DNA of 64,000 nt, taken from the NCBI RefSeq assembly GCF_003610535.1, contig NZ_RAPN01000001.1, forward strand, positions 682,001-746,000, written 5' to 3'. Under the pieces are notes generated by a model. The model was not told where the DNA came from and ran no database searches. It saw only the letters and a program-made list of their open reading frames with translations. Below, in pieces: positions 1 to 64,000 of the stretch; position 1 is the stretch's first letter; every line of letters starts with the position of its first letter. The DNA comes from Mangrovibacterium diazotrophicum. GTDB taxonomy: Bacteria; Bacteroidota; Bacteroidia; Bacteroidales; Prolixibacteraceae. Made by a program: the position numbers and the translations under genes.

Positions 1-22
1 TTTAATAAAAGCCTTCCGGCTC
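1..22 (-). terminator. weak hairpin terminator after the GH125 gene
   Basis: Read on the minus strand, GAGCC pairs with GGCTT (one G-T pair) around a GGAA loop and is followed by TTATTAAA. It sits just downstream of the GH125 stop codon and could end the leftward operon. The stem is only 5 bp, so this is tentative. Confidence 0.35.
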
Positions 23-35
23 ATTTTATTCAGTT

Positions 36-1463
36 CTAAACCTGCTTTAATACTTCAGGTCTTTCGTGATAAATCTTCACAATCAGCTCGCCGAACAACG
101 TGTTAGCCCAGGCAAACCAGCTACGGGTAAAGTTTGTCGCATCGTCCATGTGGAAGGTTTCGTGCATGAAACCGGTTCCGGCGTGCGTTTTAATCAGCGT
201 TTCCAGGCAATGTTTAATCTCTTCACTGTCTTCTGAAGTCATGGCACGCATTACAATACTCATTGGCCATATCATTTCAGAACCAACGTGCGGCCCACCG
301 ATTCCCTCGCCTGCAGTTCCTTTGAAGTACCAGGGATTAGCATCGCTCAAAACAAGCTTACGGGTATTTTGGTACAAAGGATCTTCAATTTTCAAAGCTC
401 CCAGGTAAGGCAGTGCCAACAAGCTCGGGATGTTCGCATCGTCCATGAATAGTTGGTTACCAAAACCATCTACTTCAAACGCCAACACTTTACCCAAACC
501 TTCACGCGTTGCTACTGCGTACTTTTCGATTGCTGCGGCGACTTCTTTCCGTAATGATTCAGCTTCGGCAGCTAAAGCAGCGTCGTTGTAAATTGTGCGC
601 GAAATTTCGGCCATGTAGCCTAAAACCGTCACTGCAAAATAGTTCGACGGGATCAGGAACGGTAAAACTGTCGCATCATCGGAAGGGCGGAATGAGGACA
701 CGATGAGGCCCACCGGCTTAACCGGGTTCCCATAGCCGCCACAACACAATGAATCGGTTGGTTTAGGTGTGTTCCGGGTGAAATAATAATCACCTTTATC
801 GTTTTTCCGTTGCTGATCTTTAAAGGTGTCTAAAACAGAACGGAAGACTTTATGCCATTCTTTAGTGAAGCAAGCCGTATTGCCGGTGGTTTTCCAGTAG
901 TGATACAACAAACGAACCGGGTAACACAGGGAATCGATTTCCCATTTGCGTTCGTGCAATTCCGGTTTCATTTCGGTATTATCCGTATCCCACTCGCTTC
1001 CGGTAGCTTCTTTATTAAATGCGTTTGCGTAAGGATCAATTAAAATACATTCGGCCTGGCGATTCAGTACTCCCTGGAACAGCTCGTCAAGGTCCTTGTC
1101 TTTCGTTACCAAAGGTAGATAAGGCCAAACCTGGGCTGTTGAGTCGCGTAACCACATGGCGTGAATATCACCAGTAATTACGAATGTATCCGGCTTTCCG
1201 TCAACAACTGAAAAGTCAACAGTTGTATCCAGTGTATTCGGGAAACAGTTTTCGAACATCCAGGCCAATTCGGGGTTGGCAATTTCCTTTTTCACCTCGG
1301 CGATTGTTTTCTCAACTGCTTTGCTGGTAAAATGGCGTTTGCCTACAGGTGGACGCTGGCTCACAAATTCGGCTTTCGCCGCATGTGCCGCGTTCCAAAC
1401 TGAACCGGTCAAAATGCCGGCCACCGCTAACGAATTGTATCTTAAAAAGTCTCTTCTTTCCAT
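36..1463 (-). CDS. GH125 exo-alpha-1,6-mannosidase (DUF1237 family)
   Basis: This is a 475-residue exported protein of glycoside hydrolase family 125, whose members remove alpha-1,6-linked mannose from the non-reducing end of N-glycan cores and mannans. The family is recognised from the MWLRDSTAQVWPY motif near residue 103, the IDPYANAFN segment, the CCGGYGNPV stretch and the C-terminal GTGFMHETFHMDDATNFTR region. The N-terminus (ERRDFLRYN, then a hydrophobic stretch) looks like a twin-arginine signal. The start ATG is at 1461-1463. It is the last gene of a leftward group with the transglutaminase-fold, GH20 and NagB-fusion genes, from which it is separated by 178 bp containing a stable hairpin. 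GH125 together with the GH92 of the divergent arm suggests mannose removal from an N-glycan-like substrate. The family call is firm; the exact linkage is inferred. Confidence 0.9.
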   Translation of the reverse strand: MERRDFLRYNSLAVAGILTGSVWNAAHAAKAEFVSQRPPVGKRHFTSKAVEKTIAEVKKEIANPELAWMFENCFPNTLDTTVDFSVVDGKPDTFVITGDIHAMWLRDSTAQVWPYLPLVTKDKDLDELFQGVLNRQAECILIDPYANAFNKEATGSEWDTDNTEMKPELHERKWEIDSLCYPVRLLYHYWKTTGNTACFTKEWHKVFRSVLDTFKDQQRKNDKGDYYFTRNTPKPTDSLCCGGYGNPVKPVGLIVSSFRPSDDATVLPFLIPSNYFAVTVLGYMAEISRTIYNDAALAAEAESLRKEVAAAIEKYAVATREGLGKVLAFEVDGFGNQLFMDDANIPSLLALPYLGALKIEDPLYQNTRKLVLSDANPWYFKGTAGEGIGGPHVGSEMIWPMSIVMRAMTSEDSEEIKHCLETLIKTHAGTGFMHETFHMDDATNFTRSWFAWANTLFGELIVKIYHERPEVLKQV

Positions 1464-1528
1464 ATTCAGTCTGTTTGATTTTAAGTCTTATTGCAATTAT
1501 ATCGGTTGTTTTCAAATTTTCAATTGAA

Positions 1529-1550
1529 TACAGGGGCCGAAGCCCCTGTA
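1529..1550 (-). other. intercistronic hairpin with cUUCGg tetraloop
   Basis: A perfect 9-bp inverted repeat (TACAGGGGC / GCCCCTGTA) surrounds a 4-base loop that reads TTCG on the minus strand, the transcribed direction. The C(UUCG)G closure is an exceptionally stable RNA hairpin. It lies between the transglutaminase-fold gene and the GH125 gene and has no T-tract beyond ATT, so it is more likely an mRNA-processing or stabilising element, or a small REP-like repeat, than an efficient terminator. Confidence 0.6.
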
Positions 1551-1641
1551 TAACCCATTCTCACTGATCTAACCCAAACAAAATATATGTAGAACGGATT
1601 GTATAAAACATGCTCAGTCAAACCCAAAAAGACGACATGTT

Positions 1642-4308
1642 TTATGGTTGGCAGCAGCTTTCAGAACCCGCCATCGTCATGGCAGGAATGACTTTCAATA
1701 GCTGCTCACCGATTCCGATTTTATAACCGGAGGAGAACAAAAACACTTGGCCGCTGGCGTCAGTTAAAATCACCAACGGCAATTTACTTTTCACATCTTC
1801 ACCAAAATTCTTCATCAGCGCCTGCAACACATTGTTGTCTTTGTCGAAACCACTGATGTAATTTTTCGGCAGTTGATAGCTGTTCAGCACAGCTCCCAGC
1901 TGCGGACGATCTTCGGCGGTTAAAAACACGAACTCACCTGTCCAGGCATTGAAATGTTCGAGATAGTCGCCCAAGTCGTTCAAAATATGTTTTGATGTTT
2001 CTTTGTTAGGATCAAGAAGGGCCAGCACCATATTCTTGCCGCCGGCCACTTGATCCAACGAAACAACCATCTTATCGTCTAACTTTGAAATATTCAATTG
2101 GCTGAACTCCAATTTCGCAATTGCTTTCGGAGCATCGATTGACTGGCGCAATGTTACTGTCAACGTCTTTGTTTTACCCGCTTCAATCGTAAAGAAGTCG
2201 CAGCTGTTCAGCACCGAACCATCTTCCAAACGGTTACCGGTAACCAGGTAGTAATCTCCTGCCTCCAAATCCAATTCACCAAACTCAGTTACCTTCTTGG
2301 TGAACGGATATTGAAGGGTGTGGTAATTGCCATCAATCAATTTGCCAATTGTAAAATGTATCATGTACTGCGGCTCAATCGGGTTGTCGCCGTTTACCAG
2401 AATCAATTTTCCGGTTTCTGGCACCGCAGGCATATTTTCAGAAAACTCAGCACGGATCCACTCCCCGTCTTTCCAGAACTCAGGCAACTCGGTTGCAGGG
2501 TTCAGGCGGGCAGGAATACCCAGTGCACGACATGTGGCAACAAAGAAGAAATTGCGGGACTCGGTATCCGAAACGCGCAGATTGTAAACCGCTGTCGGGC
2601 TCAAATCGGTGCGCGAGTGCATGTTTGCCATGTCGTCAATCGTAATATTTTGCTTGATCCATTCAGTCAGTTTTTGCGGATCTTTTACAAATTCATCTTT
2701 TTCTGCAGCGAAAGATTCCTGCAGCGACTTGCGCCAGGTGCGCAACATCTCGTTCAACACCCGCGGAGCCAAAACGTAGTCGACAAAAATCTCTTCAGGT
2801 AACTTCGTATCGTGAATCGTGTTCTGTAAATGGGCGCTCAGGATTGATGCTTTGGTGTCGCTGAAATCTTTGTCCGAAATTCCTCTCAACAAATCAAGCA
2901 CATGCGTATCTTTTGTATTCTCACGCAAATAAGCTTCAATTTCCGGCCAGTTTCCGTAGCTCAGGTGAATAGCTTTCACAACCGGATCTTCGTCCAGTCC
3001 CAATTCTTTAGCCAAAGCTTTGCTCCAGTCATCAGTTTTAAATGTCTCGATGTAGCAAGCCCGGATTGAATCTTCCAGCGCCAAACGTTTCTCATTCACA
3101 GTTTTTTCAGTCGCTGTCAACTGAGTGGTGTCAGTCACAACGTGTGGCGGAACAAAGTCAAAATCGAAATGCTTTCCATTCAATTCTTCATTTGCTAAAA
3201 CCAGGTTCACGGTGTCAACTTGTGAAATTGAAACGCGTTTGAAATCGATTTTTTTACCTTGGCTGGCCCAAACAATGATATCCCCTAAGCCCATTGAAAG
3301 AGAAGTCTCTCCTTCTGCGTTTGTGTATTGTGTGGCGATCGGAAAATATTCAGCGTAATTATACAATTGGTACTCAACTTTTGCATTCTCAGCAGGCGTT
3401 CCGTCAGCGTTTTTCACGTCAACATACAATTTTTTAACGCGTGCATAGTTTGAAGTGACATTCAGTTCGGTAAAACGATCTTCGTGGTTGATCACTTCCT
3501 CAGGACCAAAATATTTACCGTAGGCACGGGTGTGCATCAAAATAGCTCGGGTTGAAGGCTCGGTAAACCAGCCCATATTCAGGCGAGCATCCGGTTCACA
3601 AGCACCAAGGTATTTCCAAACGCCGTCAACCCAAACTTCAACCCAGGCGTGGTTGTCGTCCGAGTGCGCCCAGCGCGGTGTGTAAACCTGGCGGGCAGGA
3701 ATACCCGCTGTTCGTAAGGCAGCAACCGTAAAGGTTGACATTTCGCCGCAACGGCCAAAAGCTTTGCGAATAGTGCTCAGCGGAGCGCTGGTGCGGATAT
3801 CCGTCCCACGGTACACCACTTTCTCGTGGCACCAGTGATTGACCTCCAGTGCGGCCTGCTCCATGCTTGTTATATTTTGAACACGTGCTTTGATCTCGTC
3901 ATACATCGCAATGCGGAACGAATCCAGGTTTTCATTGTTGATACGAACCGGCAATACAAAGTGAAGGAATAAATCTTCAGGAACAGTTTTTCCCCAAGCC
4001 ATGTCCTCACGAGTTTGCAAGCTTTTACGTGCATTTGTCAGAAAGAAATCGGCTGGTAGATCGCCTAAGTCACTCAAAGGCATATAGGCGTACAAATACT
4101 CCATCGCCTGACGTTCATCATCCGTCAACGGCTGATCGAAAACGTCCCACACGTGGATGTTGCTGTTGGCTGTCAGTTTTTTCTGAGCCTCCAACATGTG
4201 ACTAATATCTTTTAATTGCTCCGGGTTACTGATCAGTTGTTCCTTGTGACTGCAAGAAAATCCAATCAGGGCAACGAGAGCTAATATGATCGAGTTTCGA
4301 ATATTCAT
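1642..4308 (-). CDS. transglutaminase-fold lipoprotein, possible glycoprotein amidase or protease
   Basis: This 888-residue protein has a lipoprotein signal (LVALIGFSC, Cys19), so it is likely membrane-anchored outside the cytoplasm. A transglutaminase-like core spans about residues 140-245, with the probable nucleophile in GRCGEMSTF (Cys187), the histidine in NHAWVEVW (His220) and a GACEPD segment (236-240). A second, degenerate copy lies around residues 560-650 (ATCRALGIPARL), where the aligned cysteine is threonine and no HxW motif follows. The region between (about 290-350) looks like a carboxypeptidase-regulatory beta-sandwich, and the C-terminus resembles a thioredoxin-like segment. Eukaryotic peptide:N-glycanases share this fold and the RCGE context, but the position of their catalytic Asp is Gly here, so Glu238 or Asp240 would have to serve. 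It ends 11 bp from GH20 in the same operon. Family known as uncharacterised transglutaminase-like; function is inference. Confidence 0.8.
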   Translation of the reverse strand: MNIRNSIILALVALIGFSCSHKEQLISNPEQLKDISHMLEAQKKLTANSNIHVWDVFDQPLTDDERQAMEYLYAYMPLSDLGDLPADFFLTNARKSLQTREDMAWGKTVPEDLFLHFVLPVRINNENLDSFRIAMYDEIKARVQNITSMEQAALEVNHWCHEKVVYRGTDIRTSAPLSTIRKAFGRCGEMSTFTVAALRTAGIPARQVYTPRWAHSDDNHAWVEVWVDGVWKYLGACEPDARLNMGWFTEPSTRAILMHTRAYGKYFGPEEVINHEDRFTELNVTSNYARVKKLYVDVKNADGTPAENAKVEYQLYNYAEYFPIATQYTNAEGETSLSMGLGDIIVWASQGKKIDFKRVSISQVDTVNLVLANEELNGKHFDFDFVPPHVVTDTTQLTATEKTVNEKRLALEDSIRACYIETFKTDDWSKALAKELGLDEDPVVKAIHLSYGNWPEIEAYLRENTKDTHVLDLLRGISDKDFSDTKASILSAHLQNTIHDTKLPEEIFVDYVLAPRVLNEMLRTWRKSLQESFAAEKDEFVKDPQKLTEWIKQNITIDDMANMHSRTDLSPTAVYNLRVSDTESRNFFFVATCRALGIPARLNPATELPEFWKDGEWIRAEFSENMPAVPETGKLILVNGDNPIEPQYMIHFTIGKLIDGNYHTLQYPFTKKVTEFGELDLEAGDYYLVTGNRLEDGSVLNSCDFFTIEAGKTKTLTVTLRQSIDAPKAIAKLEFSQLNISKLDDKMVVSLDQVAGGKNMVLALLDPNKETSKHILNDLGDYLEHFNAWTGEFVFLTAEDRPQLGAVLNSYQLPKNYISGFDKDNNVLQALMKNFGEDVKSKLPLVILTDASGQVFLFSSGYKIGIGEQLLKVIPAMTMAGSESCCQP

Positions 4309-4319
4309 CTTTGGTTTGA

Positions 4320-6605
4320 TTAATGTTTTACGAGTTCCGCAGGTAATTTACTCATTTCACCATCGCCTTGTTTTACTTCAAGGTCGAGGGAGTACCCGCC
4401 ACCGCCGTCAAAGTAGCCCACATAAATTGGGTAATAGCCTTTTTTCAGTGCAATTTGACCAAACTTGACGGTTGGTCCGTGGTAGCCGTCGTGATCAACA
4501 ACCAGGCTGTCGGCGATAAATAGCTGGCTTCCGTCATCGGATGACAGCGAGAATGTGTAAACAGTCGTTTCGGAAGCGTAAAAATAGCCAGACAACGACA
4601 GTGCGAAAAGACCTTCACGCGCTTCTTTCGGGAATTCAACACCACTCACAACACCTGTGCTCTCTGGTTTCAGTTCTTTCATTTGCCCCACGCGGCTAAT
4701 CGCTTTTTCGTAATATGCATATTTCAATCCGGGTTCCAATTTCGTTGTATCCACGTCGAACGCATCAATCGGAGCGGCTTTTTCAAACAAAGCTGTTTTA
4801 ATCGGCCCGTGGCGACCGTCCTTCATGAAAATGGCAGCTTTCAATGTTGTTGTTGTTGAAACGCTGAGCGGTTCGGTATAAATTGGTGATTCAGGAGTTG
4901 GCTCGCTGCCATCCAGTGTATAATGCATGGTTGCGAACGGCCATGAATTTGTCAAATCAACTTTGGCCGAATCCATGAAAATCATCTTATTGAAAATACC
5001 TTGGGGAGTCGGAATATGGAAATTATACCCGGTATCAGTCAACCAGTCAAGGAACGGTTCCAAACGGTTGATAAAATCAGCCTCATTGCGCGATTCTTTT
5101 GGTGACCAGAGCACCTCGCTCAGTGCTGTCATACGTGGCAATGCGCGGTACTCAACCATCTCTCCGGTTGGCATCCACTCCGACCACATGTTACCCTGAG
5201 CACCCAGTACATACTTGCTTTCTTCTGCAGTCAATTCTGCCGGAACAGGCTCGTAGTTGTACACTTTGCTCAGCGTAATAAGGCCGTTAAATGCCAATGG
5301 TTCTAAATCTTTATCAGGGCTTTGGTAATAATCGAAATAGCAATAATCAACGGGGGTCATAATTACATCGTGTCCCATTTGGGCCGACTTGATCCCTCCG
5401 GACTCGCCTCTCCACGACATTACTGTCGCATTTTTGGCCAAGCCACCTTCGAGAATTTCATCCCAGCCAATCATTGCCCGGCCTTTTGAAACCAGGAAAT
5501 CGTCGAGTTGCTGGATGAAATAACTTTGCAGTCCGTGCTCGTCCTTTAAATCTTTTTCTTTGATACGCTTCTGACACAGCGGGCACTTCTCCCACTCTGC
5601 TTTCCACGCTTCATCACCACCAATGTGGATATATTTGGATGGAAACAAGTCCATCACTTCTGTCAATACATTTTTATAAAATTCGATAACCGAATCTTTA
5701 CCGCCGCAAACAATGCTGATCTCGGCTTTTCCGCCTGAAGCAACGCCGATTTGGGCATCGCGGCACGAAAGTTCCGGGTAAGCCGCAATAGCTGCAGCCG
5801 AATGTCCCGGAATATCAATCTCGGGAATTACGGTAATGCCACGCTCTGCGGCGTAGGCAACCACATCTTTAATTTGTTCTTGAGTATAAAAACCACCGTA
5901 AGTCGCTTTTTCACCCGGTTTCTGAGCTGGACGCTCATTCCAGGGCAAATCTTCGTGATCTACGCGCCACGCTCCTACTTCGGTTAGTTTGGGGTATTTC
6001 TTGATCTCGATCCGCCACCCCTGGTCATCAGACAAGTGCCAGTGGAAGGTGTTCATTTTGTGCATGGCAATCAGGTCGATGTACTTTTTCACAAAATCAA
6101 CTCCAAAGAAATGACGGCTTACGTCCAGGTGCATTCCCCGGTAGGCAAACCGGGGATAATCATCAATCGATACCGTCGGAATTACCAGACCATTATCGGT
6201 CTGGCTACCTTCTTCAAGTATCTGTAATAAACTCTGAATTCCGTGAATAACTCCATTTTTCGTTTTCCCCGCTAAAACAATCTTATCACCAATTGTGAGT
6301 TTATAACCTTCTTCCTCAGTGATGGTCTCATCTAATTTTAGTTCTACCTTCACACCCGACTCACTTGGAGCAAGCCAGATTGCAGGTGTTAACTTTTGCA
6401 TTTGCGCCATCAGGTAGTCTGAAGCGAATGCCAAATCTGAATCAGAAGTTTCAATCCGGACACCTTTGTCGATGACCAAACTCTTTCCGGTCGCTGTTAA
6501 CGAAACCGGCTTGGGGATAATCTTTATTTCAGTTGGTTTTACTGATGGCTGGCATGCTGCAAAAAGCAGCATGACCACCAGCAAAAAAATGGGGTATATT
6601 TTCAT
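4320..6605 (-). CDS. GH20 beta-N-acetylhexosaminidase lipoprotein with PA14 domain
   Basis: This 761-residue lipoprotein (MLLFAAC, Cys18) hydrolyses terminal beta-linked GlcNAc or GalNAc. An N-terminal GH20b-like domain covers about residues 25-150 and the GH20 barrel follows (HWHLSDDQGWRIEIKKYPKL near 188, PEIDIPGHS near 261). The catalytic Asp-Glu pair is in IHIGGDEAW (Asp331, Glu332). A chitobiase-type C-terminal segment (YTLDGSEPTPESP) follows, and the last ~120 residues form a PA14-like carbohydrate-binding domain (SLSSDDGSQLFIADSLVVDH). It starts 45 bp after the NagB-fusion gene and ends 11 bp before the transglutaminase-fold gene, so they are almost certainly co-transcribed. Together with the downstream GlcNAc-phosphate enzyme this supplies and channels GlcNAc. 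The family is certain; the linkage preference is not. Confidence 0.95.
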   Translation of the reverse strand: MKIYPIFLLVVMLLFAACQPSVKPTEIKIIPKPVSLTATGKSLVIDKGVRIETSDSDLAFASDYLMAQMQKLTPAIWLAPSESGVKVELKLDETITEEEGYKLTIGDKIVLAGKTKNGVIHGIQSLLQILEEGSQTDNGLVIPTVSIDDYPRFAYRGMHLDVSRHFFGVDFVKKYIDLIAMHKMNTFHWHLSDDQGWRIEIKKYPKLTEVGAWRVDHEDLPWNERPAQKPGEKATYGGFYTQEQIKDVVAYAAERGITVIPEIDIPGHSAAAIAAYPELSCRDAQIGVASGGKAEISIVCGGKDSVIEFYKNVLTEVMDLFPSKYIHIGGDEAWKAEWEKCPLCQKRIKEKDLKDEHGLQSYFIQQLDDFLVSKGRAMIGWDEILEGGLAKNATVMSWRGESGGIKSAQMGHDVIMTPVDYCYFDYYQSPDKDLEPLAFNGLITLSKVYNYEPVPAELTAEESKYVLGAQGNMWSEWMPTGEMVEYRALPRMTALSEVLWSPKESRNEADFINRLEPFLDWLTDTGYNFHIPTPQGIFNKMIFMDSAKVDLTNSWPFATMHYTLDGSEPTPESPIYTEPLSVSTTTTLKAAIFMKDGRHGPIKTALFEKAAPIDAFDVDTTKLEPGLKYAYYEKAISRVGQMKELKPESTGVVSGVEFPKEAREGLFALSLSGYFYASETTVYTFSLSSDDGSQLFIADSLVVDHDGYHGPTVKFGQIALKKGYYPIYVGYFDGGGGYSLDLEVKQGDGEMSKLPAELVKH

Positions 6606-6650
6606 TGTTTATTGTTTTGATTGAAAGAACACGTTGGCTTTGAGGGACGA

Positions 6651-8597
6651 CTACTTCAGAAAAGATTCTTCGTCGTCGAACGGATAGCGTACAAACGCTT
6701 CAATCGCCTCGTATTCTGTCAGACCCAATTGGTCATAGATCTCCGCCGTTGTACGGTTACGTTCTTCAGCACGTTGCCAGAATTCACGCTTGTCTTCACC
6801 CGGGAAAACAGGCTCGTCTTTTTGTGACTGGTGTTTGAAGATCGCTTTGCGTTTGCGGTGTAATTCTCCCGGGCTAATTGGCACAGCCATTTCGATGTCT
6901 TCAACATCCCATTCCTGCCATGCACCTCGGTACAACCACATGTAGCAATCGTCCAACCATTTGTCGCCTTCAGCGCGCATTTTACGAATTGCTTTGAAGA
7001 TAATCTGCAAACAAACCTCGTGAGTTCCGTGCGGGTCCTGCAAGTCACCGGCAGCAAAAATCTGGTGAGGTTGAATTTTACGCAGCAAGTCTACTACAAT
7101 TTGCACATCAGCATCCGAAGCCGGGCTCTTCTCAACTTGTCCGGTTTCGTAGAAAGGCAAGTTCAGGAAGTGTACATTTTCTTCTTTCACACCACTATAG
7201 CGACATCCGGCAGCAGCTTCACCTACGCGAATCAAACCTTTTACAGCCTTCACATACGGCGTATCAATTTGTCCGGGTTGTTTATTTTTCAGGAATTCTC
7301 TCAGTTCAGCGTTTGCTTTTGCAATCTCCGGAGAATCTACTTTTTGATTGTCCAACAGGTCAACAACGAATTGAGAAAAACGCAGCGCGTCATCGTCGAA
7401 AACGGCAATGTTACCTGAAGTTTGGTAAGCAACGTGCACATCGTGTCCCTGATCAGCCAAACGGATCAGTGTTCCACCCATCGAGATCACGTCGTCGTCC
7501 GGGTGCGGGCTGAATACAATTGAGCGTTTGATAGAAGGCTCCGGGCGTTCAGGGCGAGTTTTTTCGTAAGCACCTGGCTTACCACCCGGCCATCCGGTAA
7601 TTGTATCGCGCAGCTGGCTGAAAATTTTAATATTTAGGTCGTAAGCACCACCGTACTCAACAAGCAAGTCACGCAAACCTGATTTTTTATAATCGTCGTC
7701 GGTCAATTTCAAAATTGGTTTGTCCAATTTTTGGCTCAACCAAATCACAGCTCTTTTCACCATTTTCGGTGTCCATTCAACCACACCAACCAACCAAGGA
7801 GCTTTTGTGCGGGTGAATTCTGTTGTTGCAGGCGCATCCAAATAAACAGATACGTCTTTGTGCAATTGCAGGAACGATGCAGGAACATCCGGGCTAACCG
7901 GGCCTTCGATCATTTCTTTCAGAATTGCTGATTTACCTTTACCCCAACCTGCCAAAACAATTTTCTTAGCTTTCAGGATTGTGCCAACACCCATTGTGAT
8001 TGCGCGGTGAGGAACCAACTTCTCATCACCAAAATCTTTGATGGCGTCAGAAATTGTGATTGAATCCAGTTTCACCAAACGAGTGGTTGAATTCACAGTA
8101 GATCCAGGTTCGTTAAAACCTATGTGGCCCGAACGACCGATACCCAATACCTGGATATCAATACCACCTACTTCGTCAATCTTGTCTTCGTAAGCGTTAC
8201 AGAATGCAGACACATCCTCAATCTTCAACGAACCGTCAGGAATGTTTACATTCTCCGGCAAAATATCGATGTGATTGAATAAATGTTTGTGCATAAAATA
8301 CACATAACTTTGTGCATCCTCAGGGCTCATCGGATAATATTCGTCCAAATTGAAAGTGATCACGTTTTTAAAACTTAACCCTTCTTCTTTGTGCAGACGA
8401 ACGAGCTCCTGGTAAATTTTTATCGGAGAAGAACCGGTAGCCAGACCCAACACAGCCATTTTTCCTTCAGCTTGTTTCTTTTTAATTATATCGGCTATAA
8501 TTCCGGCCATAATTTTGGCCCCAACCAACTGATTCTCCACCACATTTATCGGGAGCTTTTCAATTGTTTTCTCAATGTAACTTAGGCTGTAATTCAT
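6651..8597 (-). CDS. nagB: glucosamine-6-phosphate deaminase fused to a PIG-L-type deacetylase
   Basis: A cytoplasmic two-domain protein of 648 residues. The N-terminal ~265 residues are a NagB-type deaminase/isomerase that converts glucosamine-6-phosphate to fructose-6-phosphate and ammonia: GLATGSSP substrate loop, FNLDEYYPM (Asp85) and GRSGHIGFNEPGS (His158, Glu163); Ser replaces the Asp found in the E. coli GNDGH motif. After a linker, residues ~355-560 form a PIG-L/LmbE-type zinc deacetylase domain with the SPHPDDD metal motif (His365, Asp367, Asp368) and a DPHGTHE motif (His523). No separate nagA is present, so the second domain might deacetylate a GlcNAc derivative, which is inference. 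The ATG at 8597 is chosen; the frame extends 9 bp upstream only to a TTG. It is the first gene of the leftward operon, preceded by a -7 box and two operator-like sites. Confidence 0.9.
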   Translation of the reverse strand: MNYSLSYIEKTIEKLPINVVENQLVGAKIMAGIIADIIKKKQAEGKMAVLGLATGSSPIKIYQELVRLHKEEGLSFKNVITFNLDEYYPMSPEDAQSYVYFMHKHLFNHIDILPENVNIPDGSLKIEDVSAFCNAYEDKIDEVGGIDIQVLGIGRSGHIGFNEPGSTVNSTTRLVKLDSITISDAIKDFGDEKLVPHRAITMGVGTILKAKKIVLAGWGKGKSAILKEMIEGPVSPDVPASFLQLHKDVSVYLDAPATTEFTRTKAPWLVGVVEWTPKMVKRAVIWLSQKLDKPILKLTDDDYKKSGLRDLLVEYGGAYDLNIKIFSQLRDTITGWPGGKPGAYEKTRPERPEPSIKRSIVFSPHPDDDVISMGGTLIRLADQGHDVHVAYQTSGNIAVFDDDALRFSQFVVDLLDNQKVDSPEIAKANAELREFLKNKQPGQIDTPYVKAVKGLIRVGEAAAGCRYSGVKEENVHFLNLPFYETGQVEKSPASDADVQIVVDLLRKIQPHQIFAAGDLQDPHGTHEVCLQIIFKAIRKMRAEGDKWLDDCYMWLYRGAWQEWDVEDIEMAVPISPGELHRKRKAIFKHQSQKDEPVFPGEDKREFWQRAEERNRTTAEIYDQLGLTEYEAIEAFVRYPFDDEESFLK

Positions 8598-8652
8598 AAC
8601 TGTCAATATTTTATTCTACTATATCGCGAAGCAATTGTTATTTAGACTTTTT

Positions 8653-8660
8653 CAAAACTA
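8653..8660 (-). promoter_or_regulatory. candidate -7 box of the leftward nagB operon
   Basis: The minus strand reads TAGTTTTG, a full match to the Bacteroidota -7 consensus TAnnTTTG, 56 bp upstream of the NagB-fusion ATG. A clear TTTG -33 element is not present at the usual distance (only TTTA 16 bp upstream), so the promoter is tentative. The paired operator-like sites at 8700 and 8733 lie just upstream. Confidence 0.5.
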
Positions 8661-8699
8661 TAGATATTTTTTCCAATAAACCTGCTTTTTTTGAAAAAA

Positions 8700-8713
8700 T
8701 GTGTCCGCACACA
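8700..8713. promoter_or_regulatory. LacI-type operator-like site 1 (TGTGTCCGCACACA)
   Basis: TGTGTCCGCACACA is a 14-bp palindrome with one mismatch and a central CG, the pattern typical of LacI-family operators. A near-identical site begins exactly 33 bp away (about three helical turns). Both are about 100-150 bp upstream of the NagB-fusion ATG, and related sites precede the susC and first GH29 genes. No regulator gene lies in the window. Confidence 0.7.
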
Positions 8714-8732
8714 CAAAAATTAACATACGAAT

Positions 8733-8746
8733 AGTGTCCGCACACA
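8733..8746. promoter_or_regulatory. LacI-type operator-like site 2 (AGTGTCCGCACACA)
   Basis: AGTGTCCGCACACA repeats the preceding site except for its first base, on the same face of the helix (33 bp spacing). The tandem arrangement favours cooperative binding of one regulator at the leftward promoter. Confidence 0.7.
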
Positions 8747-9355
8747 TCGTGACTTTACTTCTAAAAAACAATCAGGTATTTTATCGGTTCATTTTTAAAA
8801 ATAAATTGAATACGAGCACCTGAATTAAAAGCCCAAAACGAAATCTGAAATCAACCAGGCAACCGTGCTTTTATTTAAAAGCCACTGCCTAATATATTTA
8901 CTCGAGGATACAACATGTCTATGACAGCTGCTTCCATCAACTATTAATTATATAACTGAAAATAATGCTATCTGGTTTCATATTAACGCGGTAGCAGAAC
9001 TGCAATTCACGGTCAAATTTTCAATAACACAACTCAAAAACTTCCATTAAAACAAGGATGCAAGCTGGGTTTTAATTTCTACCTAAGTCTTCCCCACTAC
9101 AAATACAGGAAAACTCGGGTAACTTATCTTGAAACTGAAGTTTGCCAAAGAAGCGGCCTCATAAAAACCATTCATAAAGATTTAGGCTTATTAACAGTCA
9201 CTACCCTAATAATGTTAAATAAAACCAGATTATAAAAACGTAAAAACAAACAACTATTTAACATTTAAATATTTTAAAAATGTTATGTTAAAACAATTTT
9301 CTACTAAGAAGTTACACTAAAAATCAGCCGCGATTATCCAAAATTTCAATTATCA
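8747..9355. other. AT-rich intergenic DNA without a recognised gene
   Basis: About 600 bp between the two divergent operons. It is AT-rich, has stops in all frames, and shows no protein similarity, RNA gene or repeat that I can recognise. It may hold upstream regulatory DNA or relics too decayed to read. Confidence 0.6.
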
Positions 9356-9369
9356 TAACTTTGCACACA
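9356..9369 (+). promoter_or_regulatory. candidate -7 box overlapping an operator half-site upstream of susC
   Basis: TAACTTTG (9356-9363) matches TAnnTTTG perfectly and continues into CACACA, so GCACACA (9363-9369) reproduces one complete half of the TGTGTSCGCACACA operator. No good -33 TTTG is seen 19-20 bp upstream. It would give a leader of about 310 nt before susC. Confidence 0.45.
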
Positions 9370-9442
9370 ATCAAAAGACGATTCCGTATAAATTATTGTT
9401 TTTGTGCCAATTAACAGACTTTTATAATGTGAAATTTTTTAA

Positions 9443-9456
9443 TGTTTTCGCACACA
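9443..9456. promoter_or_regulatory. LacI-type operator-like site upstream of susC
   Basis: TGTTTTCGCACACA shares the centre and the right half of the sites at 8700 and 8733, with two changes in the left half. It lies 223 bp upstream of the susC ATG and close to promoter-like elements, linking the rightward operon to the same presumed regulator. Confidence 0.55.
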
Positions 9457-9472
9457 TTTTTTAAGGATTTTA

Positions 9473-9502
9473 TTGGTGAATTAATATTTGTGTCTACTTT
9501 TA
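9473..9502 (+). promoter_or_regulatory. second candidate susC promoter
   Basis: TTGG (9473-9476), an 18-bp spacer and TACTTTTA (9495-9502) approximate the Bacteroidota -33/-7 pattern; an alternative -7-like TAATATTTG lies inside the spacer. The operator-like site at 9443 is immediately upstream. Each element is one or two bases off consensus. Confidence 0.35.
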
Positions 9503-9540
9503 CCCCACTCCTTAATCAAAAACACACAAAAAATATGGTT

Positions 9541-9561
9541 CTACCGAATAAATGTCGGTAG
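9541..9561 (+). other. leader hairpin 1 upstream of susC
   Basis: CTACCGA (9541-9547) pairs perfectly with TCGGTAG (9555-9561) around a 7-nt loop, within the predicted susC leader. Its role is unknown; leader stems upstream of susC genes could affect mRNA stability or translation. Confidence 0.45.
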
Positions 9562-9630
9562 TGTTAAAAAGTATTTAATAATCTTAATTTTTATTATCTG
9601 TATTTGAAATTTTAGAATAAAATAAAACCT

Positions 9631-9647
9631 GTCTGAATTATTCAGAC
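9631..9647 (+). other. leader hairpin 2, close to the susC start
   Basis: GTCTGAA pairs with TTCAGAC around a 3-nt loop (TTA), followed by TTTAATTC, 31 bp before the susC ATG. The stem with a T-rich tail could be an attenuator or a block to ribosome loading; this is inference from structure only. Confidence 0.45.
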
Positions 9648-9678
9648 TTTAATTCAATCACTTTTTAATTGATAAAAA

Positions 9679-12600
9679 ATGAAGAAGTTACCCATTTTAT
9701 TTTTAATCTTCTCTCTAATGGCAGCTGCTCCGGCAATTGCTCAGAAAATTACAGGGACTGTTATATCGGGCGGCGACAAAGAGCCGCTACCGGGTGTAAC
9801 CGTACTTGAAAAAGGGACAACCAATGGGATTACAACCGACTTTGACGGAAACTTTGAGTTTAACCTCAAAGATGCTTCCGATCAGGTGCTGGTTTTTTCT
9901 TTTGTTGGTTATCAGACTCAGGAAGTCCCGGTAAACGGACAAACTAAAATTGATGTCGTACTACAAGAAAGCGACATTGCGGTGGATGAAGTAGTTGTCA
10001 CCGCTCTCGGTATCAAGCGAGACAAAAAAGCGCTGAGCTATTCTTCTCAGACCATTTCTGACGAAGATATCGCTAATACACAAGGCGTTAATTTTGCATC
10101 GAGTTTGAGTGGAAAAACAGCCGGTGTTGAACTCAGAGAAAGTAGCGCGGGCGCGGGAGGTTCTACGAAAATTACGCTTCGGGGAACACGAAATATTACC
10201 TCCAGCAACCAACCCCTTTTTGTAATTGACGGTATCCCGATGGCTAACTATCAAACGTCGGATGCCAGCGGATTCTATGGTGGACGCGACAGTGGTGATG
10301 GTTTGTCAAACATCAACCAGGATGACATCGAGAGCATGACTATTTTGAGAGGCGCCAACGCCGCTGCCCTTTACGGTAGCCAAGGCTCGAACGGTGTGAT
10401 TTTAATCACCACTAAAAAAGGGAAAAACGGTACAACAAAAGCAACTTTCAGCTCAAATACCAGCATAACACAAGCGTTTGACCTGCCTGATCTTCAATAC
10501 AAATACGGCCAAACTTCTGAGGGCTCAGAATCAAGTTGGGGCGAAGAAGGCGACTACGACGATTCGTTTGTGAAAGATTTTTTCCAAACAGGTGTAACAA
10601 CCAAAAACGGTATAACGCTTAGTGGTGGTAACGACAAAACAACGACCTACTTCTCTTACTCAAATGCTTACTCCGAAGGTGTTGTACCAACCAACACATT
10701 CAAGAAAAACAACCTGACATTCAAACAGTCTTCGAAATTCTTCGATGATAAATTGACGGTGACTTCGGATGTAATGTTGACACAACAGAAAGTACACAAC
10801 AAGATTCTGAACGGTTACTACTGGAACCCGTTGCTTGGTTTATACAACTTCCCCCGCAGTTTGGACTTCGACGACTACAAAAACAATTATAAAGTGTGGG
10901 ATTCGGATCGTAACATGTGGACTCAAAACTGGGCGATATCCGGAAACAGCGAAGGAGAGATGAACCCCTACTGGATTTTGTATAAAGACCAAAATGATGA
11001 AAAGACAAACCGTATCATCGGTAACGTTTCTCTTGACTATCAATTGGCCGAAGGGTTAAACCTATCTGCCCGCGGAAGCTACGACTACACCCGTCAAATC
11101 TACGAATTGAAAGCGAATGCCGGTTCCAGTTCTGTATTGGTATCCGACAACGGACGCTATATTTACTCTAACCTGGAAAGCTATCAGGCATATGGAGACT
11201 TGATGTTGACATACGACCACAGCCTTTCAGATGACCTTGATTTACACGCAGTAATCGGAACAAGTTACCAAAACAAAACAATTGGCGATGGAGTCGCTAT
11301 TGACAGTGACACATACGGTCTTACCCTGGCCAATGTCTTTACAATTCAAAACATCTCTTCAATTAAAGCTTTCTCTTCAGGAAATGTGATGGATTCCCGC
11401 CTGATCAAAGAATCGGCTTTTGCCAATATTTCATTGGGCTACAATAACATGCTTTACCTGGATCTTTCAGGTCGTAATGACTGGTCATCTTCTTTGGCTT
11501 ACACCGGCAACTTGTCTTATTTCTACCCATCGGTAGGTTTAAGTGCGATTTTGAGCCAAATGATTCAATTGCCCGAAGCAATCAGCTTCGCAAAGGTGCG
11601 CGGATCATATGCCCGTGTAAGTAACGAAATCCCTGCTTTCAAAACCAACCCGGTTAATGGTGTAGATGTGGACAACCTGATTTCCCGCAACTCAGTGACG
11701 CCGTTTACCGATTTGAAACCAGAGATGCAGGACAGCTACGAATTCGGTTTGGAAATGAGATTCCTGAATAACCGCGTGGGACTTGATGCTTCTGTTTACC
11801 AAATTGATACGAAAGACCAATACCTGGAACTGGACGCACCCAGTGGTTCATACTACGACACATACTATGTAAACGCAGGCCACATCCGCAGTAAAGGTTT
11901 GGAAATTACATTATCGACAACTCCGGTGAAAGGCAAGAAATTCTCTTGGGATTCAAACGTCAACTTCACGACCAACACCAATAAAATCATGAAATTGAGT
12001 GATGACCTGGATGGTTACTACACCATGGGTGGTGGCGGCGAAGGCTACGACATGTACGTTGTTGAAGGCGGAAAAATGGGCGACATCTACGTTTACCAAT
12101 ACGCCCGCGACGATGATGGTAACATTATTTTGGATGACGACACCTATGTTCCAACGAAGAACACAACAAAACGCAAAGTTGGAAACGCTTCTCCAAAATG
12201 GATGATGGGCTGGACAAACAGCTTTAGCTACAAAAAATTCAACATGAGTTTTCAGGTTGATGGAAAATTCGGTGGAAATTTTGTTTCAATGACCAATGCT
12301 TATTTGGATGCCAATGGTGTATCGCAAGCTACTGCCGACGCTCGCGAAGCAGGAGGTGTAAAAGTAAAAGGTGTTTTATCTGACGGTTCGGCTTACGAAG
12401 GTACCGTTGACGCACAAACCTATTACACAAGTACTGCCGGACGTGCAGGTATTATGGAGCAATATGTTTACGGTTCTACAAACGTACGTCTGCGCCAAGT
12501 ATCACTGGGTTACAACTTCGATCTTCAAAAATACACCAACCTGATAAACAACATTAATTTATCTCTGGTGGGCTCTAATCTTTTCTTCTTCTACAACGAA

Positions 12601-12714
12601 GCACCAACTGACCCGGATATTACCATCAGTACAGGTAACGGTTCTCAAGGTGTAGAAAACTTTGGCGCACCGACTTCAAGATCTTTAGGGTTCAACCTTC
12701 AAGTTAACTTTTAA
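9679..12714 (+). CDS. SusC-like TonB-dependent outer-membrane transporter
   Basis: A 1011-residue outer-membrane oligosaccharide importer of the SusC/RagA family. After the signal peptide (cleavage near AIAQ, residue 22) comes a carboxypeptidase-regulatory-like domain (ITGTVISGGDKEPLPGVTV to about residue 100), a TonB-box region (VDEVVVTALGIKRDKKALSY), the plug (LSGKTAGVEL, ITLRGTRN, PLFVIDGIPM, LRGANAAALYGSQGSNGVIL) and a beta-barrel ending in the terminal aromatic residue (LGFNLQVNF). The CNA-free length is normal for the family. It is followed after 12 bp by its SusD partner. Transport of glycan fragments released at the surface by this locus is the expected role. Candidate promoters and operator-like sites lie 180-320 bp upstream. 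Confidence 0.96.
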   Translation: MKKLPILFLIFSLMAAAPAIAQKITGTVISGGDKEPLPGVTVLEKGTTNGITTDFDGNFEFNLKDASDQVLVFSFVGYQTQEVPVNGQTKIDVVLQESDIAVDEVVVTALGIKRDKKALSYSSQTISDEDIANTQGVNFASSLSGKTAGVELRESSAGAGGSTKITLRGTRNITSSNQPLFVIDGIPMANYQTSDASGFYGGRDSGDGLSNINQDDIESMTILRGANAAALYGSQGSNGVILITTKKGKNGTTKATFSSNTSITQAFDLPDLQYKYGQTSEGSESSWGEEGDYDDSFVKDFFQTGVTTKNGITLSGGNDKTTTYFSYSNAYSEGVVPTNTFKKNNLTFKQSSKFFDDKLTVTSDVMLTQQKVHNKILNGYYWNPLLGLYNFPRSLDFDDYKNNYKVWDSDRNMWTQNWAISGNSEGEMNPYWILYKDQNDEKTNRIIGNVSLDYQLAEGLNLSARGSYDYTRQIYELKANAGSSSVLVSDNGRYIYSNLESYQAYGDLMLTYDHSLSDDLDLHAVIGTSYQNKTIGDGVAIDSDTYGLTLANVFTIQNISSIKAFSSGNVMDSRLIKESAFANISLGYNNMLYLDLSGRNDWSSSLAYTGNLSYFYPSVGLSAILSQMIQLPEAISFAKVRGSYARVSNEIPAFKTNPVNGVDVDNLISRNSVTPFTDLKPEMQDSYEFGLEMRFLNNRVGLDASVYQIDTKDQYLELDAPSGSYYDTYYVNAGHIRSKGLEITLSTTPVKGKKFSWDSNVNFTTNTNKIMKLSDDLDGYYTMGGGGEGYDMYVVEGGKMGDIYVYQYARDDDGNIILDDDTYVPTKNTTKRKVGNASPKWMMGWTNSFSYKKFNMSFQVDGKFGGNFVSMTNAYLDANGVSQATADAREAGGVKVKGVLSDGSAYEGTVDAQTYYTSTAGRAGIMEQYVYGSTNVRLRQVSLGYNFDLQKYTNLINNINLSLVGSNLFFFYNEAPTDPDITISTGNGSQGVENFGAPTSRSLGFNLQVNF

Positions 12715-12726
12715 ACTGTCTTAACA

Positions 12727-14310
12727 ATGAGAAATACTTTATATATAAGTGCAATTTTTGCTTTGCTTCTGAACATGGTTGGTTGTACCAGCAATTTCGA
12801 TTCTGAAAATACCGATCCATATGGTGTAACCGAAGAGCAAGCGGCAATCGATTTCGTAAACATTGGCGGGTACTTAACGACTATGCAAAAGTATATTTAC
12901 AATGTGACTACCGGCTTGCAAACTGAGCAAAACTTAACGGGAGATGCATTTGCTCAATACATGGTTCCGCCTACCCCATTCCAGTCGAACCGGAATAACG
13001 TAACCTATAACTTTGTGTGGTACAGCCAGCAATGGGATATTACCTACAGTAATGAAATGTCGAATCTCTCCTTGATCGTAAACAAGTACAATGTCGACAC
13101 CGAATACCCGAACTTCTACGCATGGGGACAGGTTTTGAAAATTTTCGCCATGCAACGTGTGACCGACAACTATGGTCCGATTATCTACAGCGATTATGGT
13201 GCGGAATCGGCTCCATATAGCTACGACTCACAAAAAGACGTATACTACGCCTTCTTCGACGAATTGGATGCTGCAATTGATACCTTGACAACATATGCCG
13301 ACGCTGGAAGTACTGCATTCGAAAAATTCGACGCAGCTTACGGCGGTGATGTTGCCGAATGGGTAAAAGCAGCAAACTCACTGCGTCTTCGTTTAGCCAT
13401 GCGCTTAGCGAATGTTGATCCTACAAAAGCCCAGGAAGAAGCAGAAGCTGCTATAAGTCAGGAATATGGTGTAATGGAAACAAACGACGACAACTTCATG
13501 GTTGATTTGGGTAGTTCGGTTCACCCTCTGTGGTATTTCAGTGATAGCTGGAGCGACTGCCGGATGTGTGCTACTGTAGAATCAATCATGGGAGGTTACA
13601 GCGATCCACGTTTGCCAATGTACTTTGAAACTGCAACAGACGGTGATTTGGCGGATGGTACCTATAAAGGTATTCGTCAGGGTATCGCTATCGATTCCAA
13701 ATCAACCTATGTAGACTTCTCAGGTATTAGCTCAACGATAACCGGGTCTACAACCGCTCAAATTATGACAGCAGCTGAAGTGAGTTTCTTGCGCGCTGAA
13801 GGCTCATTGCGCGGCTGGAGCATGGGCGACCTGAGTGCAGAAGAATACTACAATCAAGGTATCCAACAGTCCTTCGAACAATATGGACTGAGCAGCTATT
13901 CAACCTACGAGGACGACGAAACCAGCACATTTGCAGACTATGTTGATCCAAAAAACTCGGATAACAGCTTCTCTGCGTCAAGCGACATCACCATTAAATG
14001 GGATGCTTCTGAAAGCAACGAACGCAACCTGGAGCGTATTATAACTCAAAAATGGATTGCCTTGTTCCCCGACGGACAAGAAGCCTGGTCTGAATTCAGA
14101 CGCACAGGTTATCCTAAATTATTACCGGTTGTCGTTAACTACAGTAGCGGAAAAATCAGCACCGATGAATTCGTAAGAAGAACTCCGTATCCGGATGCAG
14201 AATACACTTCTGATGCAGAAGGTGTGGCAGGTGGTGTAACACTGCTTGGCGGTGTAGACACCGGCGGTACCCGCGTTTGGTGGGATACAGGCACGGGCAC
14301 AAACTTTTGA
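12727..14310 (+). CDS. SusD-like surface glycan-binding lipoprotein
   Basis: A 527-residue SusD/RagB-family lipoprotein (MVGCTSN, Cys20) that caps the SusC barrel and binds glycan at the cell surface. The SusD-like_2 type of fold is suggested by an N-terminal helical region (EQAAIDFVNIGGYLTTMQ), the YAWGQVLKIFAMQRVTDNYG helix pair (near residue 123), TPR-like helices (AEWVKAANSLRLRLAMRLAN) and the C-terminal NLERIITQKWIALFPDGQEA motif with an RRTGYP segment. It is 12 bp downstream of susC and followed by a strong terminator. No separate SusE/F-type surface binding protein follows, so surface recognition may rest on this protein and the lipoprotein enzymes. Confidence 0.94.
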   Translation: MRNTLYISAIFALLLNMVGCTSNFDSENTDPYGVTEEQAAIDFVNIGGYLTTMQKYIYNVTTGLQTEQNLTGDAFAQYMVPPTPFQSNRNNVTYNFVWYSQQWDITYSNEMSNLSLIVNKYNVDTEYPNFYAWGQVLKIFAMQRVTDNYGPIIYSDYGAESAPYSYDSQKDVYYAFFDELDAAIDTLTTYADAGSTAFEKFDAAYGGDVAEWVKAANSLRLRLAMRLANVDPTKAQEEAEAAISQEYGVMETNDDNFMVDLGSSVHPLWYFSDSWSDCRMCATVESIMGGYSDPRLPMYFETATDGDLADGTYKGIRQGIAIDSKSTYVDFSGISSTITGSTTAQIMTAAEVSFLRAEGSLRGWSMGDLSAEEYYNQGIQQSFEQYGLSSYSTYEDDETSTFADYVDPKNSDNSFSASSDITIKWDASESNERNLERIITQKWIALFPDGQEAWSEFRRTGYPKLLPVVVNYSSGKISTDEFVRRTPYPDAEYTSDAEGVAGGVTLLGGVDTGGTRVWWDTGTGTNF

Positions 14311-14341
14311 TTCTGAAAAATCAGAATACCTGAAATGACCC

Positions 14342-14374
14342 AAGTTCCGGACGATTGTCCGGAACTTTTTTTTT
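14342..14374 (+). terminator. strong intrinsic terminator after susD
   Basis: AAGTTCCGGAC (14342-14352) pairs with GTCCGGAACTT (14357-14367) around a GATT loop, followed by an uninterrupted T-tract to 14374. An 11-bp perfect stem plus T-run is a textbook rho-independent terminator. It separates susCD transcription from the fucosidase operon. Confidence 0.92.
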
Positions 14375-14925
14375 GCCTTCTCCCGGACATAAAATTCCAA
14401 ATTAGCCAAACCAGAGACAGCCGAAATCGCTACAAAGCAGATTTCGAGGCACTCGTGTTCGCGGCAACAATCTACGCCTTTTTCTATCCCTGTCGCTTTC
14501 ATCAAATCCATTCCGGCCTACCATCTTGTATCACCCAAAACACCTGTTCGCTTTGCATCGACTAGTCAAACCATCTACGAAAACGCGAAAAACAAAACGG
14601 CTCAAAATCCCTTAAACACCTCTCAATAAGCTTCATTGACCAACCTCGCAAATAGAATGTTTTAAGACTCATAAAAGCCATGAGGGTACTTTGGCCATCG
14701 GTTATCTTTTCCAATTTAAAATTCGAGTTATAAAGCTTTGTGCAGGGACACAACCGGAAAACGCGACAAAACCGGGACGATATGGCCGCTTAATAATATT
14801 ATTTTGACAGAAAAACACATTGAAATTTAACAAACTGACAAGTAGCTGTTTTTCAATCCTTTAAAACTATTCAGAAATCAGTATTTTGTTACACAATTTA
14901 AATAAATTTCAAATTTCAATCAAAA
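14375..14925. other. intergenic DNA with no recognised gene
   Basis: About 550 bp between the susD terminator and the operator of the GH29 operon. Short reading frames on both strands show no recognisable protein. I see no repeat or RNA structure beyond AT-rich stretches. Confidence 0.55.
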
Positions 14926-14948
14926 TGTGTGCGCAAACACTATATTTG
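14926..14948 (+). promoter_or_regulatory. operator TGTGTGCGCAAACA abutting -7 box TATATTTG
   Basis: TGTGTGCGCAAACA (14926-14939) is the best palindrome of the family in this window, differing by one base from TGTGTGCGCACACA. It is followed one base later by TATATTTG (14941-14948), a perfect Bacteroidota -7 box, 67 bp before the GH29 ATG. The operator therefore occupies the -10 to -30 spacer, where a bound repressor would block RNA polymerase. The -33 element is weak (TTTC at 14914). Confidence 0.75.
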
Positions 14949-15015
14949 TAAAAGTATGATTTCGCGTTGAAGGCGATAATCCAAAAAATTAGTTCTCATT
15001 TAACGATTAAATCCT

Positions 15016-16458
15016 ATGAAACAATTCATTGTTCTGGCTTCAATTTTACTCGTCTTAGTTTCCGGCCTTAAAGCTCAGGAACTAGGCATCCACCCACAGT
15101 CGCACGAATATGAGTGGCCCAAAGATCAAAAAGTATTGGAAAAGCTGGATCAATGGCAAGACCTCAAATTTGGAATGATCATCCACTGGGGCTTGTACGC
15201 AGTTCCGGGAATTATCGAATCGTGGGAACTTTGTTCTGAAGACTGGATCAATCGCCCCGACAGCATGACCTACAACGAATTCAAACAGTGGTACTGGGGA
15301 TTGAAAGATCAGTTCAACCCGGTTAACTTCGACCCGGACCAATGGGCACAAGCTGCTTCCGATGCCGGTATGAAATACCTGGTTTTCACAACGAAGCACC
15401 ACGACGGATTCAACATGTTCGACACTCAACAAACAGATTATAAAATCACAAATGGTCTGTTTGCCAGCAATCCAAAAGCAAATGTTGCCAAATATGTTTT
15501 CGATGCCTTTCGTGCTAAAGGGTTCTGGATTGGTGCTTACTATTCAAAACCAGACTGGCACAACCAGGATTTCTGGTGGGACAAATACGCCACTCCCAAC
15601 CGTAACGTGAACTATGATATCCGTAAGTTTCCGGAGAAATGGGAAAACTTCAAAACATTTGCCTACAACCAAATTGGCGAGTTGATGCACGATTACGGCA
15701 AAGTGGATATTTTGTGGTTAGATGGCGGTTGGGTACGTCCAAAAGAAACCGTTAACGAGGAAGTTCTTTCATGGGGAGCGCCAATCCCTGATTGGGATCA
15801 GCAGATTGACATGCCGAAAATCGCAACCATGGCTCGCGAAGCACAACCCGGTTTGCTAATTGTCGACCGTACGGTGCATGGCCCTTACGAGAACTACCAA
15901 ACTCCGGAGCGCGCCATTCCGGAAAAACAACTTCCCTACCCTTGGGAAAGCTGTATCACACTCGGCAACAACTGGGGCTTTGTTCCAAACGAACATTATA
16001 AAACTCCGGCAACCGTGGTTCACGACTTAGCAGAGATTGTTGCAAAAGGCGGTGCCCTGCTTCTTGGCGTTGGCCCAAAACCTGATGGTACCCTCGATCC
16101 GGAAGCCGTGAAGCTGATGGAAGAAATCGGGGCCTGGATGGACGCCAACGGTAAAGCAATCTACAACACCCGCATCACTCCGGTTTACGAAGATGGCAAC
16201 GTCTATTTCACCGCCAGCAAAGACGCGAAAACAACTTACGCGATCGCCTGCCTGGACGAAAAATCAGACGTACCTGCTACCGTGAAATGGAAAGGTAACA
16301 TTCCGGCGAAAGGAAGCAAAATGACTCTGCTTTCAGCTAATAAAACCGTAAAATGGAAAGTTGTCAACGATGAAGTAGTTGTTTCAATTCCTTCTTCATT
16401 CCGTTCAAAAAATTCAAGTTATCCGGCTTTGAGCTTCGAATTCAAATCGGGTAAATAA
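15016..16458 (+). CDS. GH29 alpha-L-fucosidase
   Basis: A 480-residue secreted enzyme (signal peptide to about GLKA, residue 20) that removes alpha-L-fucose by a retaining mechanism. GH29 features are KFGMIIHWGLYAVPG (51-65), FTTKHHDGFNMF (124-135) and the nucleophile in VDILWLDGGW (Asp236). A short beta-sandwich C-terminus (residues ~385-480) completes the usual two-domain layout. It opens a rightward operon directly behind the operator/-7 box at 14926-14948. The length and the C-terminal domain resemble the broad-specificity class A enzymes, but substrate cannot be fixed from sequence. A second, divergent GH29 follows, suggesting that two fucose linkages are present in the target glycan. 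Confidence 0.94.
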   Translation: MKQFIVLASILLVLVSGLKAQELGIHPQSHEYEWPKDQKVLEKLDQWQDLKFGMIIHWGLYAVPGIIESWELCSEDWINRPDSMTYNEFKQWYWGLKDQFNPVNFDPDQWAQAASDAGMKYLVFTTKHHDGFNMFDTQQTDYKITNGLFASNPKANVAKYVFDAFRAKGFWIGAYYSKPDWHNQDFWWDKYATPNRNVNYDIRKFPEKWENFKTFAYNQIGELMHDYGKVDILWLDGGWVRPKETVNEEVLSWGAPIPDWDQQIDMPKIATMAREAQPGLLIVDRTVHGPYENYQTPERAIPEKQLPYPWESCITLGNNWGFVPNEHYKTPATVVHDLAEIVAKGGALLLGVGPKPDGTLDPEAVKLMEEIGAWMDANGKAIYNTRITPVYEDGNVYFTASKDAKTTYAIACLDEKSDVPATVKWKGNIPAKGSKMTLLSANKTVKWKVVNDEVVVSIPSSFRSKNSSYPALSFEFKSGK

Positions 16459-16483
16459 TCAAATTGAAAAACAACAAAAAAGC

Positions 16484-16576
16484 ATGAAACGAGCCATTGA
16501 CAAAAATCTAAAAAATGCGAAAATGGTTGATGGCGAGTTCCATCCGTTGCGAATCAACATCTGGCATCAGGCTTGA
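16484..16576 (+). CDS. possible 30-residue peptide between two fucosidase genes
   Basis: An ATG-to-TGA frame of 30 codons lies in the 157-bp gap between the GH29 genes. The product is basic at the N-terminus (MKRAIDKNLKNAKMVDGEF) and I recognise no family. No clear ribosome-binding site precedes it. It may be a chance frame or a remnant. Confidence 0.2.
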   Translation: MKRAIDKNLKNAKMVDGEFHPLRINIWHQA

Positions 16577-16615
16577 TACGCAAGTTGTAAAACGTTCACT
16601 AGAAAAAATAAGCAG

Positions 16616-18070
16616 ATGAAAAAAGTAATTCTAAATAGTTTAAGCATTCTATTCCTGGCTTTGAGCATTAGCTCGTGCCAAACAAAAGTTCCTGCACCGG
16701 CCGCTGTTGGACCGGTTCCGGATGCGCGTCAACTGGCTTGGCACGACATGGAAATGAATGCCTTCATTCACTTTACAATCAATACATTTACTGATAAAGA
16801 GTGGGGTTATGGCGATGAATCTCCTGAGCTTTTCAACCCAACCAACTTCGATGCAGAACAATGGGTTTCTGTCCTGAAAGAGGCCGGTTTCAAAGGGGTG
16901 ATCCTCACGTGTAAACACCATGACGGGTTCTGTCTTTGGCCATCGGAATACACTGATCACGACATTGCTGAAAGCCCCTTCGAAGAGGGAAAAGGCGATA
17001 TCGTAAAAGCTGTGTCGGATGCTTGTCACAAATTTGGTTTGGAATTCGGTATTTACATGTCTCCTTGGGACAGAAACCGTGCTGACTACGGCCAACCATC
17101 CTACGTGGAATACTACCGCAACCAATTGAAAGAACTGTTCACCAACTACGGACCTGTTTTCGAAATGTGGTTCGACGGTGCAAACGGCGGAGACGGGTAT
17201 TACGGTGGTGCCAACGAAATGCGCAAAATCGAACGCAGAACATATTACGACTGGCCAACGACATTGTCCATGGTACACGAAATTCAACCTCAAGTTTTGT
17301 TTTTCAGCGATGGCGGACCGGATTTGCGTTGGGTTGGTAACGAACAAGGCTACGTAAACGAAACCAACTGGAGCACGATCACGACAGATACCTTGTATGC
17401 CGGAAAATCGGGCATTGAAGACTTGCTGGGAACCGGTTCTATTGATGGTAAAGAATGGTGTCCTGCCGAAGTAAACACGTCTATTCGTCCGGGATGGTTC
17501 TATCATGCTTCGGAAGACGACAAAGTGAAATCTCCGGAAGTACTGTTCAAATTATACATGGAATCTGTTGGTCGCGGATCAACGATGCTGTTGAATATCC
17601 CTCCGGATCGCAGAGGTTTATTCCACGAAAATGATGTTGCTTCCCTACAAGGATTCCACAAATTGCTGGAAGAACGCTTCGGAAACGACCTGGCGAAAAA
17701 TGCTAAAGTAATTGCTTCGGAAACACGCGGCGATGCCAGCGAATACGGTGCAGCCAATGTAGTCGATGGCAACAAAGAAAGCTATTGGGCAACCAATGAC
17801 GGTACAACCAGCGGAAGCCTGGAAATCGATCTGGGTTCAGCACAGGAAATTCACTACGTACAATTAGACGAGTACATCCAACTGGGACAACGCGTGAAAA
17901 AATTCAAAGTTGAAGCTGAAGTTGACGGTGCCTGGAAAGAAATTGCGAACGGAACAACTGTTGGCTACAAACGTATTTTGGCAGTAGACCCTGTTACTGC
18001 TTCTAAAATCAAGATTACGATCGAAGATGCGAAAGCATGCCCTGTAATTTCTACTGTTAGCCTCTACTAA
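16616..18070 (+). CDS. GH29 alpha-L-fucosidase lipoprotein with F5/8-type C domain
   Basis: A 484-residue lipoprotein (SISSC, Cys21). The GH29 barrel shows AFIHFTINTFTDKEWGYGDE (49-68), LTCKHHDGFCLWPS (97-110) and the likely nucleophile in FEMWFDGANG (Asp187). The C-terminal ~140 residues form a discoidin/CBM32-like domain (ASEYGAANVVDGNKESYWAT, then GSLEIDLGSAQ). This layout, with FNPTNFDAEQWVSVLKEAGFKG, is typical of class B GH29 enzymes that act on alpha-1,3/1,4 branches of Lewis-type structures, which is family knowledge rather than proof. The GH35 gene follows after 34 bp, so fucose removal could expose a beta-galactose. Co-transcription with the upstream GH29 is likely. Confidence 0.94.
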   Translation: MKKVILNSLSILFLALSISSCQTKVPAPAAVGPVPDARQLAWHDMEMNAFIHFTINTFTDKEWGYGDESPELFNPTNFDAEQWVSVLKEAGFKGVILTCKHHDGFCLWPSEYTDHDIAESPFEEGKGDIVKAVSDACHKFGLEFGIYMSPWDRNRADYGQPSYVEYYRNQLKELFTNYGPVFEMWFDGANGGDGYYGGANEMRKIERRTYYDWPTTLSMVHEIQPQVLFFSDGGPDLRWVGNEQGYVNETNWSTITTDTLYAGKSGIEDLLGTGSIDGKEWCPAEVNTSIRPGWFYHASEDDKVKSPEVLFKLYMESVGRGSTMLLNIPPDRRGLFHENDVASLQGFHKLLEERFGNDLAKNAKVIASETRGDASEYGAANVVDGNKESYWATNDGTTSGSLEIDLGSAQEIHYVQLDEYIQLGQRVKKFKVEAEVDGAWKEIANGTTVGYKRILAVDPVTASKIKITIEDAKACPVISTVSLY

Positions 18071-18104
18071 TGCCAGACAATTTGAAAACACAGAAAACAA
18101 AGAC

Positions 18105-19955
18105 ATGAGATTACTTCCAATTATAGTTTTACTGATTAGCATGCTGCCTTCGGGCAGCTTTGCTCAATCAAAAGGATTCTCGATTGAGGACGGAGAATTT
18201 CGCCAGAATGGCCAAGTGATCCAGATTCACTCGGGTGAAATACACTATCCCCGCATCCCGAAAGAATACTGGAGACACCGCTTCCAGATGATGAAAGCCA
18301 TGGGATTGAACACAGTGGCAACTTACGTTTTTTGGAACTACCACGAAACAGCTCCGGGAGTATGGGACTTCAAAACAGGAAACAAAGATTTAGCAGAATA
18401 CATTAAAACAGCTGGAGAGGAAGGCATGTACGTCATTCTTCGTCCGGGCCCTTACGTTTGTGCCGAATGGGAATTTGGCGGTTATCCCTGGTGGTTGCAA
18501 AACAATCCCGAGTTGGAAATCAGGACCAATAACGAAGCATTTCTGGATTCGTGCAAAACTTACCTGCAACACTTGCACACAGCTGTTGACGGGCTTTTCG
18601 CCTCTCAAGGCGGGCCAATCATCATGGTTCAGGCTGAAAACGAATTCGGATCTTACGTGGCTCAACGCACCGACATTCCCGCTGAAGAACACCAGGCCTA
18701 TAAAATGGCCATTTACAACATGCTGAAAGAAACCGGCTTCCCGGAACCATTCTTTACCTCTGATGGTAGCTGGTTGTTCGACGGTGGTGCTATCGATGGT
18801 GTGCTGCCAACGGCCAATGGCGAAGGCAATGTAAATAACTTGAAAACTGCGGTTGACAAAGCTCACAATAACCAAGGACCATACATGGTTGCCGAATTTT
18901 ATCCCGGCTGGTTGGATCACTGGGCTGAGCCATTTGTGACTATCGGCGCTGAAGATATCGCCAAGCAAACAAAAACATACCTGGAGAATGGCGTGAGTTT
19001 CAACTTCTACATGGTTCACGGGGGTACAAACTTCGCGTTTACCTCAGGCGCCAACTACAACGAAGAGCACGACATTCAACCCGATATTACCAGTTACGAC
19101 TACGATGCACCAATCTCAGAAGCAGGATGGGCTACCCCAAAATACATGGCTATTCGCGAGTTGATGCAGGAATACTCGAAAACCAAATTGCCGGAAATCC
19201 CGAAACAGATCCCGGTAATGGCCTACCCTGCACAAAAAGTTACCGCAAAAATGGATGTGTTAACCTGGCTGAAAAAAGAAAAGCCGGTTGTAGCCGACAA
19301 TCCTCAGACTTTCGAGGAACTCGGTCAGGGATATGGTTATGTGCTTTACCGCAAACGTTTCACACAACCGGTTTCAGGAACGTTGAAAATTGATGGTTTA
19401 CGCGACTACGCCGTGGTTTATGTGAACGGCAAAAAGGTTGGCGAACTTAACCGTGTTTTCAACAACTACGAACTGAACGTGAATATTCCATTCAACAGCA
19501 TGCTCGAAATTTTAGTTGAGAACATGGGCCGTATCAACTACGGAGCCGAGATTGTCCACAACAAAAAAGGCATCATCTCCCCTGTCCTGCTGAATGACTT
19601 CGAAATTACCGGAGGTTGGGAAATGTACAAGATGCCGATGGATGAGTCTCCGGAGGTAAAAGCGGCTTCAGTAAAAGAAGGTCGTCCTGTAATTTACGAA
19701 TCAACATTCACCCTAAATAAAACCGCCGACACCTTTCTCGACATGAGTAAATGGGGCAAGGGAATCGTATTTGTTAACGGACACAACATTGGCCGGTATT
19801 GGAAAGTTGGTCCGCAACAAACCTTGTATGTACCCGGATGCTGGCTGAACAAGGGTGAAAACAAAATTGTGATTTTCGAGCAACTGAACGATCAGGCGCA
19901 GACCGAAATTACATTCACTGATAAACCCGTATTGGAAAGCCTGGTGCTGGACTAA
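18105..19955 (+). CDS. GH35 beta-galactosidase
   Basis: A 616-residue secreted enzyme (signal peptide ending near GSFA, residue 20) that cleaves terminal beta-galactose with retention. GH35 signatures are GEIHYPRIPKEYWRHR (44-59), ATYVFWNYHE (72-81), RPGPYVCAEWEFGGYPWWL (113-131), the acid/base in QAENEFGSY (Glu180) and the nucleophile in MVAEFYPGW (Glu264). C-terminal beta-domains contain GTLKIDGLRDYAVVYVNG and GKGIVFVNGHNIGRYW, the usual jelly-roll repeats. Many GH35 enzymes prefer beta-1,3-galactose; with the preceding class-B-like fucosidase this would suit a Lewis-a type antenna, which is inference. It lies 34 bp after the GH29 gene and 12 bp before the CBM9-like gene. Confidence 0.95.
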   Translation: MRLLPIIVLLISMLPSGSFAQSKGFSIEDGEFRQNGQVIQIHSGEIHYPRIPKEYWRHRFQMMKAMGLNTVATYVFWNYHETAPGVWDFKTGNKDLAEYIKTAGEEGMYVILRPGPYVCAEWEFGGYPWWLQNNPELEIRTNNEAFLDSCKTYLQHLHTAVDGLFASQGGPIIMVQAENEFGSYVAQRTDIPAEEHQAYKMAIYNMLKETGFPEPFFTSDGSWLFDGGAIDGVLPTANGEGNVNNLKTAVDKAHNNQGPYMVAEFYPGWLDHWAEPFVTIGAEDIAKQTKTYLENGVSFNFYMVHGGTNFAFTSGANYNEEHDIQPDITSYDYDAPISEAGWATPKYMAIRELMQEYSKTKLPEIPKQIPVMAYPAQKVTAKMDVLTWLKKEKPVVADNPQTFEELGQGYGYVLYRKRFTQPVSGTLKIDGLRDYAVVYVNGKKVGELNRVFNNYELNVNIPFNSMLEILVENMGRINYGAEIVHNKKGIISPVLLNDFEITGGWEMYKMPMDESPEVKAASVKEGRPVIYESTFTLNKTADTFLDMSKWGKGIVFVNGHNIGRYWKVGPQQTLYVPGCWLNKGENKIVIFEQLNDQAQTEITFTDKPVLESLVLD

Positions 19956-19967
19956 AATATTGCCGCT

Positions 19968-21077
19968 ATGAGAAAATTACTTCAATATAGTTTATTTGCC
20001 ACTGTAGCGTTCCTTTCCGGAAGCTGCAACGCGCAATCGCCATGGACAGCATATGAACACTTGTTTTTGCCGGGAGAGCACTACATTGCCTACCAAGCCG
20101 GTGAAAAAATAGATATCGACGGGAGAGCTGATGAAAGCTCATGGAGTAAAGCGGAATGGTCTGATGACTTTGCAGACATTGAAGGAGACACAAAGCCTGC
20201 ACCGCTTTACCGCACCCGCATGAAAATGTTATGGGATGAAACCAATCTGTACATTTTGACAGAAATGGAAGAACCAGACATTTGGAGTTACTACGACAAA
20301 CGCGACATGGTAGTCTTCCATGAAAATGATATTGAAGTATTTATTGACCCGGACGGCGACGGTCTGAATTATTTCGAATACGAGGTGAATGCTTTGAACA
20401 ACCTTTTCGATTTGTTCCTGCCTAAATCATACCGTTCCAGCGGTCAGGCACTCATTAGCTATAACTCGTTGGATTTTCAAAGTGCCGTATCAATCGACGG
20501 CACTTTGAATACTCCCGGTGACACCGATAAAAAGTGGACTGTGGAAATGAAAATCCCGTTCAGCGACCTCGTTATGTGGGGCAGCCCAATAACTCCAAAC
20601 GATGGCGATCAGTGGCGGATCAATTTCTCGCGCGTCAATTGGCAAACAGACGTTAAAGACGGCAAGTACGTCAAAAAAACAAACCCCGAAACCGGCAAAC
20701 CGCTACCCGAATACAACTGGGTTTGGAGCGCACCGGGAATCATCAGCATGCATGCTCCCGAGCGTTACGGGCTGGTTCAGTTCTCGAACCACAAAGCAGG
20801 CGAAGAACCAGTTGCTTTCAACTATCCTGCAGATCAACACCTTCGCGATTGCTGCTGGTTGGTTTTCTACAAACAACAGGCTTATCACTCCAAAAATAAA
20901 ACATACGCCACCACACTTGATCAGCTTGGCCTAACCGACACGCTCGAGCGCAACGGGCAGACTTTTCAGGTAAAACTAACCGCAACACCATACCAGTATA
21001 AGGTATTTGTTACATCACCCGATAACAAAACTTTTTCGGTTAACAACGATGGCTTTATTCAAGCCGTCCTCAAATAG
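19968..21077 (+). CDS. CBM9-like carbohydrate-binding lipoprotein
   Basis: A 369-residue lipoprotein (FLSGSCNAQ, Cys20). Residues ~45-235 look like a family 9-type carbohydrate-binding/DOMON-like beta-sandwich: IDIDGRADESSWSKAEW at the N-terminal edge, MLWDETNLYILTEMEEPDIW, ENDIEVFIDPDGDGLNYFEYEV and the closing MKIPFSDLVMWG. The rest (240-369) has a WRINFSRVNWQ segment and a NYPADQHLRDCCWLVFYKQQ helix of unknown role. No catalytic site is evident. It is embedded 12 bp after GH35 and 6 bp before the GHL10-like gene, so it is part of the operon. It may hold the substrate at the cell surface. The fold assignment is fairly good; the ligand is unknown. Confidence 0.8.
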   Translation: MRKLLQYSLFATVAFLSGSCNAQSPWTAYEHLFLPGEHYIAYQAGEKIDIDGRADESSWSKAEWSDDFADIEGDTKPAPLYRTRMKMLWDETNLYILTEMEEPDIWSYYDKRDMVVFHENDIEVFIDPDGDGLNYFEYEVNALNNLFDLFLPKSYRSSGQALISYNSLDFQSAVSIDGTLNTPGDTDKKWTVEMKIPFSDLVMWGSPITPNDGDQWRINFSRVNWQTDVKDGKYVKKTNPETGKPLPEYNWVWSAPGIISMHAPERYGLVQFSNHKAGEEPVAFNYPADQHLRDCCWLVFYKQQAYHSKNKTYATTLDQLGLTDTLERNGQTFQVKLTATPYQYKVFVTSPDNKTFSVNNDGFIQAVLK

Positions 21078-21083
21078 AAACGT

Positions 21084-22154
21084 ATGAATAAAAGAGATTT
21101 TTTAAAGACAAGTTTACTGGCCGGCGCAGGTCTGGTTGCAGCGACTAGATGTACGCCTGCACAAAGTGGTAAACCGGAAACCAAATCTGGTTACAAACAC
21201 TGGGTATGGGAAAATCCCAATCTGGAGGATGACGAAAAATCTCTTCAAGATAAATACGAAAAATTTTACAAAGCCGGCATCCGTGGTATGTTTTTCGAGA
21301 ACGACAGCGAAAAACACTTCCGAATTGCCAAGAAAGCAGGCTTGGAAACACACCGTTGGATGTGGACGATGAACCGGGGAGAAAAAGAATTGCGCGAAAA
21401 TCACCCGGATTGGTTTGCGGTTAGCCGCAAAGGCGAATCTTGTGCAACCAACCCACCTTATGTGGGCTATTACCGCTGGTTGTGCCCCTCCAAAACAGAA
21501 ACTCAAAACTACCTGAAAGAACGGGTAACTGAGATTTTGGAAAAAGATTACGTTGATGGCATTCACCTGGACTATGTACGTTATTGCGACGTGATATTAC
21601 CACTGGACTTGTGGAAAAACTACAACATCGTTCAGCAACAGGAATTGCCGGAATACGACTTCTGCTACTGCGAAACCTGTCGTCAGAATTTTCAGGCCGA
21701 GCATGGCGTTGACCCATTGGAACTGCAATACCCGGACGCAAGTCTGTCATGGCGGAATTACCGCTACGATCGTATCACCAACGTGGTAAACCAACTGGCT
21801 GAAATTGCCCACCAGCACAAAAAACAAATCACGGCTGCCGTGTTCCCTACCCCGGAAGTTGCGCGCCGCAATGTGCGCCAGGACTGGACCAACTGGAACC
21901 TCGACGGCGTTTGCCCGATGATTTACCATGGCTTTTACCAGGAGCAAGTGAGTTGGATTGGCGATGCCGTAAAAGAAGGTGTTCACTTCTTGTGCGATCG
22001 TTTCCCACTGTATTCCGGTCTGTTTCTTCCAAACTTTAAAAATATGGATGAATTGAAATCCGGAATTGAATACGCTCTGAACAATGGCGCCGGCGGCGTT
22101 TCATTCTTTGGCGAAGTTAACGATGATGTGCTGTCTGTTATCAGTCAGTTTTAA
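21084..22154 (+). CDS. putative glycosyl hydrolase-like TIM-barrel protein (GHL10/DUF187-like)
   Basis: A 356-residue exported protein (KRDFLKTSLLAGAGLVAAT start, Tat-like although the pair is Lys-Arg). The barrel-like region contains MFFENDSEKHFRIAKKAG, LETHRWMWTMNRGEKEL, GIHLDYVRYCDVILPLDL (near residue 160), a CYCETC cysteine motif, KKQITAAVFPTPEVARRNV and WNLDGVCPMIYHGFYQE. The order of DYVRY and DGVCPMIYH motifs is that of the GHL10/DUF187 family (YngK-like), whose substrates are mostly unknown. Acidic residues in HLDYVRY and GEVNDD are candidate catalytic groups. Tight spacing (6 bp upstream, 33 bp downstream to GH92) places it in the same operon, so it may cleave a linkage the recognised enzymes do not. 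Confidence 0.75.
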   Translation: MNKRDFLKTSLLAGAGLVAATRCTPAQSGKPETKSGYKHWVWENPNLEDDEKSLQDKYEKFYKAGIRGMFFENDSEKHFRIAKKAGLETHRWMWTMNRGEKELRENHPDWFAVSRKGESCATNPPYVGYYRWLCPSKTETQNYLKERVTEILEKDYVDGIHLDYVRYCDVILPLDLWKNYNIVQQQELPEYDFCYCETCRQNFQAEHGVDPLELQYPDASLSWRNYRYDRITNVVNQLAEIAHQHKKQITAAVFPTPEVARRNVRQDWTNWNLDGVCPMIYHGFYQEQVSWIGDAVKEGVHFLCDRFPLYSGLFLPNFKNMDELKSGIEYALNNGAGGVSFFGEVNDDVLSVISQF

Positions 22155-22187
22155 GAACGAAATACAAACGAAATTCGAGATATAACT

Positions 22188-24410
22188 ATGCAAAACACAT
22201 TAAAGAACCTCTTTTTAGCTGCTTGTTCCGCTGCCGTTTTGGCGTCGTGCGGCTCGCAACCTCAAAAAGAATCACAGGAGCAAATCTCCCTGACTCAATA
22301 TGTTGATCCGTACATCGGAACCGGTTTTCACGGACACGTATTTTTGGGTGCTGACGTTCCTTTTGGTGCCGTTCAGTTAGGCCCTTCAAACATTACCCAA
22401 GGTTGGGACTGGTGTTCCGGATATCACTATTCTGATTCAACCCTGATTGGCTTTGCCCACACGCACCTCAGCGGAACCGGGATCGGCGATTTGGGCGATA
22501 TCGTTTTTATGCCGGTAACCGGTGACTACAAAATGGCTTTGGGAACCCCGGAAAAACCGGAAGATGGTTACCTGGCTTTGTACAAACACGAAGACGAGAC
22601 CGTAAAGCCTGGTTATTATGCAGTTGATATCGACCGTTACAAAGTCAAAGCAGAGCTGACAACAACTGAACGTGTTGGCTACCACCGTTATGCTTTTCAG
22701 CCAAACGCTGACGCACACATCATCGTGAACCTGGAACGTGGTATTGGCTGGGATGCTCCGGTTGAAGGTCACCTGGAACAAATAAACGACACCTTGGTTG
22801 TTGGTTACCGTTTGTCAAAAGGATGGGCCGTTGATCAACGCATCTATTTTGCAGCCGTGTTCTCGCAACCGCTGAAAGGCTTGAAACTTTACAGCGACTA
22901 CAAAGAACAAGCTGAAGGAACAGCTGAAAAATTGACTGCTGACCTGGATTTCGGTACCTTGACCGACGGACAGATTCTGGCTAAAGTAGCCATCTCTCCC
23001 GTCAGCACAGATAACGCTATTGAAAACATGAAAGCGGAAGCTCAAAGCTGGGATTTTGACCAGGTTGTAGCCGAAGCAGATACAAAATGGAACAACGAGC
23101 TGGCAAAAGTAACAGCCAAATCAGCCGATCCTGAAGTACTGACAAAATTCTACACGGCACTTTATCACACCATGATCGCACCTTCTGTATTCCAGGATGT
23201 AAATGGCGACTACCGTGGTGCCGATGGTAAAACACATAACGACAAATCGTTCACCAACTACACAACCTTCTCGTTGTGGGATACCTACCGGGCTAATCAC
23301 CCATTGTCAACCATCATTCACCCCGATCGTGTAAACGACTTTGTGAACACCATGTTGCACATTTACGAGCAACAAGGCGAATTACCTGTTTGGCATTTGA
23401 TGGGTAACGAAACATACTGTATGGTAGGCTATCCGGCTATCCCGGTAATTGTTGACGCTTACCGCAAAGGTTTCACCGGTTTCGACGCTAACCTGGCCTG
23501 GGAAGCCGTGAAGAACACCGCAATGGGCGACGGACGTGGATTGGACCTGTTGAAAAAATACGGTTACATGCCGGCAAACAGCGACGTTGAAACAGTTGCC
23601 AAAGGTTTGGAATACGCCGTTGCCGACGGTTCAATCGCCTTGATGGCGGAGGACATGGGCAAAAGCGACGATGCCGAATATTTCAAAAAACGTGGTGAAA
23701 ACTACAAAAACTACTTCGATACCTCCGTAGGTCACATGCGCGGCCGCGTGTCCGACACCGAATGGCGTACTCCGTTTGACCCGTTCCGTGCCACTCACCG
23801 TGCCGATGATTTCTGCGAAGGTAACTCATGGCAATACACCTGGCTGGTACCGCAAGATGTGCCCGGCTTAGTTGAATTGATGGGTGGTAAAGAAAAATTC
23901 CTTGAAAAACTGGATGAATTCTTCGTTGCTGAAGGCGATATGGGAGAACACGCTTCAAACGACATCACCGGTTTGATTGGTCAATATGCACACGGCAACG
24001 AACCAAGTCATCATATTACTTATCTTTACGCCCTCGAAGGCCAGCCGGAAAAAACGGCAAAGCTGGTGCGCAAAATCATGTCTGAATTCTATACTACTAA
24101 ACCAGACGGTTTGATCGGCAACGAAGATGTTGGTCAAATGTCAGCTTGGTATGTCTTGTCAGCAATGGGCTTCTACCAGGTTAATCCGGCCGACGGAAAG
24201 TATGTATTTGGAAGTCCTGATTTGGATGAAGCAGTGATCAATCTTCCGGAAGGAAAGACATTCACGATTAAAGCCGAGAACAACAGCAAGGACAATATCT
24301 ACATCAAGTCAAAAACCTTGAATGGTCAAGCCTACGACAAACCGTATATCACTTATGAAGACATCATGGCAGGTGGAGAGCTGGTTCTCGAAATGGCCGC
24401 TGAGAATTGA
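22188..24410 (+). CDS. GH92 alpha-mannosidase lipoprotein
   Basis: A 740-residue lipoprotein (VLASCGSQ, Cys21) of family 92, calcium-dependent inverting exo-alpha-mannosidases. Diagnostic stretches are YVDPYIGTGFHGHVFLGADV (near residue 38), FAHTHLSGTGIGDLGDI, FSLWDTYRANHPL, EGNSWQYTWLVPQDVPGL, YAHGNEPSHHITYLYAL and GNEDVGQMSAWYVLSAMGFY. The length is typical. GH92 members act on alpha-1,2, -1,3, -1,4 or -1,6 mannose; I cannot assign which here. With GH125 in the divergent arm it would handle the mannose part of an N-glycan-like substrate. The ROK kinase gene starts 33 bp downstream and may phosphorylate the released sugar. Confidence 0.95.
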   Translation: MQNTLKNLFLAACSAAVLASCGSQPQKESQEQISLTQYVDPYIGTGFHGHVFLGADVPFGAVQLGPSNITQGWDWCSGYHYSDSTLIGFAHTHLSGTGIGDLGDIVFMPVTGDYKMALGTPEKPEDGYLALYKHEDETVKPGYYAVDIDRYKVKAELTTTERVGYHRYAFQPNADAHIIVNLERGIGWDAPVEGHLEQINDTLVVGYRLSKGWAVDQRIYFAAVFSQPLKGLKLYSDYKEQAEGTAEKLTADLDFGTLTDGQILAKVAISPVSTDNAIENMKAEAQSWDFDQVVAEADTKWNNELAKVTAKSADPEVLTKFYTALYHTMIAPSVFQDVNGDYRGADGKTHNDKSFTNYTTFSLWDTYRANHPLSTIIHPDRVNDFVNTMLHIYEQQGELPVWHLMGNETYCMVGYPAIPVIVDAYRKGFTGFDANLAWEAVKNTAMGDGRGLDLLKKYGYMPANSDVETVAKGLEYAVADGSIALMAEDMGKSDDAEYFKKRGENYKNYFDTSVGHMRGRVSDTEWRTPFDPFRATHRADDFCEGNSWQYTWLVPQDVPGLVELMGGKEKFLEKLDEFFVAEGDMGEHASNDITGLIGQYAHGNEPSHHITYLYALEGQPEKTAKLVRKIMSEFYTTKPDGLIGNEDVGQMSAWYVLSAMGFYQVNPADGKYVFGSPDLDEAVINLPEGKTFTIKAENNSKDNIYIKSKTLNGQAYDKPYITYEDIMAGGELVLEMAAEN

Positions 24411-24443
24411 AAATATTATTATACAGAACTAAAGTATTGACGA

Positions 24444-25334
24444 ATGTTGTCAGAGAAAATTGTAGGAATTGATATTGGAGGAACTAAAATCAGCATTGGA
24501 ATTTTAGTGAACGGAAAGATTGAGCAATTTGTGAAGCTTGAAACCCCTGCCGACGGTACGAAAGAGGAAGTCATGCAACAAATTGTGAAGGGAATCGAAA
24601 GCCTCGAAGGATATGAGGATGCAGCCGGAATTGGTATCGGTGCCCCGGGTTTGATCGATGAAAAAGAAGGTGTTATTTTTTCGGTAACGAACATTCCATC
24701 GTGGCGTGAGGTTCACCTGAAAAGTTACCTGGAAGATCATTTCAAAAAACCGGTGTACATTACAAACGATGCCAACTGTTTTGCAATTGGCGTGAAAATT
24801 TACGGCGAAGGTCAACCCTTTAAAAACGTGATTTGCCTGGCACTGGGAACCGGTGTTGGCGCCGGCGTTGTCATCGACGGATACTTGTATTCAGGTGAAG
24901 TTGCCGGAGCCGGCGAAGTAGGCGGACTCCCCTACCTCGACGCTGATTTCGAAACTTACTGTAGTGGTAAGTTCTTCAAGCAAATCAACAAGGTTGACGG
25001 TCAAACCGTATTTGAAAAAGCGCAGCAAAACGATCCAGAAGCATTGAAAATGTTCGCCGAATTCGGAAGACACGTAGGAAACCTGATCAAGACAACCATC
25101 TTCATGATGGCTCCCGAAGCTGTTATTGTGGGTGGTTCGGTAAGCAACTCTTACGAATTCTGGAAAGACGCCATGATGGAGTCGGTACAGGAATTTCCTT
25201 ACAAAAAGGTGATCGAAAACTTCCAGGTTTTGAAAACAGAGATGAACGACATCGCTGTGATCGGTGCTGCTGCACTCTTCAAAAACCGTTATGAGCAAGA
25301 TATGGCGAAAGCTCAGGCGAGCAAAGCCATCTAG
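24444..25334 (+). CDS. ROK-family sugar kinase
   Basis: A 296-residue cytoplasmic kinase that probably phosphorylates glucose, mannose or N-acetylhexosamine at C6. The phosphate-binding motif VGIDIGGTKISIGIL starts at residue 7, the catalytic Asp is in YITNDANCFA, the second glycine-rich motif is ALGTGVGAGVVIDG and a third is VIVGGSVSNSYEF. The region that usually carries the ROK zinc motif reads AGEVGGLPYLDADFETYCS: it lacks the His and the CxCGxxGC cluster, so this looks like a zinc-free subtype. It is the last gene before a strong hairpin terminator. It gives the operon a cytoplasmic entry step for the monosaccharides released by the enzymes upstream. Confidence 0.9.
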   Translation: MLSEKIVGIDIGGTKISIGILVNGKIEQFVKLETPADGTKEEVMQQIVKGIESLEGYEDAAGIGIGAPGLIDEKEGVIFSVTNIPSWREVHLKSYLEDHFKKPVYITNDANCFAIGVKIYGEGQPFKNVICLALGTGVGAGVVIDGYLYSGEVAGAGEVGGLPYLDADFETYCSGKFFKQINKVDGQTVFEKAQQNDPEALKMFAEFGRHVGNLIKTTIFMMAPEAVIVGGSVSNSYEFWKDAMMESVQEFPYKKVIENFQVLKTEMNDIAVIGAAALFKNRYEQDMAKAQASKAI

Positions 25335-25370
25335 ATATTTGAAGGCAATAACCTAAGCCATTTTATTCCT

Positions 25371-25408
25371 AAAATGTGTCTGCCGGCTACTACCGGCGAC
25401 ACATTTTT
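25371..25408 (+). terminator. intrinsic terminator between the ROK and GH3 genes
   Basis: AAAATGTGTC and GCCGG pair with CCGGC and GACACATTTT around a CTACTA loop, with one unpaired T, then a T-tract. The stem of about 15 bp is strong. The GH3 gene begins 45 bp later without an obvious new promoter, so GH3 may depend on partial read-through. Confidence 0.88.
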
Positions 25409-25452
25409 AATTTCAAGCCAATCTTGTTTTACCCCAAAACGATTCAACGCTC

Positions 25453-27612
25453 ATGAAAAAGCTTCTCCTTTTTTTGATGATTGTATCGGGAGCGTGTTTC
25501 TGCACGTCAGAATCATCCGCACAAAAAGCCGATTTCCGGGATACTAAATTGAATATTGACGAACGTGTTGCAGCACTTATTAGCCAACTCTCGCTCGAAG
25601 AAAAAATTGAATTGCTGGGCTTCAACAACGACGGAGTTGAACGTCTTGGCATCCACAAATACAACTGGTGGAATGAAGGTTTGCACGGTGTTGCCCGTGC
25701 AGGCGAAGCGACAGTTTTCCCGCAAGCCATTGCCATGGCTGCCTCGTTCGATGACGAACTGGTTCACCATGTTGCCGATGTAATTTCGACCGAAGCACGC
25801 GCCAAGTACAACCTGGCCGTAGCACGTAACAACCGCGAGCAATACATGGGAATCACCCTTTGGTCGCCCAACATCAACATTTTTCGCGATCCTCGCTGGG
25901 GTCGTGGCCAGGAAACCTATGGCGAAGACCCGTACCTGACCTCTCGCATGGGTGTCGCCTTCATTCATGGTATTCAGGGCGATGATCCACATTATTTGAA
26001 AGCTTCTGCCTGTGCCAAGCACTTTGTGGCACACAGCGGCCCCGAATACAGCCGTCACACCTTCAACTCGCTGGTCGATGAAAAAGATTTACACGAAACG
26101 TACCTGGTTGCTTTTAAAGCAGCTTCCGACGCCGGTGTCGAGTCCATCATGACCGGCTATAACCGACTAAACGGCGAACCGGCTTGTATCAGTCCTTATC
26201 TGTTGCAAAAAACATTGAAAGACGATTGGGGTTTTAAAGGCCATGTCGTAACCGACTGCTGGGCTTTGGAAGATATTTGGCTGAGACACAAAGTACGCCC
26301 CAACTCGGTTGTGGTAACAGCCGAAGCGATTAAAGAAGGCATCAACCTCGACTGCTCGAACATGCTGCAGGATGACGCCATGAAAGCCATTGAACAGGGA
26401 TTGATTACTGAAGCGGACATTGACAAAGCGCTCGCTCCTAACCTGAAGACTCAGTTCAAACTGGGGTTTTACGATCCGCAGGAACAGGTTCCTTTTCACA
26501 CGCTGGGAGTAGCCGATGTGCACTCAAAATCACACGTTGAACTGGCTCGAAAAGCTGCCGAAGAAAGTATGGTGCTGATCCGCAACGACAAGAAATTGCT
26601 TCCACTGGACATCAATCAATACAACAGCATTTTGGTTACGGGAGCGAATTCAGGAAGCGTTGATGCACTGGTAGGCAACTACCACGGAATCTCTTCCGAG
26701 CTTGTGACCTTTGCTGAAGGGATTACCAAAGCTGCCGGACCAGCGGTGGCGGTGCAGTATGATCTTGGCTGCAACGATACCGACACTGTTCATTTTGGCG
26801 GAGTTTGGGCTTCGGGCCTGAGCGACCTGACCATTGTGGTGATCGGCCTGACACCGGTTCGCGAGGGCGAAGAAGGCGATGCTTTTCTGGCCGAGCACGG
26901 TGGAGACAAAGCAAATCTCCGAATTCCTGCTGCACACATTGCTTTCCTCAAAAAGCTGCGTGCGTCAAATAATAAGCCGATTATCGCTGTTGTCACTGGT
27001 GGTAGTGCCGTCGATTTGTCCGAAATTGAAGACAACTCTGATGCCGTTGTTTTCTCCTGGTACCCCGGCGAACAAGGCGGAGCAGCATTGGCCGATATTC
27101 TGTTCGGCAAAGTAGCTCCATCGGGCCGTTTACCGATCACCTTTTATAAGTCGTTCGACCAATTGCCCGACTATGAAAGCTATGCCATGGAAGGCCGCAC
27201 CTACCGCTATTTCGATGGTGAGGTACAGTATCCCTTTGGTTACGGATTAAGCTATGTCGACTTCGACTACAGCTGGAAACAGGCGCCGAACAAAAAATAC
27301 AAAACCAGTGATAAAATTGTGTTCTCTGTCGACGTAAAAAACACAGGCGACATGGATGCCAAAGAAGTTGTTCCCGTATTCGTTAGCTACCCGAACGTAG
27401 AACGCATGCCAGTGGAAGAATTGAAGCAATTCACCAAAAAAGAAATTACCGCTGGAGGTACGCAAACCATCCAATTCGAAATTCCCATTTGGGATCTGGC
27501 CAAGTGGGACGAGCACTGCCAGGATTGGACGGTTTACCCAGGTGAATACGAGATTAAAGTTGGCGGTGATGCCAAAACCGCTCGCCTGAGCGCGAAGTTC
27601 ACCATCAAATAA
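25453..27612 (+). CDS. GH3 beta-glycosidase of the beta-xylosidase type
   Basis: A 719-residue secreted enzyme (signal peptide to about residue 23). Family 3 barrel and alpha/beta sandwich are present: YNWWNEGLHGVARAG (70-84), SPNINIFRDPRWGRGQETYGEDP (split over 138-160), CAKHFVAHSGPE, and the nucleophile in GHVVTDCWALEDI (Asp268); the second domain has SMVLIRNDKKLLPLD and GSAVDL, followed by a fibronectin-III-like C-terminus (FSVDVKNTGDMDAKEVVPVF). The YNWWNEGLHGVAR motif is characteristic of the xylosidase/arabinosidase branch of GH3 rather than of typical beta-glucosidases. In this N-glycan-like setting removal of core beta-1,2-xylose is an attractive guess. It stands between two terminators. 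Confidence 0.92.
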   Translation: MKKLLLFLMIVSGACFCTSESSAQKADFRDTKLNIDERVAALISQLSLEEKIELLGFNNDGVERLGIHKYNWWNEGLHGVARAGEATVFPQAIAMAASFDDELVHHVADVISTEARAKYNLAVARNNREQYMGITLWSPNINIFRDPRWGRGQETYGEDPYLTSRMGVAFIHGIQGDDPHYLKASACAKHFVAHSGPEYSRHTFNSLVDEKDLHETYLVAFKAASDAGVESIMTGYNRLNGEPACISPYLLQKTLKDDWGFKGHVVTDCWALEDIWLRHKVRPNSVVVTAEAIKEGINLDCSNMLQDDAMKAIEQGLITEADIDKALAPNLKTQFKLGFYDPQEQVPFHTLGVADVHSKSHVELARKAAEESMVLIRNDKKLLPLDINQYNSILVTGANSGSVDALVGNYHGISSELVTFAEGITKAAGPAVAVQYDLGCNDTDTVHFGGVWASGLSDLTIVVIGLTPVREGEEGDAFLAEHGGDKANLRIPAAHIAFLKKLRASNNKPIIAVVTGGSAVDLSEIEDNSDAVVFSWYPGEQGGAALADILFGKVAPSGRLPITFYKSFDQLPDYESYAMEGRTYRYFDGEVQYPFGYGLSYVDFDYSWKQAPNKKYKTSDKIVFSVDVKNTGDMDAKEVVPVFVSYPNVERMPVEELKQFTKKEITAGGTQTIQFEIPIWDLAKWDEHCQDWTVYPGEYEIKVGGDAKTARLSAKFTIK

Positions 27613-27650
27613 AACAGTTGGGATTACGTTTCATTTTATACTTAGATTTC

Positions 27651-27687
27651 GGCCAGTCAGGAGCACGCTTCAGGCTGGCCTTTTTTT
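27651..27687 (+). terminator. intrinsic terminator after GH3
   Basis: GGCCAGTC (27651-27658) pairs with GGCTGGCC (27673-27680) allowing one G-T pair, followed by seven Ts. It closes the rightward N-glycan-type operon. Confidence 0.85.
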
Positions 27688-27931
27688 ATCGCCTATCTCA
27701 GTTCTAATTCAGCCTGATGGAAATAAAAATCATTTTTTCTACTTCAAAATAAAATTTCAAACCTTCAATTTCGTAACTTTTCATAACCAAAAATCTTGAC
27801 AACTACCTTTCTATTTTTCAACGCTTAGATTGTTCTCAATTCCATTCGGAATCTGCTGTAAACAGGTTGCTAGCTGACTAGTGATTTCAACGAGATAATC
27901 GATATACCAATTGACTCCAAAAAACTCAATC

Positions 27932-29401
27932 ATGACACAATTGCGAGGAACAATGCTTCAATCGTTCAACTGGTACACTTCTGACCAGGGAACATTCTGG
28001 AACGATTTGGCCGAAAAAGGCAAACAACTTAGCGAAGCCGGCTTTACCGCTCTGTGGCTTCCTCCGGCATCCAAAGGAATGTCAGGCACGACCGACGTCG
28101 GCTATGGCGCTTACGACCTATTCGATTTTGGCGAATTCAACCAAATGGGAGCAACACGCACAAAATATGGCACACGACAAGAATATGAAGACTGCATCCA
28201 TGCACTGCACGTTCATAAACTGCACGTTTACGGTGATGTGGTTTTAAATCACAAAATGGGTGCCGATTCCAAAGAAAACGTCACCGTCATCCAGGTTGAC
28301 CCGTTCAACCGCAACAATACCTATGGTGACTGGCACAATCGCGACTTATGGACTTGCTTCACCTTTCCCGGACGGGCAAAGAAATATTCGTCGATGGAGT
28401 GGCACTGGTGGCACTTCGATGCTGCCAAAGAAGACGGCACCATCTACAAAATGAAAGACAAAACCTTCGAAACCCACGTAGATTCGGAGAATAAAAACTA
28501 CGACTTTTTGATGGGCTGCGATATCGACTTCAGTGTTGACCAGGTTCGGGGTGAAGTGTACTACTGGGGTAAATGGTACCTGGACAATTTCCCGATCGAT
28601 GGTTTCCGAATCGACGCCGTCAAACACATCCGTTCCTATTTTTTCAAATTCTGGCTCGACGAGATGCGCGCTCATGTAGCGTCCAGCTCAGGTAAAAGTC
28701 TCTTTGCCGTTGGCGAATATTGGTCCTACGACCTATCCCGTCTCCTCCGCTACATCAGCGACAGCGAAGGAAGCATGAGCCTGTTCGACGCACCGCTCCA
28801 CTATAATTTCTACCAGGCATCAAAAATGGGCGCCGCATACGATATGGGTTCCATTTTAAACGGCACTTTGGTAAAAGAAAATCCGATATTGGCAGTAACT
28901 ATCGTGGAAAACCACGACACACAGCCTCTGCAAAGTCTCGAGTCCTTAGTCGAGGCCTGGTTTAAACCGCTGGCGTATGCGATCATTCTGCTGCGAGATG
29001 AAGGCTATCCGTGCGTGTTCGAGGCTGATTATTTCGGAACACATTACATTGGTAAAAAAAATGATCATGAATATGAAATATGGATGGATTCGCACCGTTG
29101 GATAATTGATCTATTTTTGAAATACAGGCAGTCCCACACATTCGGCACCCGCAATGATTATCTGGATCATCACCATACTATCGGGTGGACGTTCGAAGGC
29201 GATGCCGAACACGACAGCATGGCAGTTTTAATGACCAATTACGTTAATGATTTTAAGTGGATGAAAACGGGTCGACCAAATACGAGTTACACCGACCAAA
29301 CAGGACACGTTCCCTACTCTGTAACAACAAATTCTGATGGCTGGGGCCGTTTTGAAACCTTGGGTGGAAAAGTATCGGTGTGGATTGAACAAGCATCTTA
29401 A
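27932..29401 (+). CDS. GH13 alpha-amylase, cytoplasmic
   Basis: A 489-residue alpha-amylase without signal peptide, so it probably works in the cytoplasm on maltodextrin or glycogen. It opens with RGTMLQSFNWYTSDQGTFWN, typical of the GH13_5 bacterial liquefying-type amylases, and shows VYGDVVLNHKMGAD (region I), GFRIDAVKHI (nucleophile Asp228), AVGEYW (acid/base Glu262) and TIVENHDTQ (Asp329). The reading frame extends 21 bp upstream, but to a TTG, so the ATG at 27932 is chosen. About 250 bp of non-coding DNA precedes it. It is not part of the neighbouring loci by spacing or by content and looks like housekeeping storage-sugar metabolism. Confidence 0.94.
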   Translation: MTQLRGTMLQSFNWYTSDQGTFWNDLAEKGKQLSEAGFTALWLPPASKGMSGTTDVGYGAYDLFDFGEFNQMGATRTKYGTRQEYEDCIHALHVHKLHVYGDVVLNHKMGADSKENVTVIQVDPFNRNNTYGDWHNRDLWTCFTFPGRAKKYSSMEWHWWHFDAAKEDGTIYKMKDKTFETHVDSENKNYDFLMGCDIDFSVDQVRGEVYYWGKWYLDNFPIDGFRIDAVKHIRSYFFKFWLDEMRAHVASSSGKSLFAVGEYWSYDLSRLLRYISDSEGSMSLFDAPLHYNFYQASKMGAAYDMGSILNGTLVKENPILAVTIVENHDTQPLQSLESLVEAWFKPLAYAIILLRDEGYPCVFEADYFGTHYIGKKNDHEYEIWMDSHRWIIDLFLKYRQSHTFGTRNDYLDHHHTIGWTFEGDAEHDSMAVLMTNYVNDFKWMKTGRPNTSYTDQTGHVPYSVTTNSDGWGRFETLGGKVSVWIEQAS

Positions 29402-29540
29402 AACATCAAAAAGGAAGGCCATTACCGGGATTTCAAAGAAAGGATCGATTTTTGTTAATGAATTATTCGTTAAATAACGTTTGAGACGCAACCATTCGTA
29501 AACCGTCAACGTCATATCAACATTACTAACAATAAAGGTT

Positions 29541-29873
29541 ATGTACCAACTTAGCTATTTCCGACAATTAATGCTTTCTGCACTCCTGGTCTCGGTCGTT
29601 GCTTCTGTTTCGTTGTTTGCCTGCGAGAGCAAACCCGCAGCCGATCGTTGCGAAGGAGCAGAAGATGCAATTCTTCGAAATATGGGCGGGCTCGATGGCT
29701 GTGGATGGGTTATTCAACTTCCGGACTCGACAAAACTGGAGCCCACAAATTTGAATGTTTTCAATATTGAATTGAAAGACAACAAGCAGGTTTGTGTGCG
29801 ATACCATGAGTTGGAAGGCGTCGTCAGTACTTGCATGGTTGGCAAGGTTGTCGAAATCGACTACATCGAGTAA
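29541..29873 (+). CDS. small cysteine-containing lipoprotein of unknown function
   Basis: A 110-residue protein with a lipoprotein signal (VSLFAC, Cys28) and four further cysteines at 37, 54, 85 and 98, in the contexts DRCEGAED, GLDGCGWVIQL, KQVCVRYHE and VSTCMVGK. The mature part alternates short beta-strands and I recall similar small conserved lipoproteins in Bacteroidota, but no named family. Paired disulfides outside the cytoplasm are plausible. It is separate from the amylase (139 bp) and convergent with the next gene. Confidence 0.6.
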   Translation: MYQLSYFRQLMLSALLVSVVASVSLFACESKPAADRCEGAEDAILRNMGGLDGCGWVIQLPDSTKLEPTNLNVFNIELKDNKQVCVRYHELEGVVSTCMVGKVVEIDYIE

Positions 29874-29890
29874 ACTAGCCTGAGTTCCGA

Positions 29891-30577
29891 TTACTGCACT
29901 CTTCGGTGCATACAATGTTCGAGTTTGCACAGTTTACACTGATACCCGTGGAACTCGACATGCGACCCTAAACCAACAATTCCACTAACTGAGTTTACCG
30001 GATCCAACGAGGCTGATTTGGTTACATTCACTCCACAATTTTCGTCGCCGAACAGGGCAAACAGTTGATGCTGGTCGGCAATATGCCAATGGCAATATCC
30101 CGGGCTGTAGCGATTTGTCACTTTGAAATCCCGTTTGGCAGCGATCTGCTTGACTTTTTCGTGAACCCGATCTGCGACGGCTTCGGCAATAGCAATTCCC
30201 ACTAAACCCAACACCTTCCCGTAATCGGCATCACCCGATTGACTTTGCCGTTTTGCTTCAGTATCGATTACCGCACCGGCAGTACAAATAAAAAGTGCAG
30301 CTTGTTGTGAATTGTGAAGCTCCCGGGCAATCGTTTTTCCAACAGTAAACAGCGCTTCCTCCAGCTGAATCATTCTTTGATTGGGAACTTCCGGATCAAC
30401 CCGGAGCACCTGCCACGAAGCAGAAATGTCGGTTAAGTTTTCTGCAAATTCCAGGGCACGATCCAGCTTTTTCTGCCAGTTTTCCGGCACCTTAGTACTT
30501 GAAAAGCCCAGTTCTCGGGTAATCCAACCAGTGTCTACCGCTAGTTCCCGGAATCGAAAAGTTTGTACTCGAATCAT
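29891..30577 (-). CDS. methionine synthase activation-domain protein (vitamin B12-dependent)
   Basis: A 228-residue cytoplasmic protein equivalent to the C-terminal activation domain of cobalamin-dependent methionine synthase or of corrinoid methyltransferase partners. Diagnostic is the stretch from VTNRYSPGYCHWHIADQHQL through LFALFGDENCGVNVTKSASL to NSVSGIVGLG, the S-adenosylmethionine-binding signature. The C-terminus carries a CKLCKLEHC cysteine cluster followed by basic residues, seen in several stand-alone members. Such proteins help reactivate oxidised cobalamin. The ATG at 30577 is preferred; the frame extends only to a TTG at 30586. It converges on the small lipoprotein gene with 17 bp between their ends. 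Confidence 0.82.
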   Translation of the reverse strand: MIRVQTFRFRELAVDTGWITRELGFSSTKVPENWQKKLDRALEFAENLTDISASWQVLRVDPEVPNQRMIQLEEALFTVGKTIARELHNSQQAALFICTAGAVIDTEAKRQSQSGDADYGKVLGLVGIAIAEAVADRVHEKVKQIAAKRDFKVTNRYSPGYCHWHIADQHQLFALFGDENCGVNVTKSASLDPVNSVSGIVGLGSHVEFHGYQCKLCKLEHCMHRRVQ

Positions 30578-30680
30578 TAAAGGCAATATTGAACAAATAG
30601 CAGCCGAAAGTTAGCCTCTTTTTTGAAGTTGCCCAACCCAAAATTTTTCGCCGCCCATTAAATTTGATGATTTTATGAAT

Positions 30681-30707
30681 AAAAAGCCAGCCGAAATTTC
30701 AGCTGGC
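30681..30707 (-). terminator. terminator of the leftward pectin-type operon
   Basis: On the minus strand GCCAGC (30702-30707) pairs with GCTGGC (30686-30691) and the stem extends through the self-complementary GAAATTTC, followed by TTTTTATTC. It lies 48 bp after the stop codon of the last gene of block B. Confidence 0.85.
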
Positions 30708-30754
30708 CTTCCTTAACAAAAACTATTTGTAGCAACTTATACTTGTTTCAACAT

Positions 30755-33238
30755 TTATTTTTCTCGCACGAAAAAGACAATTTCTCGTAGCTTGCTGTCA
30801 CCATCGGCATCGATAACTTTCACCTTAAAGGAAGCCAATCCGCCTGTTTTACAGGTAACGATCGCCTGATCATCTTTCAGTTTCACGCTCAAATTGCTTT
30901 GATCGCTAACCGAATAAGCCGGAGAATTCGTGTAACCACGGAAAAAAGAAGCAAGATCCAGTGTGGTTTTTGAGCCCTTCTCTACGAAATAATGGGGCTT
31001 GGATAACCACTGCAAATAATCTTCGAGGTTTGTATATCCGTCGCCGTCTTCATCCAGGTTCGCGTCCGAGAAATCACCTTTGGGCGATTCCGGGTTCAAA
31101 CCTTTTGCTGTCTCCCACCAGTTGGGCAATCCATCTCCATCAGAATCCCACGAAGCATCGCGGTGCACTTCCGGGTAATCTTCCCAGCCGCCGACATCCT
31201 GCTCATTGTCAGGCAACCCAGGTTTCCCTGATTTACTTCCTTTGATGGAATAGGTTCCGGTCAACGTTTCATGAATGATGCGCAAATCGTGATCGTCCAT
31301 TACCGGCGAAGTGCAGCCAACATCAGAAAGCACATCTTTATATGCCGCGGTTGCTGTTTGCGTGTTCACGTAGGGTTTAAAAAAGGGCGCATCAACAAAA
31401 GTTTTCCAATCAACAACCGCCTTGTTCGATATGGTAAATTTGCGTCCATCTTCCTCGTTCGATTCATTAAAATATCCAGACATCACATTGCCATCAAAAT
31501 AGGCACGCTGGCTTCCCAGCCCAACACCTTCGTGCTGCATATTCAGCGCCCACAAGAAATTGGTAGCTGCACCCGGCTTGTAATAATTTCCGACAAAATT
31601 GACTTGCATCGCGCCACCATCAGTTGCCCGGTGTCCCCAGTTGTAAACCACATTGTTCCGGATATCCATCCGGCCCGAATAGTAGGCATTTCCGTCGAGA
31701 CCGCCTGCCAAACTCCAGTTTCTGCCTTCGCAGTGGGCTAACAGGTTATGGTGAAAACTGCCAACATCGCCGCCAATACTTCCGGCATAACCATGTGCCG
31801 TACCTTCCGGATAGTTAGGGTGCCCGGCAACGTTTAAAGCTTCCGAGATCATGGTTCGCTGCAAGCTAATATCTTTTGCAGAACGGGAGCTAAATGCTTC
31901 ATCAATTGTCCAGCTGATGGAACAATGGTCGATGATGCAGTTGTTACTTCCCTGCGCGCCCATACCGTCCAAACCATGGTTGTAATCACCTATAGATCCG
32001 CGACGAACGCGAATATTCTGGATAATCACGTCGTTTGCACCACTTAAACCGAAAGGTGCATCGCGCAGGCAAATACCTTTTCCCGGTGCTGTTTGACCAG
32101 CAATTGTCACGTAGCTATCCGACAAAACCAAGCGCGATTTCAGGCGAATGATTCCGGAAACATCGAATACCACAGTTCGCGGTCCTTTTTCGTTTTCGAC
32201 GGCGTAGCGCAAACTACCCTCGCCCTCGTCGTCCAGGTTGGTCACATGGACCACCCGGCCATCGCGTCCCCCACGAGCCAAGCGACCGTAGCCTTCGGCA
32301 CCCGGGAATGCCAGCTGTGCAATTCGGAACATCCAAACATCGCCTTTGGTCACTGTGCCATCGGCTTTTATTTCGTCAACTCGCCAAAAGTACGAGGCGT
32401 GAGTGTTCAAATTTTCGACATAAAAAACTGTATTGGTTTGAATTCCCCTATCCGCCTTTTTATCACCAAGCTTGACCTCATCCTCCTGATCTGAGAAATA
32501 AACATGATGCGAAACAGCCTCTTTATTCGCTGTCCAGGATAATTCCAAATTTTTCTCTGGCGACAGAACGTGCTCGTCCCCGTGTTGCGGGAAAGGATTG
32601 ATAGCCTGCTCCATCACATTGGGCGTATTCAACTCAATTCCGTTGATGATGATATTCTTATCCGACGCATCCGACTCCGCATTCGATTTAAACACGATTT
32701 TAGTTTCCTTTCCCTCCGTGACCTGGAAGGTGAAATAAACAATCTTCGCTTCGTAATTGGAGACCGCCCGTATAGACGGCTCTACTGCACTAGCGACAGG
32801 CTGACCATTGACCGTGATATCAACCGGCGCAAAGGTATTCGCCTCAGGGCTGTCCACCTGATTCATAAAAACGAGCAACGAATGCTCGCCCGATTCAAGT
32901 CCCGCTATTGTTAGGGAGATTTCACCGCCGTTCGCTCCGTCTTCCAACGTGACGCCATCGCTTACCAGCTTGGCGGTTACCATTCCTGCCTTGTACCAAT
33001 TACTTTTCAATCCGGAACTTCCACCTTCCAGAGTGAATGAAATTCCATCGAATTCTTCCGTTGCTTTCTCGCCGTAGCTCGTCCACGATTGGTAACCAAT
33101 CTCGTTGACCTGGTTAATATTGCGTCCCGATTGGTTGAAATCAATTTTCACAACCGGATTTCCGGCCCAGACCCCGTAACTAAAAACCAGCGAGAACATC
33201 GCTCCCCAAACAGCCTTCCTCGTACTTCGTAAAAACAT
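30755..33238 (-). CDS. modular pectate lyase-like protein (PL1-type beta-helix)
   Basis: An 827-residue secreted protein (signal peptide to about residue 25). Residues ~28-205 resemble a malectin-like domain (VVKIDFNQSGRN, SLLVFMNQVDSPEAN). Residues ~210-305 look like a fibronectin-III-type domain (LSWTANKEAVSHHVYFSDQE). The right-handed beta-helix starts at AFPGAEGYGRLARGGRDGRV and contains VTNLDDEGEGSLRYAVEN, VTIAGQTAPGKGICLRDAPF and IIDHCSISWTIDEAFSSR, the pattern of PL1-type pectate lyases. Near residue 690 an EF-hand-like repeat pair (DSDGDGLPNWWE, NLDEDGDGYTNLEDYLQW) suggests calcium binding. It is the last gene of the block B operon, 102 bp after the DUF3826 gene. The substrate is presumably polygalacturonan; the subfamily is not resolved. 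Confidence 0.88.
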   Translation of the reverse strand: MFLRSTRKAVWGAMFSLVFSYGVWAGNPVVKIDFNQSGRNINQVNEIGYQSWTSYGEKATEEFDGISFTLEGGSSGLKSNWYKAGMVTAKLVSDGVTLEDGANGGEISLTIAGLESGEHSLLVFMNQVDSPEANTFAPVDITVNGQPVASAVEPSIRAVSNYEAKIVYFTFQVTEGKETKIVFKSNAESDASDKNIIINGIELNTPNVMEQAINPFPQHGDEHVLSPEKNLELSWTANKEAVSHHVYFSDQEDEVKLGDKKADRGIQTNTVFYVENLNTHASYFWRVDEIKADGTVTKGDVWMFRIAQLAFPGAEGYGRLARGGRDGRVVHVTNLDDEGEGSLRYAVENEKGPRTVVFDVSGIIRLKSRLVLSDSYVTIAGQTAPGKGICLRDAPFGLSGANDVIIQNIRVRRGSIGDYNHGLDGMGAQGSNNCIIDHCSISWTIDEAFSSRSAKDISLQRTMISEALNVAGHPNYPEGTAHGYAGSIGGDVGSFHHNLLAHCEGRNWSLAGGLDGNAYYSGRMDIRNNVVYNWGHRATDGGAMQVNFVGNYYKPGAATNFLWALNMQHEGVGLGSQRAYFDGNVMSGYFNESNEEDGRKFTISNKAVVDWKTFVDAPFFKPYVNTQTATAAYKDVLSDVGCTSPVMDDHDLRIIHETLTGTYSIKGSKSGKPGLPDNEQDVGGWEDYPEVHRDASWDSDGDGLPNWWETAKGLNPESPKGDFSDANLDEDGDGYTNLEDYLQWLSKPHYFVEKGSKTTLDLASFFRGYTNSPAYSVSDQSNLSVKLKDDQAIVTCKTGGLASFKVKVIDADGDSKLREIVFFVREK

Positions 33239-33286
33239 TTTGATTTGTTTTTTGAACGTTCATATCTGACTAACACAAAATAGAAA

Positions 33287-33324
33287 AACCTGCTTCTTCA
33301 GCCAACAGCCAGAGAAAACAGGTT
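33287..33324 (-). terminator. possible intra-operon attenuator upstream of the modular lyase
   Basis: Minus-strand AACCTG (33319-33324) can pair with CAGGTT (33287-33292) over a purine/pyrimidine-rich interior, followed by TTTTTC. It lies between the DUF3826 gene and the lyase gene and may reduce lyase expression. Confidence 0.45.
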
Positions 33325-33340
33325 ATTTTTTAAAGGTTAC

Positions 33341-34015
33341 TTAAAGCTCGATACCTTCTTTTTTCAAACGTTCCTGCCAGGCTTTGCTTTCCTTGTTCAT
33401 ATCGTAGCCTTGTTTCGACAGGTAATTGTTGATCCGACCTTTGTATTTACCGAACCAGGCATGCTTTTCTTTACTGGAGCCGGCATCCATTGCTTTTTCG
33501 CGGGCTTCGGTTAAGGCGTCCAGTATATATTTTTTCTGCTCTACTGTCAGGTTCGGCAGCATGTCCTGATAAGCCGCATAGGTGTTCGGACAAACACTGT
33601 AAGTCATTCCGTTTTTCACCGCTTCAACCTGCTCTGGCGTTAATTCCTTCGACAGTTCTTTCAAGTACGATTTATGCAATTTGTCCAGTTCCTTGTTGCG
33701 TTTCGCATTCAGCTTTTCAATTGCTTGATTCTTTTTCGCTTTTTCAAGATCAGATTCTTTTACCTTCTTGATCTCGGCTTCGGTACCGTCATGAATTCCG
33801 TTCAAACGGTAGTATTGAGCGGCAATCAGATCCTGAACCTCTTTTTCTTTGGCTTCATCACCCAGCTTCATGGTTTCAACAATCTTGCCCGCTCGGCCCG
33901 ATACAACTGCCCAATATTCTTTGTCTGCGAACTCGTCTTTCCCATTTTTCTGTGCCAACACGGTCAGGTTTAAACCAAGTAGCACGAACACCATCAGTAT
34001 GCTTATTCTTTTCAT
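33341..34015 (-). CDS. DUF3826 secreted protein
   Basis: A 224-residue secreted protein (signal peptide ending near TVLA, residue 21), rich in Lys and Glu and mostly alpha-helical (LEKAKKNQAIEKLNAKRNKE, LKELSKELTPEQVEAVKNGM). The segment GMTYSVCPNTYAAYQDMLPN and the C-terminal WFGKYKGRINNYLSKQGYDM match the Bacteroidota family DUF3826, which recurs in pectin-related loci and has no assigned activity. There is no catalytic motif I can point to. It is preceded by a 175-bp spacer filled with an 11-bp repeat array. A chaperone, binding or assembly role for the neighbouring enzymes is speculation. Confidence 0.8.
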   Translation of the reverse strand: MKRISILMVFVLLGLNLTVLAQKNGKDEFADKEYWAVVSGRAGKIVETMKLGDEAKEKEVQDLIAAQYYRLNGIHDGTEAEIKKVKESDLEKAKKNQAIEKLNAKRNKELDKLHKSYLKELSKELTPEQVEAVKNGMTYSVCPNTYAAYQDMLPNLTVEQKKYILDALTEAREKAMDAGSSKEKHAWFGKYKGRINNYLSKQGYDMNKESKAWQERLKKEGIEL

Positions 34016-34045
34016 TTTAGTTTGATTTTTTCTCGTTTATTGTTT

Positions 34046-34185
34046 GTCATTTTAGTCATTCGCTTCGTGTCAACAATGGTCATTTAGTTTATGTCATTTG
34101 CTTCAACATTACACACAAACAATGACTCCCCAATGACTACTTAATGACCACTATTGACTACTCAATGACAATCGAATGACCATCT
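34046..34185. repeat. 11-bp GTCATT/AATGAC tandem repeat array in both orientations
   Basis: From 34121 to 34185 six units begin with AATGAC or ATTGAC at 11-bp steps (one step of 10): AATGACTCCCC, AATGACTACTT, AATGACCACT, ATTGACTACTC, AATGACAATCG, AATGACCATCT. From 34046 to 34098 the inverse word GTCATT or GTCAAC occurs five times at looser spacing. The two halves are mutually complementary in part and could fold back. The array fills most of the spacer between the isomerase-like and DUF3826 genes. A related array is at 63854-63886. Confidence 0.85.
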
Positions 34186-34190
34186 TTTCA

Positions 34191-35105
34191 CTATTGAAAT
34201 ATCGATTTCAGGTAAGCCACGTTGGCTCCAAAATTTCCACGAACATCACGCGGGTTATTGGCATCTCGCGAGCGCTCTACAATTAACCAACCACTCCAGC
34301 CCATTTCATCCAGAGTTTGTTTCACCTTTTTCAGGTCGATCTTCGGATCGTTTTGCAGCCATACGCCATCCTTGTCGGTACCATGAATCTGCGCGATATT
34401 GTCAGCCCCCAAAATTTTCAGTTCCTCATTCAGGTCACGCCCTTCACTCAACGGAATCGAAAAATTAAAGCTGATCTTGATTGCCGGCGAGCCGACTTCC
34501 TTCAGCAGTTCCAAATCGCGTTTGGCATCGAAAGCCGTTTCTATGGCGATTACCACTCCGGCGTCCTCGGCCATTTTACCAACGGTTCTCAGGCGCTCGA
34601 CAACCGCCTGACGGCGCTCCGGATAACGAAGTAAGTTGCCTTCAACACCCAGTGGCAAAAAGCCGACTTTGGTTCCAACCCGCTTCATGCTCGCGATGCA
34701 ATCGCCAACAGCCTCGATTGCAGTTTCCTTTTGTGGGAACGACTGGGCATAAAAGCCAGACATCGACAAAGCGCAGATTTCTATTCCATTGTCTTTCGAA
34801 GCCTTTTTAAACAGGTTCAACAGCGAATCGTTAGCCAGTTTGTTGTCGAAAGTTGGCCGTTTACCGAGCCCTCCCATATCGACTTCCAAGCCATCGGCAC
34901 CGATTTCTTTCGCCAGCGGGAAAGCACTCAGTTTTTGCCGCTTCAGAATCATCAGATCCACCACGGCTACTTTATATTGTTGTTCCTTGTTCTCTTGTTT
35001 GCTTTTCTTGCCTTTGCCTGACGCTTGCACACTAAATGTGTTCAAACACAGCACAGCAACAAGTAACAGGCATAAGTTTTTACAGTTTGATTTCTTCATG
35101 TTCAT
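34191..35105 (-). CDS. secreted sugar-phosphate isomerase/epimerase-like TIM barrel
   Basis: A 304-residue protein of the xylose isomerase-like TIM-barrel family with a signal peptide (hydrophobic LCLLLVAVLCLNTFSVQASG, residues ~11-30), so it works outside the cytoplasm. Motifs include KEIGADGLEVDMGGLGKRP, ICALSMSGFYAQSFP, VVIAIETAFDAKRDLELL with the typical metal-ligand Glu, AQIHGTDKDGVW with a candidate ligand His, and WSGWLIVERSRD near the C-terminus. Secreted members of this family occur in many glycan loci; none that I know has a settled role here. ATGs at 35105 and 35099 are both possible starts. It follows the DUF6298-like gene after 21 bp and is co-transcribed. Confidence 0.82.
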   Translation of the reverse strand: MNMKKSNCKNLCLLLVAVLCLNTFSVQASGKGKKSKQENKEQQYKVAVVDLMILKRQKLSAFPLAKEIGADGLEVDMGGLGKRPTFDNKLANDSLLNLFKKASKDNGIEICALSMSGFYAQSFPQKETAIEAVGDCIASMKRVGTKVGFLPLGVEGNLLRYPERRQAVVERLRTVGKMAEDAGVVIAIETAFDAKRDLELLKEVGSPAIKISFNFSIPLSEGRDLNEELKILGADNIAQIHGTDKDGVWLQNDPKIDLKKVKQTLDEMGWSGWLIVERSRDANNPRDVRGNFGANVAYLKSIFQ

Positions 35106-35126
35106 GTTAGTTTGAAATACAGCTCA

Positions 35127-38100
35127 CTACTTTCGAAGCCAGAAAACCGCTTCCGATTTTCCGCCTGTTTGCAGCTGAATTTGTTTTCCACCCTTCACCC
35201 GAACCGCTTTACCGATTTGCTCGCCGGTGGCCGGGTCAATCTCAATCAACTGGTAACTTCCGGCAGCCACTTCTGCAGCATATTCCGGCGAACGATTATC
35301 CAAATAGAAGATGCCTGAACCGTTAGCGGCACCCAGTTTGTAAACACCTTCTTTGGTCGTTGCTTCAGCCTGCATGGCAGAAGCCGCATTCAGAAAACCG
35401 TCAACTTTCACCGGAGGAATACCAGCTAATGAACCTCCGGCCATAAAAATTGCCCAAGCCAACTTATCCGACTGATCGAACGAATACATCACTGCTTTTG
35501 CAGGAAATGCCTTTTTGTAGGTCAGCACATCGTTGTAAACCTGGTCGAAAGAGCGTTTACCTATTTTTTCAAGACGCATGTGTTGGCGAGGTGCTAAATG
35601 TTGTCCTCCAAGTGGGGCAAATTGTGTGCCGTCGTCGCGGCTGCTCCAGTAACGAATGTCAATCAGATCAACAATTTTTGAGCGAACCGGATCTGCCAGA
35701 ATTGAATCCTGAACGTCTTTTGTTGCACTCAGTCCAACCATCACATCGCGACCTGTTTCCTGCTCCCAACCGGCAATCACATCCAGCCAAAACTGCATGA
35801 AATGCAAGGGACCGGTAAACTCGGCACTGGTCAGTTGAATAACTCCGTTGTTATCTTTGAAATTCTCCATACACTGGCGGATATATTGACGATGCAGTTC
35901 GCGGCGAACCGGGTTGGTTACATCGTAAAAATGTTTGTCCATAAACACCCGTTTGTCGCCCGCAAAAGGCACAGGTTCCGGAAAACCGGTGTTGTTTAAG
36001 TTGTTTACCGTGCGCCAGGGCGAATCGACCCAGTGCGCACCGGCCTCGATAATATTGTGCTGAAAATAATCCTGGTGAATCAGCACCAAACCATTTTGGT
36101 CGGCCAAATCGGCAAATTGCTTCAGGCGTCCCCAATACCATGGATTGTATTTTGTGAGATCGTACTTGCTGAGTCCATCCCAAGCCAGTTCTTTTCCGGT
36201 GCGGGCAAAAGGCAATTCGTAATACGGCGCCCAGGCCTCTCCATCCATGCGGCGGATGCGCTCGTGGTCGTCGCGACGGCGATCGTACCAAAGCGCATAG
36301 TGCTGCTCCAGCCCAATCTTATTTTCATCTTTCATCCACTGAATCACATCTGTCAGGCGATCGGTATATCCCAAGCCCTGACGACCGGGTACGTATCGCG
36401 TGACTGCCGGCTGTGCCTGTTTCAATTTTCGTGGACGCATGCTGCCGCTCCACCATGGAACAGCGTGACGTTGTCCCGTTAGTACTGCACTTCCTCGCAC
36501 CAGCCAGCCGTTCACCAACTCCATTGATGGAGCTGCCTCTTCCACCTGCTCTGTTTCTTTTTTAAACTTAATTTGAGAAAAAAGTTTTGCGTCACCTGCC
36601 TCCAACGAAATCGGATTTTCCTTCACCTTCTGCTCGATGAACTCAATCAATGTGATCGCAGGATTCTCAGCGTATTCGGTCAACTCAGCAGCCACCTCTA
36701 CTGTCGGGCTGCTGGTCGCATCGGTTGTGTAATCAATAACCGGGGCTTTAGGCGTGTTGTCCGCACCAATTCGCTCGGCCAGTTGTGCATAAAACAGACT
36801 TCTAGGGTTAATGTGTTCATTGGCATTGTTCCAGTAACCGTTACCGGCAAATTGTGCCCAGGCTCCGTACGCCCAGTTGTTTGCTCCCGGAGGACTGTAG
36901 CATTCAATGCGTGCTGCAGAACATTGCCAGAACATGGAGTTCGCTGCCGTCCAGCCCGAACCGTAATCATTCATCTCACGATTGCGGAAACTAAGCGCAT
37001 TACCATCAACATTTACAATGTCGAAAAGCACTCCCGACGCCCAGCTGTCGATCGCTCCGCTGAAACTTGCCGGCAGATGCGATTCACACTGAACAAATGC
37101 ATTGGGTCCGGCAGTGCAAACTCCGGTTCCAAAATCGTGATAGCCAAATTCAGCATACAAACGAAGGAACAAACACTGCTGACCCGATGTAAAAAAAGTG
37201 TAGCGTCGCAAAGCGCCAATTTCCGAAACGGGCTCAAAGGATAGACAGTCTTCAACCGTTACCTTCGAAGCAGTTTCGTAAACAGCCACTGCAGATCCTG
37301 CCAGGTGTTTAAATTGGATCTGACGTACCCAGGCGTTTGTTGTATTTTCGAAGCTAATGCCATTCCAGCAATGCTCTTCATCTTTTTTGTTTTCTGAATT
37401 GAATTCAGATCGAATGTTTAGGTTTTCAATTCCGATGTTCTGAATTCTTCCGTCTTCCTGGTATTTTTGAACGTAAGCGCCGCCAATTGCTTTATCCAAG
37501 GCAGTAGTTAATGGTGCATCAAGCACCAGCGAATCAGCTTTCACGGCGACAACAGTCCGGTCCCATCGCAGATCACGCTCTCCTGCTTTCCACCCCAACC
37601 AGGCTGTCTCGCCGCCAAACTCGTTCATGTCGAGCTGGTCAATCCATTCCTGTGTACTCGGTCTTGTAATGGCAATTTGATCTCCTGGCTGAAATTGAGC
37701 GGCATTTTCAACCTGAAATTGAAAGGCACCAACGTGAACGTAAGCTTGAGTAATATTCGCCTGCGCTTCGTTCAATTCAACAGGCTTTCCTTCAACACGG
37801 ATCAGTGTTTCGCGGCTTTTGCCGGCAGCAATCAAAACCGTTCCGTTTTCGCCAAAACCGGAACCACGCAAAACAACACCCGATTGGTTGATCGTCAACC
37901 GACCATCAAGTTGATAGTGTCCTGCTTTCAAAAGGATCGCCCCCCGAAATCCAGCCTGATCGACTGGCAAGGTAGAAACATAGTCGAGGGCATTTTGAAG
38001 TGTCGCGGTCATATCACCGTCGACAGGTTCAACTACAACTTTAACAGGCACAAAAGGAATTACGTCGGACGAGGCTTTATAGCCGGCGTAGGAAAAATCG

Positions 38101-38291
38101 GGAATCCGGTTTCCCAGTGAATCCGGTGTATAAACCAGATTCCCGTTTTGAGATTGTTGAAGCGGCGGTGTCGGTTTCTGTTTTTTTTGCGCATTGACGG
38201 AGCTGAAAACTCCCAGGGATAGTAGTAGCAAAAAAGCACATTTTGACGCTTTAATCGCGGTATTGCCAAAGCGTTTGAACACCTTCTTCAT
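35127..38291 (-). CDS. large beta-helix plus TIM-barrel-like protein (DUF6298-like)
   Basis: A 1054-residue secreted protein (signal peptide ending near SVNA, residue 34). Residues ~60-540 form a pectate-lyase-superfamily beta-helix: ATLQNALDYVSTLP, GAILLKAGHYQLDGRLTINQ, GVVLRGSGFGENGTVLIAAG, then NTTNAWVRQIQFKHLAGSAV and VTVEDCLSFEP. Residues ~615-970 look like a barrel: ALWYDRRRDDHERIRRMDGE, NPWYWGRLKQFADLADQNGL, LIHQDYFQHNIIEAGAHW, IQLTSAEFTGPLHFMQFWLD, GLSATKDVQDSILADP and DLIDIRYWSSRDD. The tail is a beta-sandwich (YQLIEIDPATGEQIGKAVRV). The C-terminal half matches what I recall as DUF6298. Two potential catalytic modules in one chain would suit sequential attack on pectin. It sits between the PL1-type lyase and the isomerase-like gene. 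No activity is established. Confidence 0.78.
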   Translation of the reverse strand: MKKVFKRFGNTAIKASKCAFLLLLSLGVFSSVNAQKKQKPTPPLQQSQNGNLVYTPDSLGNRIPDFSYAGYKASSDVIPFVPVKVVVEPVDGDMTATLQNALDYVSTLPVDQAGFRGAILLKAGHYQLDGRLTINQSGVVLRGSGFGENGTVLIAAGKSRETLIRVEGKPVELNEAQANITQAYVHVGAFQFQVENAAQFQPGDQIAITRPSTQEWIDQLDMNEFGGETAWLGWKAGERDLRWDRTVVAVKADSLVLDAPLTTALDKAIGGAYVQKYQEDGRIQNIGIENLNIRSEFNSENKKDEEHCWNGISFENTTNAWVRQIQFKHLAGSAVAVYETASKVTVEDCLSFEPVSEIGALRRYTFFTSGQQCLFLRLYAEFGYHDFGTGVCTAGPNAFVQCESHLPASFSGAIDSWASGVLFDIVNVDGNALSFRNREMNDYGSGWTAANSMFWQCSAARIECYSPPGANNWAYGAWAQFAGNGYWNNANEHINPRSLFYAQLAERIGADNTPKAPVIDYTTDATSSPTVEVAAELTEYAENPAITLIEFIEQKVKENPISLEAGDAKLFSQIKFKKETEQVEEAAPSMELVNGWLVRGSAVLTGQRHAVPWWSGSMRPRKLKQAQPAVTRYVPGRQGLGYTDRLTDVIQWMKDENKIGLEQHYALWYDRRRDDHERIRRMDGEAWAPYYELPFARTGKELAWDGLSKYDLTKYNPWYWGRLKQFADLADQNGLVLIHQDYFQHNIIEAGAHWVDSPWRTVNNLNNTGFPEPVPFAGDKRVFMDKHFYDVTNPVRRELHRQYIRQCMENFKDNNGVIQLTSAEFTGPLHFMQFWLDVIAGWEQETGRDVMVGLSATKDVQDSILADPVRSKIVDLIDIRYWSSRDDGTQFAPLGGQHLAPRQHMRLEKIGKRSFDQVYNDVLTYKKAFPAKAVMYSFDQSDKLAWAIFMAGGSLAGIPPVKVDGFLNAASAMQAEATTKEGVYKLGAANGSGIFYLDNRSPEYAAEVAAGSYQLIEIDPATGEQIGKAVRVKGGKQIQLQTGGKSEAVFWLRK

Positions 38292-38313
38292 TTTATAAAT
38301 CTATTTTAATCGA

Positions 38314-40005
38314 TTAGAAAAGTTTACTGTCTTTTTCTTTCAACGTATCGTAATCATTTTCCTTGTTCGTCCAGTCAATCTTCTTCGTCGGATCAATTCC
38401 GTTGATGTATTTTTCGATGTTGGTATAACCATCACCGTTAAGATCTCCATTGGCATCTGACGGATCATTCGGGTTCAATTTATATTTTTTCTCCCAAGCA
38501 TCCGGCATACCATCGCCGTCTGAGTCTTTGTAAGGTGTTCCTTTGTATTCCGGATAGCCGCCAACTTGTGCAATATCGGTGATGATTCCTTGTTTGTACG
38601 AATCTTCCGGCAGACGACGGTACTTGAAATGAGGAACGTGGCTTAAATCAACATTCTTCGGATATTCAACAACACCGGTTTTTACCTGTTTGGTTACACG
38701 AACGTCCACAGCATCGCGTTTCGGGAAGGTTGCACCGGCATTATCCAATACAAATTCGAACGCTTCTTTCGCCGGGTAAATCGTCAAGTAAGGCATCGGA
38801 TGCGGGTTATCCCATTTAATGTAGGGCGTGAATTCACCTGCATCTTCCATATCTTCAATCTGTACACCACCGTCCCAGTTGTCGGCAGTTACTTTATCGT
38901 TTCCTTCAACCACGTTTCCGTTTACATAAACCAAACCATAAACTTTGCGGCCATTCATGGTATAGCGTGATTCCGGTTTCAGAATACGATGCCCTACCGG
39001 AGTGTCAGTCGGGGTCAATGGACCTGGTTTGAAATAGTTGTTGATGATGTTGTAACGGGCAGTTTGGTCACCACCATCGATAGAACGGTGCACCCAGTTA
39101 AACATGACGTTATTTACAAAGTTGAAAACACCATTCCAGCCGATTGACGGGTTACGCCCGGTATTATCAGCCCATAGGTTACGAATGAAAGAACAGTTTT
39201 CACCACCAATGGTACTTCCGAAAGCGTGGTTCCAGGTATCCAGTCCTTCCGAGAATATTGAATTCTGGATGGTGATATTCACAGTTCCCAATTTTTCTTC
39301 CGGTTTGCGCGGATCTGTCAGGTACATGTGCCGGTAAATCGACATGTTCTCATCCAACCCCCAGCTGGCAGAAATGTGGTCGAGCATGATATTACCAACC
39401 GGGTTACCACCGATCGCATCGTCGCGACGACCAACCCAGGTTTCACCTCTGCGGAAACGCATGTGACGGATAATCACGTCATGCGTGTTAATCCAAACAC
39501 TTTCTCCGGCGATACACACGCCATCACCAGGAGCAGTTTGTCCGGCAATTGTTACATAAGGTGCACGAATAATCAATGGTGATTTAATGCGAATGATCCC
39601 TGCAACATTGAAAACAATAATGCGAGCACCACCGGTTTCGCAGGCTTCACGCAAGCTTCCGGGGCCATCATCATTCAGGTTGGTTACAGTAATAACTTGT
39701 CCACCACGACCACCAAAAGTGTACATACCACCACCTTCAGCACCCGGGAAAGCCGGAATCGTAGCCTGTGGCAAATCAGTTGGTCTTTTTGCCCATGGAA
39801 CGTATGGTTTTCCATTGGCTGCATCTTTCTCAATCGCAGGAATTGCTTTTTCCCAAGCCATGTCGGAATGTGCTTCCGCTGCTTTCATCAATTCTTCCGC
39901 TGCATGTTTTACTGAATCCGGAATTGTAGGATATTGCGCGCGTACAGCCGTCGCTGTCACGAGCATCAAAGCCATACAAACACCGATAATCTCTTTAAAT
40001 TTCAT
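38314..40005 (-). CDS. pectate lyase (PL1-type) with EF-hand-like repeats
   Basis: A 563-residue secreted protein (signal peptide to about AVRA, residue 23). The lyase helix starts at AFPGAEGGGMYTFGGRGGQV and has VTNLNDDGPGSLREACE, VTIAGQTAPGDGVCIAGES, DVIIRHMRFRRGE, NIMLDHISASWGLDENMSIY and FVNNVMFNWVHRSIDGGD, the family's calcium and substrate region. Near the C-terminus two EF-hand/dockerin-like loops follow (DSDGDGMPDAWEKKYKLNPN, DLNGDGYTNIEKYINGIDP), a common tail of this clade. The enzyme should cleave alpha-1,4-galacturonan by beta-elimination. It follows the SusD gene after 77 bp containing a hairpin, and precedes the DUF6298-like gene by 22 bp. The second PL1-type protein of the locus shares the helix but has extra modules. 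Confidence 0.9.
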   Translation of the reverse strand: MKFKEIIGVCMALMLVTATAVRAQYPTIPDSVKHAAEELMKAAEAHSDMAWEKAIPAIEKDAANGKPYVPWAKRPTDLPQATIPAFPGAEGGGMYTFGGRGGQVITVTNLNDDGPGSLREACETGGARIIVFNVAGIIRIKSPLIIRAPYVTIAGQTAPGDGVCIAGESVWINTHDVIIRHMRFRRGETWVGRRDDAIGGNPVGNIMLDHISASWGLDENMSIYRHMYLTDPRKPEEKLGTVNITIQNSIFSEGLDTWNHAFGSTIGGENCSFIRNLWADNTGRNPSIGWNGVFNFVNNVMFNWVHRSIDGGDQTARYNIINNYFKPGPLTPTDTPVGHRILKPESRYTMNGRKVYGLVYVNGNVVEGNDKVTADNWDGGVQIEDMEDAGEFTPYIKWDNPHPMPYLTIYPAKEAFEFVLDNAGATFPKRDAVDVRVTKQVKTGVVEYPKNVDLSHVPHFKYRRLPEDSYKQGIITDIAQVGGYPEYKGTPYKDSDGDGMPDAWEKKYKLNPNDPSDANGDLNGDGYTNIEKYINGIDPTKKIDWTNKENDYDTLKEKDSKLF

Positions 40006-40040
40006 ATCTTAATATTTGTTAATGGATGGTTTTAAAAAGC

Positions 40041-40063
40041 GATAGCAGGAAAAACCTGCTATC
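40041..40063 (-). terminator. hairpin with T-tract between susD and lyase genes (attenuator)
   Basis: A perfect 9-bp inverted repeat (GATAGCAGG / CCTGCTATC) with a 5-base loop is followed on the minus strand by GCTTTTTAAAA. It lies just after the SusD stop codon, where such stems commonly leave susCD more highly expressed than the enzyme genes downstream. Confidence 0.75.
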
Positions 40064-40082
40064 ACCATCATATTTTCAGATT

Positions 40083-42251
40083 TTATTCTGCTAACGGGTC
40101 AAAAGTACCATCGGCACCTCCGTTTGAATAGTCGGCCCACCCAATAGTTTGTTTTAGTTGTGTATTATTCTTTTGCATGTTTTCTTTGAAACCAAGAATA
40201 TAATACTCAGGCTGGAAATCTATCGTATAGGAAGGATCTCCATCTAAACGTGTCGTTTTACGGGTGAAATTATCCTTATAAAACTGCGCCAAATTATCTA
40301 TTTCTTCAGAACCTGCAGTTGTTGCATCTGTTGCCAGATCCAACGCATCAGGTCGAACAACATCGGCAGCATCAAGAGGATCACTAGTATATGATTTTGA
40401 CGCATAACCATAATCATCGTTTACACGAACCTCGACACCAGTCCGGCGGGTACCATTTAACGGAGTAACCCCTAAATAGGCACATGTATTACCTCCAAAA
40501 CCAGTTAGGCCCCACGAAGCATTCAGTGTTGCTTGGCCGACACCGCCATCCCATAACATCCAACGGCGCATATCGTCGTAACGTTTTCCTTCGTACGCCA
40601 ATTCAATCTGACGTTCGTATAAAATTGCAGAGAATAGTTTTGCGCGGTCAGAACCTAAATCTTCATCCAATCCGTAGTTATTATCTGCGGTATACCCAAC
40701 ACGAGCGCGAAGTTCCTGTAGCGCAGCAACTGCCTCTGACAAATGGTTTGCTCCACAAGCAGATTCGGCAAAATTCAACAGGATTTCTCCATAGCGCATC
40801 TCCATAATTGGAGCAGCTGAACGCTTATATTTATTTGATGAATATTCAAAAATATACAACGGATTACTGTTTACCTGATAGTCATCAGAGCGTTTCCGTA
40901 TAAATACACTTCTTGTATTATCGCCCAAACCATCAGCGGCAAAGCCCGATTGGTCATCTGCATTTTTAGTATCTTCATCCGGATACCAAACGTAGCTCCA
41001 TAATTCGTATTTTGAACCACTTGCATAAGGATAGATTAATGGTTGAGCAGTATTTCCAATCGATAAATCCGCGTCGGCAGTCCATTTCACACCAGGAAAT
41101 GCAAAAGTACGATAGAAACGAGGATCACGATTCATGAAGAAAAGTTCAGGATCGTAAGGATAATCAGATGACTTGGTCAACATCGTATAAGTCGAGGCAG
41201 TTGAAGGTAGCTTTCCATCAGCCATCGGGAAGATATCAATCATCTGTGCAGTTGGTGTTTTTCCGCCACCACCATAGATGTTTGCCGGACGAATACTGTT
41301 TTCCCAGCCATTCCATTTGGAATAGTCCCCTTCTTCTATGTTATTATACAGTGCCTCAAATACTGCTTCTGAACTCTGAACACTAGAAAACATACCTGCC
41401 CATCCTGATCCATTTGTACCAGGATCATCATACGAATATGCCAATGTCTCTTTTGCTGCTTTGTTCGCTTCATAAGCCAAAGTCCAACGATCAGCATCAT
41501 CTGCCCTATTAAACAAAGGACTTGCGTAAAGTAAACGAGCTCTTCCCTGAAGCGCTTCTGCAGCACCTTTTGTTATCCGGCCGTAATTTGTAGCAGCGTT
41601 TTCCCAACCAGCTGGCAGCATAGCAATCGCTTTATCCAAATCACTACAAATAAAATCAATACATTCTTTCGTTGTTGAGCGAGCGACTACCAAGTCTAAA
41701 CCGCCACTGTCTCCTTGTATCGGATTTTGTACGTAATCGATAATTGGAATACCACCATAGATTTTTACCAAACGATAGTAACACCAGGCGCGAAAGAAAT
41801 AAACCTGTCCTAACAACTCGTTTTTCTGATCATCGGAAAGTGTCCCTGCTTCGATACCTTCTTTCACCAGGTTACATTCACGAATACGACCAAAGGGGCT
41901 TACATTCTTATTTTCACCATAAATATAATCGGTAACAGTTGAATTTGTTAAGATTAAGGTTGGATCTACAAATGAAGAAAAACCTCCATATTCTTCGGTC
42001 GACTTTGACCAATCATCAGCATCACCCGTACTATGCCAGGTAAAATTGAAAGTACTTCCCCCGCTATAAGGCAACAAAGCGGCGTACAAGAAATTAACCC
42101 TACCAAGTGCCCCTTGGTAATCATTGTAAATTTCGTCGGTATAATTGCCGTAGCTACGCATTTCTTCCAGGTAGTCTGTATTACATCCTGAGAAGAGCGC
42201 ACTGACTGCTAAAAAAGCAACGACTAAGCTTGATTTATATATCTTTTTCAT
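40083..42251 (-). CDS. SusD-like surface glycan-binding lipoprotein
   Basis: A 722-residue SusD/RagB lipoprotein (SALFSGC, Cys23 from the chosen start). The family is shown by YNDYQGALGRVNFLYAALLP, the RECNLVKEGIEAGTLSDDQK region, GQVYFFRAWCYYRLVKIYGG with PIIDY, ATNYGRITKGAAEALQGRAR (TPR helices), IMEMRYGEILLNFAESACG and AILYERQIELAYEGKRYDDM near the C-terminus. It is longer than the usual 550-650 residues. The ATG at 42251 is preferred because it gives a normal signal peptide (MKKIYKSSLVVAFLAVS) and lies 13 bp after the SusC stop; the frame continues to an ATG at 42278 inside susC. It pairs with the SusC upstream to import pectic oligosaccharides. Confidence 0.95.
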   Translation of the reverse strand: MKKIYKSSLVVAFLAVSALFSGCNTDYLEEMRSYGNYTDEIYNDYQGALGRVNFLYAALLPYSGGSTFNFTWHSTGDADDWSKSTEEYGGFSSFVDPTLILTNSTVTDYIYGENKNVSPFGRIRECNLVKEGIEAGTLSDDQKNELLGQVYFFRAWCYYRLVKIYGGIPIIDYVQNPIQGDSGGLDLVVARSTTKECIDFICSDLDKAIAMLPAGWENAATNYGRITKGAAEALQGRARLLYASPLFNRADDADRWTLAYEANKAAKETLAYSYDDPGTNGSGWAGMFSSVQSSEAVFEALYNNIEEGDYSKWNGWENSIRPANIYGGGGKTPTAQMIDIFPMADGKLPSTASTYTMLTKSSDYPYDPELFFMNRDPRFYRTFAFPGVKWTADADLSIGNTAQPLIYPYASGSKYELWSYVWYPDEDTKNADDQSGFAADGLGDNTRSVFIRKRSDDYQVNSNPLYIFEYSSNKYKRSAAPIMEMRYGEILLNFAESACGANHLSEAVAALQELRARVGYTADNNYGLDEDLGSDRAKLFSAILYERQIELAYEGKRYDDMRRWMLWDGGVGQATLNASWGLTGFGGNTCAYLGVTPLNGTRRTGVEVRVNDDYGYASKSYTSDPLDAADVVRPDALDLATDATTAGSEEIDNLAQFYKDNFTRKTTRLDGDPSYTIDFQPEYYILGFKENMQKNNTQLKQTIGWADYSNGGADGTFDPLAE

Positions 42252-42264
42252 TATTTGTCTTCGT

Positions 42265-45200
42265 TTAGAATGATACATTAACCCCTAAAGTAATTCTTCT
42301 CAAATTAGGATAAGAGCCATAACTTCCTGATAGCGGATCCATAAATTTGTCCGGGTATGGATTATACAAGCTCAACATATTTTGTCCCGTCAAATTAAAT
42401 CGACAACTTCCGACGCCAATTTTATCGACAAACACTTTAGGCAATGCATAAGCCAAAGTAATATTGCGAAGTGTTACGCGTGTTCCACTAACTTTCCAGA
42501 ATGTTGAAGTTTCCTGATTTTCGCTATAACGCATATTCGGATATTTTGCATCACGATTTTCTGTAGCAACAACTTGTCCACTAGCATCCACAACATCCTC
42601 ATAAACAAACATATCGTTCGCCCAAAAGGAAGGTAGGTTAGTATACTCCATATCGGTGTAGGAACCTCCCGAAGAGATCATGTTTTCGATACCACGAGCT
42701 GTTTTAGGTAGGAAGCTGTATCCGCCCCAGCTGGCATTAACTTGTGCACTCAACGACAGGCCTTTCCAGTCTCCTCCAAAGTTGACTGTTAATCCGTAAG
42801 GATTGTTTCGGTTCGAAATCTTTACCATATCATCTTCGCTATCGACAACACCATCCGGTCCTGCGTAAGTACCATCTGTATTTTGAGCACCGCGAACATC
42901 GTTGTAAATCAACATCCCAGGATGAACATCGTCTTTGGTTTTCCCCAAATAATTGGTGATCTGATATTTATCAAAATATTCTTCTATATCCTGATAGCTG
43001 CGGAACATACCGATACATTCCAAACCCCATTGGCCAACATCGGTACGCTGTCCAGGATGGTTATTCCACATCGGAATCGGACTTTCCCAAGCTCTAACCA
43101 ATACCTTATTGTCGCTATACCCCGTATTCAAACGGATATGGTATTTAAATTCGCTGCCGATTCGATCCTGCCACCCCAGAGATAATTCAAGACCCCAGAG
43201 ATTCATTTCTCCGAAGTTTTCAGCTGCCGGACGTGTACCTACTGTTGTCGGAAAATCATCGGATCCTTGTCTAGTCATGAACATATCTCTGTCCCATTCA
43301 TAATAACCATCCAAGTTCACCGACATCCTATCCTTCAATGTGCGCATATCAATACCAAAGTTGGTTTTGTAACTGTTATCCCAGTGCGCATCATAGTTAG
43401 GAGCTTCACTACTTGAAATAGCGGAACCTAAAGAAGTACCTGTAGAAGTACCGAAAATTGCTCCCTTATTTGCTCCTACGCCATAAAGTTGTAACCATGC
43501 CCACGGCTTCGTATTGTCTTTACCTAAGTGACCAACGGAACCACGGATTTTAAGATAGCTAACTGATTTTTTTAAATTCTCAAACCAACTTTCTTCAGAG
43601 ATCACCCAACCCGCTGAAAGAGATGGGAAAACTCCCCAGTAATTTTCGGGGGCGAAGTTGGTTGACGCATCACTTCGAATCAAGAATTCCAATAGATATT
43701 TATCTTTATACGAGTAGTTAGCGCGGCCAATATAAGACAACGTACCACCGTTACTGCGGCTAAACTGAGTGGTTTGTGTTCCATACGCAGAGTTGGACTG
43801 TGCATCTGTGAAACTATAGGGACTCTTAACCATACCGGTAACATACTCGCTTTCACTCTCCGATTTTTCAATTGAGAATAGAGCGCTTAGGTCGTGATCA
43901 CCAAAAGTTCGGGCGTAGTTTGCATTAAAGTTGAGCTGATAACTATCTCCACGACTCATGTTACGGCTAATGAAACTACCATCTCCGCCGTTAGCTACGG
44001 TTATTGCTTCCAAATTTTCAGAAGACAGATCAATATCACTACCAGTGTATAAGTGGCCATATGACTCACTTCCATTCCCACCGGTTCCTCTATTTACCAG
44101 ACTGTATAAAGTAAATTCTGACCCCATCTGGTTAGTTTTATCGGTAGAAATACGTTTTGCATAACTCACCTTCAATTTCAAGCCTTTAAGAATTCTATTC
44201 CAACTAAAGTCATATTCCAAAGCCGTATTGATCATCATATTTTCAGATTGATTATGACTGTAGTTATCTGAATTTTGGATAGCATTAAAATTATAATATT
44301 GAACGTCATCGACTAAATTGTTACTTACACCCAAGTTCGCAATATACATACCATCGATACTTTCGGGGATATAACGAGGATGAGTCAACAAGGAATTGTA
44401 GTCTGTTTCACCATTACTTCCACCAATTTTATTCAGTGCGGTATTCTTTTTACCGTAGTCTCCGGAAATTTGTAATGAGGCCTTTAACCCTTTTCCGACT
44501 TTCGCATCAACACCTGCGCGATAATTCCAACGGTCGTAATCTATTTTACCGATGTTACCACCTTGGGTAAAATAAGACATTCCTGCAAAATAGGTAGCTC
44601 GCTCGGTACCACCACTCATATTAACACTGTGCTTTTGTGTTAATGCGGCGCTCCACTCCTGATCCAATAAATCGTAATTCAGTTTCTTCATTGCCTGCAA
44701 CTCATCGTACTGAAACAAATCCTGTGCAGGGTCAATTGTATTATCTTTAGTATTAGCTGCTGCAACAGCATTCCAAAGCACACCATAATCATACGCATTT
44801 AACATTTTGGTCCGTTTTATTTCATCGGTATAACCAAATTGTCCACTATACGAAATTTTGGGAGCGCCGGCTTGTCCTCTTTTTGTTTTTACCAAAACTA
44901 CCCCCTGAGCAGAACGGGCTCCGTAAATCGCAGCAGCGGCATCTTTCAATACGGTAATATTTTCAATTTCACTGGCATCAAGATTATTGAACATGGACTC
45001 ATCTTGCGTCACATAATCATCGATTACATATAGAGGTCCATCATAAGGAACATATCCGGAAGTCGCAGAATAAGTATTCGATTCCGAATTCTGGCGAATT
45101 GTCAAAGAAGCCTCTTCACCAGGCCGAGAACTACCTCCACTAACGCTCAAACCATTTACAATACCAGATAGAGCCGTTCCCAGGCTACCGACAGAAAGAT

Positions 45201-45666
45201 CGCTAATTTCCTGTGGCGCAACTGTTGCGATAGCCCCTGTTACGTTTTTCATTTTTTGCTGGCCGTAACCAACAACAACCACTTCATCCAAGTTCAACAA
45301 GTCTTCTTTCAAAACGACATTGGTTTGACTAAAATCTGAAATTTTTTGGCTTACGTAACCGACAAAAGAAATTTCTACTTCCTTACCTTCTGGTACTGCA
45401 ATCGAAAATTTACCATCAACATTCGTAATTGCTCCAATCGTGGTACCGACTACTGTTACAGTCGCACCTACAATAGGCTGCCCGTTTTCCTCGAGCACGG
45501 TTCCTTCATACATTTTTGATTGTTGAGCATGGACCGGCGTTGCACAGACAAAGGCAAAAATCATACTTAAGAAAAGTAAATATATGGTATGCTTAGCTGT
45601 GCGCAAGTTGTTTGCCCAATCCAAAGCCACATTTGGGTTTTGGCCTCGCTTTATACTATTACTCAT
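42265..45666 (-). CDS. SusC-like TonB-dependent outer-membrane transporter
   Basis: A 1133-residue SusC/RagA transporter. It has a long basic N-terminus before the hydrophobic core (TIYLLFLSMIFAFVCATPVHA, signal end near residue 47), a carboxypeptidase-regulatory-like domain (YEGTVLEENGQPIVGATVTV), a TonB-box region (LDEVVVVGYGQQKMKNVTGA), plug motifs (GIVNGLSVSGGSSRPGEEAS, GPLYVIDDYV, ITVLKDAAAAIYGARSAQGV) and a beta-barrel ending RRITLGVNVSF. Its sequence is clearly different from the SusC of block A, so it should carry a different glycan. It is 38 bp downstream of the DUF5123-like gene and immediately upstream of its SusD partner. Confidence 0.96.
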   Translation of the reverse strand: MSNSIKRGQNPNVALDWANNLRTAKHTIYLLFLSMIFAFVCATPVHAQQSKMYEGTVLEENGQPIVGATVTVVGTTIGAITNVDGKFSIAVPEGKEVEISFVGYVSQKISDFSQTNVVLKEDLLNLDEVVVVGYGQQKMKNVTGAIATVAPQEISDLSVGSLGTALSGIVNGLSVSGGSSRPGEEASLTIRQNSESNTYSATSGYVPYDGPLYVIDDYVTQDESMFNNLDASEIENITVLKDAAAAIYGARSAQGVVLVKTKRGQAGAPKISYSGQFGYTDEIKRTKMLNAYDYGVLWNAVAAANTKDNTIDPAQDLFQYDELQAMKKLNYDLLDQEWSAALTQKHSVNMSGGTERATYFAGMSYFTQGGNIGKIDYDRWNYRAGVDAKVGKGLKASLQISGDYGKKNTALNKIGGSNGETDYNSLLTHPRYIPESIDGMYIANLGVSNNLVDDVQYYNFNAIQNSDNYSHNQSENMMINTALEYDFSWNRILKGLKLKVSYAKRISTDKTNQMGSEFTLYSLVNRGTGGNGSESYGHLYTGSDIDLSSENLEAITVANGGDGSFISRNMSRGDSYQLNFNANYARTFGDHDLSALFSIEKSESESEYVTGMVKSPYSFTDAQSNSAYGTQTTQFSRSNGGTLSYIGRANYSYKDKYLLEFLIRSDASTNFAPENYWGVFPSLSAGWVISEESWFENLKKSVSYLKIRGSVGHLGKDNTKPWAWLQLYGVGANKGAIFGTSTGTSLGSAISSSEAPNYDAHWDNSYKTNFGIDMRTLKDRMSVNLDGYYEWDRDMFMTRQGSDDFPTTVGTRPAAENFGEMNLWGLELSLGWQDRIGSEFKYHIRLNTGYSDNKVLVRAWESPIPMWNNHPGQRTDVGQWGLECIGMFRSYQDIEEYFDKYQITNYLGKTKDDVHPGMLIYNDVRGAQNTDGTYAGPDGVVDSEDDMVKISNRNNPYGLTVNFGGDWKGLSLSAQVNASWGGYSFLPKTARGIENMISSGGSYTDMEYTNLPSFWANDMFVYEDVVDASGQVVATENRDAKYPNMRYSENQETSTFWKVSGTRVTLRNITLAYALPKVFVDKIGVGSCRFNLTGQNMLSLYNPYPDKFMDPLSGSYGSYPNLRRITLGVNVSF

Positions 45667-45704
45667 TTTTTAGATTTAAAATTCGTTCAACTTTTCTGAT
45701 TTTG

Positions 45705-47186
45705 TTATTGGGCGGATAACCAGCGAGGATCGCCAATTCCGGCAGCAATGGTATTTGAGTTACCTACAGTAAAGTCTCCGTTGGCAGGGTCTGCGCACAT
45801 CGGATCCTCATCAAGCGTCGTTCCGCTCTTATCATAAGAGCCATAATTCTCAACAGCGCCTTCCCTCCAATAAGTGTTATTATCAAAAGTGATAGAAGAT
45901 GAAGAATACACGCGGTTGCCCGGTAGAATGTATCGTGCTGTTTGATCACGTAATTGATCCAGGAACAAGCAATTTTCAACAGTCGTAAAAACCCATCCGT
46001 AGGTATATCGGTTCGAGTTATGTAATTTATCGAAACCATAGAACGTGCAATTTGAATAACTGAAGCTGGCCGTTGCCCATCCGAACGATTCAGCCTTTTG
46101 GCTGGTGCTAAATTGCATACACAAATCTGTACCAGTATTATTTTTATAGACTGTACTATTTTCGATTTTCAGGTCTTTCAGATAACCGCTTGTTGAAGAG
46201 CTACGCAGAAAACGACCATTATCCGTCATTTCTACAACGCAATCTTTAATCAGTAAAGTTTGAACAGCGTAAGTCAGACCATTGTCCCAAAACAACGGAG
46301 CAGGCAACTCATTGAATCTACATGACTGGAAAACAATTGGATTAGTCACCATCAACGCATTATTCACCAACTCTGCACCATCGGGAATATCATTAAAACC
46401 ATAAAACATCCCATCGGTTGGGAGATTCGCACATTCGAAATTGATGAACTTAAATTTAGTGCCACCGCCTTCTGCTTTAAAACCTGCATTCATTGTAACC
46501 GTAGGCCGATCAATTTTATCGCCGCGCAGGGTCAAGAAAGCTGTGCCTAAGTCTATCTCACCCGAGACGGTATACATACCTCCGGCTTCCAATTCATAGC
46601 CAAGTTCTTCACCAGCATCAACAATCGGGTTTTCTGAAAAATATTCTGTTAAATCCGTACCGCCAGGAATAACGGTAGCTTCTAAAAGCGTAGAAAAGTT
46701 AGCTTCAGTCGAAGAAGTTGCTTCGGCGTTGTCGTACTTTTCATTACCCAATGTCTTTAATACGACCAAATATTTCGTATCCTCAGACAAATCACGAGTC
46801 GCAGTGCAACCATCAATGATTTCTCCCTCAACGCCCACGACAACGGGGTTCTCAGCATCATCGACAATATACAAAGAGAACTGGTATCCTCCTGCTCCGT
46901 ATACAACAGGCCACTCAATATCCACGGTCTCACCGTCCGCGCTCGGATTGAATTGAATCGTTTCAGCCGCCGGAGATTCCAGCGTAACGCCTGTTACCCC
47001 CGAAGTAAACGTCCAATCGTCATCATATCCCTTAACACAAGAGTTAAGAGACAACAACACAGCTACCAGGTATAAAATACCCATTTTCATTGTCGCGAAG
47101 CGGGAACTTCCCGACCAATGAGAAAAAATTAATTTTAAGCTTTTCCTTTTTTCAAAGAAAGGAGACCTAAAACTGTTGTCATTCAT
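45705..47186 (-). CDS. DUF5123/DUF4957-like surface lipoprotein with beta-helix
   Basis: A 493-residue lipoprotein whose lipobox is SLNSC (Cys51 from the first ATG). A fibronectin-III-like domain follows (VTLESPAAETIQFNPSADGE to ANFSTLLEA), then a right-handed beta-helix (ITFDNNTYWREG, KDLKIENSTVYKN, FSYSNCTFYGFDKLHN, FTTVENCLFLDQLRDQT) ending in DPMCADPANGDFTVGNSNT, the pattern of DUF4957/DUF5123 proteins of pectin loci. It is probably a surface glycan-binding partner of the SusC/SusD pair rather than an enzyme. It is the first gene of the operon and is preceded by a promoter with two operator-like palindromes. An alternative start at 47090 (MKMGILYLVAVLL) would give a more usual signal peptide; neither start has a strong ribosome-binding site. 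Confidence 0.85.
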   Translation of the reverse strand: MNDNSFRSPFFEKRKSLKLIFSHWSGSSRFATMKMGILYLVAVLLSLNSCVKGYDDDWTFTSGVTGVTLESPAAETIQFNPSADGETVDIEWPVVYGAGGYQFSLYIVDDAENPVVVGVEGEIIDGCTATRDLSEDTKYLVVLKTLGNEKYDNAEATSSTEANFSTLLEATVIPGGTDLTEYFSENPIVDAGEELGYELEAGGMYTVSGEIDLGTAFLTLRGDKIDRPTVTMNAGFKAEGGGTKFKFINFECANLPTDGMFYGFNDIPDGAELVNNALMVTNPIVFQSCRFNELPAPLFWDNGLTYAVQTLLIKDCVVEMTDNGRFLRSSSTSGYLKDLKIENSTVYKNNTGTDLCMQFSTSQKAESFGWATASFSYSNCTFYGFDKLHNSNRYTYGWVFTTVENCLFLDQLRDQTARYILPGNRVYSSSSITFDNNTYWREGAVENYGSYDKSGTTLDEDPMCADPANGDFTVGNSNTIAAGIGDPRWLSAQ

Positions 47187-47246
47187 AAGTTTCGGTTTTA
47201 TTAAGTTACTAATTGTTCCCCGTTCAAAGGAGTCGTTTCATTAGGA

Positions 47247-47260
47247 TGTAAACGTTATCA
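47247..47260. promoter_or_regulatory. LacI-type operator-like site (TGTAAACGTTATCA), downstream site of block B
   Basis: TGTAAACGTTATCA is a near-palindrome of TGTAAACGTTTACA with the LacI-type central CG. It is 61 bp upstream of the first gene and would lie 12-30 bp downstream of the predicted transcription start. Exactly the same 14 bases occur at 62353, in front of the block C GH2 operon. Confidence 0.75.
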
Positions 47261-47278
47261 TGATGATAATTTACCCGT

Positions 47279-47310
47279 CAAATGTAATCGTTTACATTTA
47301 CATACACAAC
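47279..47310 (-). promoter_or_regulatory. predicted promoter of the block B operon
   Basis: On the minus strand GTTG (47307-47310), a 20-bp spacer and TACATTTG (47279-47286) match the Bacteroidota -33 TTTG / -7 TAnnTTTG layout with one mismatch. The -7 box overlaps the operator at 47283, so promoter and operator compete. The leader to the first ATG at 47186 would be about 85 nt. Confidence 0.65.
47283..47296. promoter_or_regulatory. LacI-type operator-like site (TGTAATCGTTTACA) on the -7 box
   Basis: TGTAATCGTTTACA differs by one base from the perfect palindrome TGTAAACGTTTACA. It lies 36 bp from the site at 47247 and overlaps the predicted -7 box. A third, weaker copy (TGTAATCGTTTTAA) is at 47351-47364. 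Confidence 0.78.
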
Positions 47311-47350
47311 TAATATTAATACTTTTAGATGAAAAAAATCATTGAAATAA

Positions 47351-47364
47351 TGTAATCGTTTTAA
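47351..47364. promoter_or_regulatory. weak third operator-like site upstream of block B
   Basis: TGTAATCGTTTTAA keeps the left half and the CG centre of the operator but loses the right half. It is 68 bp from the preceding site and may be an auxiliary or decayed site. Confidence 0.4.
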
Positions 47365-47513
47365 ATACAAGTGGTTTCATTGATTCCGGGCCTAAAAATC
47401 CCGAAATATGCCAATCAATAAACTATTCATTACCAAATTGTTCTACTCTGGATAGTGAACAAAAACTCTGTCGTGTTTACAACAAATTCGTCGTAACGAC
47501 AATTACTCAAAAT

Positions 47514-48117
47514 TTAGTGGATATTAAAGGGAATGTAGAGTCCAACCATGACGACAATAAACGCCATCCACGGGCATGAAACTGCAAGTACAAGTGTTGT
47601 AATTTTTCCGTAATCCAGCTTATTCTCAGTTTTATCCGATTTACGGCAATCAATAAAAAACGCTCAGAACAGATTGAAAAAAACAAAAAATGAAATGAAA
47701 TCAAGTAAAAGTGCAGTCAGAAATCAAAGTCCTCTTTGGGAAATACCCACAGATAGAACACTCGGGTTGCAAGACTGATAATCTTTTCATCGGACAAAAT
47801 GAAATTGGCTGCTTTTCGCATGGTTCGCTTCCATAAACGCCGAATAAAAAGCAACCGACTTTGGTGGAGTAATCAAACCATGAATAGCTTTAAAGACATC
47901 GAATAAATTCAAGCACTAGCTGCTGTTTATCACCAAGGCAAAAGCAACAGCTATTGCTGCCCCGGGTAGCGCCAATTGCCGACCAATGTAAACGATTTCT
48001 CACATCGGCATCGCAACGTTTTTTCTTGAGGTATCCATGGTAACCATGGCACTCATCAAAATCAAAACAAAATCGAAAGTACTCCCCAATGATACATTCT
48101 GTGCGGTTCCGTTGAAA
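47514..48117 (-). pseudogene. decayed SSS-family sodium/solute symporter gene (C-terminal part)
   Basis: Between the block B promoter and the GH2 stop codon one minus-strand frame reads as a membrane transporter through in-frame stops. Readable segments are FDFVLILMSAMVTMDTSRKN and EIVYIGRQLALPGAAIAVAF (around 47930-48075), LNLFDVFKAIHGLITPPKSV followed by AFYSAFMEANHAKSSQFHF (47790-47912), and SDKTENKLDYGKITTLVLAV then SCPWMAFIVVMVGLYIPFN near the stop at 47514. The order S..xxTMD, then xGR, then LFDxxxxxxGLITPP is that of SSS-family symporters, which often take up monosaccharides in such loci. Stops occur at 48000-48002, 47916-47918 and 47787-47789 and again further on, all in the same frame, so decay was by substitution rather than by frameshift. 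The N-terminal two thirds are missing at the GH2 junction. Confidence 0.72.
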
Positions 48118-51100
48118 TTACTGCACTTTCAGGAAATTGAACCACATGGGCCCTTCTTCTTTTAGCTTGATGCTGAGTTTATAAATTCCGGCATTGATGA
48201 TCGACCCGGTATCTGTTCGCAAGCTGCGCCAGCGATCACCCGACGGATCAAATTCAAGATCAGCCGAACTCATCGGTCGCCCGTCCAAACTTTCAATGCT
48301 CAGTTCGGCATGAATCGTGCGGTCAGAAGGATTGGAATAGCGAATTTCCAGCCCGTATTTCGAAGCCAGTCCAACCTGAAAGGTCCACACAATAGCATCA
48401 CTGTCTCCTTCCACAATTCGGGCAGGTTTGTTCCATTTTTCTTCGGCCTGCCCATTTCCCACATTTTCCGCCTCAGCCGCCTGGTAAGTTACCGAAGGAC
48501 GTAAATCGCGCGCTGCATCCAATGTTGAGACCGGAACCGCCGCAACCAGAGCCAGCGTATTCTGGCTTTCGAAAGCTGGCAGTTCAACCAACTCACCGGC
48601 TTTCACCCGTTTCAGGTAAAGCGGATAATCAAGTCCGTGGAAGGTTCTTTCTTCGTCCCAAAACTCACCGGTTTCGCTATCTCGAACCCGAATTTCTTTT
48701 GTGTACTTATCCAACTGAATTTCCAGTTTATTAGCCTTCGTAAATCCTCGTGGTATTTGTGTTGAATCTTTCAGAGCAATATAAATATCGGCTTCCATTG
48801 CTGTTTTAAACCGAAGGGATCTCGAATCCGAAATAGCTTTCGGCTGCAGCCATTCAGCTCCGAAAAGCACCGATGCCAGCTCGGAGAATTGAGCAGAACC
48901 TGCAGCATCTACTTGATCACCGGTATTTAACCAGCTCTTAGCCGTCCACCCGGTTGCGTTTTCGCCAAGTTGAAGCAGCTTCCCGGAAGCCGGAGCAGCC
49001 TTCACATTTTTGTCAACTGTTGAAATCGCAATAGCAGAAATTACCGCTTGCCCCGACTTTACATCCGGGAAAGAAAGATCCAGTTTTCCACCACGAACGG
49101 TAACTGGAACGGTCTTTTTCAGCAAACGATCGTGTCCAGCTTCTTTCCAAATATCCAAATCTTTCAGAACTGTTTCGCCATTTACTGCAACATCAAACAC
49201 GCGCCAATCCTCGCAAACCAGACTTCCGCCGGTTCCATACCAGGGCTCAACGAAATACAATTCAAGCTGATAATCGCCATCAGGCAACGGGAAGTGGTAG
49301 CGAAGTTTGTCTTGCCCGTAGCGGAAAGTCTGAATCAGCGGCCAGTCCAAGGTGCCTTCAATCGGATCGCAGGTTTGGCGCTGACTGCCATAAAAGGCCG
49401 GCAATCCCGGATAGTCGTCCGTCCACGAGCGGGATCCCCAGCTTTCGCCGCCATCCCAACGCACATCGGCCATCCATAAATTGCCATTCTGATCGGTATA
49501 ATCGGCCCCACCGCAATTCACGCGATAGAGGTAATTTTCATTTTTATCCTGATTTAAAGGTTGAACGTCACCGGCAAGCTTTTCAATTCCATTCGGTTTG
49601 GGCAAGTGATGCAAAACGATCACATCATGGGCCACTTCCTGACCATTTTCGTACCCAACGGCATACAGCACGTTATTTTCGATATCCACATCATTCCAAA
49701 CAAAGTGCTCTCCTCGGCCGGGATTCTTCTGCCGCCCCAACGATGTTTCTTTCACACCGTTGAACAGTTCTATCTCTTCGCAATTCGAAAATACCCGGAT
49801 TCCGTCTTTTTTGCCAGGCATCAGCCAGCGATCGGGCCAGGTATGCGAAACGATGTAAACCATGGGCTGTTTTTCGGCCGACACATAATTGGCCCGGTAC
49901 AGATAATACGCATCAAGCGGTTCTCCCCAGGCCGAAATTATTCCTTTATAGTTGACCGGACCAACACGATCCAGTTCGCGCAATCCTTCACCACCTTGAG
50001 TCCGTCCCGGATTCTCATGCGAATTCAGCAGCCAGTGAAACTGACCGCAAACCCGGTCGCCGGCCTTTTCGGCCAAGCGAATTTTTGATTCCATGAGCAA
50101 ACAAAAGCGATCTTCACTCCAGGCTCCGTCTTGCTCAAACTCACCTTCAGTGTGCAGATCGATACTCCGCCACGCGCCATATTCGCCATTCAGCAGCTGT
50201 TTCGTAAGCTCCTGATCATACTCAAACGGCTTTCCGCCATAGGTTCCCGACCAGTTCTGAATCACATTCCAATCAGTTCCGCTACCGCCATTGCAGGTCG
50301 TGATCAGCCGCTGCGAACTGGCTGTGGGATCCAGCTTTCGAATCAAGTCTGAACATTCTTTGGCAAAATCTTCAGGAAGCGTGCTTTCGTTCTCCAATCC
50401 CCAAAGAATGATGGAAGGACTGTTGCGTCGCTCTCGCATCCAATCCGTCAGCAACTGCTTGAAATTAGCGCGAAAAACGGGATTATCGAACCAAATATGC
50501 GCCGCCATCTGAGGCCACCAAAGCAAACCATTTTCGTCCCAGTATTCCTGGTAACGAAGGTTGTGCGGTTGATGTGCATCGCGGAAAGCGTTGTAGCCTG
50601 CCACCATGATCTGCTCAGCCCGTGCTTTGATCTGTAGATCGGTAAAGGCGTGGCTACGGCCCATCAGATGCTCGTACTCGGCAGTTCCGTTAATCAGCAC
50701 CGGTTTTCCATTCAAATAGAAGCGATTGCTGGCGCCGTCATGATGAATGTCCCAGTTTATCCATCGGATTCCGTAGGGTGTATGCAGTTGGTCGAGTAGT
50801 TTTTTCCCTTCGTAAACCGATGTTTCAACCGAGTACAAGTACGGATTTTCGAGCGACCAAAGCGTTGGATTTTGAATATCGGGCATTTGCTGCGCGACAG
50901 TATCTGTTGCTTTTGGCTGAACGGCAACTTCCGTTTGAATCTCGGCAACAACTACTCCTTCGGCCGACAACAGACGATTGACCACTTTTAGTTTCTTCAC
51001 TTTGCTGCCATAATTCCGGACTTCAGTCGTTAAATTCAAGCTTGCCTTTTCGGCACTAATATTTTTATCGTTCCAGATGTGAAGGCCAAACGGCTCAACC

Positions 51101-51720
51101 CGAACATTGTTGGTGACAATAAGGTGCACCGGACGAAAGACGCCAAGTGGCTGACTCCCTTCCGAAAAGCCCCACTCCGAGCTACATCCGCCGCACACCC
51201 AGGGCAAATCGCGAATTTCGGCCGGGTGATCGGCACGAACAGCCAACAGGTTATCACCGTCTTTGATGGCTGAAGTCACATTCAGCGTAAAGGACGTGCG
51301 CCCTCCCGCCTGGTAGCCAATGGAGTCGCCATTGAGCCAAACAGTCGCGTAAGAGCCGACACCTTCAAACCAAAGGAAATATTGGCTATTTTTTTCAATC
51401 TTATCAATTGAAAACTCCTTGCGGTAGAAGGCCGAACCATGTAAATTACCGTGCACCATTCGGCGATAGCCGCCGTAATCGTCCCAGTTATGCGGAATAT
51501 CGACCTCTTTCCAACCGTTGGTTTTATAATCAGGAGTACTGAAGTCTGCTGAATTCTCATCGCTCAGTAAATGTGTTTGCCAATCGTTATCTAGCAGAAT
51601 CTGCTTCCGAACTGAACTTTGCTTATCCAAAGGCTGTGCCTGTGTGACAGAAACTGCCCCCAGCAAAATTGCGCACAGGACAATTGCCTTCGATTTTATT
51701 GTTTTGCTTATGCTAGTCAT
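48118..51720 (-). CDS. large GH2 glycosidase with malectin-like domain
   Basis: A 1200-residue secreted GH2 enzyme (signal peptide to about TQAQ, residue 29). The jelly-roll, immunoglobulin-like and barrel domains are visible: IPHNWDDYGGYRRMVHGNLH, GSAFYRKEFSI, VWLNGDSIGYQ, LINGTAEYEHLMGRSHAFTD, the acid/base in IILWGLENESTLPEDF and the likely nucleophile in LNGEYGAWRS. After the barrel a malectin-like domain (DVRWDGGESWGSRSWTDDYP, FPLPDGDYQLELYFVEPWYG) and C-terminal beta-domains extend it well beyond a simple beta-galactosidase. Substrate could be beta-galactose, beta-glucuronate or beta-galacturonate. It starts 3 bp after the GH95 stop codon, so they are translationally coupled. The 3' end adjoins the symporter pseudogene directly. 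Confidence 0.9.
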   Translation of the reverse strand: MTSISKTIKSKAIVLCAILLGAVSVTQAQPLDKQSSVRKQILLDNDWQTHLLSDENSADFSTPDYKTNGWKEVDIPHNWDDYGGYRRMVHGNLHGSAFYRKEFSIDKIEKNSQYFLWFEGVGSYATVWLNGDSIGYQAGGRTSFTLNVTSAIKDGDNLLAVRADHPAEIRDLPWVCGGCSSEWGFSEGSQPLGVFRPVHLIVTNNVRVEPFGLHIWNDKNISAEKASLNLTTEVRNYGSKVKKLKVVNRLLSAEGVVVAEIQTEVAVQPKATDTVAQQMPDIQNPTLWSLENPYLYSVETSVYEGKKLLDQLHTPYGIRWINWDIHHDGASNRFYLNGKPVLINGTAEYEHLMGRSHAFTDLQIKARAEQIMVAGYNAFRDAHQPHNLRYQEYWDENGLLWWPQMAAHIWFDNPVFRANFKQLLTDWMRERRNSPSIILWGLENESTLPEDFAKECSDLIRKLDPTASSQRLITTCNGGSGTDWNVIQNWSGTYGGKPFEYDQELTKQLLNGEYGAWRSIDLHTEGEFEQDGAWSEDRFCLLMESKIRLAEKAGDRVCGQFHWLLNSHENPGRTQGGEGLRELDRVGPVNYKGIISAWGEPLDAYYLYRANYVSAEKQPMVYIVSHTWPDRWLMPGKKDGIRVFSNCEEIELFNGVKETSLGRQKNPGRGEHFVWNDVDIENNVLYAVGYENGQEVAHDVIVLHHLPKPNGIEKLAGDVQPLNQDKNENYLYRVNCGGADYTDQNGNLWMADVRWDGGESWGSRSWTDDYPGLPAFYGSQRQTCDPIEGTLDWPLIQTFRYGQDKLRYHFPLPDGDYQLELYFVEPWYGTGGSLVCEDWRVFDVAVNGETVLKDLDIWKEAGHDRLLKKTVPVTVRGGKLDLSFPDVKSGQAVISAIAISTVDKNVKAAPASGKLLQLGENATGWTAKSWLNTGDQVDAAGSAQFSELASVLFGAEWLQPKAISDSRSLRFKTAMEADIYIALKDSTQIPRGFTKANKLEIQLDKYTKEIRVRDSETGEFWDEERTFHGLDYPLYLKRVKAGELVELPAFESQNTLALVAAVPVSTLDAARDLRPSVTYQAAEAENVGNGQAEEKWNKPARIVEGDSDAIVWTFQVGLASKYGLEIRYSNPSDRTIHAELSIESLDGRPMSSADLEFDPSGDRWRSLRTDTGSIINAGIYKLSIKLKEEGPMWFNFLKVQ

Positions 51721-51723
51721 GAC

Positions 51724-54177
51724 TTATTGCTTCAATTTAAACGAGTAAAATTTGCCGGCTTCTGTTGGGATATCGTACAGGTAGGTCTTTGCCAGTTTCA
51801 GTTTCTTCAACTTCGCTTTCTTCGAAATCAGCGGTTCTTTCACCGGATTGACCGGATAATATTGATTCGGATTGTCTCCTTTTGCTGCGGTTAGCGTTGC
51901 ACCGTCAACATCGATCAATTGATTGCGAGATCGCAGGCGAAGGTTACCGCCCGCCTTCGATTCAATGGTTACTTCTGCAATTTTGCCATTTTCCCAGCGA
52001 ATATCGACTACAAAACCACCACGGGCAACCAGACCGGTCACCTCACCCTTTTGCCATTTGGCGGGCAAAGCAGGCAGAAGATCGATGCAGCCATCGTAGC
52101 TTTGCAGTAACATCTCCCCGATTCCGGCAGTACATCCGAAGTTTCCATCGATTTGGAAAGGCGGATGTGCGTCGAACAAGTTCGGGTAGGTTCCTCCAGT
52201 CTCTTTACCTTTTTCGTTGCGCACCGACGGCGACAACTGATCGCCAATCAACTTCAGTGCATGATCGCCATCGAGGAAGCGAGCCCAAAGATTCACTTTC
52301 CAGCCCATTGACCAACCGGTGGATACGTCGCCACGATAGATGAGTGAGTTTTTAGCTGCCTGAAACAACTCCGGCGTGCGGTAAGCCGAAACCTGGTTGC
52401 TTGGGAAAACGCCGTATAAATGCGAAACATGGCGATGCGTATCGTCGACGCGGTCCCAATCGTTGATCCACTCCTGCAATTGGCTGTGCTGCCCGATTTG
52501 CATTGGCGGCAGGCGATCTTTCGCCGCAGCCAGTGAATCGGCAAAAGCAGCATCGACATTTAGTATTTGGGCTGTGCGAATGACATTCGAAAACAGATCG
52601 AAAGCCAGTTGATTATCCATGGTGTTGCCTACGCCAACATTGATTTGGGGCAAGTAAGAATTTTCGGGCGACACCGAAGGACCAACCACCAGCCAGCCGT
52701 GCGTGGGTTCCTCAATCAAAATATCCAACAGGAACTCAGCAGCACCTTTCATGGCCGGATAGGCTTCCTGCAGGAAAGCCTCGTCGCCAGTATACAGATA
52801 GTGTTCCCAGAGGTGCTGGCTAACCCAAGCTTCGCCGGTTGGCCACAAGCCCGAGCGCGCCCAGTCAACCGGGCCGGTAATGCGCCAAATGTCGGTGTTG
52901 TGATGAAGCACCCACCCACGCGCATTGTAAAGTATTTTAGCTGTTTCACGGCCACTTTGCGAAAGCTCTTTCACCATTTTCAGGAAAGGTTCGTGCAGTT
53001 CCGAAAGGTTAGTCATCTCGGCGGGCCAGTAATTCATTTCAGCATTAATATTCGTGGTGTACTTACTGTCCCAGGGCGGATCAACGCGGTCGTTCCATTT
53101 ACCCTGCAGGTTCATGGGCTGACTTCCCGGTTGCGAGCCGGAGATCATCAGGTAGCGGCCAAACTGGAAGTAAAGGCTTACCAACTGCGGATCGTCGCCG
53201 TTCTTGAAATCAACCACACGCTGATCGGTCGTTTTTGCAGATGCACCGCTGTCGCCCAAATCGAGGCTCACCCGATCGAAATAATTGCGGTAAATGGCTT
53301 CGTGCCTGGCTTTGGCAGTTTTATAATCGCCGACCATCGCTGCTTTTAAAATTGAATCTGCCTTCGCAAAACCGTCGCCGCTAATATCGTGGTAGTTCTT
53401 AAAGTTCGAAGCGATGGAAACATAGACCGTTGCCGCATCAGCATTTTTAATCACCAACTCTTTGCCGTCCAGTTCGAGCGCGCCACCTTCAAGCTGAGCT
53501 TTGACCAAAGCATTGAAACGAACCTGTCCCAGCTCGCCCTCGTGATCGTCGGTAATTCCGGAAAGGTTGATGGTTGAATCCGCCTCCATCGTGATTTTAC
53601 TGCGCAGCTCGCAATCGAGCCCGAGCCGACAAGTGATTTTCCCTTTTTCGCTCGCCGTAAATCGCACCATAATGGTTCCGTTGTCCAACGAAGCCAAATA
53701 CTCGCGGGTATATTCAACGCCGTCCAGTTTATATTTAACGGTTGTAATGGCCTGCTCAATATCCAGTTCGCGGTAATAATCCGTTACCTGTTCGTGCCCG
53801 ATGAAGGTCACCCAAAGGTTGCCGGCTGGCTGGTATTTCATCCCATTGTTGCGGGCACGTTTTTCGGCGTTGGCCAAATCATCTGCTTCCTGATATTTTC
53901 CCTCGAAAAACAGGCGATTAATCTCGGGGAGAATCTTCGTCATCTCCGGATTGGTATTGTTGTTGGGGCCACCCGACCAAATGGTTTCCTCATTCAGCTG
54001 AATCTGTTCCGCGCCGGTTGTTCCGTAAATCATCGCGGCCAGACGCCCGTTACCGATGGGCAATGCTTCTGTCCATTTTTCGGCCGGTTTATCGTACCAA
54101 AGTTTCAGTTTGCCGCTCTGCGCCTTCAAACTTATTCCGCCCAACACGAGCAGCAAACACCACAAAATTCTTTTCAT
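51724..54177 (-). CDS. GH95 alpha-L-fucosidase or alpha-L-galactosidase
   Basis: An 817-residue secreted inverting glycosidase of family 95. Family marks are LWYDKPAEKWTEALPIGNGR, QLNEETIWSGGPNNNTNPE, the NLQGKWNDRVDPPWDSKYTT segment followed by NINAEMNYWPAEMTNLSEL with the conserved Asn pair, HHNTDIWRITGPVDWARSGL and LFDAHPPFQIDGNFGCTAGI. GH95 removes alpha-1,2-L-fucose or alpha-L-galactose; L-galactose is found in rhamnogalacturonan II side chain A, which would fit the GH141-like neighbour. The ATG at 54177 is preferred (MKRILWCLLLVLGG signal peptide); the frame extends to an ATG at 54216. It ends 3 bp before the GH2 gene starts. A 216-bp spacer containing an 18-bp inverted repeat separates it from the gene upstream. 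Confidence 0.93.
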   Translation of the reverse strand: MKRILWCLLLVLGGISLKAQSGKLKLWYDKPAEKWTEALPIGNGRLAAMIYGTTGAEQIQLNEETIWSGGPNNNTNPEMTKILPEINRLFFEGKYQEADDLANAEKRARNNGMKYQPAGNLWVTFIGHEQVTDYYRELDIEQAITTVKYKLDGVEYTREYLASLDNGTIMVRFTASEKGKITCRLGLDCELRSKITMEADSTINLSGITDDHEGELGQVRFNALVKAQLEGGALELDGKELVIKNADAATVYVSIASNFKNYHDISGDGFAKADSILKAAMVGDYKTAKARHEAIYRNYFDRVSLDLGDSGASAKTTDQRVVDFKNGDDPQLVSLYFQFGRYLMISGSQPGSQPMNLQGKWNDRVDPPWDSKYTTNINAEMNYWPAEMTNLSELHEPFLKMVKELSQSGRETAKILYNARGWVLHHNTDIWRITGPVDWARSGLWPTGEAWVSQHLWEHYLYTGDEAFLQEAYPAMKGAAEFLLDILIEEPTHGWLVVGPSVSPENSYLPQINVGVGNTMDNQLAFDLFSNVIRTAQILNVDAAFADSLAAAKDRLPPMQIGQHSQLQEWINDWDRVDDTHRHVSHLYGVFPSNQVSAYRTPELFQAAKNSLIYRGDVSTGWSMGWKVNLWARFLDGDHALKLIGDQLSPSVRNEKGKETGGTYPNLFDAHPPFQIDGNFGCTAGIGEMLLQSYDGCIDLLPALPAKWQKGEVTGLVARGGFVVDIRWENGKIAEVTIESKAGGNLRLRSRNQLIDVDGATLTAAKGDNPNQYYPVNPVKEPLISKKAKLKKLKLAKTYLYDIPTEAGKFYSFKLKQ

Positions 54178-54268
54178 ATCGTTAGTTCTCTGAAATTCTG
54201 AAAGCAGAAAGAACAATTGAGTTCCACTACTTTCTGATGTACATCACCTTTCTTATTTTTTGTTCCTC

Positions 54269-54320
54269 ATTCCTTATTTCTTATTCTCCAATTCAAAATA
54301 TCGAATAAGAAATAAGGAAT
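54269..54320. repeat. perfect 18-bp AT-rich inverted repeat
   Basis: ATTCCTTATTTCTTATTC (54269-54286) is followed after 16 bp by its exact reverse complement (54303-54320). The arms and the flanks also show a loose 7-bp periodicity (TCCTTAT TTCTTAT; TAAGAAA TAAGGAA). The structure lies between the alpha-glucuronidase-like gene and GH95. It may act as an mRNA-end hairpin, but without GC pairs it is a weak terminator. Confidence 0.8.
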
Positions 54321-54393
54321 ATCGAAGGACTAAAAATGAAATCAAGTGCATTATTTGGGTTCCTAATACCTTTACAATTCAACTTCGATTCTC

Positions 54394-57111
54394 CTAATAA
54401 AACAGCCAATCCACCGCCGGGCCATTGGGATCGTCGACCATGCCTGCATCGTGAATTTCGATCTCCTGATCAGCATTCATAAAGCCCAAGATCAAGACTC
54501 GGCCCTTGCCCAACACCAGCTCCTGTTCACCCGCGTCAAAACGGTAGGTATACACATTTACCGGGTACAAGCCCGGCAGGTCGACGGCATTGGCTATTTT
54601 GATATCCGCTTGTCCGCGATCGTTGGCGTTCGCGTTGGTTTCCAATGTTGGAGGCTCCAAAATGGTATAACTGTTTGTATTGAAATAGCCCACGACAACT
54701 TTTACCGGCTCATCGGATATAAACTTCAAACCTGTTCCTTCAGCCCGTTGTTCGTTATCTGAAAACTGCACGCCTGACAAGTCTCTTAGCTCATCAGCCA
54801 CTGCAAGGATCTTCGCTTTATTGTCCGAATAAACCGGAACGCCTTCTTTCAGCGGATAGCGTTTCGCTCCTTTGTTGAGCACCTGCACCTCAACCGATTT
54901 CAAAGACGGGTGTTCCTTTTTCACCTGTCCGCCATTGTCCTTCAACATTTGCAGGTTACGCTTGAAATTGTCCAACTCGGTTTGATAGTGCGGCTGTAAC
55001 TCTGCCCAGGTTTTATTCGTTCCGTTGATTCCAGAGATCGGGATCCGGCGTTGAGCCGTTTGCATGCTGTTCGCGTACAAATAGGTATCCCTGGTCAGAT
55101 CAACCAGTTTCTGATAATGAGCCAAACTCTTCTCCAAATGCGGCAAAGCAGCCTCCAGATCCTCAATCCTGTTCGAGTATTTGTAGTTGAGTACCAGCAT
55201 CGCCGCCTTCACCTTTTCAGCAAAACAATCTGCAAAAGCCTGGTAGCAATGCATATCGTTTTGAAGTCTTGCAAACTCCTCTTTATTTTCGGTTATTTGG
55301 TTCGAAACAGCATCAATAGCTTCGACCGCTTTGCGTCCGTGCTCTTCCACCTCAGCGGCAATTTGCGGAGGCGTTTCACCCGTATGGGCTTCTCCTTTAA
55401 ATTCTTTTTCAGCATATACCTGCAATACCTCTTTCAACGGGCCGCTGGATGACCAGAAATTGGCGTAAACATTATATTTCTGCGGATTGACCAGCTGCCC
55501 CATAAACATGCCCAAAAGCAAGCTTTGGCGGTTCCCATCCGAAATACCGAACGAACGCAGCAGTTTGGGCGCTATTTCTCCGGATTCTTCGTAGGCTTTC
55601 AATATATTTTCACCAGCCGTTTTACTGCCGTAGAATTTATTCAACTGACCGGACCAGTAATTCACTTCATCCAGACTATCGCGTTGGGCTTTCCAGGCAT
55701 AACGCCCCCAGGCAGCATACCAGATCCAATCGCGATCCATCTCCAACAAACGAGGCCCGGTTTTATCAGCCGTGTAAGGCCAGTCCCAGTACGAAGCCTG
55801 TGGATACACGTGCACACCATTTGCTCCCTGATCGCGGTGCATTGCCTGCACGCTCTTCTCAATAAAATCGGGTGAACCGTAGCGGAAAGGCTCCAGGTTG
55901 GCCATAATGTGCACGTTGGAAATATGAACCGATCCCAGTTTGCTTAGTTCGGTTGGAATAGACGACCATGAATCGCGCGGATTGTAAGTGGTGAGCGACT
56001 CTCCGTTGTATTTAAACATGGTGTAAAGGTTCTTGTAAATCGGCAAAGAAGCGCCCATTACACGGCTGGCATCGGTGTCGTGACCACGCAGCACGATTGG
56101 CGGCTCCTGATCGGATCCGATTGCCTTCAAACCATCCTGCACTCCTGGAATGATCGTTTTAGTGAACCAGTCGACATCATCGTCGATGGTATTCATGGCC
56201 TCGCCCAAGGTCACCAGTAATCCCACATTGGGGTAATTCTCGATAAAAGCAGCAATGCTCTTCCGGGTATAATCCGAAATGAGCGGCGTAATTCCGCGGC
56301 TGCGATCCTGCGTTTTCAGGTGATTGTGCTCAGCAAAGGGCTTCGACAGGATAATATTGTAGAACATTTGAATGACCCAGATTCCGCGTTTGTCGGCCTC
56401 TTTAGTCAGGAATGCGAACATTTCCTTGTTCTTTTCAAAAGTCGCATCATCAACTTCTACGGCATAGGGGTAATCTTTCAATTTCACTAAGGAGGCAAAA
56501 GGATGGCCATTCCACAGGTAAAGCGAGTTATAACGGTTTTCAACCAAGGTATCGAGGTACTTAATCCAAAGCTCTTTATCGTAAAACCAGGGGAAATTCT
56601 CGGGCGTGTAAGGGTACTCGTAAACTCCCCTTCCCGGTAAATAGCTTGTTTTCTGCAGACCAATGCAGGTACCGCGCATGACCATTTCCGGCTGGTCTGT
56701 CAGGCTGATATTTTCCGGCAACTTCCCTTTTTCTTTCAGTTGATCAACCAGGTAAAGGCAGCCATACAGGATTCCCGAAGTACCGGTCGCAGAAAGCTGA
56801 ATGTCTTGACCTTTACTTTCAAGCGCATAGCCCTCTTCCGACAAAGTAGCAGAACTTCCCTTTGCGGCTGTGGAATCCATGGCAACTTGTTGCAAAATGA
56901 TTTTCGCACCCGCAGCAGAATCAGCCGATGAAACGACTTCAACCTGATAGCCACTTTCCGTCAATTGGGAGGCAAGCCGTTCAACGGCATATTCTTCGCG
57001 CGAACTGTGCTGTTCGGATACAATTGCGACCTTTCCTTTTCCGGCACACGACCAGAAGAGGATCGAAATCAGAAGAATGTAAAAGATGTTTTTTCCTAGT
57101 TCAAAATTCAT
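54394..57111 (-). CDS. alpha-glucuronidase-like lipoprotein glycosidase, family unassigned
   Basis: A 905-residue lipoprotein (SILFWSC, Cys22). Residues ~25-135 resemble the hexosaminidase/GH67-type N-terminal domain that precedes many barrels (EEYAVERLASQLTESGYQVE, YALESKGQDIQLSATGTSGI). A barrel follows with MRGTCIGLQKTSYLPGRGVY, NRYNSLYLWNGHPFASLVKL, KRGIWVIQMFYNIILSKPFA, GLLVTLGEAMNTIDDDVDWF, IVLRGHDTDASRVMGASLPI and QASYWDWPYTADKTGPRL. The C-terminal third is helical and then beta-rich (RYPLKEGVPVYSDNKAKILA). I recall such proteins labelled alpha-glucuronidase or alpha-galacturonidase-like, but I cannot assign a CAZy family. In a pectin-type cluster an acidic-sugar substrate makes sense. 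It is flanked by repeat-containing spacers on both sides. Confidence 0.68.
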   Translation of the reverse strand: MNFELGKNIFYILLISILFWSCAGKGKVAIVSEQHSSREEYAVERLASQLTESGYQVEVVSSADSAAGAKIILQQVAMDSTAAKGSSATLSEEGYALESKGQDIQLSATGTSGILYGCLYLVDQLKEKGKLPENISLTDQPEMVMRGTCIGLQKTSYLPGRGVYEYPYTPENFPWFYDKELWIKYLDTLVENRYNSLYLWNGHPFASLVKLKDYPYAVEVDDATFEKNKEMFAFLTKEADKRGIWVIQMFYNIILSKPFAEHNHLKTQDRSRGITPLISDYTRKSIAAFIENYPNVGLLVTLGEAMNTIDDDVDWFTKTIIPGVQDGLKAIGSDQEPPIVLRGHDTDASRVMGASLPIYKNLYTMFKYNGESLTTYNPRDSWSSIPTELSKLGSVHISNVHIMANLEPFRYGSPDFIEKSVQAMHRDQGANGVHVYPQASYWDWPYTADKTGPRLLEMDRDWIWYAAWGRYAWKAQRDSLDEVNYWSGQLNKFYGSKTAGENILKAYEESGEIAPKLLRSFGISDGNRQSLLLGMFMGQLVNPQKYNVYANFWSSSGPLKEVLQVYAEKEFKGEAHTGETPPQIAAEVEEHGRKAVEAIDAVSNQITENKEEFARLQNDMHCYQAFADCFAEKVKAAMLVLNYKYSNRIEDLEAALPHLEKSLAHYQKLVDLTRDTYLYANSMQTAQRRIPISGINGTNKTWAELQPHYQTELDNFKRNLQMLKDNGGQVKKEHPSLKSVEVQVLNKGAKRYPLKEGVPVYSDNKAKILAVADELRDLSGVQFSDNEQRAEGTGLKFISDEPVKVVVGYFNTNSYTILEPPTLETNANANDRGQADIKIANAVDLPGLYPVNVYTYRFDAGEQELVLGKGRVLILGFMNADQEIEIHDAGMVDDPNGPAVDWLFY

Positions 57112-57141
57112 TGTTCTGGTTGCTATTTGTTTCCGGTAAAT

Positions 57142-57190
57142 CGTTAATCGTTAATCTTCAATCGTTATTCGTTAATCGTTATTCGTTAAT
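57142..57190. repeat. 7-bp tandem repeat array (CGTTAAT), seven units
   Basis: Seven contiguous heptamers: CGTTAAT, CGTTAAT, CTTCAAT, CGTTATT, CGTTAAT, CGTTATT, CGTTAAT, with a partial unit before and CAATATA after. The array starts 31 bp upstream of the alpha-glucuronidase-like ATG, within its leader. It resembles short tandemly repeated repetitive sequences described in cyanobacteria. Confidence 0.88.
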
Positions 57191-57278
57191 CAATATAAGG
57201 CCGATTTCGTCCGACAGAATTTCCAATACTTTGTCGGTAGCTTTCCCGCGAACGATTTTTCTCCTTGATTCTCCTTCC

Positions 57279-57321
57279 ACGGGACGTTGCCCCGGGCTGA
57301 CTGCAATCAACCCTTCAGGCT
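57279..57321. repeat. possible REP-like intergenic element
   Basis: ACGGGACGTTGCCCCGGGCT followed by CAACCCTTCAGGCTG looks like a GC-rich dyad of the kind scattered through Bacteroidota intergenic DNA, in contrast to the AT-rich surroundings. I see only one copy in this window, so the repeat status is from memory and uncertain. Confidence 0.35.
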
Positions 57322-57397
57322 GTTTCATTTATAATTCGGTAGCTTCATGCTATTCCTGGTCGTTTGAAGCTTGAAACCAACAACTTATAACTTCTGC

Positions 57398-59359
57398 TTA
57401 ATGAAAAACATCGCGTTCTTTAAATCCTTCCGGATGAATCCGTATTTTTTCCGGCTCCGTCTCGGGAATAATATCTTTGTAAGCATCTTCAATTCCGGCT
57501 TTCGCTTTAATTTTCAAGGCATCCTCTGAGAATTCTTCATCGCGAAACGAATAGGTTTCCTCAATTGTATTGTTGGTTCCGTTATTCACCAAAAGATTAT
57601 TGACCACATAATTTTTGCGGGCAACAATATCATGACAGCGCTTATTCCAAATGTGCAACCACATCCATTTATAGCTATTGTTATCGATGACGTTTCCGGT
57701 TATGGTCATGTAGGCAGAACCTTCGTCGGGATAGATACATCGCGGCCCGTTGTACAGGTAATTCCCTTCGACCACCGTGCCCGGCTGCTCACCCAGCAAG
57801 TAGATGATGCCTCCATCGTCGAGCACTTTGTGGGTATTACCGGCTTTGTTGAAGCTGATGGTATTGTTTTTAGGTACAGTTGAAGGCGGTATTCCTGCAT
57901 TGCCCCACCACCAACCACAGACTATAGCTCCGTAGGGTGTACCGTCAATATCGTTGTGGACGATCTCCGTATTCGCGACAAAAAACGAGGTAATTCCTTC
58001 AACCTGACGAAAGTCGACACTCACATTACGCAAGTAGTTATTGGCAATACGGTTGTTTTCGCAAACGCCTTCAATACCTTTTCCGTAAATAGCACCATCG
58101 CCGATGATATAATGTTGCGGATGTCCGACATTCACAGCGTTTCCAAGCAGGTCGTTGAAATAATTTCCTTCGACGGTACTGCTCTTCACATCGTTCACCA
58201 GGTTAATGGCAATACCGGAACTAATGTGCTCAAACCGGTTTCTGATAAAACTGATGTTCTCTGCATTTTCAACCTGAATAGCACCACGCGGCACATCGGT
58301 GCTGTTGTACTTGGTTTCGTGCCAGTTTCCACCCGGAATATACTTTACGGCCAAACCAAGACTCTGAATTCCGGCAAATCCGTGAGAGCCGGCAACCTCC
58401 ATCAACGACCAATCGTCATAAGAAAAAGTAATCCCCTCGAATCGGATGTCCTGTACGCGCTCATCATTGGATTCCCCTTTGATATGAATCAGTCCATCAG
58501 AACCGGGAGCGATCACTTCGGCCGTTGCCATATCTTCTCCATCATTGTAATAGTAAAGTGTTTTTGTTTTTCGGTTGAAGTAAAACTCGCCCGGAGAATC
58601 CAGCAACTCGTAAGCATTTCGGATAACGAAACTCTTCGTGTAGTTTATCTTTCCGGCCCAAGCCATCGTTGTGGCAATTGCGCCGTAGAGTTGTTGCAAT
58701 TTAATGATTGTTGAGTCCCCGATTTGTTCCATGTCTCTTGCACAGAGAATCTTTTCAGTCCAAATGTTAAATTGAACCATTTCGACATCTTCCGGATTTT
58801 GATACGGCTGAATATCTTTCGACGAAAACTTAATTCCGTCGATTGCTGTGCCCGCACCAAAAGCCCAGGGTTCGTCACCTTTTATTTCAAACTTGCCCCA
58901 ATCGCCCAGTCCGTTCACCGGCACATCGGTCCCGGCCATACGCATCCGCTTGCCGTTTACAAACAAAGTCCGAAGCTTATCCTCGCGATCCAGGCGTGCC
59001 TTGTAAAGATACTTACCAACCTGCTGCCAAACTGTTACCTGTTGGCCACCGCTTACAATTACTTTTGCTCCTTTATCTGCCCGAATTGTTGTGTACGAAT
59101 CGGCGGGCTCCAGCAGCAATGGCTCACTCAGCAAATACGTTCCCGCTTTCAAAATAACTTCAACTGCAGCGTCATTTCGACCATGTAATTCCCGAGCCTT
59201 AAGCATAGCCGCAGGAAGTGATTTCATCGGGCTTTGTTCAGAACCTGAATTGTTATCAGAACCTGCGGGCGACACCCAAACATTCGCTCCAAACGCCGAA
59301 ATACCGACCATTAGCAACATTGCCAGAACGACACTCTTTCTCTTGTTCATTTGTTTCAT
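57398..59359 (-). CDS. GH141-like right-handed beta-helix glycosidase
   Basis: A 653-residue secreted protein (signal peptide to about AFGA, residue 25). It begins VWVSPAGSDNNSGSEQSP and continues with VEVILKAGTYLLSEPLLLEP, VIVSGGQQVTVWQQVG and KLRTLFVNGKRMRMAGTD, an arrangement typical of the GH141 group. Parallel beta-helix coils follow (ENISFIRNRFEHISSGIAIN, SSTVEGNYFNDLLGNAVNVG, NNRIANNYLRNVSVD, DGGIIYLLGEQPGTVVEGNY). GH141 contains an alpha-L-fucosidase acting on rhamnogalacturonan II and a xylanase; which applies here is unknown. It begins 16 bp after the LacZ-like GH2 stop, so the two form one transcript. The family assignment is by pattern memory, moderately sure. Confidence 0.72.
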   Translation of the reverse strand: MKQMNKRKSVVLAMLLMVGISAFGANVWVSPAGSDNNSGSEQSPMKSLPAAMLKARELHGRNDAAVEVILKAGTYLLSEPLLLEPADSYTTIRADKGAKVIVSGGQQVTVWQQVGKYLYKARLDREDKLRTLFVNGKRMRMAGTDVPVNGLGDWGKFEIKGDEPWAFGAGTAIDGIKFSSKDIQPYQNPEDVEMVQFNIWTEKILCARDMEQIGDSTIIKLQQLYGAIATTMAWAGKINYTKSFVIRNAYELLDSPGEFYFNRKTKTLYYYNDGEDMATAEVIAPGSDGLIHIKGESNDERVQDIRFEGITFSYDDWSLMEVAGSHGFAGIQSLGLAVKYIPGGNWHETKYNSTDVPRGAIQVENAENISFIRNRFEHISSGIAINLVNDVKSSTVEGNYFNDLLGNAVNVGHPQHYIIGDGAIYGKGIEGVCENNRIANNYLRNVSVDFRQVEGITSFFVANTEIVHNDIDGTPYGAIVCGWWWGNAGIPPSTVPKNNTISFNKAGNTHKVLDDGGIIYLLGEQPGTVVEGNYLYNGPRCIYPDEGSAYMTITGNVIDNNSYKWMWLHIWNKRCHDIVARKNYVVNNLLVNNGTNNTIEETYSFRDEEFSEDALKIKAKAGIEDAYKDIIPETEPEKIRIHPEGFKERDVFH

Positions 59360-59375
59360 TATTCGTTGTATTTGC

Positions 59376-62210
59376 TTATTGATCTGAATTGAAGTTGAAC
59401 AGCAAAGTCATTTGCTGACTTCGAATTTTCCAATTGTCAAATGGTCCATAATCAAAGAACTTATTTTTTTGTCCGGATGGCCCCATATTCCAGGGATCAT
59501 TACATTTTGTTCCGATCGGTGGAATGGCTTGCATAAAAGAAATATCTCCCTTCGGGAAAACCGGTGAAACACGCTTGTCATATTGTTCCGAGTCAGCCGG
59601 GGTATACAAACGAAGGAAAACATCGTCGGTTGAAGTGGCAACCGTAAACGATTGTTCTTTGGATTGAATACGAGCCCAGTAAAGGTTGGCATGGTAACCT
59701 TTAAACTCCGGATAAACCAGAGGACTAACTCCGGTAATTGTGTTGTTGTAATCTTTTTGATAAACGCCGAACTCCGCGCCCTGCAAACGGTTTTTCCAAA
59801 CCCGGTAAGGGCCATTGCCCATCCATTCAACTCCAGTAACCAACGCTTCCGGGTACGAGAAGTTCACGCCCATATAGTCGAAATCCTTATCGTATTCAGG
59901 TGGAAAGTAGTACAGGTGAAGCTTTGCCCAACCATTCGGGTAAAAAGTCCAGATAAATTCCTTCATGCGTGAAGAGTCCGCATTTTCGGTTTGAAAATGA
60001 CAGGTAATTGCAATGCTATCCTTTCCAAATATTTTGGATTCCAGTCCTTTGAAAGCCGTGACACCGGCACTGATATCAGGCCCATTGGTAAATGGAATAA
60101 CGCCTTTTTCATTTTCAACATGTTGCAGGAATCCATTTTCCTTGCCAATAGTAAATTGGACATCGCCGGCCCGTATCAAAAGTTTGTCACCTGCATCTGT
60201 CAGTTCCAGTTTTCCGGTCTTCGGAGACTGGTGCATTAGTCGATTAGCCATAGAAGAAGCCGTCAAAAGCGGGTAATTCCAGGTGTATAATTCTTTGCCA
60301 AAACGATCGGTCGCGGTAATTTCCATCACATCAAAATCAGCCCAGTTGGCAGGCACCGGAATTTCCAGCTGACCTTTCTCTCCCGGAGCCAAATCCGGAG
60401 CAGGAATTGTTCCTACTTCAACCGTTTGGATCACCATTTGATTTGGCAGATGTAGCTTCTGAAGTTTGAAGCTGAACTGGCATTCTTGAAGATTGGTGTA
60501 GATGTATCTATTCTCAACTCCCAATTTCTGATCCCATCCGGAAGTAATCTCGCGTTCCTCCAATTTCACCGGCGACCAAATTTCTTTGATCGCATTATAG
60601 CTGGCTTCTTTTTCCAACTTTGGACCCACAATACCGTCTGCACCGTGGTTTCCATCGGTGTCATAAACCTCGCCATCTTTGTCGGTACGCAAAATGCCCT
60701 GATCGAACAGATCCCAAAGGAAACCACCGGCTGCCTTGGGTTTATTCCAAATGTATTCCCAATAATCGTATAAACCGGCACCGTGCCCACCATCATACAT
60801 ACCATGTAAAAATTCGGTAGGCATTGTTATCAGACGGCTGTTCCAAAACGTTCCGGCACCGTAGTTGTACGGGCGATAATGTTGAGTGGCGATTCCGTTG
60901 TGCTCCATCCACGGATAAATGACAACGCGTTTCTGAATATCGTATTCATTAAAATAGGCATCGAAATTGGGGTTGTGACCACCTTCATTCCCATTGTCCC
61001 ACATCACAATGGATGGGTGATTCACATCACGCGTCACCATTTCTCTCACAAGCTTGGGGCCAACAACATTGTCGTAGGTGGCGTGCCAACCGGTTAGCTC
61101 ATCGAGCACAAACAGGCCCAGCGAATCGCAAACATCCAGAAAGTGCGAATCCGGCGGATAATGCGACATACGAACGGCATTCATGTTCATCGACTTGATC
61201 AGCTCAACATCTTCAATACTCAGCGCTTTACTGGATGCACGGCCGTATTCGGCGCGAAAGGTATGGCGGTTGACACCCTTGAATTTTACCTTGACACCAT
61301 TCACATAAATGCCATCCCGCTGACGAACCTCGATGGTCCTGAAGCCAAAGCGCTTGGTCAGAATATGAACCGGCTGCCCATTCGAAAACAATTCAAATTT
61401 CACCTGATACAGGTTTGGATCTTCCGGGTTCCAGCTTTTAATATTTTCTAGTTTGGATTGAAGCGTGACTTTTGCTGCGCCTTTTTCGCCAGGTACCGAA
61501 AAAGACTTTCCAACCTCCTCGTTGTCCAATGTCAATACTTGTGCTCGCAGCTCACCGCTTTTCACATTGCCTGCCAGAAAAACATCGGCAGTAAATGTAC
61601 CGTCACCCTTGGCGTCAATTGCCACCCGTTGAATGTTATTCACCGGTTTAGCTTCCAAAAAGACGGGGCGGAAAATCCCGCCGAAAATCCAGTAGTCGCC
61701 GTGGCGCTCTGCTTTGTTAACCGACTCGTTGGCCGATTGCTTGGATACCCTTACTTCGAGCAGGTTTTGCTGCCCGTACTTCAACAATTTACTGATGTTA
61801 TAACGAAATTCGTAAAATGCTCCCTGGTGAATTGCGCCGGCAGATTTACCGTTAATTTTAACTTCGGTATCAGTCATTGATCCCCGAAAAACAATGTCGA
61901 CCTGGTTTTTACTCCAGTCGGACGGCACTGAAAACTCGTATTTATACAAGCCTTGCTCTTTGCCTCGAACCGAATCTTTGGCATGGCCATAGTCATACTT
62001 GCCAAATCCCTGTTGTTCCCAGCACGAAGGAACTTCAATTTTAGTCCATTTTCCCGAGTTGCGGCCAGCGGTGCAGTAAAACTCCCATTCAACAGGATGA
62101 TCAACTCCGGTTCCGGAGAGGTACTTTACCTGCGTCGTTTGTGAAAAACCGGGAAAATAAATGTAAACGTTTACAATTAGTAGGAAAGCTATTTTTGCGA
62201 TTAATTTCAT
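59376..62210 (-). CDS. GH2 beta-galactosidase-like enzyme (LacZ layout)
   Basis: A 944-residue secreted GH2 enzyme (signal peptide to about GFSQ, residue 24). The LacZ-type domain order is present: sugar-binding domain (EVPSCWEQQGFGKYDYGHAK, HGDYWIFGGIFRPVFLEAKP), barrel (VKFKGVNRHTFRAEYGRASS, MNAVRMSHYPPDSHFLDVCD), acid/base region SIVMWDNGNEGGHNPNFDA, where the usual SLGNES reads DNGNEG, and nucleophile region MPTEFLHGMYDGG, then a C-terminal LacZ domain-5-like part (EFIWTFYPNGWAKLHLYYFP, WMGNGPYRVWKNRLQGAEFG). Substrate is likely a beta-galactoside or beta-uronide. An operator palindrome is embedded in the signal-peptide codons and another lies 143 bp upstream. It heads a leftward operon. 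Confidence 0.9.
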   Translation of the reverse strand: MKLIAKIAFLLIVNVYIYFPGFSQTTQVKYLSGTGVDHPVEWEFYCTAGRNSGKWTKIEVPSCWEQQGFGKYDYGHAKDSVRGKEQGLYKYEFSVPSDWSKNQVDIVFRGSMTDTEVKINGKSAGAIHQGAFYEFRYNISKLLKYGQQNLLEVRVSKQSANESVNKAERHGDYWIFGGIFRPVFLEAKPVNNIQRVAIDAKGDGTFTADVFLAGNVKSGELRAQVLTLDNEEVGKSFSVPGEKGAAKVTLQSKLENIKSWNPEDPNLYQVKFELFSNGQPVHILTKRFGFRTIEVRQRDGIYVNGVKVKFKGVNRHTFRAEYGRASSKALSIEDVELIKSMNMNAVRMSHYPPDSHFLDVCDSLGLFVLDELTGWHATYDNVVGPKLVREMVTRDVNHPSIVMWDNGNEGGHNPNFDAYFNEYDIQKRVVIYPWMEHNGIATQHYRPYNYGAGTFWNSRLITMPTEFLHGMYDGGHGAGLYDYWEYIWNKPKAAGGFLWDLFDQGILRTDKDGEVYDTDGNHGADGIVGPKLEKEASYNAIKEIWSPVKLEEREITSGWDQKLGVENRYIYTNLQECQFSFKLQKLHLPNQMVIQTVEVGTIPAPDLAPGEKGQLEIPVPANWADFDVMEITATDRFGKELYTWNYPLLTASSMANRLMHQSPKTGKLELTDAGDKLLIRAGDVQFTIGKENGFLQHVENEKGVIPFTNGPDISAGVTAFKGLESKIFGKDSIAITCHFQTENADSSRMKEFIWTFYPNGWAKLHLYYFPPEYDKDFDYMGVNFSYPEALVTGVEWMGNGPYRVWKNRLQGAEFGVYQKDYNNTITGVSPLVYPEFKGYHANLYWARIQSKEQSFTVATSTDDVFLRLYTPADSEQYDKRVSPVFPKGDISFMQAIPPIGTKCNDPWNMGPSGQKNKFFDYGPFDNWKIRSQQMTLLFNFNSDQ
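62162..62175. promoter_or_regulatory. perfect operator palindrome TGTAAACGTTTACA inside the GH2 coding start
   Basis: TGTAAACGTTTACA is a perfect 14-bp palindrome with central CG and sits 35-48 bp downstream of the GH2 ATG, encoding part of the signal peptide (VNVY). It is the best match of this operator class in the window. Together with the copy at 62353 (191 bp away) it could allow looping across the promoter. Confidence 0.78.
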
Positions 62211-62254
62211 AAGTTAAACAAAAGCCTTGTGATTTATTATTTGACTGGAATGCG

Positions 62255-62286
62255 CTAATTTAATGATTTATTTGACAATAGACAAC
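62255..62286 (-). promoter_or_regulatory. candidate promoter of the block C GH2 operon
   Basis: On the minus strand GTTG (62283-62286), a 20-bp spacer and TAAATTAG (62255-62262) repeat the layout of the block B promoter, with one mismatch in each box. It lies downstream of the bidirectional terminator and between the two operator copies. Confidence 0.5.
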
Positions 62287-62293
62287 TCTAAAT

Positions 62294-62331
62294 AAAAAAA
62301 GACAACAGCTTATAGCGCTGTTGTCTTTTTT
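62294..62331. terminator. bidirectional-looking intrinsic terminator after the esterase gene
   Basis: GACAACAGC (62301-62309) pairs perfectly with GCTGTTGTC (62317-62325) around a 7-nt loop, with an A-tract on the left and a T-tract on the right. Transcripts leaving the esterase gene leftward would end here, before the GH2 promoter. Confidence 0.88.
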
Positions 62332-62352
62332 CCAATAAGTTTTACAAACTAT

Positions 62353-62366
62353 TGTAAACGTTATCA
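62353..62366. promoter_or_regulatory. operator-like site TGTAAACGTTATCA upstream of GH2
   Basis: The 14 bases are identical to the site at 47247-47260 in front of block B. It is separated from the GH2 gene by the terminator, so it acts at a distance or with the site inside the gene. Confidence 0.72.
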
Positions 62367-62444
62367 GACCTATTATTGAAGTATTCTTCAGGAAAGTTTA
62401 AAAATCCATCCTGGTATGAAGATCATTGACTTCTCTAGAAAATG

Positions 62445-63836
62445 CTATTGAAACATCGCCTCCAGCTTCTTGAAATCCGTCAACGCATTCACGGGCAGCT
62501 TTTCGCCGTTGTCGCCAAACACTTTCAGGTCATTATCTTTTTCAACCGTTATCGTTGATTCATCCAGATTGCCAGCTTTATCGAAGACTTTTGATTCGTC
62601 GAGCTTGAGGTATTTCGCCATGAAGTGATACATAGCAATTCGTTTTGAAGGGCCGTAATCGTGTTTTTCATTGGGAAGATGAACATTTTCAACCACTGCA
62701 TCGGACCCGTAAAAACTGTAGATCCGCTTCAAAAACGGGAATTCGAGTTCGGGAACATTCGCTGTCCAATCGCCACCATCTGAGACAATCAGCTGTGGTT
62801 TTGGCGCAAACAAACCGGCAATTTCCACATTGTTGGTTCCGCCGCTGCACAGGTGAATGGGGTTCCCGCTTTCGCATGGGCAGCCGCCATAATGAATGGC
62901 TGACATCATCACAACCGGTACGCTCACATTAATCCGGTCGTCGATGGCCGAAATCAGCATGGTATGGCTTCCACCGCCCGAACCTCCGGTAATTCCCACC
63001 CGATCCGAATCGACATAATCAAAGCTCAAAAGATAGTCGAGCAAGCGAATGCTGTTCAAAGCCTGTATCGTATTTGCCAATGCTTTGCGATGATATTTCA
63101 TATCGAATTGCAGCCCGGACTCGCCCCAGCCAAACAGATCATAGCTAATGCTCATAGCTCCCATTCGGGCTAAACCGGCGCAGCGTTTCTGAACGTCCTG
63201 GTTATACCGACCGTCGCCAAAATGGCCATTCGGACACAGAACAACCGGAATCTTTCCTTTGATTTTCGCCGGGCGATAAATCGAGCCACAAGCGTAAACA
63301 CCAGGTAAAATCTCCAGTGCGATGTTCTGAATGGTGTAGCCATCCATCTTGCGAATCTTGGTCAAAATTGGCTTTGTTCCGGGTGAAGCGGGCGCTTTAT
63401 CCAATCTTACGCCTGATGGCAAACAACTTTTTAGTTCTGCCCGCCGCGCTTCCCATTCTTCTTTATTGGAATACAAACCGGACAGGTAATTCAAAAACTC
63501 TTTGGCTTCGGCAACTGTTTTCCGGTGATAACGAAACTCTTCAACCTTGTAGGCACCCGATTTTTCATCCAGATTGGCGACCAAATCGAAAGGAGCCAAC
63601 ACATTGCGAAGCGTTTCTTCCAAATCAGGACGCAAACGCCAATCGGCATAATTGAGCACCAATCCGGCAATGTCTTTCTCCGAAAACCTGATCTGAACAT
63701 CGTACCGTTGCTCAATCTCCTTCAGCACTTCGTTCAGTGGACGCTGGTATTTGTTATCCGAATTCACCAGCTGGGCATTTGCCCCATAGGCAAACAACAA
63801 CAGGCCGATAGTTATGAGGAGTATCGTGTTTTTCAT
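62445..63836 (-). CDS. alpha/beta-hydrolase esterase with N-terminal STN domain
   Basis: A 463-residue secreted protein (signal peptide to about GANA, residue 21). Residues ~30-100 (LNEVLKEIEQRYDVQIRFSE, then LRPDLEETLRNVLAPFDLVA) match the STN domain otherwise found at the N-terminus of secretins and TonB-dependent transporters. Residues ~170-440 are an alpha/beta hydrolase: VVLCPNGHFGDGR oxyanion region, SISYDLFGWGES, nucleophile in GITGGSGGGSH (Ser286), acid probably in VSDGGDW, and His392 in PNEKHDYG. The fold resembles acetylxylan-esterase/dienelactone-hydrolase-type enzymes, so removal of acetyl or methyl esters from pectin is plausible. It is separated from the GH2 operon by a terminator and preceded by 11-bp and 7-bp repeats. 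Confidence 0.82.
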   Translation of the reverse strand: MKNTILLITIGLLLFAYGANAQLVNSDNKYQRPLNEVLKEIEQRYDVQIRFSEKDIAGLVLNYADWRLRPDLEETLRNVLAPFDLVANLDEKSGAYKVEEFRYHRKTVAEAKEFLNYLSGLYSNKEEWEARRAELKSCLPSGVRLDKAPASPGTKPILTKIRKMDGYTIQNIALEILPGVYACGSIYRPAKIKGKIPVVLCPNGHFGDGRYNQDVQKRCAGLARMGAMSISYDLFGWGESGLQFDMKYHRKALANTIQALNSIRLLDYLLSFDYVDSDRVGITGGSGGGSHTMLISAIDDRINVSVPVVMMSAIHYGGCPCESGNPIHLCSGGTNNVEIAGLFAPKPQLIVSDGGDWTANVPELEFPFLKRIYSFYGSDAVVENVHLPNEKHDYGPSKRIAMYHFMAKYLKLDESKVFDKAGNLDESTITVEKDNDLKVFGDNGEKLPVNALTDFKKLEAMFQ

Positions 63837-63853
63837 TGTTATCTCATTTAATT

Positions 63854-63886
63854 GTCAATTGGTTGTCATTAATTAGTCATTATTTG
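63854..63886. repeat. 11-bp GTCATT-type tandem repeat, three units
   Basis: GTCAATTGGTT, GTCATTAATTA and GTCATTATTTG follow one another at exactly 11 bp. They share the GTCATT word and the step length of the array at 34046-34185. The array is 18 bp upstream of the esterase ATG. Confidence 0.75.
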
Positions 63887-63930
63887 TTTAGGCTCGAGTT
63901 CGTGCAAAAACGAAATACAATCCCTTCTGT

Positions 63931-63965
63931 CTTTTGACTTTTCAATTTTACCTTTTGACTTACAT
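63931..63965. repeat. short 7-bp periodic repeat (CTTTTGA)
   Basis: CTTTTGA, CTTTTCA, ATTTTAC, CTTTTGA and CTTACAT are five successive heptamers with shared positions, in the spacer upstream of the esterase gene. The period equals that of the CGTTAAT array at 57142, but the word is different. Confidence 0.6.
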
Positions 63966-64000
63966 CTGCTATTCAGGCCACTGCTCGTAAACAATCTTTT

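Follow-up and report, generated by a model that had tools for sequence, protein, structure and literature searches.

A transglutaminase-fold Cys-His protein family of Bacteroidales that accompanies GH92 and may act on the protein end of N-glycoproteins

A gene in a 64,000-nucleotide stretch of the Mangrovibacterium diazotrophicum genome (hereafter the window, meaning that whole stretch) encodes a protein of the transglutaminase-like superfamily that retains an invariant Cys and His, lies among putative genes for N-glycan degradation and belongs to a family that is nearly restricted to GH92-bearing genomes. We propose that it may be an exported amidase or peptidase of this superfamily, with a Cys-His active site, that acts at the protein end as N-glycoproteins are broken down, a reading to which we assign slightly less than even odds (a probability of about 0.45).

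The gene belongs to a minus-strand run formed by a NagB-like/PIG-L fusion, GH20, the transglutaminase-fold (TG-fold) protein and GH125, the successive genes being 45, 11 and 178 bp apart. An earlier note on this DNA had correctly placed it between GH20 and GH125. A GH2-family gene beyond the window continues the run after GH125 (L035:14297-16963); the beta-mannosidase label first given to it by eye was rejected, as its Pfam match is GH2 with an exo-beta-glucosaminidase-type Ig domain. A divergent arm further holds a CBM9-like protein and an alpha-amylase-type protein in addition to the plus-strand genes below.

36-1463, minus strand: GH125 alpha-mannosidase, the next gene downstream (Pfam, 6e-171)
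1642-4308, minus strand: 888-aa TG-fold protein, signal peptide judged by eye (ATG start, ORF call)
4320-6605, minus strand: GH20 beta-hexosaminidase with PA14, the next gene upstream (Pfam GH20, 3.9e-124)
6651-8606, minus strand: glucosamine-6-P deaminase-like / PIG-L (LmbE-like) fusion, PRK02122
9679-12714, plus strand: SusC-type receptor, divergent arm
12727-14310, plus strand: SusD-like protein (Pfam)
15016-18070, plus strand: two GH29 alpha-fucosidases (15016-16458 and 16616-18070; Pfam)
18105-19955, plus strand: GH35 beta-galactosidase (Pfam)
21084-22154, plus strand: GHL10-type putative glycosyl hydrolase (Pfam)
22188-24410, plus strand: GH92 alpha-mannosidase (Pfam)
24444-27612, plus strand: ROK protein (24444-25334) and GH3 (25453-27612; Pfam)

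Enzyme families for N-glycans (GH125, GH20, GH92, two GH29 and GH35) are combined in the window with SusC/SusD, and an N-glycan locus is a plausible interpretation if the specificities suggested by the family names hold. On the same footing, the presence of GH35, GH29 and GH3 makes a plant-type glycan possible. The earlier note had stressed that the locus encodes no PNGase, GH18 or GH85 enzyme, and no Pfam match to any of these was found among 29 window ORFs; its conclusion that a release enzyme is missing did not survive a PF09113 search of the genome, which located a PNGase F-II homologue elsewhere (G000:C1:2075341, L212:1480-3246; PDB 4r4x, E 8e-132) with an N-terminal bowl-type domain, so that glycan release may be covered after all. 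A second protein of the genome (L213:928-2856, C1:4084464) reached 40.8 bits against N-glycanase_C (cut-off 25), and a PF00704 search of the genome found no GH18. The GHL10-type protein matched no PDB sequence at E 0.01 and, used as a probe, nothing near other TG genes in the fetched loci; it could be an unrecognised endo-acting enzyme. Promoter and terminator scans gave signals no better than shuffled sequence. A further glycan locus occupies positions 30755-63836 of the window; it combines SusC/SusD with DUF6298, DUF3826, two GH2, GH95, a GH141-type domain and a protein resembling esterases.

The 888-aa protein belongs to the transglutaminase-like superfamily, matching Pfam PF01841 (Transglut_core) at 92.7 bits against a curated cut-off of 23, well beyond what chance would give, with the best stretch at residues 141-231. 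NCBIfam gave no match for the window protein, and one of 76 catalytic domains touched an NCBIfam transglutaminase-related lipoprotein model (E 4.8e-4). A signal peptide and a lipobox-like GFSC, judged by eye, agree with the earlier description of the window protein as a lipid-anchored lipoprotein. That description cannot be extended to all relatives: of 77 members scanned with a crude motif, 39 had a lipobox-like site and 19 had none (19 were not scorable), and hence the lipid anchor is no family constant. The full-length predicted model (pLDDT 92.6) is composed of four parts.

3445-4227, minus strand: residues 28-288, a helical N-terminal region followed by the TG domain, which contains Cys187, His220, Gly235 and Glu238 (Transglut_core, model, fold matches)
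3190-3435, minus strand: residues 292-373, domain matching 3e8v
2503-2721, minus strand: residues about 530-602, second TG-core copy (Transglut_core 33.8 bits; internal BLASTP E 6e-06)
1675-2124, minus strand: residues 729-878, thioredoxin-like domain without CXXC

By sequence, 3e8v is a fragment of the same family and spans residues 292-371 (E 3.1e-31). The second TG copy is degenerate, with Thr aligned at the Cys position and HAW missing. At the CXXC site the thioredoxin-like domain reads like KEPxKH, and its Glu770 and His774, invariant in 76/76 aligned members, mark a conserved site. This domain filled the full-length fold search and the TG domain was therefore folded separately (residues 28-288, pLDDT 91.7). 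The structure comparison proposed in the earlier note yielded a confident TG-fold model; ranked by Z, however, transglutaminases and the putative proteases 3isr and 3kd4 all stand above PNGases. By identity, mouse PNGase (20-21%) leads the 50 fold matches listed. The window genome also encodes a 399-aa TG paralogue (L036:10872-12071, G000:C6; 30% identity over residues 10-397) with different motifs (ATCTGLS, NHNWVEV) and a length insufficient for the later domains, and this paralogue is present in other genomes too.

Residue conservation was assessed in an alignment of the window protein with 75 relatives, representing 75 of the best 80 named loci; L038, L050 and L084 (short pieces), L107 (no TG ORF) and L054 (uncertain start) were dropped. 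Cys187, Glu189, Trp213, Asp217, His220, Trp222, Glu224, Trp231, Gly235, Cys237, Glu238 and Trp247 are invariant (76/76). The motif GRCGEMST with Cys187, HAW with His220, and the residues Gly235, Glu238 and Asp240 are all where the earlier note had read them, and its by-eye assignment of the third triad position to Gly235 is upheld throughout the alignment. The Asp usual at this place in PF01841 is Gly in every aligned member, and its loss is consequently a trait of the whole aligned family; the same genomes encode further TG-core proteins, of which four (L214, L217, L218, L231) keep Asp and eight did not fit the motif. Position 240 is more variable (E 55, D 16, A 4, K 1 across the 76 members), and position 190 is E in 75/76, the window protein alone having Met190. 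For papain-like enzymes, one account states that the third catalytic residue varies, Asp being frequent and not universal (PMC10318531); its main text contains neither '3e8v' nor any word starting 'Bacteroid'.

Among 295 sampled Bacteroidales genomes, 97 gave matches at E <= 1e-20. Six of these (G337, G398, G410, G470, G497, G579) were excluded as holding only a paralogue, with a frame of about 400 aa, leaving the long form in 91/295; two of the 91 are split, in G379 as two adjacent ORFs and in G453 over two contigs. Roughly one in three genomes sampled from the order thus carries the long form. No NCBIfam model names the family, and among the titles and abstract starts listed in searches of open-licence PMC papers none concerned it. 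In a class-wide sample, 4/295 genomes matched, all of them Bacteroidales, an order sparsely represented there. Named genomes gave at least 587 confirmed relatives, of which the best 80 were retained; these 80 include Bacteroides fragilis, Phocaeicola massiliensis, Parabacteroides and Labilibaculum, as well as one titled Candidatus Saccharicenans, which would lie outside the phylum if its binning is right.

The association with GH92 extends beyond the window to the family as a whole, which strengthens the earlier note's claim of a link to N-glycan genes. GH92 (E <= 0.001) is present in 88/91 carriers of the long form versus 107/204 non-carriers (Fisher 3e-16, calculated without a tree), whereas the control GH43 occurs in 45/91 and 91/204, respectively (p 0.45). 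In a one-per-family subset (114 genomes, G295-G408 by printed labels), the figures are 29/30 versus 45/84 for GH92 (p 5e-6) and 14/30 versus 32/84 for GH43 (p 0.52). It should be noted that these tests used looser counts, curated cut-offs giving totals of 194 rather than 195 for GH92 and 115 rather than 136 for GH43. Since GH92 differs and GH43 does not, the TG family goes with GH92 rather than with the lifestyle of sugar degradation for which GH43 served as marker. That nearly all carriers (88/91) also have GH92 offers a testable place for the family in glycoprotein use. A review of N-glycan enzymes describes GH92 as being used for mannan also (PMC10154615).

Gene neighbourhoods were examined in 79 carriers besides the window genome by fetching stretches of up to about 20 kb (1.39 Mb, many ended by the contig) and searching them by phmmer with the window genes and neighbours as probes; expected values were obtained for CutC and GH92. 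GH92 lies near the TG gene in 8/79 loci versus 1.2 expected (P 3.5e-5), along with GH20 (7), GH29 (7), GH125 (1), GH2 (1) and glycosylasparaginase (1), and GH38 probes matched 0/79. Concerning the worry voiced in the earlier note that homologues might lie mostly away from N-glycan genes, the loci point both ways: GH92 is enriched, and 62/79 fetched stretches hold none of GH92, GH20, GH29, GH125, GH2 and glycosylasparaginase, the other 17 having at least one. A glycan gene or CutC is present in 37/79, and 42 have neither. Similar neighbours are seen in the best 80 of the at least 587 named relatives, which were selected by similarity: CutC in 24, GH29 in 10, GH92 in 6, GH20 in 5, GH2 in 3 and GH125 in 2 loci, such that 12/80 have GH92, GH20, GH2 or GH125, and 21 once GH29 is counted. 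Among individual loci, GH92, a BNR-repeat protein, GH29, GH20 and GH29 precede the TG gene in L199, the closest relative in the 77-member tree (54% identity); L191 has GH92, GH20, MFS and TG; L174 has EamA, MFS, GH20, TG, CutC and GH2 with a mannosidase Ig domain; and GH38 operon neighbours occur in L052, L055 and L075. When mapped on a quick 77-member tree, the label for glycan genes without CutC requires 8 changes (shuffled mean 9.6) and the label for glycan genes with CutC 6 (shuffled mean 7.7), suggesting that glycan neighbourhoods were gained or lost several times.

Presence of GH125, glycosylasparaginase and CutC was counted in 80 of the 91 carriers, 11 having been omitted by hand before neighbours were viewed, mostly as fragmented or incomplete. 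Glycosylasparaginase was rejected as a general partner (26/80 carriers; nearby in 1/79 loci), as was GH125 as a fixed partner (25/80 carriers; adjoining the TG gene only in G000 and G545). ABC-transporter ATPases, a large protein class, recur as neighbours in 20/80 named and 11/79 fetched loci. Other observations include a long form of GH92, in frames of some 990-1005 aa, that neighbours CutC or the TG gene in G299:C6, G323:C1, G515:C222 and G505:C25 and may be a distinct GH92 subgroup. In L160:6509-8287, a fusion of rhamnose-mutarotase-type and nucleotidyltransferase domains that also matches GHMP kinases weakly separates GH29 from the TG gene; it may have a role in fucose salvage. In L041:5801-9028, an M4 thermolysin-type peptidase that ends in a Por secretion tail is encoded on the strand of a TG homologue, two genes upstream of it.

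Under the reading that we favor, the protein would be exported and, in M. diazotrophicum, probably lipid-anchored. Cys187, predicted to stand at a helix start, would be activated by His220 for attack on an amide carbonyl, and water would release the resulting acyl-enzyme. As the triad Asp is Gly235 throughout the family, catalysis would rely on the Cys-His pair alone or on a shifted acid, for which the invariant Glu238 and Asp217 are candidates. The most likely substrate would be the glycopeptide remaining while GH29, GH92, GH125 and GH20 trim the glycan, and the cut could fall on the GlcNAc-Asn amide or on a peptide bond close to where the glycan is attached. Binding or orienting the substrate may be the task of the 3e8v-type domain, the degenerate TG copy and the thioredoxin-like domain. 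The reading draws on the predicted fold, the invariant residues, the gene context and the co-occurrence with GH92. Counting against it are the absent triad Asp, the 62/79 fetched stretches without the glycan genes probed and the 0/79 for GH38, the position of CutC as strongest neighbour, the patchy presence of GH125 and glycosylasparaginase among carriers, and the use of GH92 for mannan.

The earlier note had proposed a peptide:N-glycanase or glycopeptidase, a candidacy that is partly supported; the protein departs from the PNGase triad by having Gly235 for Asp. That the protein is a genuine peptide:N-glycanase, representing a new TG-fold kind in bacteria in which Cys187 would cut GlcNAc-Asn, free the glycan and convert Asn to Asp, appears unlikely to us. 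Mouse PNGase does align by profile over GRCGE, HxWxE and (D/G)ACE, in addition to its top identity, and hhalign gives a two-sequence PNGase profile (E 8.7e-9, probability 95.7) a small lead over a pair of generic bacterial TG sequences (E 9.9e-8, probability 94.3); yet with these two sequences per profile the hhalign score is lower for PNGase (52.5 vs 57.6), the profile match to PNGase is weak (E 0.27), and the ranking by Z and the PNGase F-II homologue already in the genome also argue against it. D(A/S)CE is common to mouse and yeast PNGases, and we take Cys355 and Glu356 of NGLY1 to be the CE residues. Cys355Arg and Glu356Gly are listed among patient variants of NGLY1 (PMC9102325), and worm PNG-1 is described as carrying a thioredoxin domain (PMC8997433). 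We are similarly doubtful of a secreted class of TG-fold bacterial PNGases with a Cys-His pair and a glycan-side Glu238 instead of the full triad, and such a class was absent from the N-glycan papers searched. Less remote, but still rather improbable, is a cysteine peptidase or isopeptidase without glycan recognition that clears envelope peptides, the N-glycan link being due to a shared diet; against this, the family tracks GH92 and not GH43.

The commonest neighbour of the TG gene is CutC, which is found in 28/79 loci versus 0.34 expected (e.g., L151, L159, L167, L184, L192), is directly adjacent in 24/79 (16 of the 24 on the same strand with a gap under 100 bp) and is present in 75/80 carriers. 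These counts favor a main role shared with CutC, with N-glycan loci as occasional recruitments. This scenario leaves the GH92 co-occurrence unexplained; moreover, CutC lies directly beside GH29 in 5/28 CutC loci, and the sole CutC match of the window genome is away from the TG locus (G000:C1:1678462). We regard it as unlikely. The adjacency of CutC to the TG gene and to GH29 suggests that CutC, annotated for 'copper homeostasis', may here serve sugar or glycoprotein use rather than copper. An adjacency of CutC to glycosylasparaginase, expected on general grounds, was seen in none of 10 asparaginase loci, with about 1.5 kb covered on each side. We consider it very unlikely that the protein is a pseudoenzyme that binds glycoproteins without catalysis, or a transglutaminase that crosslinks proteins; Cys187 and His220, retained in all aligned members, speak against both.

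If the amidase or peptidase reading is right and the enzyme is a glycopeptidase, the peptide side of N-glycoprotein breakdown would be filled; the text of a 2023 review of N-glycan CAZymes (PMC10154615) contains no word starting 'peptidase', 'asparaginase' or 'transglutaminase'. If GlcNAc-Asn is cut, the family would offer a new tool for deglycosylation and be the counterpart of NGLY1 in bacteria.

Compared with known systems, the protein shares with eukaryotic cytosolic PNGase (Png1, mouse PNGase, NGLY1) the TG fold and alignable GRCGE, HxWxE and xACE segments. GRCGE and the CE of D(A/S)CE are kept, but the Asp of the latter is lost, so that Gly235 occupies the place of the Asp in the Cys-His-Asp triad, given for yeast PNGase as C191, H218 and D235 (PMC2791212). 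The comparison with 3isr (putative cysteine protease, Cytophaga hutchinsonii; 19% identity) and 3kd4 (putative protease, Parabacteroides distasonis; 12% identity) covered the TG domain, 'putative' being the wording of the entry titles. Transglutaminase 2, transglutaminase 3 and factor XIII have a catalytic Asp that is missing in the TG-fold protein, to which they are 13-18% identical. PNGase F and F-II would share a step with the TG-fold protein if the PNGase reading held; however, the fold of PNGase F is described as two eight-stranded beta-sandwiches, not TG (PMC9102325), and no PNGase F match was found among the Pfam matches of the TG-fold protein. Its solved relative is 3e8v, a possible transglutaminase-family protein of Bacteroides fragilis, the solved part of which is an 82-residue proteolytic fragment under a title that names no function.
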